Of a stretch of DNA of 40,544 nucleotides, positions 1-40,544 are shown piece after piece. Below the pieces are notes generated by a model. It saw nothing but the letters and a program-made list of their open reading frames with translations. It had not been told where the DNA came from and made no database searches. Source of the DNA: Cyanobacteria bacterium SIG27 (GTDB lineage Bacteria; Cyanobacteriota; Vampirovibrionia; Gastranaerophilales; Gastranaerophilaceae); NCBI GenBank assembly GCA_015152565.1, contig SUTT01000018.1, positions 1-40,544 on the forward strand, in the 5' to 3' direction. Within the stretch, counting starts at the first letter, position 1, and every line of letters begins with the position of its first letter. Both the position numbers and the translations under genes were made by a program.

Positions 1-78
1 TTATGCAGGTCAAAAAAAATTTGGTTTTACTTCCTGCTGCGACCCATTCCATTTTGAAATCTATTTGATTTCAGCCGC

Positions 79-114
79 ATTTTCTACACTATCACGTCAA
101 TATTTTTTGTCAAA
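79..114 (-). promoter_or_regulatory. Leftward sigma70-type promoter with leader running off the window
   Basis: On the minus strand a TTGACA box (109-114) and TAGTGT (86-91) are 17 bp apart, giving a start near 79. The first 79 nt of the transcript contain a small hairpin (GAAATC/GATTTC) and could begin a minus-strand reading frame at about 52 that stays open past base 1, but no Shine-Dalgarno is visible. The promoter is seen in sequence; the transcribed product is unknown. The rest of 115-282 holds nothing I can name. Confidence 0.45.
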
Positions 115-282
115 TGTTTTATTTGAATTTGATAATGTGATTGGCACGAGCACCATCGCTCTTTGCATTCATTATCGTAATACATAAAAAAATTATTTCA
201 ACATTAATTGCTAAATATTTACAAAAGTTTATAAAACAAGTCTAAAATATCAATTTCAGGGTTTTAGCGTCTTTGACAAATT

Positions 283-891
283 ATGAATATTTCTAACAGT
301 CAAATTAATAAAAGCATGACATTTAAAGCAAAAATTCCAATTGCAAAATGCAACATATTTGATAAACAAAATCGAGATTTTAGCCAAGCAACAATGTACG
401 AATATGACTGCAAAGATATTGAAGATGTCATCTTTTTTGAACAACTAGAAAAAAAATCAAAATGGCAATTTGCAGATATTTTCTCAGGAAAAGCATGCTG
501 CAAACATAGTGGCATGTATGGAAATGAAAAACTATATACTTTAGAAGACAAAAACGGAATCACGATTGGAATTTGCAATATTCAAGAAAATATAAATGAA
601 GCATGCTTAAAATTTATTGAATCAAACAACGGCAAACAATATAGATATGTCGGACAAAACATGCTTGCAATATTAGCAGGAAAAGCTTTCATGTTTGGCA
701 AAAAAACGTTTAAAGTACAAAATGCATTAGCAGATGCTTTATTTTTTTATAAAAAATGTGGCTTCAAACTAGACAACGAAGCCTTTGGAAAAAGCCAAGT
801 TGATCTATTTATGAATAGAGAATCAATGATGAAATTAATTCAAACAGCACAAAATAAAACAAACGGAAAAATAATAAATCTATATCTCTAA
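283..891 (+). CDS. GNAT-like protein, family member 1 of 2
   Basis: A 202-residue soluble protein. The C-terminal half has the look of a GNAT acyltransferase: a VGQNMLAILAGKA helix at about residues 124-136, where acetyl-CoA-binding motif A lies, then a strand and the ADALFFYKKCGFKL segment near 148-161, which matches the 'xxFYxKxGF' end of GNAT domains. The N-terminus carries the KIPIAKCNI motif shared with the next gene. The two lie 7 bp apart and are clear paralogues, suggesting tandem duplication. No Shine-Dalgarno precedes the ATG. The acyl acceptor is unknown, and the classical Q/RxxGxG/A signature is not well kept, so catalysis is uncertain. Confidence 0.6.
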   Translation: MNISNSQINKSMTFKAKIPIAKCNIFDKQNRDFSQATMYEYDCKDIEDVIFFEQLEKKSKWQFADIFSGKACCKHSGMYGNEKLYTLEDKNGITIGICNIQENINEACLKFIESNNGKQYRYVGQNMLAILAGKAFMFGKKTFKVQNALADALFFYKKCGFKLDNEAFGKSQVDLFMNRESMMKLIQTAQNKTNGKIINLYL

Positions 892-898
892 ACCCGAT

Positions 899-1501
899 AT
901 GAATACAAACATAAAAATATCTAATATATCATTTGCAAGAAAAATTCCCGTTGCAAGTTGTCAAATTAAAGAAAGAGAAACCGACAACTTTAAAAAAGCA
1001 ACAATATATGAATATGATTGCAAAGACTTATCCGACATAAAAGATTTAGAAAATTTAGCACTAACATTCGATTGGGAATATGCTTTTGAAATCATGGGGC
1101 ATGCTTATAGTAAATATTACCAGACGCAAAAAGGGGACAAGGTTGGGCAGGTTTTTTCAATGGAAGATGAAGCCGGAAATATAGTTGGCCTATGCGACAC
1201 AGATAGAGGTGAAAAAACGCAAATTGTTTACCTTGAAGCACATGATAGAGATAAATATTGCTATATTGGACAAAATTTTATTGCAATGCTATCTAAAAGA
1301 GCACTAAACCACACAAAACAATCGTTAACGATTTGCGATATACAAGAAAGCGCAATGGATTTTTACAAAAAAACATGTGGTTTTAAAAATTTTATAAAAA
1401 ATGACAGAATAACTAATGTTGAAGTTCCAAGACATGAATTACCACAATTTATTCGCCAAACAGAAAAAAGATGTGGAAAAATTATCGATTACGAACTTTA
1501 G
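899..1501 (+). CDS. GNAT-like protein, family member 2 of 2
   Basis: A 200-residue paralogue of the upstream gene. Shared landmarks are the KIPVASCQI motif near residue 15, ATIYEYDCKDL near 40, IGQNFIAMLSKRAL near 122-135 and the GNAT-like AMDFYKKTCGFK near 150-160. It starts 7 bp after the first gene's stop, again with no visible Shine-Dalgarno, so translation may depend on the upstream ribosome. Like its partner it keeps the fold signature of GNAT transferases but not an unambiguous CoA loop. No substrate can be assigned. A promoter for a different transcript begins immediately after its stop codon. Confidence 0.6.
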   Translation: MNTNIKISNISFARKIPVASCQIKERETDNFKKATIYEYDCKDLSDIKDLENLALTFDWEYAFEIMGHAYSKYYQTQKGDKVGQVFSMEDEAGNIVGLCDTDRGEKTQIVYLEAHDRDKYCYIGQNFIAMLSKRALNHTKQSLTICDIQESAMDFYKKTCGFKNFIKNDRITNVEVPRHELPQFIRQTEKRCGKIIDYEL

Positions 1502-1503
1502 CC

Positions 1504-1531
1504 TTTACAAAATAAAATATTTTGTTAAAAT
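1504..1531 (+). promoter_or_regulatory. Promoter with a palindrome filling its spacer
   Basis: TTTACA (1504-1509) and an extended -10 TGtTAAAAT (1523-1531) are 16 bp apart. The spacer contains a perfect 8-bp inverted repeat, ACAAAATA / TATTTTGT (1507-1514 and 1518-1525, 3-nt centre). This is where an operator would sit, though it could also be a remnant stem terminating the preceding gene. It would start transcription near 1538, just ahead of the small ORF at 1552. Confidence 0.45.
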
Positions 1532-1551
1532 AAAATTCCAAAGGAAAAATT

Positions 1552-1629
1552 ATGACATTATTCGCTAGACAATTACATCATCAACAACATCTAATCCCGA
1601 AAGGGCTTGGAGTCTTGTTGTCTTACTAG
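1552..1629 (+). CDS. Putative 25-residue leader peptide
   Basis: A 25-codon frame, ATG at 1552 to TAG at 1629, with a good Shine-Dalgarno (AAAGGA, 1540-1545). The peptide includes a QLHHQQH run at residues 7-13 and a hydrophobic GVLLSY end. Its second half overlaps the left arm of a long stem-loop (1594-1657), so ribosome position on this frame would alter the RNA fold ahead of the downstream gene at 1701. That arrangement is typical of attenuators and translated leaders. The His/Gln cluster invites a histidine or glutamine sensing idea, but the downstream gene is not a biosynthetic enzyme. Whether the ORF is translated is inference. Confidence 0.4.
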   Translation: MTLFARQLHHQQHLIPKGLGVLLSY

Positions 1630-1657
1630 TTTAACTCCTTTAAAGCTCTTTCGGGAT
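1594..1657 (+). promoter_or_regulatory. Long stem-loop in the leader of the 1701 gene
   Basis: ATCCCGAAAG (1594-1603) pairs perfectly with CTTTCGGGAT (1648-1657). Inside, GCTT+GGAGT (1605-1613) pairs with ACTCC (1634-1638) and AAGC (1643-1646) around a 4-nt bulge and 20-nt loop. No U-tract follows, so it is not a plain terminator. It lies about 30 nt upstream of the AAGGAG site for the next gene and overlaps the small ORF. Confidence 0.5.
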
Positions 1658-1700
1658 ATCAATTAAGACACCAAAGAGCAAAAAACAAGGAGAATTTAAA

Positions 1701-2879
1701 ATGTCATTATTAATAAATACGATTTCTGCAATTGGAAACAATTCATCTGTTGCACCGTTATTAATCAGAGATTGCGCAATTGAAAACCCAGTTAAAATTG
1801 GTTTAACATACAAACAAAATGCAAAAACAGATAAAAAAATAGCTCAAGAAGCACTAAGAGAAAGGGCAATTGAAGAATATGGAACATCAGCTATTTGGCT
1901 TGGCGGAATTCCTTTAATGAATAAACTTTGCAATTTTGCAATTAAAAAAATCGGCTATAACCCTGAAATAAATCCAAAGCTTTTTAAAGAATCAAAAAAC
2001 CAAGGCTTAAAATATAATATTGAAAACTTTAGCAAAAAAGCTCCACAAGCAACCGATGAACTTAAAAAAATATTAAAAAATAAAAAAACATACGAAGCGC
2101 TTTTAGCAGGAAAATTCGTAGCTTCAACAGCAATTCCAATCTATTTAATGGGATTTTTGCTTCCAAAGTTAAATTTTGGACTAACTAAAAAATTAAGAGA
2201 AGAAAAAAAGACAAACAAAGAAATTAACTTTAAAGGAAATTTAATTTCAACAATTGCAAATCTAACAACACCAAATCAAATGGCAATAACAGACGTTGGT
2301 TTAAGTGTAGGAAGAATTAAAAGCGCAAGAAACAAAAACGAAAAAGTTGAAACAGCTTTTAAAATGTCAGGCATGATGCTATTAAACTATGTTGCACCAA
2401 GCTGGATTCAAAAAGGATTAGATTTAATCTCAAAAAAACTTTTTAATACAAATGTTGATTTAGATGTTAGATTAATGAATGATAAAAGCTTTGTTGAAGC
2501 AATTAAAAGTAATTCGCTTGAATTACCAAAAGAAAATATTATTTCTTATATAGATAAAAATCCAAAGTCGGCATTCACAAAACTAACGAAAGATTATTGC
2601 GAAGTAAAATTCCTTAAAGATAGTGTTAGAGATCCAAGAAGCTTTGTTGATGAAGAAAAAATTAAAAGCTTTATAAATAATATATCAGACTTTATAAAAG
2701 AAGCGAAAAATTCAGGAAATATCGAAAAATACGCAAAAAAAGCAATAAAAGTTAAATCATTTAATATTATTTTAAATATTGTATCTAGCAGTATTTTGCT
2801 TGCATATTGCTTACCAAAAGCAACATTTGCTCTTCGCAAAAAATTTACAGGAAAAGAAAATGAACCAGGATTAATATAA
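1701..2879 (+). CDS. Membrane-associated protein of unknown function (paralogue of the 17.9 kb gene)
   Basis: 392 residues, preceded by a strong AAGGAG site. It has three hydrophobic stretches: about 63-75 (AIWLGGIPLMN), 138-158 (ASTAIPIYLMGFLLPKL) and 357-378 (IILNIVSSSILLAYCLPKA), the last followed by a basic FALRKKFTGK tail. The middle carries TDVGLSVGRIKSARNK near 199-214. The protein encoded at about 17.97 kb has the same landmarks in the same order (GIPLFNK, MGIALPKI, RCATARNK, PKIAYAITKKITGK), so they are one family. I do not recognise a named domain. It is probably a lineage-restricted inner-membrane protein and may be controlled by the leader structure upstream. Confidence 0.65.
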   Translation: MSLLINTISAIGNNSSVAPLLIRDCAIENPVKIGLTYKQNAKTDKKIAQEALRERAIEEYGTSAIWLGGIPLMNKLCNFAIKKIGYNPEINPKLFKESKNQGLKYNIENFSKKAPQATDELKKILKNKKTYEALLAGKFVASTAIPIYLMGFLLPKLNFGLTKKLREEKKTNKEINFKGNLISTIANLTTPNQMAITDVGLSVGRIKSARNKNEKVETAFKMSGMMLLNYVAPSWIQKGLDLISKKLFNTNVDLDVRLMNDKSFVEAIKSNSLELPKENIISYIDKNPKSAFTKLTKDYCEVKFLKDSVRDPRSFVDEEKIKSFINNISDFIKEAKNSGNIEKYAKKAIKVKSFNIILNIVSSSILLAYCLPKATFALRKKFTGKENEPGLI

Positions 2880-2961
2880 ATTATTTTTTTATGCTATATT
2901 AATCATGTTTATTATGGGGATATTTTTCTTGCTTTAGCAGGATAGAAATTTATAGGAAAAT

Positions 2962-4752
2962 ATGGCAATTAATACCGATAAACTAAAAGAACTATTAAAC
3001 AAACAACGTTTTATATTGAATTACTCAAGAATGTGGCCTTACGTTAAACCAATTTGGTTTAGAGCATTGTGTTCAATGCTAATCTGTATTCCAATAGGTT
3101 CGCTGGACGCTGTAATAGCACTAGCCCTTAAACCATACATGGATTTGGTAATGGTTGAAAAATCAATTGCATCTCCTTGGTACATTCCGCTTGGAATTGT
3201 TGCTTTTACAGCAATTCAAGGTTTGCTAAAATATTTATCTTCTTATTTATCAACTTGGGTTGGAATGAGAATTACAAATGGTTTAAAGTTCGATTTATAT
3301 AAAAAATTATTAACATTACCTACATCATATTACGACAAAATGAATTCTGGCGACGTAGTTTTTCAATTCAACAACATGGCAGATAATGCATGCTCTGGAT
3401 TATTAAACAATTTGAGCGTATTTATTCAAAGAATATTCTCATCAATCTCATTGGTTGCAGTTTTATTTTATAATTCATGGCAATTAGCATTAATTGCTGT
3501 AGTCGTTTTAGGATGTGCTTTTGCTCCTGTTGCAAACATTCAAAAAAGAATAAAAGATGTAATGTCTAAAGCAATGGCAGCCGATTCAACAATAATTACA
3601 GCATACAATGAAACATATAATGGAAACAAAACGATAACTTCATACAATTTATCAGATTCGCAAATAAACAAATTCAGCACAATTTTAAATAATATATTTA
3701 AAATGAGAATTAAAATGGTACAAAAAACCCAATGGTTGTCACCTTTTATGCATGTAATTGTATCTGTTGGTATTGCTGCTGCAATCGGATATGGTTCTCA
3801 TCTAATTATGAGTGGAAAAATCACAAGTGGTAATTTTGTATCATTTATCACAGCGTTAATTCTGTTATATACGCCCGTTAAAAATATTGGAAACAACTTA
3901 AATTCAGTTCAAATGTCATTCTTTGCAATAGAAAAAATATTTGAAAAACTTGACATGATTCCAGCAATCAGAGATAAGCAAGACGCCAAAACCCTTGAAA
4001 GAAGTCATAATGTAATTGAATTTAAAAACGTATGCTTTGAATATAATAAAAATGTTCCCGTCTTGAGCAATATTAACCTTCAAGTAAATAAAGGACAAAC
4101 AATAGCTTTTGTAGGAAACTCGGGCGGAGGAAAAACAACAATAGTTAATCTTATTCCAAGATTTTACGACATTAAATCAGGCTCAATTACAATTGATGGA
4201 ATAGACATCAGAGATTACACTCTGCAATCTTTAAGAGAAAATATAGCAGTTGTTTTTCAGGACAATTTCTTATTTTCAGGCACAATTAAAGAAAACATTC
4301 TTTTAGGAAACCCTAAAGCGAGTGATGAAATGATTGATAAAGCTGTCAAAATGGCTTATTTGGATGATTTTGTTACAAGCTTAAAAGACGGCTTAAATAC
4401 ACAAATAGGTGAGAGAGGTATTTTATTGTCAGGCGGTCAAAAACAACGTGTTGCAATAGCAAGAGCATTTTTAAAAGACGCGCCTATAATCATTCTAGAT
4501 GAAGCAACATCAGCACTTGATAACAAGGCAGAAGCCGTTGTCCAAAAAGCAATTGACAACTTAATGAAAGACAAAACCGTTTTTGTAATTGCTCATAGAC
4601 TTTCAACAATTCAAAATTCAGATAAAATCGTAGTGATTAATCAAGGCAAAATTGTTGAAATAGGTAACCATGAAGAACTTTTATCAATTGAAGATGGAGC
4701 ATATAAAACGCTCTATAATATGCAATTTAAAAAACAGGAAGCCAAGGTTTAA
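2962..4752 (+). CDS. MsbA-type ABC exporter (fused membrane and ATPase domains)
   Basis: 596 residues, the usual length for a half-size exporter that works as a homodimer. Residues about 20-330 form the six-helix transmembrane domain; the rest is the nucleotide-binding domain with Walker A GNSGGGKTT (about 385-393), the Q-loop in VVFQDN, the signature LSGGQ (about 489), Walker B IIILDEATSALD (about 510) and the H-loop AHRLSTI (about 544). AGGA lies ahead of the ATG. The family exports lipid A, lipids, glycolipids, peptides or drugs using ATP. Its position just ahead of a surface-sugar cluster favours a lipid-linked glycan or lipid flippase, but substrate cannot be read from sequence. Confidence 0.9.
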   Translation: MAINTDKLKELLNKQRFILNYSRMWPYVKPIWFRALCSMLICIPIGSLDAVIALALKPYMDLVMVEKSIASPWYIPLGIVAFTAIQGLLKYLSSYLSTWVGMRITNGLKFDLYKKLLTLPTSYYDKMNSGDVVFQFNNMADNACSGLLNNLSVFIQRIFSSISLVAVLFYNSWQLALIAVVVLGCAFAPVANIQKRIKDVMSKAMAADSTIITAYNETYNGNKTITSYNLSDSQINKFSTILNNIFKMRIKMVQKTQWLSPFMHVIVSVGIAAAIGYGSHLIMSGKITSGNFVSFITALILLYTPVKNIGNNLNSVQMSFFAIEKIFEKLDMIPAIRDKQDAKTLERSHNVIEFKNVCFEYNKNVPVLSNINLQVNKGQTIAFVGNSGGGKTTIVNLIPRFYDIKSGSITIDGIDIRDYTLQSLRENIAVVFQDNFLFSGTIKENILLGNPKASDEMIDKAVKMAYLDDFVTSLKDGLNTQIGERGILLSGGQKQRVAIARAFLKDAPIIILDEATSALDNKAEAVVQKAIDNLMKDKTVFVIAHRLSTIQNSDKIVVINQGKIVEIGNHEELLSIEDGAYKTLYNMQFKKQEAKV

Positions 4753-4814
4753 TAAATAACAATTATATTTTTATATAATATATAAATTTATTTGTTATAC
4801 ATGCCAAATTTTCA

Positions 4815-4823
4815 TGTTATCAT
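4815..4823 (+). promoter_or_regulatory. Possible extended -10 promoter for the CDP-sugar operon
   Basis: TGtTATCAT is an extended -10 box about 36 bp ahead of the rfbF ATG, with no convincing -35. The intergenic stretch 4753-4858 is extremely AT-rich and also contains a loose inverted repeat (ATAACAA / TTGTTAT). Weak evidence. Confidence 0.3.
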
Positions 4824-4858
4824 ATTGTCAAGTAGATTTAGTAATATAGGATTAAAAA

Positions 4859-5674
4859 ATGAAAGTATTAATTTTAGCAGGCGGACTTGGCACAAGACTA
4901 GGAGAAGAAACAATTTCAAAACCAAAACCAATGGTTGAAATTGGAGGATATCCAATTTTATGGCACATAATGAAAATTTATTCGCATTATGGTTTTAATG
5001 ATTTTGTAATTTTAACCGGCTATAAATCGCACATGATAAAGGATTATTTTGTACATTATTATCAAAGATATTCAGATATTACAGTCAATTTAACAGATAA
5101 CTCAGTTGAAATACACAAAAATAGAACTGAACCTTGGAAAGTTACAATGTTATACACTGGTCAAGATACGATGACTGGTGGAAGAATTAAAAAAGCACAA
5201 GAATACGTAGGCAAAGAGCCTTTCATGTTGACTTATGGCGATGGCGTTAGTGATATTAATATTTTAGAACTAATTAAAACACATAAAGCCTCTAATAAAT
5301 TAATGACAATGACTGCAGTGCAACCATCAGGAAGATTTGGAGCACTAAACATCAACGAACACAATTTAATTACATCATTCAAAGAAAAACCACAAGGAGA
5401 TGGCGCTTGGATAAACGGTGGATTTTTCGTTTGCGAAAACGAAGTTTTTGATTTTATTGAAGAAAACAATCCAATGATAACTTTTGAAAAAGAACCACTT
5501 GAAAATATAGCAAATAACGGACAGCTAAACGCATACAAACACAGCGGCTTTTGGCGACCAATGGACACATTAAGAGATAAAATTGATTTAGAAAATCTTT
5601 GGGAAAACAAACAAGCACCTTGGAAAGTTTGGGACAAGCAAAACGCTTTTATTAGTTTAGCAGGTAAAATATAA
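4859..5674 (+). CDS. rfbF: Glucose-1-phosphate cytidylyltransferase
   Basis: Makes CDP-glucose from glucose-1-phosphate and CTP, the first step to CDP-linked 3,6-dideoxy or 6-deoxy sugars of surface polysaccharides. 271 residues. The N-terminal nucleotide loop is LAGGLGTRLGEET (residues 6-18), followed by the SKPKPMVEIGG lysine motif (20-30). LTYGDGVSDI near 123 is the metal-binding aspartate region, and the C-terminal HSGFWRPMDTLRDK is characteristic of RfbF rather than of general nucleotidyltransferases. Its stop overlaps the next start (TAATG), and rfbG lies two genes on, completing the CDP-4-keto-6-deoxyglucose route. Cytoplasmic. Confidence 0.92.
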   Translation: MKVLILAGGLGTRLGEETISKPKPMVEIGGYPILWHIMKIYSHYGFNDFVILTGYKSHMIKDYFVHYYQRYSDITVNLTDNSVEIHKNRTEPWKVTMLYTGQDTMTGGRIKKAQEYVGKEPFMLTYGDGVSDINILELIKTHKASNKLMTMTAVQPSGRFGALNINEHNLITSFKEKPQGDGAWINGGFFVCENEVFDFIEENNPMITFEKEPLENIANNGQLNAYKHSGFWRPMDTLRDKIDLENLWENKQAPWKVWDKQNAFISLAGKI

Positions 5675-6588
5675 TGAATAAAAAAGTTTTAATAACTGGT
5701 GGATCTGGTTTTATAGGACAAAATGTTGTAGAGCAATTACTCAATAAGGACTATGAAATCCATACAATAACACACAATGCAGCCCAAAAAGACCAAGAAA
5801 ATCTAATTCAACACGAAATAGATTTAATGGACAACAGCGAAATTACCAAGTTTTTTAATGAAAATAAATTTGAAAATTTAATTCATTTAGCTTGGTATGT
5901 TGGCAAAAAATGCCATACTCACAATTTAAATATTGACTGGACTATCGCAACGCTTAATTTAGCTAAGGCATTTATTGAAAACGGCGGAAAATGCTTTGTT
6001 GGAGCAGGTACAGTATCAGAATATGAATATAAATATGGTTATTTATTAGAAGACACTACCCCAACAGACCCTAAAACGCTTTATGGTAACTCTAAAAATG
6101 CACTATATAACATTTTAAAAGTTTACTTTAAACAAAACAACTGCAAATTCAAATGGGCAAGAATTTTCAACCTGTATGGACCAAACGAAAAACCACAAAG
6201 GCTAATGCCGAGCGTTATCAATTCTTGTTTAAAAAATGAAGATGTAAAAGTTAGTGATTGCTTAAAATATCAAGATTATTTATACGTAAAAGATACTGCA
6301 AGCGGCATAATAAGCGCATTTGAGAGTGATTTAGAAGGAGCAATTAATATTTGCTCAAACAAACCTGTGCAACTAAAAGAAATAGTAAATAAAATCGCTC
6401 AATATACAAACTTCAAAGGAGAAATTCTTTGGGGTGCAATTCCTGCAGCATTTGGAGATGAGATTGTTGTTGGAAACAATGAAAAATTAAAATCAACTGG
6501 CTGGAAACCTCAATACACATTAGATGAAGGACTAAAAGAAACCATAAATTGGTGGATACAAAACAGCAAAGGAGAAGAAAATGTCTAA
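5674..6588 (+). CDS. NAD(P)-dependent sugar epimerase/dehydratase of the CDP-sugar cluster
   Basis: 304-residue extended short-chain dehydrogenase. The Rossmann motif is TGGSGFIGQN (8-17) and the catalytic pair is YGNSK at about 137-141 (YxxxK). An RIFNLYGPNE segment near 164 and a final LDEGLKETINWW motif are standard for NDP-sugar epimerase/reductases. It sits between rfbF and rfbG, overlapping both (stop-start TAATG at its 5' end, 8 bp at its 3' end). The likely role is reduction or epimerisation of the CDP-4-keto-6-deoxyhexose made by its neighbours. The exact sugar product cannot be told from the sequence. Confidence 0.8.
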   Translation: MNKKVLITGGSGFIGQNVVEQLLNKDYEIHTITHNAAQKDQENLIQHEIDLMDNSEITKFFNENKFENLIHLAWYVGKKCHTHNLNIDWTIATLNLAKAFIENGGKCFVGAGTVSEYEYKYGYLLEDTTPTDPKTLYGNSKNALYNILKVYFKQNNCKFKWARIFNLYGPNEKPQRLMPSVINSCLKNEDVKVSDCLKYQDYLYVKDTASGIISAFESDLEGAINICSNKPVQLKEIVNKIAQYTNFKGEILWGAIPAAFGDEIVVGNNEKLKSTGWKPQYTLDEGLKETINWWIQNSKGEENV

Positions 6589-7678
6589 TTTTAATAACGT
6601 ATATCAAGGTAAAACAGTTCTTGTAACAGGTCATACAGGTTTTAAAGGCAGTTGGCTTTCAATTTGGCTTACAATGCTAGGCGCTAAGGTTGTTGGATAT
6701 GCACTTGAACCATATTCTAAAAAAAGCAATTATTGTGCTTCGCATTTAGAAAAGCACCTTTTTGCAGATATTAAGGGCGATGTTCGAGATTCTAAAAAAC
6801 TTGAAGAAACAATTGAAAAATATAAAGTTGATATTATTTTTCACTTAGCAGCACAAGCTTTAGTTAGAACAGCCTACGATAATCCAAAATATACGTACGA
6901 AACAAATGTAATGGGTTCGCTCAATATCCTTGAAGCAACAAGAAAATTTGACCATGTCAAAACAGTTGTAATGATTACATCTGATAAATGTTATGAAAAC
7001 GTTGAACAAATTTGGGGTTATAAAGAAACAGACAGAATGGGCGGATACGACCCATATTCATCCTCTAAGGGTTGTGCTGAGCTAATGATTTCATCATATA
7101 GAAATTCATATTTTAATCCAAAAGATTACAAAAAACACGGCAAAGCAATAGCTTCAGTTAGAGCAGGAAACGTTATTGGTGGTGGAGATTGGTCTGATAA
7201 TAGATTAGTGCCTGATTGCATAAAATTTATTGAAGAAAATAAAGATATTGAAATCAGGAACAAAAACGCAACTCGCCCTTGGGAACACGTTTTAGAGCCA
7301 TTAAGCGGATATTTAAGAGTAGGACAAAAATTAATTGAAGAGCCAACAAAATTTGCCCAAGGTTTCAACTTTGGTCCACCAATTGAGTGCAACAAAACAG
7401 TCTGGGAAGTTGTTGAATATTTAGTAAAATATTATAAAAAAGGCAACATTGTTGATGCATCAGACCCAAATGCAGTACATGAAAACACTCTTTTAAGTTT
7501 GGATGTTACAAAAGCATACAGAATGCTAAATTGGAAAGCAATGTTAAGCTTTTACGAGGCAATAGAATACACAGTTGATTGGTATAAAGAAGCACTAAAC
7601 AACGATGATATGTTTGAATATTGCCAAAAACAAATTAAAGCTCATAGCGCCAAAGGTTACTTATGGGAACAAAAATAA
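6581..7678 (+). CDS. rfbG: CDP-glucose 4,6-dehydratase
   Basis: 365 residues, matching RfbG length. It converts CDP-glucose to CDP-4-keto-6-deoxyglucose. The NAD+ loop is VTGHTGFKGSWL (residues 15-26), where the HTGFKG form is typical of RfbG. ITSDKCYEN near 129 and YDPYSSSKGCAE near 155 hold the catalytic Asp-Lys and Tyr-xxx-Lys residues, and RAGNVIGGGDWSDNRLVPD near 190 is another family hallmark. The AAGGAGAAG ribosome site lies inside the upstream gene, and the 3' end overlaps the next gene by 16 bp. Clearly part of one operon with rfbF. Confidence 0.93.
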   Translation: MSNFNNVYQGKTVLVTGHTGFKGSWLSIWLTMLGAKVVGYALEPYSKKSNYCASHLEKHLFADIKGDVRDSKKLEETIEKYKVDIIFHLAAQALVRTAYDNPKYTYETNVMGSLNILEATRKFDHVKTVVMITSDKCYENVEQIWGYKETDRMGGYDPYSSSKGCAELMISSYRNSYFNPKDYKKHGKAIASVRAGNVIGGGDWSDNRLVPDCIKFIEENKDIEIRNKNATRPWEHVLEPLSGYLRVGQKLIEEPTKFAQGFNFGPPIECNKTVWEVVEYLVKYYKKGNIVDASDPNAVHENTLLSLDVTKAYRMLNWKAMLSFYEAIEYTVDWYKEALNNDDMFEYCQKQIKAHSAKGYLWEQK

Positions 7679-8940
7679 TTGGAAGCGGAATAGCAGGAAT
7701 TTCAGCAGGATATCATCTAAACCAACAAGGAGATGAGGTTGAAATTTTTGAGCAAGACTCAGACTGGGGAGGTTTGTGCGCAAATTTTACAATAAACGGA
7801 TTTCGATTTGACAAATTTGTTCATTTTACCTTTGCAAATGATGAATACATTAAAAGCATTTTTGAAAATTCATCCCCGACGCATTCACATCCAAGTGTTT
7901 CATATAATTTTTATAAAGGATATTGGCTAAAACACCCGGCACAAAACAATTTAGCTCAACTTCCATTAGCTGAAAAAATTAAAATAATATTAGATTTTGC
8001 TAAAAGAAAAAATATCCCATTTGAAAAATTAGAAAACTATGAACAATGGCTTTTAGTGCAATATGGAAAATACTTTAGCGAAAACTTCCCAATGATTTAC
8101 ACTAAAAAATATTGGGGCTTAGAAGCTAATGAACTTGAAACAAAATGGATCGGAAAAAGAATGCATTCCCCAAGTTTAAAAGAGGTTATAAAAGGGGCAA
8201 TTAAAACGCAAGAAGAAAATTTTTATTATACAAATTACATGAAATATCCAAAAGTTGGCGGTTTTCGCTCAATTTTAAATGATTGTAGAAAAAATTTAGA
8301 TATTAAATTTAATAAAAAAGTAATAAAAATTAACCCAATAGATAAAATATTATATTTTAGCGATGACACTACAAGCAATTACGATAATTTAATTTCCACC
8401 ATTCCACTACCTAAAATAGCCAAAATTATCGATAATTGCCCTGAAAATGTCAAAGAAGCTGCAAATAATCTGCACCACACCTCAGGATATATGGTTTCTT
8501 TAGGTTTTAACCGTGCAGATATTGCAAAACATCTTTGGTTTTATATCTACGATAAAGATATTTTAGCTTCTAGGGTTTATTCTCCGAGTTTAAAATCTAA
8601 AGACAATGTGCCTAATGGTTGCAGCTCATTGCAAGCCGAGATTTTCTTTGACAATAAAGATGAGATGCCAGACAAAGAAACTGTTTTGAAAAATACAGTT
8701 GAAAAACTTTCACAAATTTGCAATTTTAATGAAGAAGAAATCATTGTTAAAGATATACGTTTTGAAAAATATGCAAATGTAACTTTTGACAAAAATATTT
8801 ATCAAAATCGACAAATTGTTTTAGATTATTTAAAAGAAATAAACATCAATTCAATCGGTCGATTTGGCAAATGGGAATATATGTGGACACATCAAGCATT
8901 TCAAGATGGAATAAATATTGCTAAAGCTATTTTAAAATAG
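7663..8940 (+). CDS. FAD-dependent oxidoreductase, UDP-galactopyranose mutase/amine-oxidase-like
   Basis: 425 residues. An FAD-binding GSGIAGISAG loop (7-16) with an acidic strand end (VEIFEQDSDWGGLC, about 26-39) marks the two-dinucleotide-binding fold. Later segments such as GGFRSILNDC (near 199) and NLISTIPLPKIAKI (near 243) resemble NAD(P)-binding amine-oxidase or UDP-galactopyranose mutase-like proteins found in polysaccharide loci. It overlaps rfbG by 16 bp. The role is probably in modifying or isomerising a nucleotide- or lipid-linked sugar, but UGM active-site residues cannot be verified by eye. The last codons fall in a perfect palindrome shared with the opposing gene. Confidence 0.65.
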   Translation: MGTKIIGSGIAGISAGYHLNQQGDEVEIFEQDSDWGGLCANFTINGFRFDKFVHFTFANDEYIKSIFENSSPTHSHPSVSYNFYKGYWLKHPAQNNLAQLPLAEKIKIILDFAKRKNIPFEKLENYEQWLLVQYGKYFSENFPMIYTKKYWGLEANELETKWIGKRMHSPSLKEVIKGAIKTQEENFYYTNYMKYPKVGGFRSILNDCRKNLDIKFNKKVIKINPIDKILYFSDDTTSNYDNLISTIPLPKIAKIIDNCPENVKEAANNLHHTSGYMVSLGFNRADIAKHLWFYIYDKDILASRVYSPSLKSKDNVPNGCSSLQAEIFFDNKDEMPDKETVLKNTVEKLSQICNFNEEEIIVKDIRFEKYANVTFDKNIYQNRQIVLDYLKEININSIGRFGKWEYMWTHQAFQDGINIAKAILK

Positions 8941-8947
8941 CTTTAGC
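8920..8947. terminator. 28-bp perfect palindrome at convergent gene ends
   Basis: The half-site GCTAAAGCTATTTT is followed directly by its reverse complement, with no spacer. Both convergent genes end inside it, at mirror-image positions: stops at 8938-8940 (+) and 8927-8929 (-). It can fold as a stem with A/U-rich flanks and may terminate transcription from both sides. The dual coding and terminator use is inference; the palindrome is exact in sequence. Confidence 0.55.
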
Positions 8948-10816
8948 TGAATTAATTTTTTGTTTGAGAATATATTTTTTAACAACATATCTTTTTCTTG
9001 TTTTTCCAAAAACAAAGTTTTTCAAAAATTTATATTTCCAATATTTTAAAACATTAATTTTATACTTAAAAGCACTTTTATAGGCTTCATCAGAAATTTT
9101 AGAAGAAAGATTTAAACGATATAAAATCTCCTCATAGTAAGGTGTTTTTCTGGCATATTCCCACCAAACTTTTGCATATTGTTCATCTAAAAATAACCAA
9201 GGTTTAAATTGTCCAGCATAGTGAATAATTTTAGGCTCATTTAAAGCTTTCATGTATTCTTGAGCAATTTTTTCATCCATGTTGGATATAAAATCCATTT
9301 GCCTTGCAGCTTGATGATATGTTTCGAAATTCCAACAAGAGTCAATAAATTTAACCTTTTGATTAAAGAAACAATTAAATGCACATTGATCAACAAATAA
9401 AAAATTATTATTTTTTATTACATCCATAATTTTTTCAACAGTGCCAGTTTCTCTTATCTTTTGAAGATTTAAAAGTTCAACTCCACCTTGGAAGTAATTA
9501 ACAGGGTTTTCAATTTTCAAAGTCTTAGTAAAATATTTCTCCATTTTATCAAAATCAATATGATAAAGAGCATTCATAATTGAATCCCTGCAAGCGCCAA
9601 TATACTTATCATCAAGTGAAATATTAAATAATTTTTCAACATCTTCTAAGACAATCATATCAATATCGAGATATAAACACTTATTTTTATTAGGCAAAAG
9701 CCTTGGGATAAACAATCTGGAATATGTTTCAGCGCTAAAATGTCTATTCAAACACAAGCTTTGATATTCATCCAACAAATTGGCAATACTAATATAATTG
9801 ATTTTTATATTTGAATTTTCAATTTGTCTTTTAATTATTTCTTTATTCTCAAATGAAATATTTCTTTCAAGAATGTTTATTTCATAAAAGTAATCAGAAG
9901 ATGTATGTTCTTTTAAAGATTGCAAAAACACAGACAAATACGGCACATATTCATTAGAACTGCTAAGCGCAAGTGTAATTTCATTTTGTCTTGGAAAATC
10001 CAAATTTTTATTTACAAAACCAGTGTTTTTAACAAATGAAACTGGTAATTTTTTAACTTTTAAGTCTTTATCCAAAAGAGAATATAAATACATTCCCACT
10101 AATCTTTCGCCAACAAAACCAACCGCTCTTTTTTGGTTATGAATTAATATTTTTGAATAGTTAATTTTTTTATCTAATTCTTCCAAAATAGGAAAAAGCC
10201 ATTCGCACAACTCAAAGAAAATTTCCTTTTTTAAAACAAACATATTCAAAAAATAACCAAATTTTTGATTATTATATTTTTTAGCAATTGGAATAAATTC
10301 AGGATGTTTTTTAGTCAAAATATCCATGGCAATGTCATAATGAGAAATGTCATGATTTTTTTTATAATGTTTGTAGATAGTTTTAGCTTTCATTGATGAA
10401 TAAACATCAACTTCGCAAGGCAAAATCACATCAAAATCATTAATAATTTTTCTGATTTTTTCATCATTACATAAATCATTTTCTAAATAATCATCATCAA
10501 TCCTATCGAACTCGACAAGCCCATGTTTATTTGTTTTGTAGGTTTTATCACCAAACAAAAAATGTCTTCTATAGTGCATAAAGCCGATTTTGTCAGGATT
10601 TCCAATTTCATGGTAATTTTTCCAAATCCAATAAATTGCACTTAATTCGCAATATTTCGGATTTAAATATGAAATATTTTCATTCACATCATCACCTAAC
10701 ATAGATTCAAAATGCTCAGGCGCAATTGCTCTTCCTGTTTGAATAGGTTCAATTATGTCAGATTTTAAAACATAATTCTTTGTCTTGTAACTCACAAATA
10801 ACTTGATATCGCTCAT
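8927..10816 (-). CDS. Two-domain glycosyltransferase: DUF4422 plus GT8
   Basis: 629 residues on the minus strand. Residues about 1-250 form a DUF4422 domain (N-terminal LFVSYKT, then HYRRHFLFG near 82), a family found in capsule and O-antigen loci and probably transferases. Residues about 280-580 form a GT8 (LgtC/glycogenin-type) domain: ALSSSNEYVPYLSVFLQSL near 283, the metal-binding LYLDIDMIV (DxD near 380), and the HYAGQFKPWL metal/donor motif near 540. A basic tail may hold it at the membrane. GAGTTAT-type ribosome site. The gene opposes the rfb operon, so it is a separate transcript. Probably adds two successive residues to a glycan; the donor sugars are unknown. Confidence 0.82.
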   Translation of the reverse strand: MSDIKLFVSYKTKNYVLKSDIIEPIQTGRAIAPEHFESMLGDDVNENISYLNPKYCELSAIYWIWKNYHEIGNPDKIGFMHYRRHFLFGDKTYKTNKHGLVEFDRIDDDYLENDLCNDEKIRKIINDFDVILPCEVDVYSSMKAKTIYKHYKKNHDISHYDIAMDILTKKHPEFIPIAKKYNNQKFGYFLNMFVLKKEIFFELCEWLFPILEELDKKINYSKILIHNQKRAVGFVGERLVGMYLYSLLDKDLKVKKLPVSFVKNTGFVNKNLDFPRQNEITLALSSSNEYVPYLSVFLQSLKEHTSSDYFYEINILERNISFENKEIIKRQIENSNIKINYISIANLLDEYQSLCLNRHFSAETYSRLFIPRLLPNKNKCLYLDIDMIVLEDVEKLFNISLDDKYIGACRDSIMNALYHIDFDKMEKYFTKTLKIENPVNYFQGGVELLNLQKIRETGTVEKIMDVIKNNNFLFVDQCAFNCFFNQKVKFIDSCWNFETYHQAARQMDFISNMDEKIAQEYMKALNEPKIIHYAGQFKPWLFLDEQYAKVWWEYARKTPYYEEILYRLNLSSKISDEAYKSAFKYKINVLKYWKYKFLKNFVFGKTRKRYVVKKYILKQKINSAKAILK

Positions 10817-10887
10817 TTATAACTCCTTTTATTGCTTCGATTTTATTTCAAAAGCTAATTAAAAGAAGTAACCCACTTGGGTAATAT

Positions 10888-11799
10888 TTAAATTAAATCG
10901 GTAATAATTTGCTTATTAAACACAGTTTGAAAATCGATTGAAATAGAAGATAAAATATCATCCACCTTTAAAAAAGAAACATTATTATCAATCAAAAATT
11001 TTGCATAGTTTGGATGAATATTTTTTGAAGCACAAATTTTATAAATTTCCATCTCGTAATCAGTTTTTGAACCAAAAGAAACATTACAATCAAATTTATC
11101 GCAAAAATCTTGTGTTCTTAAGTTGCCAACTCCACGCCCAATGCCATCTATGCTTGTTTGAATGATGATTTCTCGATTTTTTTCTTGTTCAATTATCTTT
11201 TTAATGGCACTTTTTGCTTGATTTAACCCGTCGTGCAAATGTAAACTTAGAGAAATATTGTTATTTAGATTTTCATTTATGAAAGAAAATTTTTCAATAA
11301 TTTCATTTTCATTCATTGACCCAAAAGAATCAACAATAGTAAGCGCAAAAGGTTTGATTTTATTAGTCATTTGAATGATATATTTAAGCTCATTTAAAGA
11401 ATACAAATTAATACTCATTGGATTAATGAATATTTTAAACCCTTTTTGAACTGCTTTTTTGCAATATTCAAGCGCTTGAAAATAGTCTTTTTTCTTAAAA
11501 GCAATACTCAAACCAAAATCTGTATTTTTAAGACTATCAACAGAAACTTCGCCAAAATTAATCATCAAAAAAAGATTGTTTTTAAATGGCAAAACATGTT
11601 TAACATCATCAAGAGAAGAAAAAAGGGTTTTATCAATATCAAAAACAAGATTGTCTTTTAAATATCCAATTTCTATATAATCAACTTTGGAATTTAAAAG
11701 AGAGCTAAAAATTGAAAAAATAACATTTTTTCCAAAATTCCAATCGTTAACATATCCGCCCTCACGAAGCGTGCAATCTAAGATTTTAATATTTGTCAT
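10888..11799 (-). CDS. HMGL-like aldolase family enzyme
   Basis: 303 residues from the ATG at 11799; a TTG six codons further up is also open, but the intervening bases contain a -10-like TATAAT. The N-terminal ILDCTLREGGYVNDW (6-20) is the classic DRE-TIM/HMGL metallolyase entry, and LSLHLHDG near 190 gives the two metal-binding histidines. IDGIGRGVGNLRTQ near 224 matches the next conserved segment. Related enzymes cleave or join 4-hydroxy-2-oxo acids, and such genes occur in surface-sugar clusters with cytidylyltransferases. It probably makes or breaks a short-chain acid that decorates a sugar; this role is inference. It faces the neuA-like gene divergently. Confidence 0.75.
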   Translation of the reverse strand: MTNIKILDCTLREGGYVNDWNFGKNVIFSIFSSLLNSKVDYIEIGYLKDNLVFDIDKTLFSSLDDVKHVLPFKNNLFLMINFGEVSVDSLKNTDFGLSIAFKKKDYFQALEYCKKAVQKGFKIFINPMSINLYSLNELKYIIQMTNKIKPFALTIVDSFGSMNENEIIEKFSFINENLNNNISLSLHLHDGLNQAKSAIKKIIEQEKNREIIIQTSIDGIGRGVGNLRTQDFCDKFDCNVSFGSKTDYEMEIYKICASKNIHPNYAKFLIDNNVSFLKVDDILSSISIDFQTVFNKQIITDLI

Positions 11800-11805
11800 A
11801 AGCAA

Positions 11806-11811
11806 ATTATA
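11806..11811 (-). promoter_or_regulatory. -10 box very close to the aldolase ATG
   Basis: A consensus TATAAT on the minus strand ends only 6 nt before the ATG at 11799. If used, transcription would begin at or next to the start codon, giving a leaderless mRNA. No good -35 is seen, and no Shine-Dalgarno precedes the ATG. Confidence 0.3.
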
Positions 11812-11892
11812 GCGCAAAAAACATTTAAATAACTTTACAAATTTGAATATAATTAAATTTATCCTAGAATATTAATATAAACGGGGTATCAG

Positions 11893-12561
11893 ATGGAAAC
11901 AACCGCAATTATCGTTGCAAGAAAAGGCTCAGAAAGAATTAAAGCAAAATCACTGCTAATACTAAATGGTGAAACTTTAATAGCCAGAAAAATCAAACAA
12001 TTAAAAGCCTGCAAAAATATTGATAGAGTCGTACTTGGCTCAGATTGTGATATTATGCTTGAAGAAGGTTTAAAAGCCGGCGCAGAGGTGGTAAAAAGAC
12101 CAGATTATTACTGCAATGAGCAAGTAGCTAGCGCGAACGAGATGATAGCAAACATGTGTTCACTAATCAAAACAGATGTGGTCGTTTGGGCGCATTGCAC
12201 AAACCCACTAATTTCAACTGAAACATACGATAAAGCAATAAAAAAATATTTTGAAATTCAACCAGAATTCGACTCTTTGTTATCAGTAGTAGAATTAAAA
12301 GAACATCTTTGGAAAGACAATAAAGCATTTAATTACAATCCATATGCAAAAAGACACACCCCCGCAAGGGAACTTGAGCCTCTATATATGCAAGATGGAG
12401 GTATATTTATCCAATCATGGAATAATATGAAACAAAATTCATACTTTTTTGGCAAAAAACCATATCTTTTTCAGATCCCTAATGATGAATTTTTAGATAT
12501 AAACAATGAAAGAGATTATCTTTTAGCAAAAGCAGTTACAAGGGAAAACAATGCAGGATAA
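11893..12561 (+). CDS. CMP-sugar (acylneuraminate-type) cytidylyltransferase 1
   Basis: 222 residues. The N-terminal IIVARKGSERIKAKSLL (6-22) is the CTP-binding loop of the NeuA/KdsB family; NEQVASANEM near 79 and VVVWAHCTNPL near 95-105 follow the family pattern. The family makes CMP-sialic acid, CMP-legionaminate, CMP-pseudaminate or CMP-Kdo. It overlaps the following GT8 gene by 11 bp, and a second divergent member sits at the end of the same run of genes. With no synthase (NeuB-like) in the window, the sugar acid cannot be named. Cytoplasmic. Confidence 0.82.
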   Translation: METTAIIVARKGSERIKAKSLLILNGETLIARKIKQLKACKNIDRVVLGSDCDIMLEEGLKAGAEVVKRPDYYCNEQVASANEMIANMCSLIKTDVVVWAHCTNPLISTETYDKAIKKYFEIQPEFDSLLSVVELKEHLWKDNKAFNYNPYAKRHTPARELEPLYMQDGGIFIQSWNNMKQNSYFFGKKPYLFQIPNDEFLDINNERDYLLAKAVTRENNAG

Positions 12562-13477
12562 AACAATTGAACCAATATGGAAAGAAAACTATAGTGCAAT
12601 TGCAATGTCTTCAAGTGAAGAGTACCTACCCTATCTTTGCGTATGCCTGCAATCATTAGTTGATAATACAGATAAAAAACATAATTACGATATTGTTATT
12701 TTCTCATCATGTGAAAATGAAGAAAAAAAGAAGATAGTAACAAGTAAGTACTCCAAAAAAAATATTTCTATTCGTTTTTATAATCCTAAACGTCATTTTG
12801 AAAATATTAAATTGTATATTAGCAAACCTCGCTTTAATGAAGCTTGTTATTACAGAATAATCACCCCAGAAGCTATGCCAAGTTATAAAAAAGTAGTTTT
12901 TACAGATACCGATTTGATTTTTAATACAGATGTGCAGGAATTATACAAAATCAATGTCAATGGTCATGCCATAGCAGCTTGCATTGATCCAACTTGGTTA
13001 TTATTAATATCAAGAGAGCAGAAAATAAATTCAACAACATACAAAGAGTATGGCAAAAAAGTTTTAAACTTAAAAGATATCAGTTTATACTACAACACAG
13101 GTGTAGCAATAATAAATATTCAAGAATTCAAAAAAAATGATTATTGTCAAAAACTCAAAAAATTGATATCAGAAAATGAATATTTATCACAAGAACAATG
13201 TGCAATGAATAGCTTATTTAATACAAACATAAAAAAACTTGATTGGAGGTGGAATTTAACCGTTCCAATGCCAAAACAACGATTATATCCAGAAGATTAC
13301 AACTTGAAAACAGCTAAAATATATCATTGGCCAGGCAATTGTAAACCATGGAACTATAAAAAAAGAGGGTTTTCAAATAAATGGTGGAAGCACGCAAAAA
13401 AAACACCTTTTTACGACTCATTCAAAATATACAAAAGCAACTTAATTAAAAAGTTAACAGTTATATTGACTGCATAA
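12551..13477 (+). CDS. GT8 glycosyltransferase (copy A of a duplicated pair)
   Basis: 308 residues. SSSEEYLPYLCVCLQSL near 17-33 is the donor-binding strand, VVFTDTDLIF near 114-123 has the DxD metal motif (118/120), NTGVAIINI near 180 is the usual GT8 acceptor region, and YHWPGNCKPW near 259 is the C-terminal His-x-Gly-x-x-Lys-Pro-W metal motif. The N-terminal third is almost identical at DNA level to the GT8 gene at 14262, while the C-terminal half differs. It overlaps the cytidylyltransferase upstream by 11 bp. A basic, hydrophobic C-terminal end may contact the membrane. Confidence 0.88.
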   Translation: MQDKTIEPIWKENYSAIAMSSSEEYLPYLCVCLQSLVDNTDKKHNYDIVIFSSCENEEKKKIVTSKYSKKNISIRFYNPKRHFENIKLYISKPRFNEACYYRIITPEAMPSYKKVVFTDTDLIFNTDVQELYKINVNGHAIAACIDPTWLLLISREQKINSTTYKEYGKKVLNLKDISLYYNTGVAIINIQEFKKNDYCQKLKKLISENEYLSQEQCAMNSLFNTNIKKLDWRWNLTVPMPKQRLYPEDYNLKTAKIYHWPGNCKPWNYKKRGFSNKWWKHAKKTPFYDSFKIYKSNLIKKLTVILTA

Positions 13478-13483
13478 AAAACT

Positions 13484-14260
13484 ATGTTAAATAAAATACT
13501 AATAAAAACAAGAAGAGTAATTAAAAAAAATAGTTTTGAAAACATAAAATTATGCTTTCAGGCATTAATTATGCATCCTGCAATATTTTTAAAGTATAAA
13601 AATATTTACAAAGACAAAGAAATTGTTATCGTAGGCTGTGGACCAACAACAAAATACTTTGAGCCATTAAATGACAAAATTTACATCGGAATAAACAGGG
13701 CATACAAACTAAAAAATATAAAATTAAACTTTTTGTTTGCGCAAGATTGGCTTGATGAAGATGATATGATCGAAGCAAATAACTATAACAAAAATTACTG
13801 TAAAAAATTTTATGGCATATTATCTGACAGTGTATCAAAAAAAGTATTTCCACGAATTAAAAAAATACCTAAATACCATAGAATTGATGCTAATTCATAC
13901 AATTACATATTAAATAATTACACAGCAAAAAATTTTGAGATTGATATTGCAAAAAAACCAATAAGCGATTTACATGGAACAGTATTTTCGGCAATGCAAT
14001 TTGCATTATACACAAATCCAAAAACAATTTATTTAGTTGGTTGCGATTGCACAACTGGACATTTTCACAAAGAACAAAAAAATAATCCAAATGCAGATTT
14101 ATCAAGCCATAGCCACATATGGAAACAGCTTAAGCAGCATAGTGAAAAATACAATCCAAATACTAAAATTATCTCAATAAATCCTGTAGGTTTAAAAGGA
14201 TTATTTGAGGATATATATACACAAAGCTATATAAAAAATAATCCAGAAAAGACCATATAA
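13484..14260 (+). CDS. Sialyltransferase-like / DUF115-like protein in the CMP-sugar cluster
   Basis: 258 residues. A Rossmann-type loop IVIVGCGPTTKYF (47-59), a GINRAYKL strand (69-76), LHGTVFSAMQFAL (163-175), IYLVGCDCT (182-190) and a late NTKIISINPVGLKGLF form a pattern close to GT42 (Cst-type) sialyltransferases and to the DUF115 family. Position between two GT8 genes and among two CMP-sugar synthetases favours a transferase that uses a CMP-nonulosonate donor. Start ATG 13484 lacks a Shine-Dalgarno. The family assignment is from motif layout only and could be wrong in detail. Confidence 0.55.
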   Translation: MLNKILIKTRRVIKKNSFENIKLCFQALIMHPAIFLKYKNIYKDKEIVIVGCGPTTKYFEPLNDKIYIGINRAYKLKNIKLNFLFAQDWLDEDDMIEANNYNKNYCKKFYGILSDSVSKKVFPRIKKIPKYHRIDANSYNYILNNYTAKNFEIDIAKKPISDLHGTVFSAMQFALYTNPKTIYLVGCDCTTGHFHKEQKNNPNADLSSHSHIWKQLKQHSEKYNPNTKIISINPVGLKGLFEDIYTQSYIKNNPEKTI

Positions 14261-14261
14261 T

Positions 14262-15221
14262 ATGGATAACAAAAGTAATAAAACAATGAGTGAGAAGAAA
14301 ATACAAAATACAATAAAACCAATATTTAGTAAAAACTATAGTGCAATTGCAATGTCTTCAAGCGAAGAGTACTTACCCTATCTTTGCGTATGCCTGCAAT
14401 CATTAATTGATAATGCAGACAAAAAGCATAATTACGATATTATTATTTTTTCATCATGTGAAAACGAAGAAAAAAAGAATATAGTAACAAGCAAGTACTC
14501 TAAAAAAAATATTTCAGTTCGCTTTTATAATCCTAAACGTCATTTTGAAAATATTAAATTATATATTAGTGCATACTATTTTAACGAAGCTTGCTACTAT
14601 AGAATAATCACCCCAGAAGCTATGCCGGACTATAAAAAGGTTGTGTTTACCGATATTGATTTAATTTTCAACTCCGATATTCAAGAATTATACAATTTAG
14701 ATATAGCGCAATATGCATTTGCATCCTGCATTGAAGAAATTTGGGAGAAATACATAGATGAAAGTATTTCAGTACAAAATGTAGATATCGCAGAATACAG
14801 CAAAACAACACTAAAACTAACAGACTTAAAAAAATATTTTAATACAGGTGTCGCAATAATTAATATAGAAGAATTTAACAAACAAAACTATTGCCCAAAA
14901 TTAAAAGAAATAATAACAAAAAACAATTTTCTTTTCCAAGAACAATGCGCACTAAATGTATTGCTTAATTCAAAAACTAAAGTTCTTCCAAGCGAATGGA
15001 ATATTGAAATTTCAAAAAATTATCCCGAAATTTACAATAAATATAATTTAAAAGATATGAAAATTATTCACTGGCTTGGACCAGAAAAACCTTGGAAATA
15101 TCCAGATAGACCTTATGCAAAATTATGGTGGAAATATGCCAAAAAAACTCCATATTTTAATCACTTAAAAAAATACAAAAAAACATTTTTCAAGAGACTA
15201 ATGCTAATATTAAATACATAA
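14262..15221 (+). CDS. GT8 glycosyltransferase (copy B of a duplicated pair)
   Basis: 319 residues. It keeps the same donor strand as copy A (SSSEEYLPYLCVCLQSL), the DxD in VVFTDIDLIFNSD (about 131/133), FNTGVAIINI and IHWLGPEKPW, so it should be an active GT8 enzyme. It has an extra dozen N-terminal residues before the shared region. From the YFNEACYYR region on it drifts from copy A, so acceptor choice probably differs. It starts one base after the previous stop and is followed by the second CMP-sugar synthetase 16 bp later with AAGGAA ahead of its ATG. Confidence 0.88.
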   Translation: MDNKSNKTMSEKKIQNTIKPIFSKNYSAIAMSSSEEYLPYLCVCLQSLIDNADKKHNYDIIIFSSCENEEKKNIVTSKYSKKNISVRFYNPKRHFENIKLYISAYYFNEACYYRIITPEAMPDYKKVVFTDIDLIFNSDIQELYNLDIAQYAFASCIEEIWEKYIDESISVQNVDIAEYSKTTLKLTDLKKYFNTGVAIINIEEFNKQNYCPKLKEIITKNNFLFQEQCALNVLLNSKTKVLPSEWNIEISKNYPEIYNKYNLKDMKIIHWLGPEKPWKYPDRPYAKLWWKYAKKTPYFNHLKKYKKTFFKRLMLILNT

Positions 15222-15237
15222 TAAGCAAGGAAATTAA

Positions 15238-15915
15238 ATGACAAACATAGCATTCATCCCTGTTCGAGGAGGCTCGAAGTCTATCCCGCTAAAAAACATT
15301 AAAATGTTACTAAATAAACCAATGGTTTACTGGACAGCTAGCGCTGCAAGCAACGCAAAATGCATTGATAAAGTTGTCATTGCAACAGATAGCGATGAAA
15401 TCAAAAATACTGTTTTAAGTTTCAACTTAAATAAATTAACTATTTATGATAGAAAAAAAGAAAACGCAACTGATACAGCCTCAACTGAAAGCGTTATGCT
15501 TGAATATATCAACAATGCAAAACTTGATGAAAACGACAATTTCTTTCTAATACAAGCAACTTCACCTATGCTAAAAAGCGAAGATATTGATAATATGTTT
15601 GAAAAATATAACGATGAAAAAGCAGATAGTATTTTTTCATGCGTTATATCAAAGAGATTTTATTGGGATTGGAACATTAAACCAATCAATTATAACTATA
15701 AAAACCGCCCAAGAAGACAAGATTACAAAGGAATGCTTCTAGAAAACGGGGCATGTTACATTAATAAAGTTAAAAATATTTTAAAAGATAAAAACAGATT
15801 ATCAGGAAAAATCACATTCTACGAAATGCCTGAATATAGTGCATTTGAAATTGATGAAGAAGATGATTTTATTATTATTGAAAAATTAATGAAAAGATAT
15901 AATTTCGACAAATAA
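15238..15915 (+). CDS. CMP-sugar (acylneuraminate-type) cytidylyltransferase 2
   Basis: 225 residues. FIPVRGGSKSIPLKNIKML (6-24) is a textbook NeuA-family CTP loop, more canonical than in cytidylyltransferase 1. ATDSDEI near 49, ATDTASTESVMLEY near 78-91 and LIQATSPML near 102 complete the signature, and FEIDEEDDFIIIE near the C-terminus ends the domain as in sialic/legionaminic/pseudaminic cytidylyltransferases. It is the last gene of this + strand run, followed by a bidirectional terminator at 15915. It supplies CMP-activated acid sugar to the transferases upstream. Confidence 0.88.
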   Translation: MTNIAFIPVRGGSKSIPLKNIKMLLNKPMVYWTASAASNAKCIDKVVIATDSDEIKNTVLSFNLNKLTIYDRKKENATDTASTESVMLEYINNAKLDENDNFFLIQATSPMLKSEDIDNMFEKYNDEKADSIFSCVISKRFYWDWNIKPINYNYKNRPRRQDYKGMLLENGACYINKVKNILKDKNRLSGKITFYEMPEYSAFEIDEEDDFIIIEKLMKRYNFDK

Positions 15916-15939
15916 AAAAGAGCCTTAAAGGCTCTTTTT
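15915..15939. terminator. Bidirectional rho-independent terminator
   Basis: AAAAAGAGCC (15915-15924), a TTAAA loop and GGCTCTTTTT (15930-15939) form a 10-bp stem with T-runs on both sides. It separates the + strand cytidylyltransferase gene from the convergent tRNA-Ser and can end both transcripts. Confidence 0.88.
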
Positions 15940-15942
15940 AAA

Positions 15943-16032
15943 TGGAGGAGGATCTGGGATTCGAACCCAGGGGACACTCGCATGCCCGACGGTTTTCAAG
16001 ACCGCTCCGATCAACCACTCCGGCAATCCTCC
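15943..16032 (-). tRNA. tRNA-Ser (anticodon UGA), CCA encoded
   Basis: Reading the minus strand, acceptor GGAGGAT pairs with ATCCTCC, followed by discriminator T and an encoded CCA (15943-15945). The anticodon loop CTTGAAA lies on a GCGGT/ACCGT-type stem. A long variable arm (GGGCATGCGAGTGTCCC) marks it as a class II serine tRNA. The TTCGAAT T-loop is intact. Confidence 0.95.
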
Positions 16033-16037
16033 AAACG

Positions 16038-16079
16038 GTACTTTATTATAATAACTGAAAAATATTATAAGTAAAGTAC
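16038..16079. promoter_or_regulatory. 42-bp near-perfect palindrome covering the tRNA-Ser promoter
   Basis: GTACTTTATTATAATA (16038-16053) pairs with TATTATAA (16063-16070) and TAAAGTAC (16072-16079), with one bulged G and a 9-nt loop. On the minus strand it carries TATAAT 13 nt before the tRNA. It could also act as the 3' end of the skp mRNA. Dual terminator/promoter use is inference. Confidence 0.5.
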
Positions 16080-16089
16080 TTTTTTTAGA

Positions 16090-16533
16090 CTATTTTGAAG
16101 AAGTATTCAAAGTTGATACAACTTTATCTGTTAAATCGACGCCACCAAAGAATACAACCGATTTTTCAACAACTGTTGTAACTTTTGAAGAGATTGCAAC
16201 TTGTTTAATTGCATTTTTAATAGCAGCGTCAATTTCAGCTTCTTTTTTCTCTTTTAATTTTAAATAAGCTTCTTGTTTTTTAGAAAGCTCACGAGCAACG
16301 CTCTCTTCAAAATTCTTTCTTTCAAGTGGAGTAGAAAGTTTTTTGTATTCTCTTTCTTTATCTAGGCTATATCTTTGAATTTCAGCATATTTATCAGAAA
16401 TTTCATTAGAAACGGTTTTTACTTTAGAATAATTATCTACGATTTTATCAAAATCAACAATACCAATTACTTCAGCATTAACAGATGTGAATGATAACGC
16501 TAAAAATGCAGCAAAACAAAGTAACTTTTTCAT
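16090..16533 (-). CDS. OmpH/Skp-like periplasmic chaperone
   Basis: 147 residues with a clear signal peptide (MKKLLCFAAFLALSFTSVNA, cleavage after residue 20), then the VIGIVDFDKIV strand typical of the OmpH/Skp family and a long charged helix pair (about 40-110) that forms the tentacles of the trimeric chaperone. A short C-terminal strand follows. Family members carry unfolded outer-membrane proteins across the periplasm, so its presence supports a diderm envelope. A good AAAGGAG site lies ahead of the ATG. It is divergent from the plsC-like gene, with the two -10 boxes about 20 bp apart. Confidence 0.8.
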   Translation of the reverse strand: MKKLLCFAAFLALSFTSVNAEVIGIVDFDKIVDNYSKVKTVSNEISDKYAEIQRYSLDKEREYKKLSTPLERKNFEESVARELSKKQEAYLKLKEKKEAEIDAAIKNAIKQVAISSKVTTVVEKSVVFFGGVDLTDKVVSTLNTSSK

Positions 16534-16553
16534 ATTTTCTCCTTTTTGTAAAG

Positions 16554-16585
16554 ATTATACCACATTTTTAATTATTTAGTATAAT
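16554..16585. promoter_or_regulatory. Back-to-back promoters for skp-like and plsC-like genes
   Basis: TATAAT on the minus strand (16554-16559) serves the skp-like gene, and TATAAT on the plus strand (16580-16585) serves the acyltransferase gene. The spacing means each -35 region overlaps the other promoter; neither -35 is close to consensus. Competition or a shared regulator is possible. Confidence 0.5.
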
Positions 16586-16604
16586 TAAAATTAAAGGGGT
16601 GTTA

Positions 16605-17255
16605 ATGAAGAAAGATTATCAAAAAAGAACAAAAGGGGAATTTAACCTTTTTAGACAAATTTTCCAATGGATTACTTGCACATTGGTTTATGGGTTTTAT
16701 TATAGAGTTGTTTTTGGACTAAAAATCGAGGGAAGAAACAATATTCCAAGAAACGGTTTTTGCATAGTAGCATCTAACCACGTTAGCGCAATTGATCCGT
16801 TTTTAGTGGCTTATGCAGTTCAAAGGCCAGTTGCCTTTATGGCAAAAATGGAATTATTTGAAAAGAAGATAATGAGATTTTTCCTTGATTTACTTGGTGC
16901 TTTTGCTGTAAATCGAGCAAAATTATCACCATCAACAATCAAAACCGCTCATACAATCAAACAAACAAATTGGCTATTGGGAATTTTTCCACAAGGAACA
17001 AGGGAAAGAGATGATAATTTAGACAATGTAAATAAAGGATTTGCAAGCTTTGCAAAAACTCTTAAATGCGACATTATTCCAATTGGCATAACAGGGGCTT
17101 CAAAAGACAAGCGACATGCTTTTAAAAGTAAAATGAAAATCAAAATCGGAGAACCAATCAAATTTAGCGATAATGTTGAAGAAATGATTAAACTGTGGAG
17201 TAATAAAATAGTGGAATTAATAGAAGGAAGCAATAATGAACCTCAAAAAAGTTAA
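16605..17255 (+). CDS. 1-acylglycerol-3-phosphate acyltransferase (PlsC family), first copy
   Basis: 216 residues from ATG 16605, chosen because AAAGGGG (16593-16599) is correctly spaced; a GTG six bases upstream is less likely. The catalytic NHVSAID (H59...D64, HX4D motif) and the FPQGTRE motif (128-134) of glycerolipid acyltransferases are intact. A hydrophobic stretch at about 17-38 would anchor it to the inner membrane. It transfers a fatty acyl group to lysophosphatidic acid or a related acceptor. Its 3' end overlaps the next plsC-like gene by 20 bp. Confidence 0.88.
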   Translation: MKKDYQKRTKGEFNLFRQIFQWITCTLVYGFYYRVVFGLKIEGRNNIPRNGFCIVASNHVSAIDPFLVAYAVQRPVAFMAKMELFEKKIMRFFLDLLGAFAVNRAKLSPSTIKTAHTIKQTNWLLGIFPQGTRERDDNLDNVNKGFASFAKTLKCDIIPIGITGASKDKRHAFKSKMKIKIGEPIKFSDNVEEMIKLWSNKIVELIEGSNNEPQKS

Positions 17256-17913
17256 TTTTTACCAAAAAAAAGCTCAGGACTTTAATTTTTTAACAAGATT
17301 ATATCAACTTTACACAATTTTTGTCTTACTAAAACCTTTTATAGAATTTCCTTTTTATAATATTAAAATTGAAAGCGAATTTGAACCAGAAAAAGACAAA
17401 AACTATATTTTAGCACCAAATCACATTTCATATTTGGACGTGTTTTTTGTAAACATGGCTTATGGAAGAAAACTTGCCTATATTGCAAAACAAGAACTAT
17501 TTAAAACCCAAACTTGGGCGCAAAGATACGTAGCAAAAAACATCTATAGACTTGGTGCTTTTGCGCTAAATCGTGAAAAGGTGGGATTATCAACAATTAA
17601 AACAGTAAAAGAAGTATTCAAAGCAAAATACGATCTTTGTATATTCCCACAAGGCGGAATAAGAAAAAATCGCACAATTGAAAACATTAACGGTGGCTTT
17701 ATTTATTTTGCAAAAACAAACAAAGTCGATATTATTCCTATGGGTTTAACTGGTTTTGAAGAATACAACTGGAAACCGTTTAAGAAAAAAGACGTTACAA
17801 TAAAAATTGGAAAACCAATTTCTTGGGAATTGGACGAAAAAGAAATTCTAAAACAATGGTGCGAGCAAGTAAGCGCTTTGACAAATTACACAAATAATCA
17901 AAAATTTGATTAG
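17236..17913 (+). CDS. PlsC-family acyltransferase, second copy
   Basis: 225 residues. HX4D motif in NHISYLD (H63, D68) and FPQGGIRKN near 139-147, where the usual FPEGTR Thr is replaced by Gly. AAGGAAG precedes the ATG, which lies inside the upstream gene. Tandem plsC-like genes often differ in chain or acceptor preference; this copy may acylate a non-phospholipid substrate. The pair is followed by the membrane-family paralogue. Confidence 0.82.
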   Translation: MNLKKVNFYQKKAQDFNFLTRLYQLYTIFVLLKPFIEFPFYNIKIESEFEPEKDKNYILAPNHISYLDVFFVNMAYGRKLAYIAKQELFKTQTWAQRYVAKNIYRLGAFALNREKVGLSTIKTVKEVFKAKYDLCIFPQGGIRKNRTIENINGGFIYFAKTNKVDIIPMGLTGFEEYNWKPFKKKDVTIKIGKPISWELDEKEILKQWCEQVSALTNYTNNQKFD

Positions 17914-17972
17914 CAATTTTTTCTCTTTACGTGTTTTATCTAAAAAGTACTAAAGCGCGCAAAGGTATAATT

Positions 17973-19283
17973 TTGGCAATTCCAACAATAAATTCGCAAT
18001 ACAGCAACTTAGCAAAAGGATTAACCACTCTGCAAAATCCAAATAAAGAGTGGGGAACTTTGCTAATCGAAGTGCCTGCTGATATAGGAAGAGCTTATAG
18101 CGGATATAAAAGAGGCGGAATCATTGAAGGAGCAGAAAAGTTCCGAAAAGACATAATTTCAGGATTAATTTGGCTTTTTGGAATACCATTATTCAACAAA
18201 GCAGGTAGTGCACTTTTTGAAAAATTCTTCAAATTACCAATGAATATTGATTATGACGAACAAATAATCAAAAATTCCTTAAACTATATTGCAAAAAAGG
18301 AAAATGTAAGAAATTTAGATATTTCCGAATTGAGTAAATATGGCGCCGACTTTGCCAAAAAAATAAATGACATAGGTTTAGAAAAAAGCGTAAAAAATGT
18401 CAAAAATGCAAGACAATTGATTACAATTGGCTCTTGGTTATTAAACTGTTTCTTGATGGGAATTGCGCTACCCAAAATTAACCAAGCAATAACAAGAAAA
18501 AAACTAAAAGAACAACAGCCAAAAGACTATGCTATGCAATTTGAAACATTTAAAGAATTTGAGCAAAAAACAAAAAATAAAAAAGACAAAAATGTGACTT
18601 TCAAAGGGTTGATAGACAAATTTACTTATGGATTAAACAATAACGCAAAAGTAAGATTAATCTCGACAGACGTCCCAATGATTGCAGGAAGATGCGCTAC
18701 GGCAAGAAACAAATATGAAGCATTTGAAATAGCGCTAATGGATAGCAGCGCTATAATATTCTATAATTTTACACTTGGCTGGACACAAAATATTTTAAGC
18801 AAAATTTTCGCCTCTCCACAAACCAATGCTAAAATTTCAGAATATATAGTTTCATTAGATGAAAACACCCTAAATAATGCAATTAAAGGCGCAACAAACG
18901 AAAAAGAATCATTTAAACTAGATACTTTCTTTGACAAAAAAGCTATTAATGAAATTTACTCTCAAGGCACTAATGGCAAATTTGGCAAAATAAATCGTCT
19001 TGTAAAAGATGAAGAAATTAAACAAATCGATAGCTCTGCGCAAAGCCTATTAAAATATATAGGCAACAATAAAAAAGCCTTTAAGGATGGAAAAATAAAT
19101 ATAGAGGAAGCAAAAAAATTAATTAAAAAATTAAACATTAAAAATACTGCTTTTTACTCGCTAGGTACAATTATAAGCATACTTGGACTTGGAATTTTAA
19201 TTCCTAAAATAGCGTATGCAATTACCAAAAAAATCACAGGCAAAGATGGTTTTGTTGGTATTCAGGAAGAAAACAAAAAATAA
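17973..19283 (+). CDS. Membrane-associated protein of unknown function (paralogue of the 1.7 kb gene)
   Basis: 436 residues from a TTG at 17973, chosen because AAAGG (17961-17965) sits 7 nt ahead; the alternative GTG at 17931 has no ribosome site. Hydrophobic segments lie near GLIWLFGIPLFNKAG, WLLNCFLMGIALPKI and IISILGLGILIPKIAYAI, the last followed by TKKITGKDGF. These and a RCATARNKYEAFE motif match the gene at 1701 in order. No known domain is recognised. The two relatives flank the glycan cluster 15 kb apart. Confidence 0.6.
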   Translation: MAIPTINSQYSNLAKGLTTLQNPNKEWGTLLIEVPADIGRAYSGYKRGGIIEGAEKFRKDIISGLIWLFGIPLFNKAGSALFEKFFKLPMNIDYDEQIIKNSLNYIAKKENVRNLDISELSKYGADFAKKINDIGLEKSVKNVKNARQLITIGSWLLNCFLMGIALPKINQAITRKKLKEQQPKDYAMQFETFKEFEQKTKNKKDKNVTFKGLIDKFTYGLNNNAKVRLISTDVPMIAGRCATARNKYEAFEIALMDSSAIIFYNFTLGWTQNILSKIFASPQTNAKISEYIVSLDENTLNNAIKGATNEKESFKLDTFFDKKAINEIYSQGTNGKFGKINRLVKDEEIKQIDSSAQSLLKYIGNNKKAFKDGKINIEEAKKLIKKLNIKNTAFYSLGTIISILGLGILIPKIAYAITKKITGKDGFVGIQEENKK

Positions 19284-19389
19284 TTGTAAACAATTATTAA
19301 ATTAGTATATACCATTTCGCAATTAGACAAGAAAAAAATACTTTTTATAAACATAAGAAAAGTGTGTTAATTAATATTAGTGGGTGAAT

Positions 19390-20199
19390 ATGGGTTTATT
19401 AGAGCGCCTTGGTGGTGTGCTAAACAACAAAAATGCAACAGCAAAAAAAGCGGCAACGCCTGCGCCTTTTTTTGGTAATGATTTTAACTCAAAAGCATTA
19501 AATAAATATAATCTTAATAAAGATACCATATCATTTGGGCAAGATAGAAAGTTTGCAACCGATGTTATAACAACGAACGATGAACTTGCTCTAAATCAAC
19601 CTATTAGATTTATTAAAAAATACGTAAACGAAGCAACTATTAAAAACGCAATTGAAAAAAATCCAAACATTGAGCGCATTTTAAAAGAGAATGGATTGAC
19701 TGCAGATTTCAATTTACAAAACGTTGAGTCAATTGTTATGTCGCATTTAATTCCAACATCAAAAACAGCTCAAAAAATTTATACCAAAATGGGACATGCT
19801 GTTGATGAAGCAAGTTACGTATATCTAACACAAGCAGCGTTGCTACATGATATAGGAAAGTGCTTTATTCCAAGCGAAATTTTAAATAAACGTGGAAAAT
19901 TAACCTTAAAAGAAAGAGCAATAATTCAGCTTCATAACAAATTAAGTTATGAAATATTAAAAACAACAGACTTAAATCCTCAAGTTGCACAATTAGCATT
20001 TGAACACCATGACTACGAAAAAAGTCTAAAAAGAAGCCAAGAAAACCAAGCACTAACAATTTCAGACGTGTATTGCGCCCTTAAAGAAAATAGACCATAT
20101 AAAAAACCTCTAAGTGATTTATGCGCTAGAACAATTCTATACGATATGGGCACAAAAGGAAGTTTTGATACAAGATATATTAATCTTGTTTGTGCATAA
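19390..20199 (+). CDS. HD-domain protein, degenerate HD-GYP type
   Basis: 269 residues from ATG 19390 (a GTG two codons earlier is also possible). LLHDIGK (about 152-158) is the HD metal motif, followed by IPSEILNKRGKLTLKE and IIQLHNKLSYEIL, exactly the layout of HD-GYP cyclic-di-GMP phosphodiesterases. After the FEHHDY segment (near 205-209) the expected W-x-G-x-GYP loop is missing, replaced by EKSLKRSQENQ. It therefore may not hydrolyse c-di-GMP. The first 60 residues are low-complexity. Last host gene before the phage module. Confidence 0.7.
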   Translation: MGLLERLGGVLNNKNATAKKAATPAPFFGNDFNSKALNKYNLNKDTISFGQDRKFATDVITTNDELALNQPIRFIKKYVNEATIKNAIEKNPNIERILKENGLTADFNLQNVESIVMSHLIPTSKTAQKIYTKMGHAVDEASYVYLTQAALLHDIGKCFIPSEILNKRGKLTLKERAIIQLHNKLSYEILKTTDLNPQVAQLAFEHHDYEKSLKRSQENQALTISDVYCALKENRPYKKPLSDLCARTILYDMGTKGSFDTRYINLVCA

Positions 20200-20236
20200 T
20201 TTTAACCTCAACTAACTACTAACTAACAACCAACCA

Positions 20237-20266
20237 AAAGCTCCCAAACTAACGCTTGGGAGCTTT
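20237..20266. terminator. Bidirectional terminator at the host/prophage boundary
   Basis: AAAGCTCCCAA (20237-20247), an 8-nt loop and TTGGGAGCTTT (20256-20266) make an 11-bp stem with A/T flanks. It ends both the HD-domain gene (+) and the last phage lysis gene (-). No att-like repeat of the tRNA-His end is seen here. Confidence 0.85.
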
Positions 20267-20267
20267 A

Positions 20268-20663
20268 TTAATTTAAAGTTAAAATTTGGTTTTTATTTTT
20301 ATTTTTAATGTATGAAATATGAACCCATTTGTCATATTCATTAATCAATTGATTGAATTTAATATCAGACGAGGAAACGATTTTAATTATTTCATTTGGC
20401 TTCATTCCATTAATAATAAAATCAGCAGCGCAACCAATTAAATGATGAGAATTAACAGTACCACCCACCAATTGATTTAATTTTTTACTTCTGAAGCCTG
20501 ATGTAATTATCATCGGTTTTTTAATTAAATCCCTAATGGGTTGTAAGCAATAAACAATCAAGTTTAAAATATTATCTAACGAATTTACATCTGGCATGTT
20601 ATTAATATTATTTTTTTGCGCCGTATCACTATTAATCAACTCAGAAATCGAAAAATTAATCAT
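20268..20663 (-). CDS. M15-type peptidase, probable phage endolysin
   Basis: 131 residues. The Peptidase M15 (D-Ala-D-Ala carboxypeptidase-like) zinc site is visible as NSHHLIGCAADF (His73/74, Asp81) with SGFRSKKLN upstream and WVHISY (His115). This single-domain form is common as a phage endolysin that cuts peptide cross-links of peptidoglycan. It overlaps the small membrane protein gene ahead of it by 8 bp, forming a lysis pair. No signal peptide, so release would depend on a holin. Confidence 0.8.
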   Translation of the reverse strand: MINFSISELINSDTAQKNNINNMPDVNSLDNILNLIVYCLQPIRDLIKKPMIITSGFRSKKLNQLVGGTVNSHHLIGCAADFIINGMKPNEIIKIVSSSDIKFNQLINEYDKWVHISYIKNKNKNQILTLN

Positions 20664-20886
20664 TATTATCCTTAATCTTTTTCAAAACTAAATCCATTTT
20701 TGCATCTAACCTGACTAATAAATCTCTATCTTTATTGATAGCTTCAAAAATGACATTACGACACATTTCGCATTCGTCTTTTGTTCGATACTTAATAGAA
20801 ATTAACCAATCAATACTTTTAAAAGCAGCAACAAGAGAAACCAAACCTACAAAAACATAAAAAATCAATATATATTCTACAGCCAT
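20656..20886 (-). CDS. Small membrane protein, possible holin or spanin-like
   Basis: 76 residues from ATG 20886, which overlaps the previous stop (TGATG). One N-terminal membrane segment (about 4-24, IFYVFVGLVSLVAAF) is followed by a charged, helix-forming tail with a C-x-x-C pair (ECEMC near 39). Directly upstream of the M15 endolysin, as lysis membrane proteins are. One transmembrane helix with a long cytoplasmic tail is unusual for a canonical holin, so the role is tentative. Confidence 0.5.
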   Translation of the reverse strand: MAVEYILIFYVFVGLVSLVAAFKSIDWLISIKYRTKDECEMCRNVIFEAINKDRDLLVRLDAKMDLVLKKIKDNND

Positions 20887-21341
20887 CACCACCCACAAAA
20901 TTTTTGATAATTATCTACACAATGTTTCATAAGCCATCTTGTAAAAAAATTAACCTTAGAAACATACAAAAGTCTTTCAAAGACAATAGTTGAAAAATAT
21001 CTATCATCATCAATATAATCATGATTTTCGCACAAGACATCATGAATTAAACTTGCGATTAAAAAACGATTATCTGTTTTAGAACCTAACATTCTCCAAA
21101 AAAACCTTGGGATGGAAGCCCCATCCCAAGTGTAATATAAAGGAATGGAAAAGAAAAAATTATGCTCATTAACATAATCAAAAAGCCAAACTTTTAAACT
21201 TTTTTCAAGTCTAAATGGCTTTTGATAAACATCAGGAGCGTTTTTGTTTGGTTTTGGGTATTGAACAGAAATCTCGGGTTCTTTGTCAAAATAAATCGCT
21301 AAATCTTCATCTTTATACCAGCAAATGTTCATAATTTCCAT
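20886..21341 (-). CDS. DUF1353 phage protein
   Basis: 151 residues from ATG 21341 (an in-frame ATG at 21332 is also plausible; a TTG at 21347 less so). TWDGASIPRFFWRMLG near 71-86 and LIHDVLCENH near 98-107 are the DUF1353 signature. The family is common near the lysis end of phage genomes; its biochemical role is not established to my knowledge, although the paired His-Asp motif suggests a metal site. The 5' end overlaps the upstream gene. Confidence 0.75.
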   Translation of the reverse strand: MEIMNICWYKDEDLAIYFDKEPEISVQYPKPNKNAPDVYQKPFRLEKSLKVWLFDYVNEHNFFFSIPLYYTWDGASIPRFFWRMLGSKTDNRFLIASLIHDVLCENHDYIDDDRYFSTIVFERLLYVSKVNFFTRWLMKHCVDNYQKFCGW

Positions 21342-21762
21342 CTTCAAAAAACCTATCCAGCTGCTCGCTTGTTATCCCTAAAGTAGCACCCAATGTATCA
21401 ATCAATGGATTACCACGATAAAAATTTAAAGCCTCATCAAAATCAATCAGCGCCAATTCTCTTTTAACTTCACTTATCTGCTCATTATTTTCAATCAAAG
21501 CTCTAATTTGCGCACGTGTTACATTTTTAGCTTGCAATAATCCTCTAAAAACATCTCCACGAGTCAATGAAAGCTTTGCAATTCTTTCTTTTTCAGCTTG
21601 TGCTTGTTTATCTTCCCAAGCAACATCCTTTAAAACATATTCTTCATTATCTAAAACATATTCCTCTTGAGTTTCTTCAACCTTGTCCAAGTTATAAAAC
21701 TCTTTATCTAGTGGTTCTTCTGTATAAAATTTAATTTGTCCGTTTTGATATCCTAAATACAT
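21313..21762 (-). CDS. Phage protein of unknown function after the tail fibre
   Basis: 149 residues. The N-terminal MYLGYQNGQIKFYTEEPL is followed by an acidic, repetitive EEYVLDNEEYVLKD stretch (about 35-48), a charged helix with LTRGDVFRGLLQAKNV near 86, and a FDEALNFYRGNPLIDTLGATL end. It lies directly after the fibre gene (2-bp gap), where fibre chaperones or fibre-associated proteins often sit, but nothing in it proves that. No named family recognised. Confidence 0.55.
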   Translation of the reverse strand: MYLGYQNGQIKFYTEEPLDKEFYNLDKVEETQEEYVLDNEEYVLKDVAWEDKQAQAEKERIAKLSLTRGDVFRGLLQAKNVTRAQIRALIENNEQISEVKRELALIDFDEALNFYRGNPLIDTLGATLGITSEQLDRFFEDGNYEHLLV

Positions 21763-21764
21763 TT

Positions 21765-23492
21765 TTAAACCTCCCCTTGGGCATAAATAAATCTCAGTAA
21801 TTTATTTGTTAAATTATCAGTATACGATACTCTTGTGCGTGTGCCTCTTTGAATAGGGATACATGCAATAATATAATCACTATTAGTAGTCGTTACACAC
21901 TTATTACCGTAAGCACCTTGATCTTCTGCATATAGTGCGACTTGCGCTCTGCTTGTCGATGTGGTTGTACCGCTAAGCATAAAGTAACCATTAGCAGGAG
22001 CAGTATAAGTTGTATTATTTGCTCCCAAAGTTAAATCAATATATTTACTAGATGGCATAGCCCAACCACTTATTTGTGGTTTATCACTGTAATCAACCGC
22101 TCTAAACGGAGATTTTGGCAACATGTTTGTAAATGTGTTAATGCTTGTACTACTGTCATAATCATAAGTAAAAGAAAATATTGGTGCCATAAAGCGAGCT
22201 GACCAACTAGAAGTTGTCGCACCTTTATAAAACATCAGATTTGTTTTTGGATTATACCAAGTGGTATATGCTGTAGTTGGCTCTGTTTCACTTTCGATAT
22301 ATCTGTGTGCAATTCCAAGTAAACCATCCTCCATTATGAATATTCTAGCACAACCACTGTCTGAAGCATTAAAAGGATTAGTTGAAGTTGTAAGTTTTGT
22401 AGAAATAACTTCTATATTTTTCAAACTGCCATCTTCGTTTCTTCCGTTTGGGATTAGCGCCTTAATGCCTTTATCAATCCATGCTGTTGAAGCAAAGCAA
22501 CCCATGCTATTGTAAATTATGTCAACAGAAGTAGCGGTGCCATTAGTTCTGGTTAGAGAACATAGCGGAAGTGCAGTATTTTGAGTTGTCCAAGTTACAC
22601 CTTTGTCATTCGTATATTTAATAACATTGCTAGCTGTATCGTACCAAACAGCATAGTTAGCATTAAATGTTGGTGCAGTATTTCCTGAAAAAACAAGAGT
22701 TCTAATACTGTTTCTAGCATAACCATTAGTACTATAAAAGATTAACCATCCTGAAGAGCTCGACGTACTATTTGGGTCAGAAACTATCAGTTGTTTATCG
22801 CTATCAATGGTGACATAATCAAACTTGGGAGTTTGCCCATCAATTTCAAATCCATTAGGCACAGTTACAACTGACCCGGCTTTTAATGTTAGTACTCCAT
22901 CAGTAAGTTCAAGGTTAATTCTTTGTGGAATTTCAGTAATGCAGTTGGTGATTTGAACATTTTTATTAAATTTTTCAATTTCATTTTTAATATCACCTAA
23001 AATATTTAGTGATTTATCTGCATTTTCTTTTGATGTTATAGCAGCATTATTAATAGACTCCAATAAATCTTGCGGTGAATTTTTTGAACATTCTTCAACC
23101 TTTACACATAAACTCAGCTTTCTTTTTAAAATTTGAACAAGTCGAGTTAAATAATCAAAAGAATGCTCAACGGCAGAAAGATTTAAAAGCGAACTGTTAT
23201 TATAATCTGTTTCTTGCGTTGCAGGAATATCAAGTTCCAGTGAGATTTTTTGATTATGCTGCAAAATATCAAATTTTGAGCTGAAAATCGGAAAAGTGAT
23301 GTAACCCCCATTTTCACTATTGATACCAGAAACAACATAATCAATATCTTGAATTAATTTATGTTTATTTTCATTTTCATCAAACAAATAAACCGCTAGT
23401 TGCGATGGTTTATCAATTAAAAAATCAAACTCAAACTCAGTTGAACTCCCATTACCAATATAATTGTTAACAGGTAAAATATCGTATATCAA
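21765..23492 (-). CDS. Podoviral tail fibre
   Basis: 575 residues. The first 130 or so (start MIYDILPVNNYIGNGSSTEF, with EHSFDYLTRLVQILKRKLSL near 110) resemble the T7 gp17-type attachment region that docks on the tail. A short coiled region (about 140-180) leads to beta-rich, Ser/Thr-rich repeats with a WLIFYSTNGYARNSIR segment near 247 and a C-terminal block ending VSYTDNLTNKLLRFIYAQG. The distal part is the receptor-binding region and looks less AT-rich than the shaft, as expected for exchanged fibre tips. No C-type lectin or variable-repeat signature. Confidence 0.8.
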   Translation of the reverse strand: MIYDILPVNNYIGNGSSTEFEFDFLIDKPSQLAVYLFDENENKHKLIQDIDYVVSGINSENGGYITFPIFSSKFDILQHNQKISLELDIPATQETDYNNSSLLNLSAVEHSFDYLTRLVQILKRKLSLCVKVEECSKNSPQDLLESINNAAITSKENADKSLNILGDIKNEIEKFNKNVQITNCITEIPQRINLELTDGVLTLKAGSVVTVPNGFEIDGQTPKFDYVTIDSDKQLIVSDPNSTSSSSGWLIFYSTNGYARNSIRTLVFSGNTAPTFNANYAVWYDTASNVIKYTNDKGVTWTTQNTALPLCSLTRTNGTATSVDIIYNSMGCFASTAWIDKGIKALIPNGRNEDGSLKNIEVISTKLTTSTNPFNASDSGCARIFIMEDGLLGIAHRYIESETEPTTAYTTWYNPKTNLMFYKGATTSSWSARFMAPIFSFTYDYDSSTSINTFTNMLPKSPFRAVDYSDKPQISGWAMPSSKYIDLTLGANNTTYTAPANGYFMLSGTTTSTSRAQVALYAEDQGAYGNKCVTTTNSDYIIACIPIQRGTRTRVSYTDNLTNKLLRFIYAQGEV

Positions 23493-23949
23493 AATTAATA
23501 TCTCCTTTTAAAAAATAAAATAATTTATAGTCACTGTTATCTAAATCAAAAACTTTAAACCCAGCCCTTTTGAGCCATTTTAAAGAAGAAAAATTGGATT
23601 TATAAATAAAATTAAATAAAATATCATATTTTGTTTTTAAAATTTCTAGCTTTTCTAAAACATATTTATATAAATCTTTCTTGTAAAATTCAATTTCAGA
23701 TGTAGACAACAACCAAACTTTGGCAATTTTATATTCATCAATTTCAATTAAGCAAGCTCCGCCCATTGCAAGTGGTTTATCATTATCAGATGTTAAAAAA
23801 TAAGTTTGATTAATTGGATTTTCAGAAACATTTAAAATTTCGTCAACAAAATTAAACGATTTAATTACAGCTAATTCCTCGTAATCTTCTTTTCTTAAAT
23901 TGTTCAAAAAAGAACATAGACAATTATGGTTAATTTTCTTTTCAATCAT
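23467..23949 (-). CDS. GNAT-like internal virion protein (T7 gp13 position)
   Basis: 160 residues. A GNAT-like core is suggested by PLAMGGACLIE, KVWLLSTSEI and the SLKWLKRAGFKVFDLD segment near 125-140, the 'xxxFLxxxGF' end of the fold. It lies between tail tube B and the fibre, where T7-like phages carry gp13, an internal virion protein with a GNAT-like fold. Its stop overlaps the fibre start by 26 bp and its start touches the tail tube B stop. Enzymatic activity is doubtful. Confidence 0.6.
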   Translation of the reverse strand: MIEKKINHNCLCSFLNNLRKEDYEELAVIKSFNFVDEILNVSENPINQTYFLTSDNDKPLAMGGACLIEIDEYKIAKVWLLSTSEIEFYKKDLYKYVLEKLEILKTKYDILFNFIYKSNFSSLKWLKRAGFKVFDLDNSDYKLFYFLKGDINFDIRYFTC

Positions 23950-26006
23950 TATTCTTGCAATTCTTCAAGTGAAATTGTCGCACTAACTGCTAAAATATTA
24001 AGCGGAAGAGGAAATTTTTGAACAATTTTAATGTTTTCTTCTTCGGATGGACTTGATAATACACAAAATTCGACATTTTTGGTAAATAATTTTTCAGGAA
24101 AGTTTATGCTATCGTGGCATCTTGCGCTTTGACATAAAGTACCATTGTCATTTTCTATAAAAAAATCTTCTCGAGAATTTAAAATTTTAACTTCAATTTT
24201 ATTTAAATTTTTCTTGATACCTAAAGTTTCACTAGATTCAAAATTTAATGTTTCAAGAATAAATTCATAAGGTAAACCAATTAAAACTTTTTTAGCTTTA
24301 TATGGAAGCTTAACTGTGCCATTAATATCTACTTGAAGATTTTCAACAACTCCATTATCTAATAATGCACAAACCTTTTTAGAAGCCAGATGCCCTAATC
24401 CGGAAATTTCATCAACATAATTTTCAAAATTCTGAAAAATAGCACAATCTAAAAAGAAAGCGTCGTCTAAAGAATTTATAATTCTACTTTTAAAGCGTTC
24501 AACATAACGAACAGTTTCGTTATTTATTATTCTGTTTACAACAAAATATGCGATATCCTCATTGTTTTCTCTAATCGTTGTTACGCTTTCAAATTTTCCA
24601 TCAGTTTTATGAGTATGCCAAGCTGAAATTTTTTGCTTAGGGTTATAAGTAAGAGCGTTTAGAGAACCGTCGTCCATAACACACCATAAAATACGGTATG
24701 GTTCTTTTGAATATGCCATATCTACAATTTGCCTACCCTCAAACAAATGATTAGCAAACAAGGTCAATTCTTCACCATCATAAGAATCTGAAAGATAGTT
24801 AAACCCCAAATCACGAACAATATTACCGCCACTTTGGACAAATAAAACCATCGAACCTGATGTAACAGGCTTAATCTTAGATGAACCATAGTAAGATTGT
24901 AAATTGGCAACAGGGGTTGGAGTAGCGCAAAATACGCCATCAGAGCCATTTACTGCCCATTCAGCATTAGATGTCATTACGATTAAATCATCAAAGGGAA
25001 TAAGATGTTGAATGGTATTAGCGACATTATCGTAAATAGACATCGTAATGGCATCTGTCGGGTTTAATGGTCTTGAAATGTTGAAGTTTTTATTGGTAGA
25101 ACTCTGAGTTGCCCAAAAAGTTTGCGGAAAATTTTTTGAAGAAGCAAAAATCTTTCTTTGTTGAAAATAACAAACACAAGAAGGATTTTCACTTTCAAAA
25201 GGATTAGAAAATATCGGAGCACAAGAAGTTAAATCGGGCTCAATATTATTATCTTTAAAACTTGTTGAACTGCTTGTTCCAACATAACCAAAAATACCAT
25301 TAACAGCACGATAAATGTTATATTCAGAAGCATTCAAAACCCTATCCCAACTGATTGTAATATATTCGGAAGTTGTCCAATAAGCTTCTAAATGCCCATT
25401 TACGCTTACAGTTGCACTTCTAGTGCTTTCTTCAGAGGAATTTTTATCAACAGCACATACAACATATTGATATGTTGTCATATTTTCACTAGTATCACCT
25501 GTATATGCAGCTTTCACATTTAATGGAGCAGAAATTGATGGTTTAAATGATACCTTTAAAAAAGTCCAATTATCATGTGCTAATCGTGATAAATCATAAG
25601 GGGGATAATTTTTATGCACAAAAGTAATAATATCTGCTTGTTGAGCATAATCAAGCGAAAAAATATCTTCTTCGAGATATGGCGTTGAAACTTCATATAT
25701 TTCATTATTGGAATTTAGGATATATCCGCCATCTTTTATAAAGCGGAAATATTTTTCCCCAACTTCAATAACATAACTTTCATTAATATCAAACACAAAA
25801 GGAATTAATCTTGTTTTTTTATTTGAATGCTTAACTTCATTTAAAAATTCGAGCCCTGATCGATTTAAAACGCAACCTTCTTGCAAAACCATGCCATTTT
25901 GAAGGCTTTTAACCCCAAGAGAATATTGGTCTAAATCAACTCTACCTTGCAAAGATGGAGAAATAATTCCTTTAGAAAAAGAGTTTTGAGAAATTCTAAT
26001 ACCCAT
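23949..26006 (-). CDS. Tail tubular protein B (T7 gp12-like nozzle)
   Basis: 685 residues. The opening FSKGIISPSLQGRVDLDQY near 9-27 and GCVLNRSGLEFLNEVK near 45-60 are typical of the gp12-like tail tubular family, as are the following 'RLIPFVFDINESYVIEVG' strands. An inserted beta-sandwich (fibronectin-like, about 160-260: NVKAAYTGDTSEN...SEYNIYRAVNG) and the FFNQRKIFASS-like QQRKIFASSKNFPQ segment near 288 also fit. It forms the distal tail tube. Immediately follows tail tube A with 2 bp between. Confidence 0.85.
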   Translation of the reverse strand: MGIRISQNSFSKGIISPSLQGRVDLDQYSLGVKSLQNGMVLQEGCVLNRSGLEFLNEVKHSNKKTRLIPFVFDINESYVIEVGEKYFRFIKDGGYILNSNNEIYEVSTPYLEEDIFSLDYAQQADIITFVHKNYPPYDLSRLAHDNWTFLKVSFKPSISAPLNVKAAYTGDTSENMTTYQYVVCAVDKNSSEESTRSATVSVNGHLEAYWTTSEYITISWDRVLNASEYNIYRAVNGIFGYVGTSSSTSFKDNNIEPDLTSCAPIFSNPFESENPSCVCYFQQRKIFASSKNFPQTFWATQSSTNKNFNISRPLNPTDAITMSIYDNVANTIQHLIPFDDLIVMTSNAEWAVNGSDGVFCATPTPVANLQSYYGSSKIKPVTSGSMVLFVQSGGNIVRDLGFNYLSDSYDGEELTLFANHLFEGRQIVDMAYSKEPYRILWCVMDDGSLNALTYNPKQKISAWHTHKTDGKFESVTTIRENNEDIAYFVVNRIINNETVRYVERFKSRIINSLDDAFFLDCAIFQNFENYVDEISGLGHLASKKVCALLDNGVVENLQVDINGTVKLPYKAKKVLIGLPYEFILETLNFESSETLGIKKNLNKIEVKILNSREDFFIENDNGTLCQSARCHDSINFPEKLFTKNVEFCVLSSPSEEENIKIVQKFPLPLNILAVSATISLEELQE

Positions 26007-26008
26007 AA

Positions 26009-26602
26009 TTAATTCCTCGCATTTAAAAATTCATCAACATCATAATTTATTTCTTTGCTTTCATAAGCATTAATAACTCTTGCATGTTTTAAAATTTTAA
26101 TATATTTTTGCCAAGCATTTTCACCCTTTTGAACACTACCAGCTATAACATTAGCAGTCAGGGAAGCAAGATAGTGAGCTAATGCCATAGCAAATTCGCT
26201 TGTAAAAAATACTTCTTTTTCAACTCTTCTTGTATATCTTAATATAGGAACTTCAACATCAGTCAAAATGACACTATTTCCATTTGATAAAGTTGCAATT
26301 GAAAATTTTTCACAAAAATAGTTATCTTTTAAAAATAGTTCACGAGCAAACAAGCAATCATTTGGATAGTTAAAAGTAAACTTAAAACCACTCATCTTTA
26401 ATTGTTCTTCGCATAAAGAAAGCTCTTTAAATGCACTCGCAAAATTCCAATCAAAGTCTTTTAAAACATAATCTCTCGCAAGTTCATAATAGTTATTAAG
26501 CAAAATCGCCCTATTATCAACCGAATTTGGATTTTCCAATGGAGTTGAAACACCTAAAATATTAAGAGCAATATTAAAAATTTGAGCCTTTGATATAGTC
26601 AT
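26009..26602 (-). CDS. Tail tubular protein A (T7 gp11-like gatekeeper)
   Basis: 197 residues. IFNIALNILGV near 8-18, ARDYVLKDFDWNFA near 38-51 and YPNDCLFARELF near 79 are the standard signature of the gp11 tail-tube A family that sits between portal and nozzle. The start overlaps the stop of the gp14-like gene by one base. Gene order A then B is as in T7-like phages. Confidence 0.85.
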   Translation of the reverse strand: MTISKAQIFNIALNILGVSTPLENPNSVDNRAILLNNYYELARDYVLKDFDWNFASAFKELSLCEEQLKMSGFKFTFNYPNDCLFARELFLKDNYFCEKFSIATLSNGNSVILTDVEVPILRYTRRVEKEVFFTSEFAMALAHYLASLTANVIAGSVQKGENAWQKYIKILKHARVINAYESKEINYDVDEFLNARN

Positions 26603-27120
26603 TACAAGCCCCCTTTTTGTCTATCTTTATAGATGTCATACCAACTTTTTGAAACCTGAGCAGAATCATCCAAGACATTATAGGCAAAGTTTTTTAAAGA
26701 ATTTTTATATTGACGATTGTAATCTTTTGCTTGGTTAATGTAGCTATTCGCTTGATTAAAATATTCATTTGCTTGCAAATCATACTCTTTTTGAATATAT
26801 TTTGATTGTAATTGAGCTGAGTTCAGTACATCTTGATAATTATATTTGTTTGTTTGAGAATTTGTATCAAAATTCGAAGCAGCGCTTTTTGCTTGCAATT
26901 TAGCAACATCTTGCATGGATGAAATTTTTTCTAAGCGTGATTTTTCTATACCAATTTGCTTTTGCTTTAAAGCTTCATTTTGAGCAATTTTAGCGTTATT
27001 TAGCGCAACTTGGGTTCGATATTCGCTATTAGCTTTTAAATTTGAATAATCAGAAACCGACTTAGTGACAAGCCTGCCCGCTTGCAATACACCGCCAATT
27101 ATATCTGTAGGAGTACACAT
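26602..27120 (-). CDS. Internal virion protein, T7 gp14-like
   Basis: 172 residues, mostly alpha-helical and rich in Ala, Gln, Asn and Lys. It starts MCTPTDIIGGVLQAGRLV and then has a long coiled helix (about 30-150) with repeated QANEYFNQANSYINQAKDYN-type heptads. Short, Gln/Ala-rich helical proteins next to the tail tube genes are the gp14-type ejection proteins of podoviruses. The large partners gp15 and gp16 are not found nearby. Assignment rests on position and composition. Confidence 0.55.
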   Translation of the reverse strand: MCTPTDIIGGVLQAGRLVTKSVSDYSNLKANSEYRTQVALNNAKIAQNEALKQKQIGIEKSRLEKISSMQDVAKLQAKSAASNFDTNSQTNKYNYQDVLNSAQLQSKYIQKEYDLQANEYFNQANSYINQAKDYNRQYKNSLKNFAYNVLDDSAQVSKSWYDIYKDRQKGGL

Positions 27121-27175
27121 ATATAAACCTTTCTATTTTTTAGAAAAAGGTGGGCAAATGCCCACCAGATGAGAA

Positions 27176-27565
27176 CTATATTTCATGAATAGCTAAGCCA
27201 TTTCCGGCAATAACACCAGAAGTGATTTTGCCGGTTGTTTCGCTGCCATCGACAACAAAAACTAATCTCATATAACCTTTATTTCCTTTAGGAAGAAAAG
27301 TTATAGGAAAAGTTGAGCCAGCTTTTAAATTTTCCAAAGTCAATGTAGCTTGCGCTAAATTAATAGGTGAACTAAAAGCAGGTTCGTCAGAAGTCTGAAT
27401 TTTAACACTCAAAGAAGAAAGGCTGCTAAAATCTTCTACTGCTTGAATTACAACAGGAACAAAAGAAACATCATTTTTGCCAAAGGCAATCACATTTTGA
27501 GAAACAATTTCGCCTGAAGTAATTTCTTGTTTTTCACAAAATAAATTTTCATTATCTAATAACAT
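27176..27565 (-). CDS. Bbp16-family capsid cement protein
   Basis: 129 residues, all-beta. MLLDNENLFCEKQEI at the start, then Asn-Val-Ile-Ala-Phe-Gly, VKIQTSDEPAFSSPI near 54 and a final TSGVIAGNG segment fit the Bbp16 cement family described for Bordetella phage BPP-1, which bridges major capsid protein subunits on the head surface. It lies directly behind the major capsid gene, as in BPP-1-like phages. Recognition is by pattern and position. Confidence 0.75.
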   Translation of the reverse strand: MLLDNENLFCEKQEITSGEIVSQNVIAFGKNDVSFVPVVIQAVEDFSSLSSLSVKIQTSDEPAFSSPINLAQATLTLENLKAGSTFPITFLPKGNKGYMRLVFVVDGSETTGKITSGVIAGNGLAIHEI

Positions 27566-27577
27566 ATTATCTCCTTT

Positions 27578-28573
27578 TTAAACAACAACTTTTTCGTCAT
27601 TTCTAATTTGATCGGCGCATTTTACAGGAATCCCCAAGAATGTAACAACAGGTTTTCCTGCAAAATCATCAACTGATAATTTTACATTTGTTTTGTTCAT
27701 TGCTTGGAAATGCAGATGAGTTTGAATTGTATCATTACAATAAATTACAGTGTTGCCGGTTTTAGCAAAACGATTAATTCTATGATACGCTTGAACCATT
27801 AGTTTTAATAAATCTGGAGCATTTTCGCTATCTAAAGAATCAACGTCAATATTAGCAATACGACAAGTAGAACGAAAATCCCTAACAGTCATACCGATGT
27901 CCCATTTAAAGTGATCACGATAAACTTCATACATATTGCCATTAGAATCGGTTGCAGTTTGAGCACCTTTATCAGTATGAACCAAACCGGCAGATGAACC
28001 TTTTGGATATAATAAATGAGTATGTAAATCACCCCAAGTAATAAACCAAATTGAAGTATTGTTTTTGCCTGTTCCGCCGGCATTTAAAACTCTATAACCG
28101 ATTGAATTTTTATCATCAGATATTTTATTATATCTTGGAGCTAACCCATCAAACCCAGCAGGATTAGTGGCTTTAGAGCCATAAAAAATGTTTTGCTGAA
28201 CGGTATTATTCATGGATTCTAAAAACGCTTGTGCTTCATTCATTCTAAATTGTTGAGTATCACCCTCTAAATCAGCTAAAGATTTATCGACTTGTGAATA
28301 AACTTCAAGCATTCCTGTGGTGTCTGTAATTTGAGTATATTCTCCTTTGGATGAATTTACGCCTTGATAAAATTTTCTAAATTCAACTTCAGGTAAGCCA
28401 TTTCTAACCGTTGTTTTATGAGTTGAACCTTCGTTACACTCTCTAACTACCGCATCTTCAATCAATGAATTTGATTGAGCTAATAAATCGACAATAGCGC
28501 TTGCAGCTTTGCCGTTTTCAGTTTGCGCCAATTTGTCTTTTAAAGTTAAATAAGTATTTCCAACTATAGCCAT
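27578..28573 (-). CDS. Major capsid protein (BPP-1-like podovirus type)
   Basis: 331 residues. TLKDKLAQTENGKAASAIVD near 11-30, HKTTVRNGLPEVEFRKFYQGV near 52-72, GMLEVYSQVDKSLADLEGDT near 86-105, NTSIWFITWGD and KGSSAGLVH are hallmarks of the common HK97-fold podovirus major capsid protein family. GAGG ribosome site. The scaffold-like gene lies just upstream and the cement protein just downstream. Hundreds of copies form the head. Confidence 0.88.
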   Translation of the reverse strand: MAIVGNTYLTLKDKLAQTENGKAASAIVDLLAQSNSLIEDAVVRECNEGSTHKTTVRNGLPEVEFRKFYQGVNSSKGEYTQITDTTGMLEVYSQVDKSLADLEGDTQQFRMNEAQAFLESMNNTVQQNIFYGSKATNPAGFDGLAPRYNKISDDKNSIGYRVLNAGGTGKNNTSIWFITWGDLHTHLLYPKGSSAGLVHTDKGAQTATDSNGNMYEVYRDHFKWDIGMTVRDFRSTCRIANIDVDSLDSENAPDLLKLMVQAYHRINRFAKTGNTVIYCNDTIQTHLHFQAMNKTNVKLSVDDFAGKPVVTFLGIPVKCADQIRNDEKVVV

Positions 28574-28586
28574 TTTAACCTCCTAT

Positions 28587-29141
28587 TTAGCTATTTGTAC
28601 CGTATAAAATTTGCGCTGGAGTTAATTCTTCAACAACTGGTGCTCCACAGTGGGATAAATTATCCTCTTGTGACAATTCGCCAATCTTGTAAAACATTTT
28701 TATTAGCTCAGGATGGTAAACAAGTCCTGTTTTTTCTAATATTTCTTTTAATTTAGGCGAAGAAAATTCACTGTATGCACGATTAGCAAGACTCATATAT
28801 TGTTTTAATTGAGCAGAATTAACCTTAGGCAATTCAAAATCTTCATCAAACATTTGATGATAATTTAAAACTTTTTGTTTAAATTTTTCTTCATCATCCA
28901 TTTCATAAACAGCTTTTTGCTTTTGGGCCATTTCAAGAGCAAGTTCAAGCAAAAGCTCCAATGATTCTTGTGAAAGGTTTAATTTCTTTGCAATAGGGGA
29001 CAATTTATTCTCAAGTTCAACATCCCAATCAAAATCTTCCCTGGAAGAATATTTTGAATAATCGTATAAAGTATCGCTCTTTTGACCCTGAGTATCAAAA
29101 CTCATTCCAAGTTTAATATTATTATTTATTTCAGTTTGCAT
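28587..29141 (-). CDS. Scaffold-like capsid assembly protein
   Basis: 184 residues, acidic and helical. It has a Leu-rich helix LSQESLELLLELALEMAQKQ near 55-74, and the C-terminal ILEKTGLVYHPELIKMFYKIG near 139-159 is of the sort seen in phage proteins just ahead of capsid genes. Position directly upstream of the major capsid gene, size and acidity fit an internal scaffold. No protease motif seen. The 5' side faces the moron on the opposite strand, with about 50 bp between the two starts. Confidence 0.6.
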   Translation of the reverse strand: MQTEINNNIKLGMSFDTQGQKSDTLYDYSKYSSREDFDWDVELENKLSPIAKKLNLSQESLELLLELALEMAQKQKAVYEMDDEEKFKQKVLNYHQMFDEDFELPKVNSAQLKQYMSLANRAYSEFSSPKLKEILEKTGLVYHPELIKMFYKIGELSQEDNLSHCGAPVVEELTPAQILYGTNS

Positions 29142-29157
29142 ATTTATCCTTTCTGTG

Positions 29158-29166
29158 TGCTATAAT
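29158..29166 (+). promoter_or_regulatory. Extended -10 promoter of the moron gene
   Basis: TGcTATAAT (29158-29166), an extended -10, lies 26 bp ahead of the ATG at 29193; AAAGGGGAG (29176-29184) is the ribosome site. No good -35, as expected for the extended class. It gives the gene transcription independent of the phage late operon. Confidence 0.7.
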
Positions 29167-29192
29167 ATTTTTGTTAAAGGGGAGTATGTATT

Positions 29193-29621
29193 ATGAAAAA
29201 AGCTTTTTTAAATATAGCAATAGTTTTTGTCGCATTTTTTGTACCAAATCAAACATCTTTTGCGCAAATTCCATTTCCGCAAGCAATAGCAACTTGCGAA
29301 GAATACAGCCAAGATGGCACAATTGAATATAAAGGCGAAGCTTTTGATTTGACAATTACTCTCAATAAAGCAAAAGACAATAGATGCATATATAAAGAAA
29401 AAATTCATCAAAACAGAAGCTACCAAATGTTAACATGTGAATTTACCAAAAATCAGCTAGGTTTCTTATCCGATTCAATGACAAGATTTAACAAAGAATT
29501 TAAAAAACAAATCGACAAAAATAAAATATTTGAAGCGAAAATGACCACAAATGGTGAAATTTTCCAAAAATATTTAGTTAATCCAAACTATTGCAAAATT
29601 ACACATTCAAAAAGCAAGTAG
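29193..29621 (+). CDS. Secreted protein of unknown function, moron inside the prophage
   Basis: 142 residues on the strand opposite to all surrounding phage genes. A signal peptide is clear (MKK start, hydrophobic LNIAIVFVAFFV, cleavage near SFA/Q at about 24-25). The mature part of about 118 residues has four cysteines (for example ATCEEY, NRCIY, LTCEF, NYCKI), suggesting two disulfides, and ends in a basic SKSK tail. It has its own promoter upstream and a terminator at its end, so it can be expressed in the lysogen. This is the layout of a lysogenic-conversion (moron) gene. No domain recognised; activity unknown. Confidence 0.75.
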   Translation: MKKAFLNIAIVFVAFFVPNQTSFAQIPFPQAIATCEEYSQDGTIEYKGEAFDLTITLNKAKDNRCIYKEKIHQNRSYQMLTCEFTKNQLGFLSDSMTRFNKEFKKQIDKNKIFEAKMTTNGEIFQKYLVNPNYCKITHSKSK

Positions 29622-30521
29622 CTTTTTAAAATAGCTTTTAACTTTAGAATTGTCATCCTTGAAGATGGCAATTCTTCGTTTAAGAAGTTTGACTTTATCT
29701 TCTTCTTTTATTGTTTTATTTTGTTCTAGAAAATAAATAAAATCTGAATTAATTTGCTTAATAAAATCATATTTTTTAGAATTTTCTTTTAAATCAAGTT
29801 CTTCAAGCGCTGTTTTAATTAATGACATTTCATCTAAAAAAATTGTTTTCTTAATTGTTCTAAGGTTGTTTTGCGCAGTTTGAAAAAAGCGAATATCTTC
29901 TTGGTTTAATTTATTGTATTCTTGATTAAAATCAAGCTGCAAAAAATCATCAGTATTTTTTAAAATCAAGTCCCAAAATTGAATAAAATCATCATGGTTA
30001 CTTTTTAAAATATTTTCTTTTGGTAGATAATCTGTATCATCTTTTTCCAACACATTATTGAATTTAATACTAAATTCTTCAAGAAGAGATGAATATTCAC
30101 TTTTTTCAATTTGTTTAATTTCGGCTATCCAATTAATAGCGCAGATCATAGAATTATAAAGTTTTTGAACTTTATTTTTATCAAGCGAAAGCTCAAGAAA
30201 AAGATTATCGATAAATTCTTCAAAAATATCATCAGCCCAATTTATCAGCTCAGCATTGTAATGTTCTTTAACTTTTATGATTAACTCATCTTTTTTCTTT
30301 GAAATAAAATCGTTATCATCATAAAAAGAAAATGAATTTTTAATATATTGTGCTTCATGATTAAACTTTTTTACAACATTTTGCGCGTTAACTATTGCAT
30401 CTTTTGACTTTAAGTAAATATAACCATCTTGGGAATTATAGAGCAATTTATTAAATAATGATGTAATTTTATTTATAAATTCAAGATATGAAACACTAGC
30501 TACAAGATTTTTAACTGTCAT
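29607..30521 (-). CDS. Phage structural-region protein of unknown function
   Basis: 304 residues, predicted almost entirely alpha-helical, rich in Lys, Asn, Asp and Glu, with no membrane segment or known motif. It follows the portal gene by 9 bp and ends convergently into the moron (15-bp overlap). In this position other podoviruses may carry scaffold or internal head proteins, so it could be a capsid-interior or ejection component. That is a positional guess. Confidence 0.5.
   Translation of the reverse strand: MTVKNLVASVSYLEFINKITSLFNKLLYNSQDGYIYLKSKDAIVNAQNVVKKFNHEAQYIKNSFSFYDDNDFISKKKDELIIKVKEHYNAELINWADDIFEEFIDNLFLELSLDKNKVQKLYNSMICAINWIAEIKQIEKSEYSSLLEEFSIKFNNVLEKDDTDYLPKENILKSNHDDFIQFWDLILKNTDDFLQLDFNQEYNKLNQEDIRFFQTAQNNLRTIKKTIFLDEMSLIKTALEELDLKENSKKYDFIKQINSDFIYFLEQNKTIKEEDKVKLLKRRIAIFKDDNSKVKSYFKKLLAF
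29609..29627 (+). terminator. Terminator of the moron gene
   Basis: AAAAAGC (29609-29615), AAGTA loop, GCTTTTT (29621-29627). A 7-bp stem with a T-run, overlapping the moron stop codon and the last codons of the convergent 304-residue phage gene. Confidence 0.65.
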
Positions 30522-30530
30522 CTTTTTCTC

Positions 30531-32165
30531 CTAAATTACACCAAAACGAGCCAATAAATCAGATCCATAAGAATCAACCCCACCCATATTTTGAATAATC
30601 TGACTTCCATCTTTTAAAACTTGCATTTGATTAATCTGATTTTGGGAATTTTTTAGCTCTTGCCTAATTTTTTCAATTTCATCAGATGGAACAATTTGTG
30701 TTGGGTTAATATTAGCAAAAGTTGCATAATCTTCAATTATTTTTTCACCGTTTAATTTTGATTTCAAAATTGGATCAATAGAATTTGCAATATTTGATAC
30801 AAAAGTGGTAAATCTTTCAATACTTGCAATATTAATCACTTTTTGAGCCTGAGCCAAACTTGAAACAAACTCTATTTCAAACCTGCAATTTTGGTATTCT
30901 TTCTTTAATGGAGGTAAAATTCCAACTCTAATTTGTTCATCATAAATCCAAGAAAGAATTTGCCTTAAAGAACAGTGAATTTGTTCCAAAAGTGGCGATA
31001 AAAGAACCATTTTCTCTTCTTTAAGTTCATTAACCTCAGTCGCAGTTCTTCCACGCTCAGCGGTAGATAAAATCATTGCAAATAAATCGTTATAAAAATG
31101 CTCTTTTATAATTTGCTTTAATTCATCTTTTTCCTGTTTTAACTCTAATACCCTAGGATTTACTTCATAAACAGGGCTAATTCCTCGACCATTTTCATCT
31201 TCTTCAATATAGGCTCCCGGAACATCGGCTAATTTTTTATTTTTTAAACTAGCGGGACCTTTATACGTTGGACAAACTATCTTTTTAACTGCTTTAGCAT
31301 ATTCTTTAACCATTGTCATTAACTGTTTAACATCTGCTAAAGCATTAATTCCTGCCGAATCTTGCGGATAATCGCAATTACAGCAGCTTGAAGCCTCAAA
31401 AACCACAAAAGGAAATTTAGAAAAACCTTTGATTGATAAAAATTGATTTTTAGAAGATAAAATCACGACAGAAACAAATTTGGAAAATTTAGAACTAAGA
31501 CTTTTTGGTTTATGATATTTATTTTTTTCTACAAAATGAGTTAATTCAAACAGTTTTAGAGGGTTTTGCTTTGCGCATTCAACAATTTCAGCTGGCACTG
31601 TATCGCCAAACTTTTCGACGATATTTTTAGCAGTTTCCATATAAACTCGACAAAAAGTATCAATTTTTCCTTGTGAATTTTTAGCATAATAATATGAACC
31701 GATTGGTAAAACCTTAAAGTTTACAACATTATCATAATCAGGTTCAATTCCAACAGCACTAAAACCAAAAACACCGAGTTGTTTATAAATTTCAGGTAAG
31801 CATTGATAAAAATTTGAAGAATACAAAATTCTTCGTGTTAGCTCTTCTTGCTTAGCGCACCAATTTTTTAAATAAAAATCATTTGCTAAATCAATATTTG
31901 AAAAAGTAGTTTTAAACCAGCGGTTAGTTGGGCTTGTTGCACCCGACATCATACCTGAAGAAAAATTCCTTAAAGCAATCAAGGGAGTCGAATCGATAAT
32001 TTTTCTATTTTTAACAATTGGTTTTCTTGTGTTTCTTGCGATAAACTGAACACTTCGAGGCATAAAATAATCAGCCAATTCTTGCAAATCAGGCTTGATA
32101 ACATTGAAGATGTCTTCCATTTCTTTTTTTCTTTTTTGAAAATATTCAACTGTATAAAAAGTCAT
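30531..32165 (-). CDS. Portal (head-to-tail connector) protein
   Basis: 544 residues, matching the T7 gp8-like connector size. LADYFMPRSVQFIARNTRK near 31-49, NFSSGMMSGATSPTNRWFKT near 67-86 and GFSAVGIEPDYDNVVNFK near 133 are hallmark segments of the podovirus head-to-tail connecting family. TAERGRTATEVNELKEEKM near 366-384 is another conserved block. Twelve copies form the channel through which DNA is packaged and released. Small conserved gene upstream, 1-bp gap. Confidence 0.9.
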   Translation of the reverse strand: MTFYTVEYFQKRKKEMEDIFNVIKPDLQELADYFMPRSVQFIARNTRKPIVKNRKIIDSTPLIALRNFSSGMMSGATSPTNRWFKTTFSNIDLANDFYLKNWCAKQEELTRRILYSSNFYQCLPEIYKQLGVFGFSAVGIEPDYDNVVNFKVLPIGSYYYAKNSQGKIDTFCRVYMETAKNIVEKFGDTVPAEIVECAKQNPLKLFELTHFVEKNKYHKPKSLSSKFSKFVSVVILSSKNQFLSIKGFSKFPFVVFEASSCCNCDYPQDSAGINALADVKQLMTMVKEYAKAVKKIVCPTYKGPASLKNKKLADVPGAYIEEDENGRGISPVYEVNPRVLELKQEKDELKQIIKEHFYNDLFAMILSTAERGRTATEVNELKEEKMVLLSPLLEQIHCSLRQILSWIYDEQIRVGILPPLKKEYQNCRFEIEFVSSLAQAQKVINIASIERFTTFVSNIANSIDPILKSKLNGEKIIEDYATFANINPTQIVPSDEIEKIRQELKNSQNQINQMQVLKDGSQIIQNMGGVDSYGSDLLARFGVI

Positions 32166-32166
32166 T

Positions 32167-32361
32167 TTATTCTCCTAATAATGTCTTTTTAGTAGTTTTT
32201 GCCTGCTGTTCTATCCCATAAGCGGAAGTTAAGATATTCTGTCTAAAACCACCATCATTATTTTTAGACTTCTTGGTAGCATCAGCATCTGCTTCATGGC
32301 GAATAACAGGCTCAGGCTCAGCAATAGGTGGTGCTGAACTTGCACTTTTAGTAAAACACAT
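32167..32361 (-). CDS. Small conserved podoviral protein ahead of the portal
   Basis: 64 residues: a Cys-Phe start (MCFTKSASSAPP), a Pro/Glu-rich linker, then DADATKKSKNNDGG and a C-terminal NILTSAYGIEQQAKTTKKTL. Short proteins with this 'MCF-Pro-rich ... T-x-x-G-L/I ... KKTLLG' layout are common between the large terminase and portal in podoviruses. Function not known to me. AGGAG site; stop is 1 bp from the portal start. Confidence 0.65.
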   Translation of the reverse strand: MCFTKSASSAPPIAEPEPVIRHEADADATKKSKNNDGGFRQNILTSAYGIEQQAKTTKKTLLGE

Positions 32362-32377
32362 ATTTTCTCCTTTCTAA

Positions 32378-33700
32378 TTACTCAAAAACATCAAAATCTG
32401 TTTCAAGAATTTGGCTATATTCTTCTTTTTTAATAAATACCGTATTAAAACAATAATTAATCGCATAAAGCGCCATCATTGCACAATCTGCAAAATCAGG
32501 GCTTTCGTTGTGAATTTTTTTCATTTCTTTTTTATCTTGAATAGCTATCAAACCATTTGGTTTGAAAACTTTTTTAATATATTCAAGTTGTCTTATAGAA
32601 TTTTTATCAGTTAATTTTAAATATCCTTTTTCAATATAATCTCTCAAGGCCAAATATCCATCTGCCCGAGCATTAATTGCGTATTTTGAAATTGGTTTTT
32701 TAGCACCCCTGAAAGCAATTGCGCTATTGATTGCTTTTTGAACACTAACCCAAATGGGATAACCCAAACCATCGGCATCAATAATTAAACTTTTTGGATT
32801 CCATTGCGAATATAAGCTGATTATCTTTCCTTTTGTAATATCTGTATCAGCTTCAGACCAACTAACAGTATATTTTTCAAGCCAAACGCAATTATTTTGC
32901 TGGACAAAAAGTTTTGCAACGCATAAGTCTGCTCCAGATGCAGACAAATCAACACTCATAACAGAATTACAAGAATAAGATAAATCAACTTCATATTCTA
33001 AATTTATCGCCTTATCAAGCATATCAGACGATAATAAAAATTCGTTATTATTACTCAAAGGATACCCCAGCCAAATATGATTGTAATCGTTAATATTGGT
33101 TTCTTTAGAAACTTGCGCTTCATGGAGAATTTTTTTATCAACAAAAGGATTGTCAAAATAGCAAATATTAATATGTAAACAGTCATCTCTTTTAGCACAA
33201 AAATTATAAACAGAATCAAAACGAGTGTATCGATTCATAGTAAAAATTATTACTGAATTTTTCTTTCTGATAGTAGGAACAATGATATCTAAAGTTGATT
33301 TAGTAATTGATTGAGATTCGTCAATCCAAAGAATATCGACACCCTCTAATCCTTTAATATTAACACTACCTTGCTCCCTAAAACCCTTAAAAAATATCTT
33401 AGAAGATGTGGTTTTATGAATCAAACTATCTTTTTTTATGATATAAGGCAAATTATAGTTTTCTATTAAATCAAGAAAAACAGTTTTAACTGATTCGTTA
33501 ATCGAATTTTGAATTTCTCTACCACAACAAATTCTAACTCGTCTATTTTCACAAATATATAATAGAAATCTGGCAACGCTTTGCGTTTTACCTGAGGCTC
33601 TACCGCCCTCTAAGAGAAAATAACTGTAGCGATTGAAATTTAAAATAAAAGGAATTAATTTTGGCGGAATATTTAATATTTCAGGAAAAACTAAATCCAT
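32378..33700 (-). CDS. Terminase large subunit
   Basis: 440 residues, the packaging motor. Walker A is LEGGRASGKTQS (residues 30-41), Walker B ILWIDES (123-129) with the catalytic Glu. The nuclease domain shows MSVDLSASGADL (Asp251), SLIIDADGLG (308/310) and SPDFADCAMMAL near the C-terminus, the three acidic clusters of the RNase H-like fold. It cuts and translocates phage DNA into the procapsid through the portal. The small subunit-like gene lies 3 bp upstream. Confidence 0.92.
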   Translation of the reverse strand: MDLVFPEILNIPPKLIPFILNFNRYSYFLLEGGRASGKTQSVARFLLYICENRRVRICCGREIQNSINESVKTVFLDLIENYNLPYIIKKDSLIHKTTSSKIFFKGFREQGSVNIKGLEGVDILWIDESQSITKSTLDIIVPTIRKKNSVIIFTMNRYTRFDSVYNFCAKRDDCLHINICYFDNPFVDKKILHEAQVSKETNINDYNHIWLGYPLSNNNEFLLSSDMLDKAINLEYEVDLSYSCNSVMSVDLSASGADLCVAKLFVQQNNCVWLEKYTVSWSEADTDITKGKIISLYSQWNPKSLIIDADGLGYPIWVSVQKAINSAIAFRGAKKPISKYAINARADGYLALRDYIEKGYLKLTDKNSIRQLEYIKKVFKPNGLIAIQDKKEMKKIHNESPDFADCAMMALYAINYCFNTVFIKKEEYSQILETDFDVFE

Positions 33701-33702
33701 TT

Positions 33703-33987
33703 TTATACAAAATCTTCTCCAATATTAAGCTTCAATTGCTCACCATCAATCAAAATTTCATTCATTTTAACAACAGACCCAACTTGAATATTTCCGTTTT
33801 TGTAAAGACCTGCAATTTTTGCTTTATTTTCAATAGCTCTTAGTGCAGCAGAAATATTAGGGTTTCCATTTTTGTCATAGCAATTTAGTGCTATATTTTT
33901 TAACTCATCAAATTCTTTTATTGCATCGTTAATTGTATAATTATTTTTAGCTATGTTTGAAATTGAATTTTGATTTTCATTATTCAT
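33703..33987 (-). CDS. Probable terminase small subunit
   Basis: 94 residues. A helical middle (NISAALRAIENKAKIAGLY near 45-63) resembles the central helix of phage small terminase subunits, followed by a short strand-rich tail ending in a basic/acidic patch. It directly precedes the large subunit (3 bp), where small subunits nearly always lie. No clear helix-turn-helix is visible, so the call is mainly positional. It overlaps the previous gene by 8 bp. Confidence 0.6.
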   Translation of the reverse strand: MNNENQNSISNIAKNNYTINDAIKEFDELKNIALNCYDKNGNPNISAALRAIENKAKIAGLYKNGNIQVGSVVKMNEILIDGEQLKLNIGEDFV

Positions 33988-34360
33988 TTTCTATTTTTTT
34001 AACTAAAATTTTATTCCCCCAAAAATCGCTTGCATATTGTTTTATTCCAACAATTTTACCATTTCTTTTAATTTCTTTATTAATTCCAAATTTAAATCCA
34101 TAAGGAGCTTTGTACTTTGTTTTAAAACCTAAAAATGTTGAAACGATATCTTTTTTCAATCTTTCTTTAATTTTTTTAGCGCCACCAGAGTAGTAATATT
34201 TTTCAAAATATTCATTTTCGTTTTCAACACAAGAATATAATGCCATTTCTTTGTTGCAAATTGGACAATTTGCAAGGTAAAGTTTTCTTTTTGTTTGATT
34301 GTCTTTATCTAATAAAAACCAAATATCTTGAGCCTGAAAAACACTATTACAATGACGCAT
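33980..34360 (-). CDS. Zinc-ribbon phage protein of unknown function
   Basis: 126 residues with a good GAGG ribosome site. CPICNKEMALYSC near 32-44 resembles half of a zinc ribbon or HNH-type knuckle (C-x-x-C, with a further Cys nearby). The C-terminal half is Lys-rich with GFKTKYKAPYGFKFG near 78. First gene of the visible late module; it could be a small nuclease-like or packaging accessory, but His-Asn-His residues are not evident. Confidence 0.5.
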   Translation of the reverse strand: MRHCNSVFQAQDIWFLLDKDNQTKRKLYLANCPICNKEMALYSCVENENEYFEKYYYSGGAKKIKERLKKDIVSTFLGFKTKYKAPYGFKFGINKEIKRNGKIVGIKQYASDFWGNKILVKKIENE

Positions 34361-34416
34361 AAAACCTCAACAAAAACAGTTATCCTATCCTTAACTTCGT
34401 CAGCCTCGTTTCTTAA

Positions 34417-34569
34417 CCTGAGCCAAGCAAGCTTAGCCAGACTTGGCTTAGCGAGCGCAGACGAGGGCACAAGGTGTGTAAGCAATGGTACAGCAAGCGA
34501 TGAGCTTGGTGGACTATTGCGAAACCGTACCCCATACAAGCGAGCTTAGCCAGACTTGGCTTTCTCAGG
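34417..34569. repeat. GC-rich element bounded by inverted repeats, containing direct repeats
   Basis: CCTGAG+CCAAG at the left end (34417-34427) and CTTGG...CTCAGG at the right (34555-34569) are inverted copies. A 20-bp direct repeat, AGCTTAGCCAGACTTGGCTT, occurs at 34430-34449 and 34543-34562. AGCCAAG/CTTGGCT also gives a local hairpin at 34421-34448. The segment is roughly half G+C in a genome of about 30%. It has no convincing gene; MITE-like or a dispersed repeat is possible. Confidence 0.5.
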
Positions 34570-34682
34570 TAATACAAATTTGAATTGTCCGAAATCGATA
34601 CATTTAAATTAACACATTTTTTAAAAAATACACCGTTTGTATGAGGAAATTAAAAAGAAAATTTTAAAAACATGTAATTTAG

Positions 34683-34711
34683 TTGAAAAAAAAATTTATT
34701 TAGTTTATAAT
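34683..34711 (+). promoter_or_regulatory. Strong promoter upstream of tRNA-His
   Basis: TTGAAA (34683-34688) and TATAAT (34706-34711) with an exact 17-bp spacer. Transcription from about 34718 would cross the broken tRNA copy and then the intact tRNA-His. Confidence 0.75.
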
Positions 34712-34739
34712 GACTTAGCGATAGCTAGAAGCTATATTT

Positions 34740-34806
34740 ATGGCGGGTGTCGCCAAAGGTGGTTACTCGACCCTGAGAGATGCTTGGTTCCGAGGCGGAA
34801 CCACGA
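34740..34806 (+). pseudogene. Partial, diverged copy of tRNA-His 5' half or structured leader RNA
   Basis: ATGGCGGGTGTCGCCAA (34740-34756) is identical to 34838-34854, the start of tRNA-His; similarity continues through GTGGTTA and reappears at TGGTTCCGA. The acceptor 3' strand is missing, so it cannot be a tRNA. It can fold instead: TGGCG/CGCCA, and TGGTTCCG/CGGAACCA with a 3-nt loop. It may be a recombination scar or a processed leader. Confidence 0.45.
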
Positions 34807-34839
34807 AACAAAAATTGATAATTAAATAGAATTTCAAAT

Positions 34840-34916
34840 GGCGGGTGTCGCCAAGTGGTTAAGGCCTCGGATTGTGGTTCCGATATTCGTGGGTTCGAAC
34901 CCCATCACCCGCCCCA
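34840..34916 (+). tRNA. tRNA-His (anticodon GUG), with G-1 and encoded CCA
   Basis: Acceptor GCGGGTG pairs with CACCCGC; the extra 5' G (34840) pairs with C73, the identity pair of tRNA-His. Anticodon loop ATTGTGG lies on a CTCGG-type stem, T arm GTGGG TTCGAAC CCCAT, CCA at 34914-34916. The antisense of its 3' three-quarters encodes the C-terminus of the adjacent recombinase, marking it as an attachment site. Confidence 0.95.
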
Positions 34917-36391
34917 TTTTTAACATTTTTCCAATATTTTAGCTTATAAAATATTGGAAATAATTCTATATTAAGGGTTTCGCCATCATAAGTTAGGGTT
35001 CGGATGCAAGTTTGCACAATTTCTCTTTTTATTTGAGGAGTGGCTAATCTAAATAATTCAGGCAACTGATTGCAGAAGCTCATTATTAGACTTAATTTGT
35101 CATATAAAATTTTGCTCTTTTCCATTCTTTCTGTGAGCTTTATTTCTAATTTGTTGAGTTCGGATGCCCAATTTGCCATCATGCCATTCCAATCTTCTTC
35201 GGTCATGCCATAAGGTAATTTACCATCTAATTTATCTGAATAACTTTTTTGGATGCGTGATTTAATTGTTTCAATTTTCTTCTGCATCTCAACAGGACTT
35301 TCTAAACTATTTTCATAATCCTTAATAGCTTGTAAAAGTTCTCTTGCTTCGTTTTTCATTGCTTCTATTTCAGCAGGTGGAATATAAATATCCTCAAGCA
35401 TATCAATAAATACTTTATCAAGTTCTTCTTGCTTGATAGCCTTACATCCACATCTGCATCTGTAATAAATATATTCGCCTGAATTGTGTGCACCTCTCTG
35501 CATTTCTGCTGATAACTTATGCTCACAACATTTGATACACTTAATCATATTAGTATATGGGAAGAATATATTGTGGCTTTTCGGCTTTTTCCATCCAAAC
35601 ATACCCTGCACTTGATAAAATAATTCTTTTGAAATTAAAGGCTCATGTTTGCCTTCATAATAATTTCCTTTATATTCTACTGTGCCAATATAAAAACTGT
35701 TCTTGAGCATCCATTCAAATTTTCTTGGTGGAAATTTTTCACCTGTTTTTGGATGCTTAAATCCATCATAATATAATGTTTCGCCTAATCTTTTTAAAGA
35801 ATAATTGCCTGTTGCATACAGCTCAAATGCTTTTCTGATAAAAGGTGCTGTTGCTTCATCTATAACAATTATCTTTTTCTCATCAGGCATTGTGTAATTC
35901 TTATAGCCAATCGGAGCTTTGCAAGGTCTTATACCTTCTCTAGCTTTCTGCTCCATTCCCATTGAGGTTCTTTGAGAAATTTTTCTTCTTTCATATAAAG
36001 CTGTGCCTTTTGTAATCCATCTTAAAAGTTCACCTTCTGGACTATCTTCATTGCATTCTGTTGCAGATAATGGGATTACTTTGCATTCTTCAAAAAACTT
36101 TCCTAATACAGCATAATCATATTCTGTACCTCTTGATATTCTTTCCCATTTCCAAAAGATAACAGCATCAACTTCTGCTGTGTGTTCTCTAACCCAATTC
36201 ATCATTGCTTGCAGTTGTGGTCGGTTTAAGTCTTTTGCGCTTATGCCTTCTTCTCTGAAAACATTTATAACTTCATATCCTTGTGATGCAGCAAAATCCC
36301 TATCTATTCTTTCTTGTCCGTTTAGTGAATAGCCTTTTGTTTGTTCCTCTGTGGAAACTCTAACATATATTACACAATTCTTTCTTAACAT
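34859..36391 (-). CDS. Large serine recombinase (integrase)
   Basis: 510 residues. The resolvase domain (about 1-150) has the catalytic serine in IYVRVSTEEQ (Ser13), GISAKDLNRPQLQ and the FWKWERISRG segment near 84-93. A Recombinase domain (about 165-265: APIGYKNYTM...) and a zinc ribbon (CIKCCEHKL near 285, CRCGC near 313) follow, then a coiled coil (about 345-425). The last 19 residues, GAGDGVRTHEYRNHNPRP and the preceding Asn, are the antisense of tRNA-His including its CCA, so the gene reads into its own attachment site. It catalyses integration and excision by double-strand exchange with a phosphoserine link. Confidence 0.92.
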   Translation of the reverse strand: MLRKNCVIYVRVSTEEQTKGYSLNGQERIDRDFAASQGYEVINVFREEGISAKDLNRPQLQAMMNWVREHTAEVDAVIFWKWERISRGTEYDYAVLGKFFEECKVIPLSATECNEDSPEGELLRWITKGTALYERRKISQRTSMGMEQKAREGIRPCKAPIGYKNYTMPDEKKIIVIDEATAPFIRKAFELYATGNYSLKRLGETLYYDGFKHPKTGEKFPPRKFEWMLKNSFYIGTVEYKGNYYEGKHEPLISKELFYQVQGMFGWKKPKSHNIFFPYTNMIKCIKCCEHKLSAEMQRGAHNSGEYIYYRCRCGCKAIKQEELDKVFIDMLEDIYIPPAEIEAMKNEARELLQAIKDYENSLESPVEMQKKIETIKSRIQKSYSDKLDGKLPYGMTEEDWNGMMANWASELNKLEIKLTERMEKSKILYDKLSLIMSFCNQLPELFRLATPQIKREIVQTCIRTLTYDGETLNIELFPIFYKLKYWKNVKNGAGDGVRTHEYRNHNPRP

Positions 36392-36443
36392 TCTAATACT
36401 CTAAATCAAATTAAATTAACTTAAAGTAATTATACATAAAAAA

Positions 36444-36614
36444 TTATTTGCAGCAATCTAACTTGATATTTGTTTCAGGGTTTAAAGAAATTTCTCTGAA
36501 ACCCACTTGGGAAAATAGAGTGATAAATCTCAACAGCCTGCTTCTGTTTTCTTCTTCTGAAACATCTTCTCTTGGCTTAACATAATTAACTTTTATTCCA
36601 CAAGCAGTACTCAT
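36444..36614 (-). CDS. Small protein of unknown function between methyltransferase and recombinase
   Basis: 56 residues, start MSTACGIKVNYVKPREDVSE, end LNPETNIKLDCCK. Its ATG overlaps the stop of the methyltransferase-like gene (TAATG), and AAAGGAG lies 7 bp upstream, so translation is well supported. A VSEEENRSRLLRFITLF helix near 18-35 occupies the middle. Paired C-terminal Cys. An excisionase-sized gene next to an integrase is tempting, but no DNA-binding motif is visible. Confidence 0.6.
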   Translation of the reverse strand: MSTACGIKVNYVKPREDVSEEENRSRLLRFITLFSQVGFREISLNPETNIKLDCCK

Positions 36615-37150
36615 TAAAGCAATCTCCTTTGGTTAAAGTTTTTAAAATCTCGTATCTCAATTTGATTAGGCAAGAAATCTCTACAAAAATAAGCAGCACA
36701 AAAATTGATTGGTTTTGCTTGACTTTGGTTTTTAAAATCCATACGATCTTCAAACATTAAAAGCTGCATCCCAATATTTCTGAATAATAATTTTGGTGCT
36801 CTATCATTAAGCCATGTTAAAGTCATAAGCAGGCAGAATGGTTTATTAAAGCTGATTGCTCTTTTGAAAATATCTGTTTTATTTGTGAATGGTGGGTTTG
36901 ATATAATTACATCCCAATTTTCAGGCTCATAATTATAGAAATTTTGCCCATAATCAATATGAGAATTAACAACATTATAGCCGTATTCTCTGAATACTTT
37001 TACAAATTCGCTTTCTTCTGTATCAAAAGGACACCATATAATCTTATCCTTGAAGGGTGGAAGAAATTCAAGCAATGGTTCTACTCCGTATCTGTGAGTA
37101 TAACATTCATCATTCTTGCCTTTAGAAGTAAATAAAAATTCGTTAGTCAT
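36614..37150 (-). CDS. N6-adenine methyltransferase-like protein
   Basis: 178 residues. The catalytic NPPF motif appears in DVIISNPPFTNKTDIF near 79-94, with an upstream WCPFDTEESEFVKV strand near 39-52 where the SAM-binding acidic loop is expected (no clear FxGxG). These fit the small adenine-N6 methyltransferase-like proteins often found in phages and integrative elements. It may modify DNA of the element; no partner endonuclease is seen. Overlaps the preceding gene by 8 bp and the following by 1 bp. Confidence 0.65.
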   Translation of the reverse strand: MTNEFLFTSKGKNDECYTHRYGVEPLLEFLPPFKDKIIWCPFDTEESEFVKVFREYGYNVVNSHIDYGQNFYNYEPENWDVIISNPPFTNKTDIFKRAISFNKPFCLLMTLTWLNDRAPKLLFRNIGMQLLMFEDRMDFKNQSQAKPINFCAAYFCRDFLPNQIEIRDFKNFNQRRLL

Positions 37151-37382
37151 TACCTACTCCTATAATTATTTCTTTTGCTTTATTATCTATTACAACAGGC
37201 AGATTAAAAAATTCTGCTATGTTTACTTTACCCCTACTTCTTAAAAAAATTCTGTTCAATGTTTCTGCATGAGAATTATTTATAATAATCATTTTAGGTT
37301 TTAATCCTGCTGATTTTACTCTGTTTATTTTTTTCTGCATTTCTTCAAAGAGTAAATAAAAGAAAAGATTAGTTGCTGGCAT
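37143..37382 (-). CDS. Small protein of unknown function
   Basis: 79 residues, basic (KINRVKSAGLKPKMIIINNSH near 18-38), with a short strand pattern (VVIDNKAKEIIIGVG) at the end. It begins inside the stop of the upstream gene through a GAGGTGCAAGATGCCA junction (37377-37392 in + coordinates) that is repeated exactly at another gene overlap (38521-38536). No family recognised. Confidence 0.55.
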   Translation of the reverse strand: MPATNLFFYLLFEEMQKKINRVKSAGLKPKMIIINNSHAETLNRIFLRSRGKVNIAEFFNLPVVIDNKAKEIIIGVGND

Positions 37383-37815
37383 CTTGCACCTCGCAATATT
37401 TTGTAATATTCAGAGGTTTGCCAACCTTCTTGAGTATCATTGTATAGGTCGGATGTGTATATCGTTCATAAGAAAATATGCTTCCACAATAACTACATCT
37501 GAAATTTGGATCATAATCTTCATACTCCCAACTGTCCATGACAATATTTTTACAAACAGGGCATTTAATTTCATCTTCACCCCATAATTCTTTCTCAATA
37601 TCTTCCTTATCAGGAATTACAACTTCTTCAATAATCGCATAAGAATTATCTATCTGCTTTTGACAAACAGTATAAGTTTTATTTTTGATTTTTATAATAT
37701 CAGATATTTTTATTGCCTGATGGGTTTCACACAGGGGTTTAAAATTTTCTAGTTTTCTTTCGCCTTTAAATAAGGCAATTCTATCTGCTGAATTATTTAA
37801 AACATATATTTTCAT
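37369..37815 (-). CDS. Zinc-ribbon protein of unknown function
   Basis: 148 residues. A four-cysteine ribbon is evident: CPVCKNIVMD near 79-88 and CSYCGSIFSY near 102-111. The N-terminal strand-rich part (ADRIALFKGERKLENFKPL) has no named fold that I recognise. Its ATG overlaps the preceding stop (TAATG). Last residues EVQDASN derive from the repeated junction. Probably a nucleic-acid-binding accessory, by zinc ribbon only. Confidence 0.55.
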   Translation of the reverse strand: MKIYVLNNSADRIALFKGERKLENFKPLCETHQAIKISDIIKIKNKTYTVCQKQIDNSYAIIEEVVIPDKEDIEKELWGEDEIKCPVCKNIVMDSWEYEDYDPNFRCSYCGSIFSYERYTHPTYTMILKKVGKPLNITKYCEVQDASN

Positions 37816-38282
37816 TATTGCTCCTCGCTTTCATGAATGTATCTATAAAATTCTTCTTCTAAATCAAGATTGCAAATAAGACTACCACACAGGTAAGTTG
37901 TTTGTGCTTGATTAAATAATTCAACAGCTGTTTCTATATGTTCAAAACCTTCTAAATACTCAGAAATTTCACCATCAAAATTATATTCGCTATCTTCAAA
38001 ATAATCTTTTATTAAATCTATTATTGTTTCAGGTTCTACTCTTGCATAATTTTTTCTATGTATAGCAATTTTTCTGAAATAACTTGCACAATCTTCAACA
38101 GGAATATTGTTTGCATTGTAGTAATTATCAAATATTTCATAAAGGGCATCATTAGTTAAATCTTTGGCATCATGGCAATATTCTTCACATCTTGGATCAA
38201 CATAACAAAGATGTGGTATAACTTCTTTATATTTATTTTTAAATTGTTCAAGGCTTAATGATTTTATTTTATCCGTTCCCAT
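37815..38282 (-). CDS. Acidic protein of unknown function
   Basis: 155 residues, strongly acidic and rich in Tyr and Glu, with Cys-rich patches (PHLCYVDPRCEEYC near 23-36). Helical throughout, no membrane segment. It overlaps neighbours on both sides (14 bp upstream, 1 bp downstream), so it belongs to the same transcript. An acidic, small, soluble phage-type protein of this kind could be an inhibitor or DNA mimic, but no evidence beyond composition supports that. Confidence 0.5.
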   Translation of the reverse strand: MGTDKIKSLSLEQFKNKYKEVIPHLCYVDPRCEEYCHDAKDLTNDALYEIFDNYYNANNIPVEDCASYFRKIAIHRKNYARVEPETIIDLIKDYFEDSEYNFDGEISEYLEGFEHIETAVELFNQAQTTYLCGSLICNLDLEEEFYRYIHESEEQ

Positions 38283-38526
38283 TATTTTCTACCTCATAAT
38301 TTTCACAATATACTTTTGTTGTTGCAACATTTTCTTTATCAATAAAGTGTATGTGCTGATTGTTGCAATAATCATCATCATACCAACTTGCATTTTTGCA
38401 TTTTGTGCAATCCATATATGCACAGTATGAGTGCCTATCTTTTGTGTATCTTTTACCTTTTGCTTCTGCTAATACTGTAATTGGCATATCGTTGTCATTG
38501 CTGATTATTCTAATTAGTCTTGGCAT
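38269..38526 (-). CDS. Small cysteine-rich protein
   Basis: 85 residues from ATG 38526. Longer upstream starts are possible, but this one has GAGGTG 5 nt ahead and is shared with the repeated junction. Composition is Cys- and His-rich: HSYCAYMDCTKCKNASWYDD near 35-54 with C-x-x-C and further Cys/His (CNNQHIHF), a likely zinc-binding fold. Overlaps the membrane protein gene ahead of it by 17 bp. No family recognised. Confidence 0.55.
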   Translation of the reverse strand: MPRLIRIISNDNDMPITVLAEAKGKRYTKDRHSYCAYMDCTKCKNASWYDDDYCNNQHIHFIDKENVATTKVYCENYEVENNGNG

Positions 38527-38836
38527 CTTGCACCTCTTTAATAACAACATCTTCTGAAATGAATTTTTTAATAGGTTTAGTATGAATTGCATCTTTATAA
38601 ATCGTAACTCTTTTTGAATTACCATTTTGTCCGATACTGTCAATGTCAATATAATGGCATCTACCCTCATAAACCTGTTTGCCTTCTATGAGCAATGTGC
38701 AATAACTTTTGTCTAAAAAATAATTGGCAAAATTTGTAGTTGCATATAAGCCAAAAGGTAAGCCTAGTAAAAAAGCTAATAAAATTATTATTGTAACTAT
38801 TATTATCAATACACTTCTTATAAAATCTATTATCAT
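38510..38836 (-). CDS. Small single-pass membrane protein
   Basis: 108 residues. The first 35 are a strong hydrophobic helix (VLIIIVTIIILLAFLLGLPF near 9-28), followed by a soluble C-terminal part with two Cys (SYCTLL, GRCHYI), Lys-rich end and the junction-derived EVQDAKTN. GAGGTG precedes the ATG. The soluble part is predicted beta-rich. Membrane position plus compact operon suggests a small host-interaction protein, but no function can be stated. Confidence 0.55.
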   Translation of the reverse strand: MIIDFIRSVLIIIVTIIILLAFLLGLPFGLYATTNFANYFLDKSYCTLLIEGKQVYEGRCHYIDIDSIGQNGNSKRVTIYKDAIHTKPIKKFISEDVVIKEVQDAKTN

Positions 38837-38844
38837 TATTCACC

Positions 38845-39036
38845 TCAATTCTTGTTTGCTGTTGTTTCATTTACTTTGCTGACAAAGATTGTTTCTATTG
38901 TCGGCAGATCTGTTATGCTTACTGTTTCACATACAACTCCTATGAAGGTATAAGCAGTATCAATATTTTTTAAAACTTTATCTGCTATTCTCACATAGTA
39001 TTGCCTGCGTAAATCAAGATGCTCATTGCCCTGCAT
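38845..39036 (-). CDS. Small protein of unknown function
   Basis: 63 residues from ATG 39036, chosen because GGAG lies 6 nt ahead; a TTG twelve codons further up has no ribosome site. N-terminal MQGNEHLDLRRQYYVRIADK, then a strand-rich IETIFVSKVN end. Overlaps the previous gene by 14 bp and precedes the small membrane protein by 8 bp. Not recognised. Confidence 0.5.
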   Translation of the reverse strand: MQGNEHLDLRRQYYVRIADKVLKNIDTAYTFIGVVCETVSITDLPTIETIFVSKVNETTANKN

Positions 39037-39301
39037 TGCTGCTCCATTCAAAAGCCTTAACTCTGTTTGCAAATTCTTTCACTTTTAATGGTGTTTCATA
39101 TTTAGCATCTTCAAGCTCTTCCTGAAGCACAGTTAATGTATCTTCTAAAAAATTCTTTACTCTGCTTCTGATGTTAAGATTGAATGTTTGATGAAATATA
39201 AAAATTAAGTCTAGCAAGTTGATAAAATTTTCAGGGATTGAAAAATCTATATATCTAACATTTAATAATTCACATATTTGTTTTGATGTTGTGTGTGCCA
39301 T
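39023..39301 (-). CDS. Helical protein of unknown function
   Basis: 92 residues, predicted helical, with FINLLDLIFIFHQTFNL near 26-42 (amphipathic to hydrophobic) and a charged coiled region LEDTLTVLQEELEDAK near 52-67. Starts 5 bp after the 29-residue membrane peptide ends. No family recognised; could be a small regulatory or host-takeover protein, which I cannot test from sequence. Confidence 0.5.
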   Translation of the reverse strand: MAHTTSKQICELLNVRYIDFSIPENFINLLDLIFIFHQTFNLNIRSRVKNFLEDTLTVLQEELEDAKYETPLKVKEFANRVKAFEWSSNAGQ

Positions 39302-39306
39302 ATTTA

Positions 39307-39396
39307 TTACCTCTTATCTGTTGGGATGAAGAAGGGAACAAAGATTGCTCCCAAAAGTATTCCTAAAATAATGCTGAATAAAATTGATTTCATCAT
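39307..39396 (-). CDS. 29-residue membrane peptide
   Basis: MMKSILFSIILGILLGAIFV, then a PFFIPTDKR end. The double ATG (39396/39393) overlaps the dUTPase stop (TAATGATG), with AGGGG just upstream. One hydrophobic helix fills most of it. Seen as an intact, well-initiated frame; expression and role unknown. It may act with the membrane-anchored dUTPase whose gene it follows. Confidence 0.5.
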   Translation of the reverse strand: MMKSILFSIILGILLGAIFVPFFIPTDKR

Positions 39397-40142
39397 TATT
39401 CCCCTGTGCTTCCTACTCCACCACCTCTATCACCATTTCTAAAATCTTCATCATCACAAACAAGATTTAAGTTTACATGAGGTCTTGGAATAACCATAAA
39501 TTGTGCAATGCGTTGTGTGTCTTTCAGGCAAACTGTTTCTGTACCAAAATTTGTAATAGCAAGTTTTACTTCATCTCTGTAACCTGCATCAATTATACCT
39601 GTTGTATTTGTTAGCATACAGTTTAATTTAAAACCTGTTGAACTTCTTGGGAAAATCAACATCATATAATCATCAGGAATTGAAACTTTTATGCCTGTTG
39701 AAAATACTTGCGTTTCGTTCGGTCTTAAAAAATAGCAATCAGGTTCTTTGATTTTAATTTTTAGATCCATGCAAGCATCTGTATCATTCGCATATCTTGG
39801 CATATATTTTTCTTCATCACATACAATATCAAGTTGAATTTCAGGTCTGCGTGTGTATTTTGCAACAAGTTTTCTTGAGTAGCACATCATATCGCTTGTC
39901 ATTCTTACCATAAGTTCTGTTGCTTCTGTGAGTAAATCGGCTTTTTCTGTTGTTCTTGCAAAAATAATTCTCGTAAAATAATTGATAAAATAAATACTCA
40001 CTAAAAGCATAATTATATTTGTTGGCAGGTTTATCCATTGATGATGCAAGATATTATTACATATTGCAAGTGTGATAATTCCTGTATTTATTGCAAATAA
40101 CAATGCAAAACCTAATTCTATTTTAATTTTCATTTCCTTCAT
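39396..40142 (-). CDS. Membrane-anchored dUTPase
   Basis: 248 residues, about 100 longer than a normal trimeric dUTPase. Two N-terminal membrane helices (about 11-30 and 38-57) precede a linker and the full dUTPase fold: motif 1 DACMDLKI near 123, motif 2 PRSSTGFKL near 168, motif 3 GIIDAGYRDEVKLAI near 184, motif 4 RIAQFMV near 212 and motif 5 RGGGVGSTG at the end. All catalytic positions, including the motif 3 Asp and Tyr, are kept. It should hydrolyse dUTP to dUMP and pyrophosphate, but at the membrane. Overlaps the coiled-coil gene upstream by 20 bp. Confidence 0.85.
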   Translation of the reverse strand: MKEMKIKIELGFALLFAINTGIITLAICNNILHHQWINLPTNIIMLLVSIYFINYFTRIIFARTTEKADLLTEATELMVRMTSDMMCYSRKLVAKYTRRPEIQLDIVCDEEKYMPRYANDTDACMDLKIKIKEPDCYFLRPNETQVFSTGIKVSIPDDYMMLIFPRSSTGFKLNCMLTNTTGIIDAGYRDEVKLAITNFGTETVCLKDTQRIAQFMVIPRPHVNLNLVCDDEDFRNGDRGGGVGSTGE

Positions 40143-40485
40143 ACCTCTCTTTTAATGCTTGTAATTGGTCGTATGTTTCAACATATAACTCTTTGTAGTA
40201 GTCCACCCTTCTTTTAAGAGCTTCAATATCTATTTCATACAGCATATTTGCTTCTTCAAGTTTGATAAGATATTGATTATCTTTTTCCATTTCGTTTTTT
40301 TGCCATAGCACTTCTTGTTGCAGGCTTTGGTTTTGTTTTACAACTTGGTTGTATTGGTTTGTGATTTGCAAAACAATTTTGCAGCAATCTTGGTTATCAC
40401 AATAGTTTGGACTTATACCTACAAATTTGTTTGCACCTTCTAAAACATTTTCTCGCATTTTATTTATAGTATCTTGATTGCTCAT
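40123..40485 (-). CDS. Coiled-coil protein of unknown function
   Basis: 120 residues. After an N-terminal third with a Cys cluster (CDNQDCCKI near 29-37), residues about 40-118 form a long coiled coil (QNQSLQQEVLWQKNEMEKD..., ending ETYDQLQALKERYEG). AAAGGAG precedes the ATG. It overlaps the dUTPase start by 20 bp, so the two are translationally linked. Possibly an oligomerisation partner; no family recognised. Confidence 0.55.
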   Translation of the reverse strand: MSNQDTINKMRENVLEGANKFVGISPNYCDNQDCCKIVLQITNQYNQVVKQNQSLQQEVLWQKNEMEKDNQYLIKLEEANMLYEIDIEALKRRVDYYKELYVETYDQLQALKERYEGNEN

Positions 40486-40508
40486 TAGCAGCTCCTTTGC
40501 GTGTTTAA

Positions 40509-40544
40509 CTATTCCTCTATCGGCTCTTTTCGTATTGGCATAAG
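40509..40544 (-). CDS. Possible 3' end of a further gene (partial)
   Basis: The minus strand reads an open frame from the window edge to TAG at 40509-40511, ending MPIRKEPIEE. Too short to judge; it may be only chance, but the spacing to the next start (24 bp) fits this compact operon. Confidence 0.25.
   Translation of the reverse strand, partial: LMPIRKEPIEE

Follow-up and report, generated by a model that had tools for sequence, protein, structure and literature searches.

The window, by which we mean the whole stretch of 40,544 nucleotides analysed here, carries a block of phage-like genes (20268–34360) that lies between a host HD-domain gene and a tRNA-His gene. The phage-like genes, named P1–P28 from left to right, are all on the − strand within the block, where they encode lysis, tail, internal virion, capsid and packaging proteins; left of 20199 are host genes for surface sugars and the envelope. 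Inside the block, on the + strand, is the gene that concerns us most, the open reading frame at 29193–29621, which we call Q. The genome of the window is referred to as G000 and its genus (Candidatus Gastranaerophilales) as g1. The features of the locus are, in order of position:

19384–20199, + strand: host HD-domain gene, the downstream border of the block
20268–20663, − strand: P1, peptidase M15 endolysin
20656–20898, − strand: P2, small protein containing a single hydrophobic segment, in what would be a holin-like position
20886–21347, − strand: P3, DUF1353/tail assembly chaperone-like protein
21313–21762, − strand: P4, conserved protein
21765–23492, − strand: P5, tail fibre-like protein
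23467–23949, − strand: P6, T7 gp13-like internal virion protein
23949–26006, − strand: P7, tail protein (phrog_376)
26009–26602, − strand: P8, tail protein (phrog_394)
26602–27120, − strand: P9, internal virion protein-like (phrog_418)
27176–27565, − strand: P10, Bbp16-like capsid protein
27578–28573, − strand: P11, major capsid protein, MCP (PF20911 GP7, E 3e-126)
28587–29141, − strand: P12, scaffold/protease-position protein, divergent from Q (phrog_458 ‘protease’)
29158–29166, + strand: extended −10 promoter element of Q, TGCTATAAT (TG-C-TATAAT), exact TGnTAnnnT in 27 of 28 genomes
29176–29184, + strand: strong ribosome-binding site of Q, AAAGGGGAG, from the sequence
29193–29621, + strand: Q, predicted exported four-cysteine protein, 142 aa, ATG start, from the ORF list and conservation
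29607–30521, − strand: P13, likely a shortened, relocated relative of a tail-end (ejection-position) protein, convergent with Q
30531–32165, − strand: P14, portal / head-tail connector (PF12236, E 3e-91)
32167–32361, − strand: P15, small conserved protein
32378–33700, − strand: P16, large terminase (TerL), ATPase and nuclease motifs intact
33703–33987, − strand: P17, small terminase (TerS), directly upstream of TerL
33980–34360, − strand: P18, first gene of the block
34570–34594, − strand: 25-nt leader box TTTCGGACAATTCAAATTNGTATNA, upstream of P18
34841–34916, + strand: tRNA-His(GTG), the upstream border of the block

The original prediction concerned the span 29158–29627, which takes in the promoter of Q plus its ORF, and most of its structural description agrees with what we find. 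The 142-residue ORF is present with its ATG start, it runs opposite to all of its larger neighbours within the block, and it lies, as described, between P13 on the portal side and P12 at the scaffold position. The N-terminus (MKK...SFA) is hydrophobic and signal-peptide-like as judged by eye, and the protein carries the four cysteines that had been noted. The extended −10 promoter and the ribosome site are likewise both in place; a sigma-70 scan did not list this promoter, since a good −35 match is missing. The conserved stretch just upstream of the −10 element is the start codon and ribosome-binding site of P12 on the opposite strand. The terminator that had also been claimed for Q was not seen: the scan returned none (0.4 expected in shuffled sequences), and the 3' ends of Q and P13 overlap by 15 bp in the window, and by 4–23 bp in 24 of 27 genomes, which leaves no intergenic room for one. 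The ORF of Q is real, and its signals are conserved beyond chance.

Each of the 27 other genus genomes contains Q, at 44–64% identity, which makes 28/28 with the window. The gene is always antisense and in the same slot, its four cysteines are invariant across these genomes, and its dN/dS is 0.054–0.137 in seven pairs. Outside the genus, 39 genomes matched and 20 were fetched, and a profile confirmed Q in 19 of the 20. In an alignment of 24 sequences (8 sequences of the genus type and 16 relatives outside it, 3 of the 19 having been left out as fused ORFs), Phe28 and the four cysteines do not vary. Among the genomes of the bacterial family, the Q family as a whole is found in 150 of 288, which fall in 15 of 41 genera, and G000 itself has two weaker paralogues. 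The five host loci scanned have ordinary neighbour genes, and no common pathway was seen among the ten genes surveyed there (ATP synthase epsilon, MnmE, radical SAM, HD, TPR); such housekeeping surroundings suggest that these relatives serve the envelope in a general way. A search for homologues in host chromosomes and phages, as had been proposed, supports the view that the gene is foreign to the phage, with no match to the family in 50,697 phage records, none in 72,556 plasmid records, and Q absent from 20/20 related elements of other genera (the loci come from 18 genomes, out of 32 outside g1 that matched a capsid search). Because it belongs to a host family and is absent from related elements, Q looks host-derived and built into the block before the genus diversified. 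As a test of an origin at tRNA-His, the stretches read around 19 host Q loci were inspected, and none contained tRNA-His.

Two arrangements of host relatives can be mentioned here. In three genomes of genus g2 (L090, L097, L100), one reading frame encodes a cysteine-rich domain of the CxxCxxCC type followed by the Q domain. In genus g29 (L091 10394–11149, L095 476–1225), a host Q relative adjoins an HD-domain gene that resembles the HD gene at the border of the block in the window (125 bits).

Searches with the sequence of Q gave no match in Pfam and a best E of 0.016, at chance level, in PHROGs; the best E of its profile against PDB sequences was 0.014 over 52 residues and was not accepted as a match. 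The AlphaFold model is confident (pLDDT 87, pTM 0.75) and consists of four antiparallel strands, helices and a final strand. Structure searches gave no significant match to this fold (best Foldseek E 0.75), and the best VIA-align results (Z 6.1, rmsd 3.3, 80 aligned, residues 25–105), which are to Whirly and Pur-alpha type proteins, are below a telling level. Proteins of these types bind single-stranded DNA. The likeness seen in the model is a weak fold lead and would, together with the constant basic charge described below, fit DNA binding by Q.

The block as a whole occupies a fixed locus. It is 13.0–14.3 kb long in nearly all genomes with both ends in view; G005 has a block of 12.4 kb with no recognisable P13, and G010, with an insertion, has one of 15.6 kb. 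Insertions are seen in some blocks of the genus, and most hold structural, packaging and lysis genes plus Q and nothing else; no integrase or replication genes were found within the block. In 22 of 28 genomes the tRNA-His lies upstream; the contigs of the remaining six stop within 483 bp. Next to the last block gene comes the HD gene in 14/28 (of 19 contigs that continue beyond this gene, 14 have it there); elsewhere it is on the tRNA side in two inverted cases, replaced by other genes in four and out of view in eight. Where seen, the MCP is 79–93% identical within the genus, and its nearest matches elsewhere are the epsilon15 group and other phages (44–49%). The 25-nt leader box occurs once per genome in 27/28 and twice in G017, while a reversed-pattern control gave 0 in 27 genomes and 2 in one; the box is presumably the control site of the late operon, a candidate operator or RNA leader. 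Ahead of P18 the window has extra, partly repeat-like sequence (approximately 34413–34569) that separates this box from another conserved one, AGAAACGAGGCTGACGAA; G005, G006, G012 and G013 have such sequence as well. The blocks of one clade (G017, G018, G021, G025) have exchanged a lysis gene, with a different gene of 147–148 aa in place of the M15 endolysin.

Inheritance of the block can be judged from substitution rates and from trees. Its genes have dN/dS values of 0.016–0.344, and in most pairs their dS is close to that of the host genes alongside; the pairs used in these comparisons (7 and 10) are close relatives picked by the analyst. Block dS is similar to that of the unlinked AlaRS in most of the 10 pairs and higher in G001/G014 and G003/G009, two exceptional pairs in which the AlaRS dS (0.19 and 0.30) is well below that of the block. 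Trees were built from 19 or 22 of the 28 genomes, the remainder being without a gene. Two comparisons of block and host trees gave Mantel r values of 0.77 and 0.71, reached by 0 of 999 permutations, and 3 and 5 of 19 splits in common (random mean 0.17). Strongly supported conflicts amount to seven pairs per comparison; five of the seven involve G004, for which AlaRS and RpoB disagree in placement, and two concern the placement of G005 or G003/G009. Vertical inheritance with some recombination would best fit this partial agreement. Between Q and P13, co-evolution was not significant (Mantel r 0.31, reached by 69 of 999 permutations).

Beyond the genus, the capsid family is present in 52 of 288 genomes of the bacterial family: 20/20 of the g1 genomes sampled, with the rest mainly in genus g41 plus scattered cases. 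Taken by itself, g41 has the capsid family in 41/41 genomes. Among the g41 genomes listed there is no match to Q; g41 thus has the block without Q, and Q is dispensable for such blocks in general. Members of g41 (L181–L187, L189) have a fixed GTA-like block, with a short TerS where this was recovered, and no Q. In G223 and G281b, the sequence that precedes the portal gene yielded no recognisable terminase gene, perhaps because the locus is split. L195, L196 and L197, from genera g7, g35 and g29, have nearly equal ORF lengths throughout, which could mean an active phage that crosses genera or contamination of the assemblies.

The block TerS is 94–106 aa long in 23/23 genomes where it was recovered and has no N-terminal domain; in phage-type relatives TerS has 155–173 aa, and the N-terminal domain is Pfam Terminase_2 in three of the four scanned. 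In an alignment, the block proteins miss exactly this N-terminal part, and P18 overlaps the TerS start, so there is no space for the domain. Walker A, Walker B and the nuclease Asp of TerL are invariant in 24/24. The same loss from TerS is found in the fixed g41 blocks (4/4 recovered) and in G039; a g41-like block in G029 has kept a long TerS. In excerpts of PMC6854486 and PMC11841831, the TerS of known GTAs is reported to be without this domain.

As defined in excerpts of PMC9662315, a GTA has proteins derived from a tailed phage, a genome fully endogenised in the host chromosome and mostly vertical inheritance; it also packages mostly random host DNA, has a genome of its own too large for the head, and delivers DNA to cells. 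Here the MCP, portal, TerL and tail genes are of tailed-phage derivation, and the block is endogenised: it is found in 28/28 genus genomes, the flanks in view are host genes, and it has no integrase. The ComEC family is also present in 28/28, which shows only that DNA uptake is possible. Excerpts of PMC7360931 describe a lower amino-acid carbon cost in alphaproteobacterial GTAs than in their phage homologues. This signature, which is outside the definition, was not seen in the block, where the genus mean is higher in 7/7 proteins, by 0.007–0.416 carbons per residue. As far as such comparison goes, the block is a GTA candidate rather than a member of the class; we consider it probable that it is a GTA.

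We interpret Q as a host-derived gene for an exported protein that now belongs to the core of a GTA-like remnant of an epsilon15-type phage, present throughout the genus and passed on mostly by vertical descent, and give this reading a probability of about two in three. It builds on the fixed slot and locus, the purifying selection, the loss of a TerS domain beside an intact TerL, the conserved promoter and the host family, all of which are read directly from the sequences. Very probably the block is domesticated and non-mobile, with Q among its core genes; that the role of Q is linked to the GTA, rather than that of a passenger host gene, falls slightly short of an even call. Under this interpretation, the particles made by the block would be filled with host DNA, with no pac site required. 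The promoter of Q faces the late operon, and late transcription would oppose Q expression; being antisense to and convergent with that operon, Q would be expressed chiefly when a cell is making no particles. The protein would be exported to the periplasm and act at the envelope, where it might shield non-producers from particles or endolysin, or aid recipients in the uptake of DNA. An either-or device, in which producers shut Q off and other cells export it and are thereby marked as protected kin or competent recipients, is an unlikely extension of this scheme.

The most serious alternative is that Q is an ordinary envelope protein whose gene was trapped in the block, along with P13, by one ancient rearrangement, and has stayed because Q and the block are each needed, though functionally unlinked. 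In favour of this, the family is at ordinary loci in many genera, g41 has the block and no Q match among the genomes listed, and Q adjoins a gene that is out of its usual place. P13 is likely homologous to the tail-end protein (its profile E values, 3e-4 to 3e-27, being weak to moderate), which in phage-type elements sits after the tail genes and is 702–747 aa long; its relatives have 436–484 aa in g41-type blocks and 300–327 aa in the genus, where they are located between the portal and scaffold genes, beside Q. Shared inheritance alone would explain the fixed slot. However, Q has never been lost or moved in 28/28, and the mature protein is always basic, with a pI of 8.6–9.3 in all 28 genomes compared with 4.2–9.4 in 19 host relatives outside the genus, which hints at specialisation. 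We regard the trapped-protein explanation as somewhat doubtful.

PBSX-like killer particles offer another comparison for the block, with Q as an immunity protein for the kin of producers. Head, tail fibre and endolysin genes are kept under selection, the fibre and lysis genes rank with those that differ most from species to species, and an exported, separately expressed Q would suit immunity. Nonetheless, both terminase proteins have been maintained in the way known from DNA-packaging GTAs and no toxin-like gene was seen, and we think a killer particle distinctly improbable.

In the original prediction, Q was a lysogenic-conversion moron, which supposes an active temperate phage. Phage morons have an independent promoter, lie on the opposite strand and bring cargo foreign to the phage, and Q has all three features. 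A serine recombinase (34859–36391) and small phage-like genes including a dUTPase (36614–40485) just beyond tRNA-His could also be taken to favour this view. However, the antisense strand of tRNA-His supplies the C-terminus of the recombinase, and most relatives lack this gene or have a fragment of it, with matching limited to the tRNA-derived stretch (G019 has a recombinase of 40% identity in the same place). Since it reads into tRNA-His and is mostly unmatched in relatives, the recombinase is most likely part, together with the dUTPase region, of a separate integrative element that shares this tRNA. The block itself is at one locus in 28/28 without integrase or replication genes, its TerS has no DNA-binding domain, and Q is fixed in its slot. 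We reject the moron identity because a gene present in 28/28 genus genomes is not accessory, and the expected terminator was not detected; the idea is highly improbable. The observation that had been named as telling against it, that all relatives with the same head genes carry Q as a conserved virion component, is borne out for carriage within the genus (28/28) and not outside it (0/20 elements). A place for Q in the virion is itself unlikely in view of its signal peptide. Highly improbable too is that the antisense promoter alone matters, through transcriptional interference with the late operon, and that the protein is incidental: the convergent overlap with P13 in 24/27 and the conserved promoter would suit this, but the low dN/dS of Q and its invariant cysteines indicate selection on the protein.

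The preferred reading, of Q as a core gene of a GTA-like remnant, would have some wider consequences. GTAs are known from few lineages, and if the block is one, it would represent a new branch in two genera (28/28 and 41/41 genomes) from a non-photosynthetic group related to cyanobacteria. How packaging changes on domestication could be followed by comparison with the closely related phage-type elements that the family also contains, and Q, secreted and separately transcribed, is a candidate for the recipient or protection side that is missing from GTA systems. Our literature search found no report of a GTA in Gastranaerophilales and none among the best-ranked matches for Melainabacteria and Vampirovibrion- names, with subscription papers and preprints outside its scope; the matches listed on prophages or domesticated prophages in Gastranaerophilales or Cyanobacteria contain nothing on such a block.

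Among known systems, epsilon15-like temperate podoviruses have MCP, portal and tail genes in common with the block; they are phages, whereas in the block integrase and replication genes are absent, TerS is truncated and Q is present. Compared with phage morons, Q has no detected terminator, is in every genus genome and lies outside a mobile prophage. We know of no embedded antisense secreted gene in RcGTA of Rhodobacter capsulatus. That agent (PMC6854486) has a different phage ancestor, the MCP of the block being nearest the epsilon15 group and other phages. A close parallel is FpGTA of Faecalibacterium, reported in 2026 as the first podovirus-like GTA-like element; excerpts of PMC12946183, in which Gastranaerophilales-type bacteria are not mentioned, likewise describe a podovirus-type operon fixed across a gut genus, with packaging, portal, scaffold and capsid genes and a TerS without an obvious DNA-binding domain. 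FpGTA has two separate loci, and its particles and packaged DNA have been demonstrated, whereas the present block is a single locus of 13–14 kb known from its sequence. The block also differs from FpGTA in carrying inside it a gene for a secreted protein of a host family.
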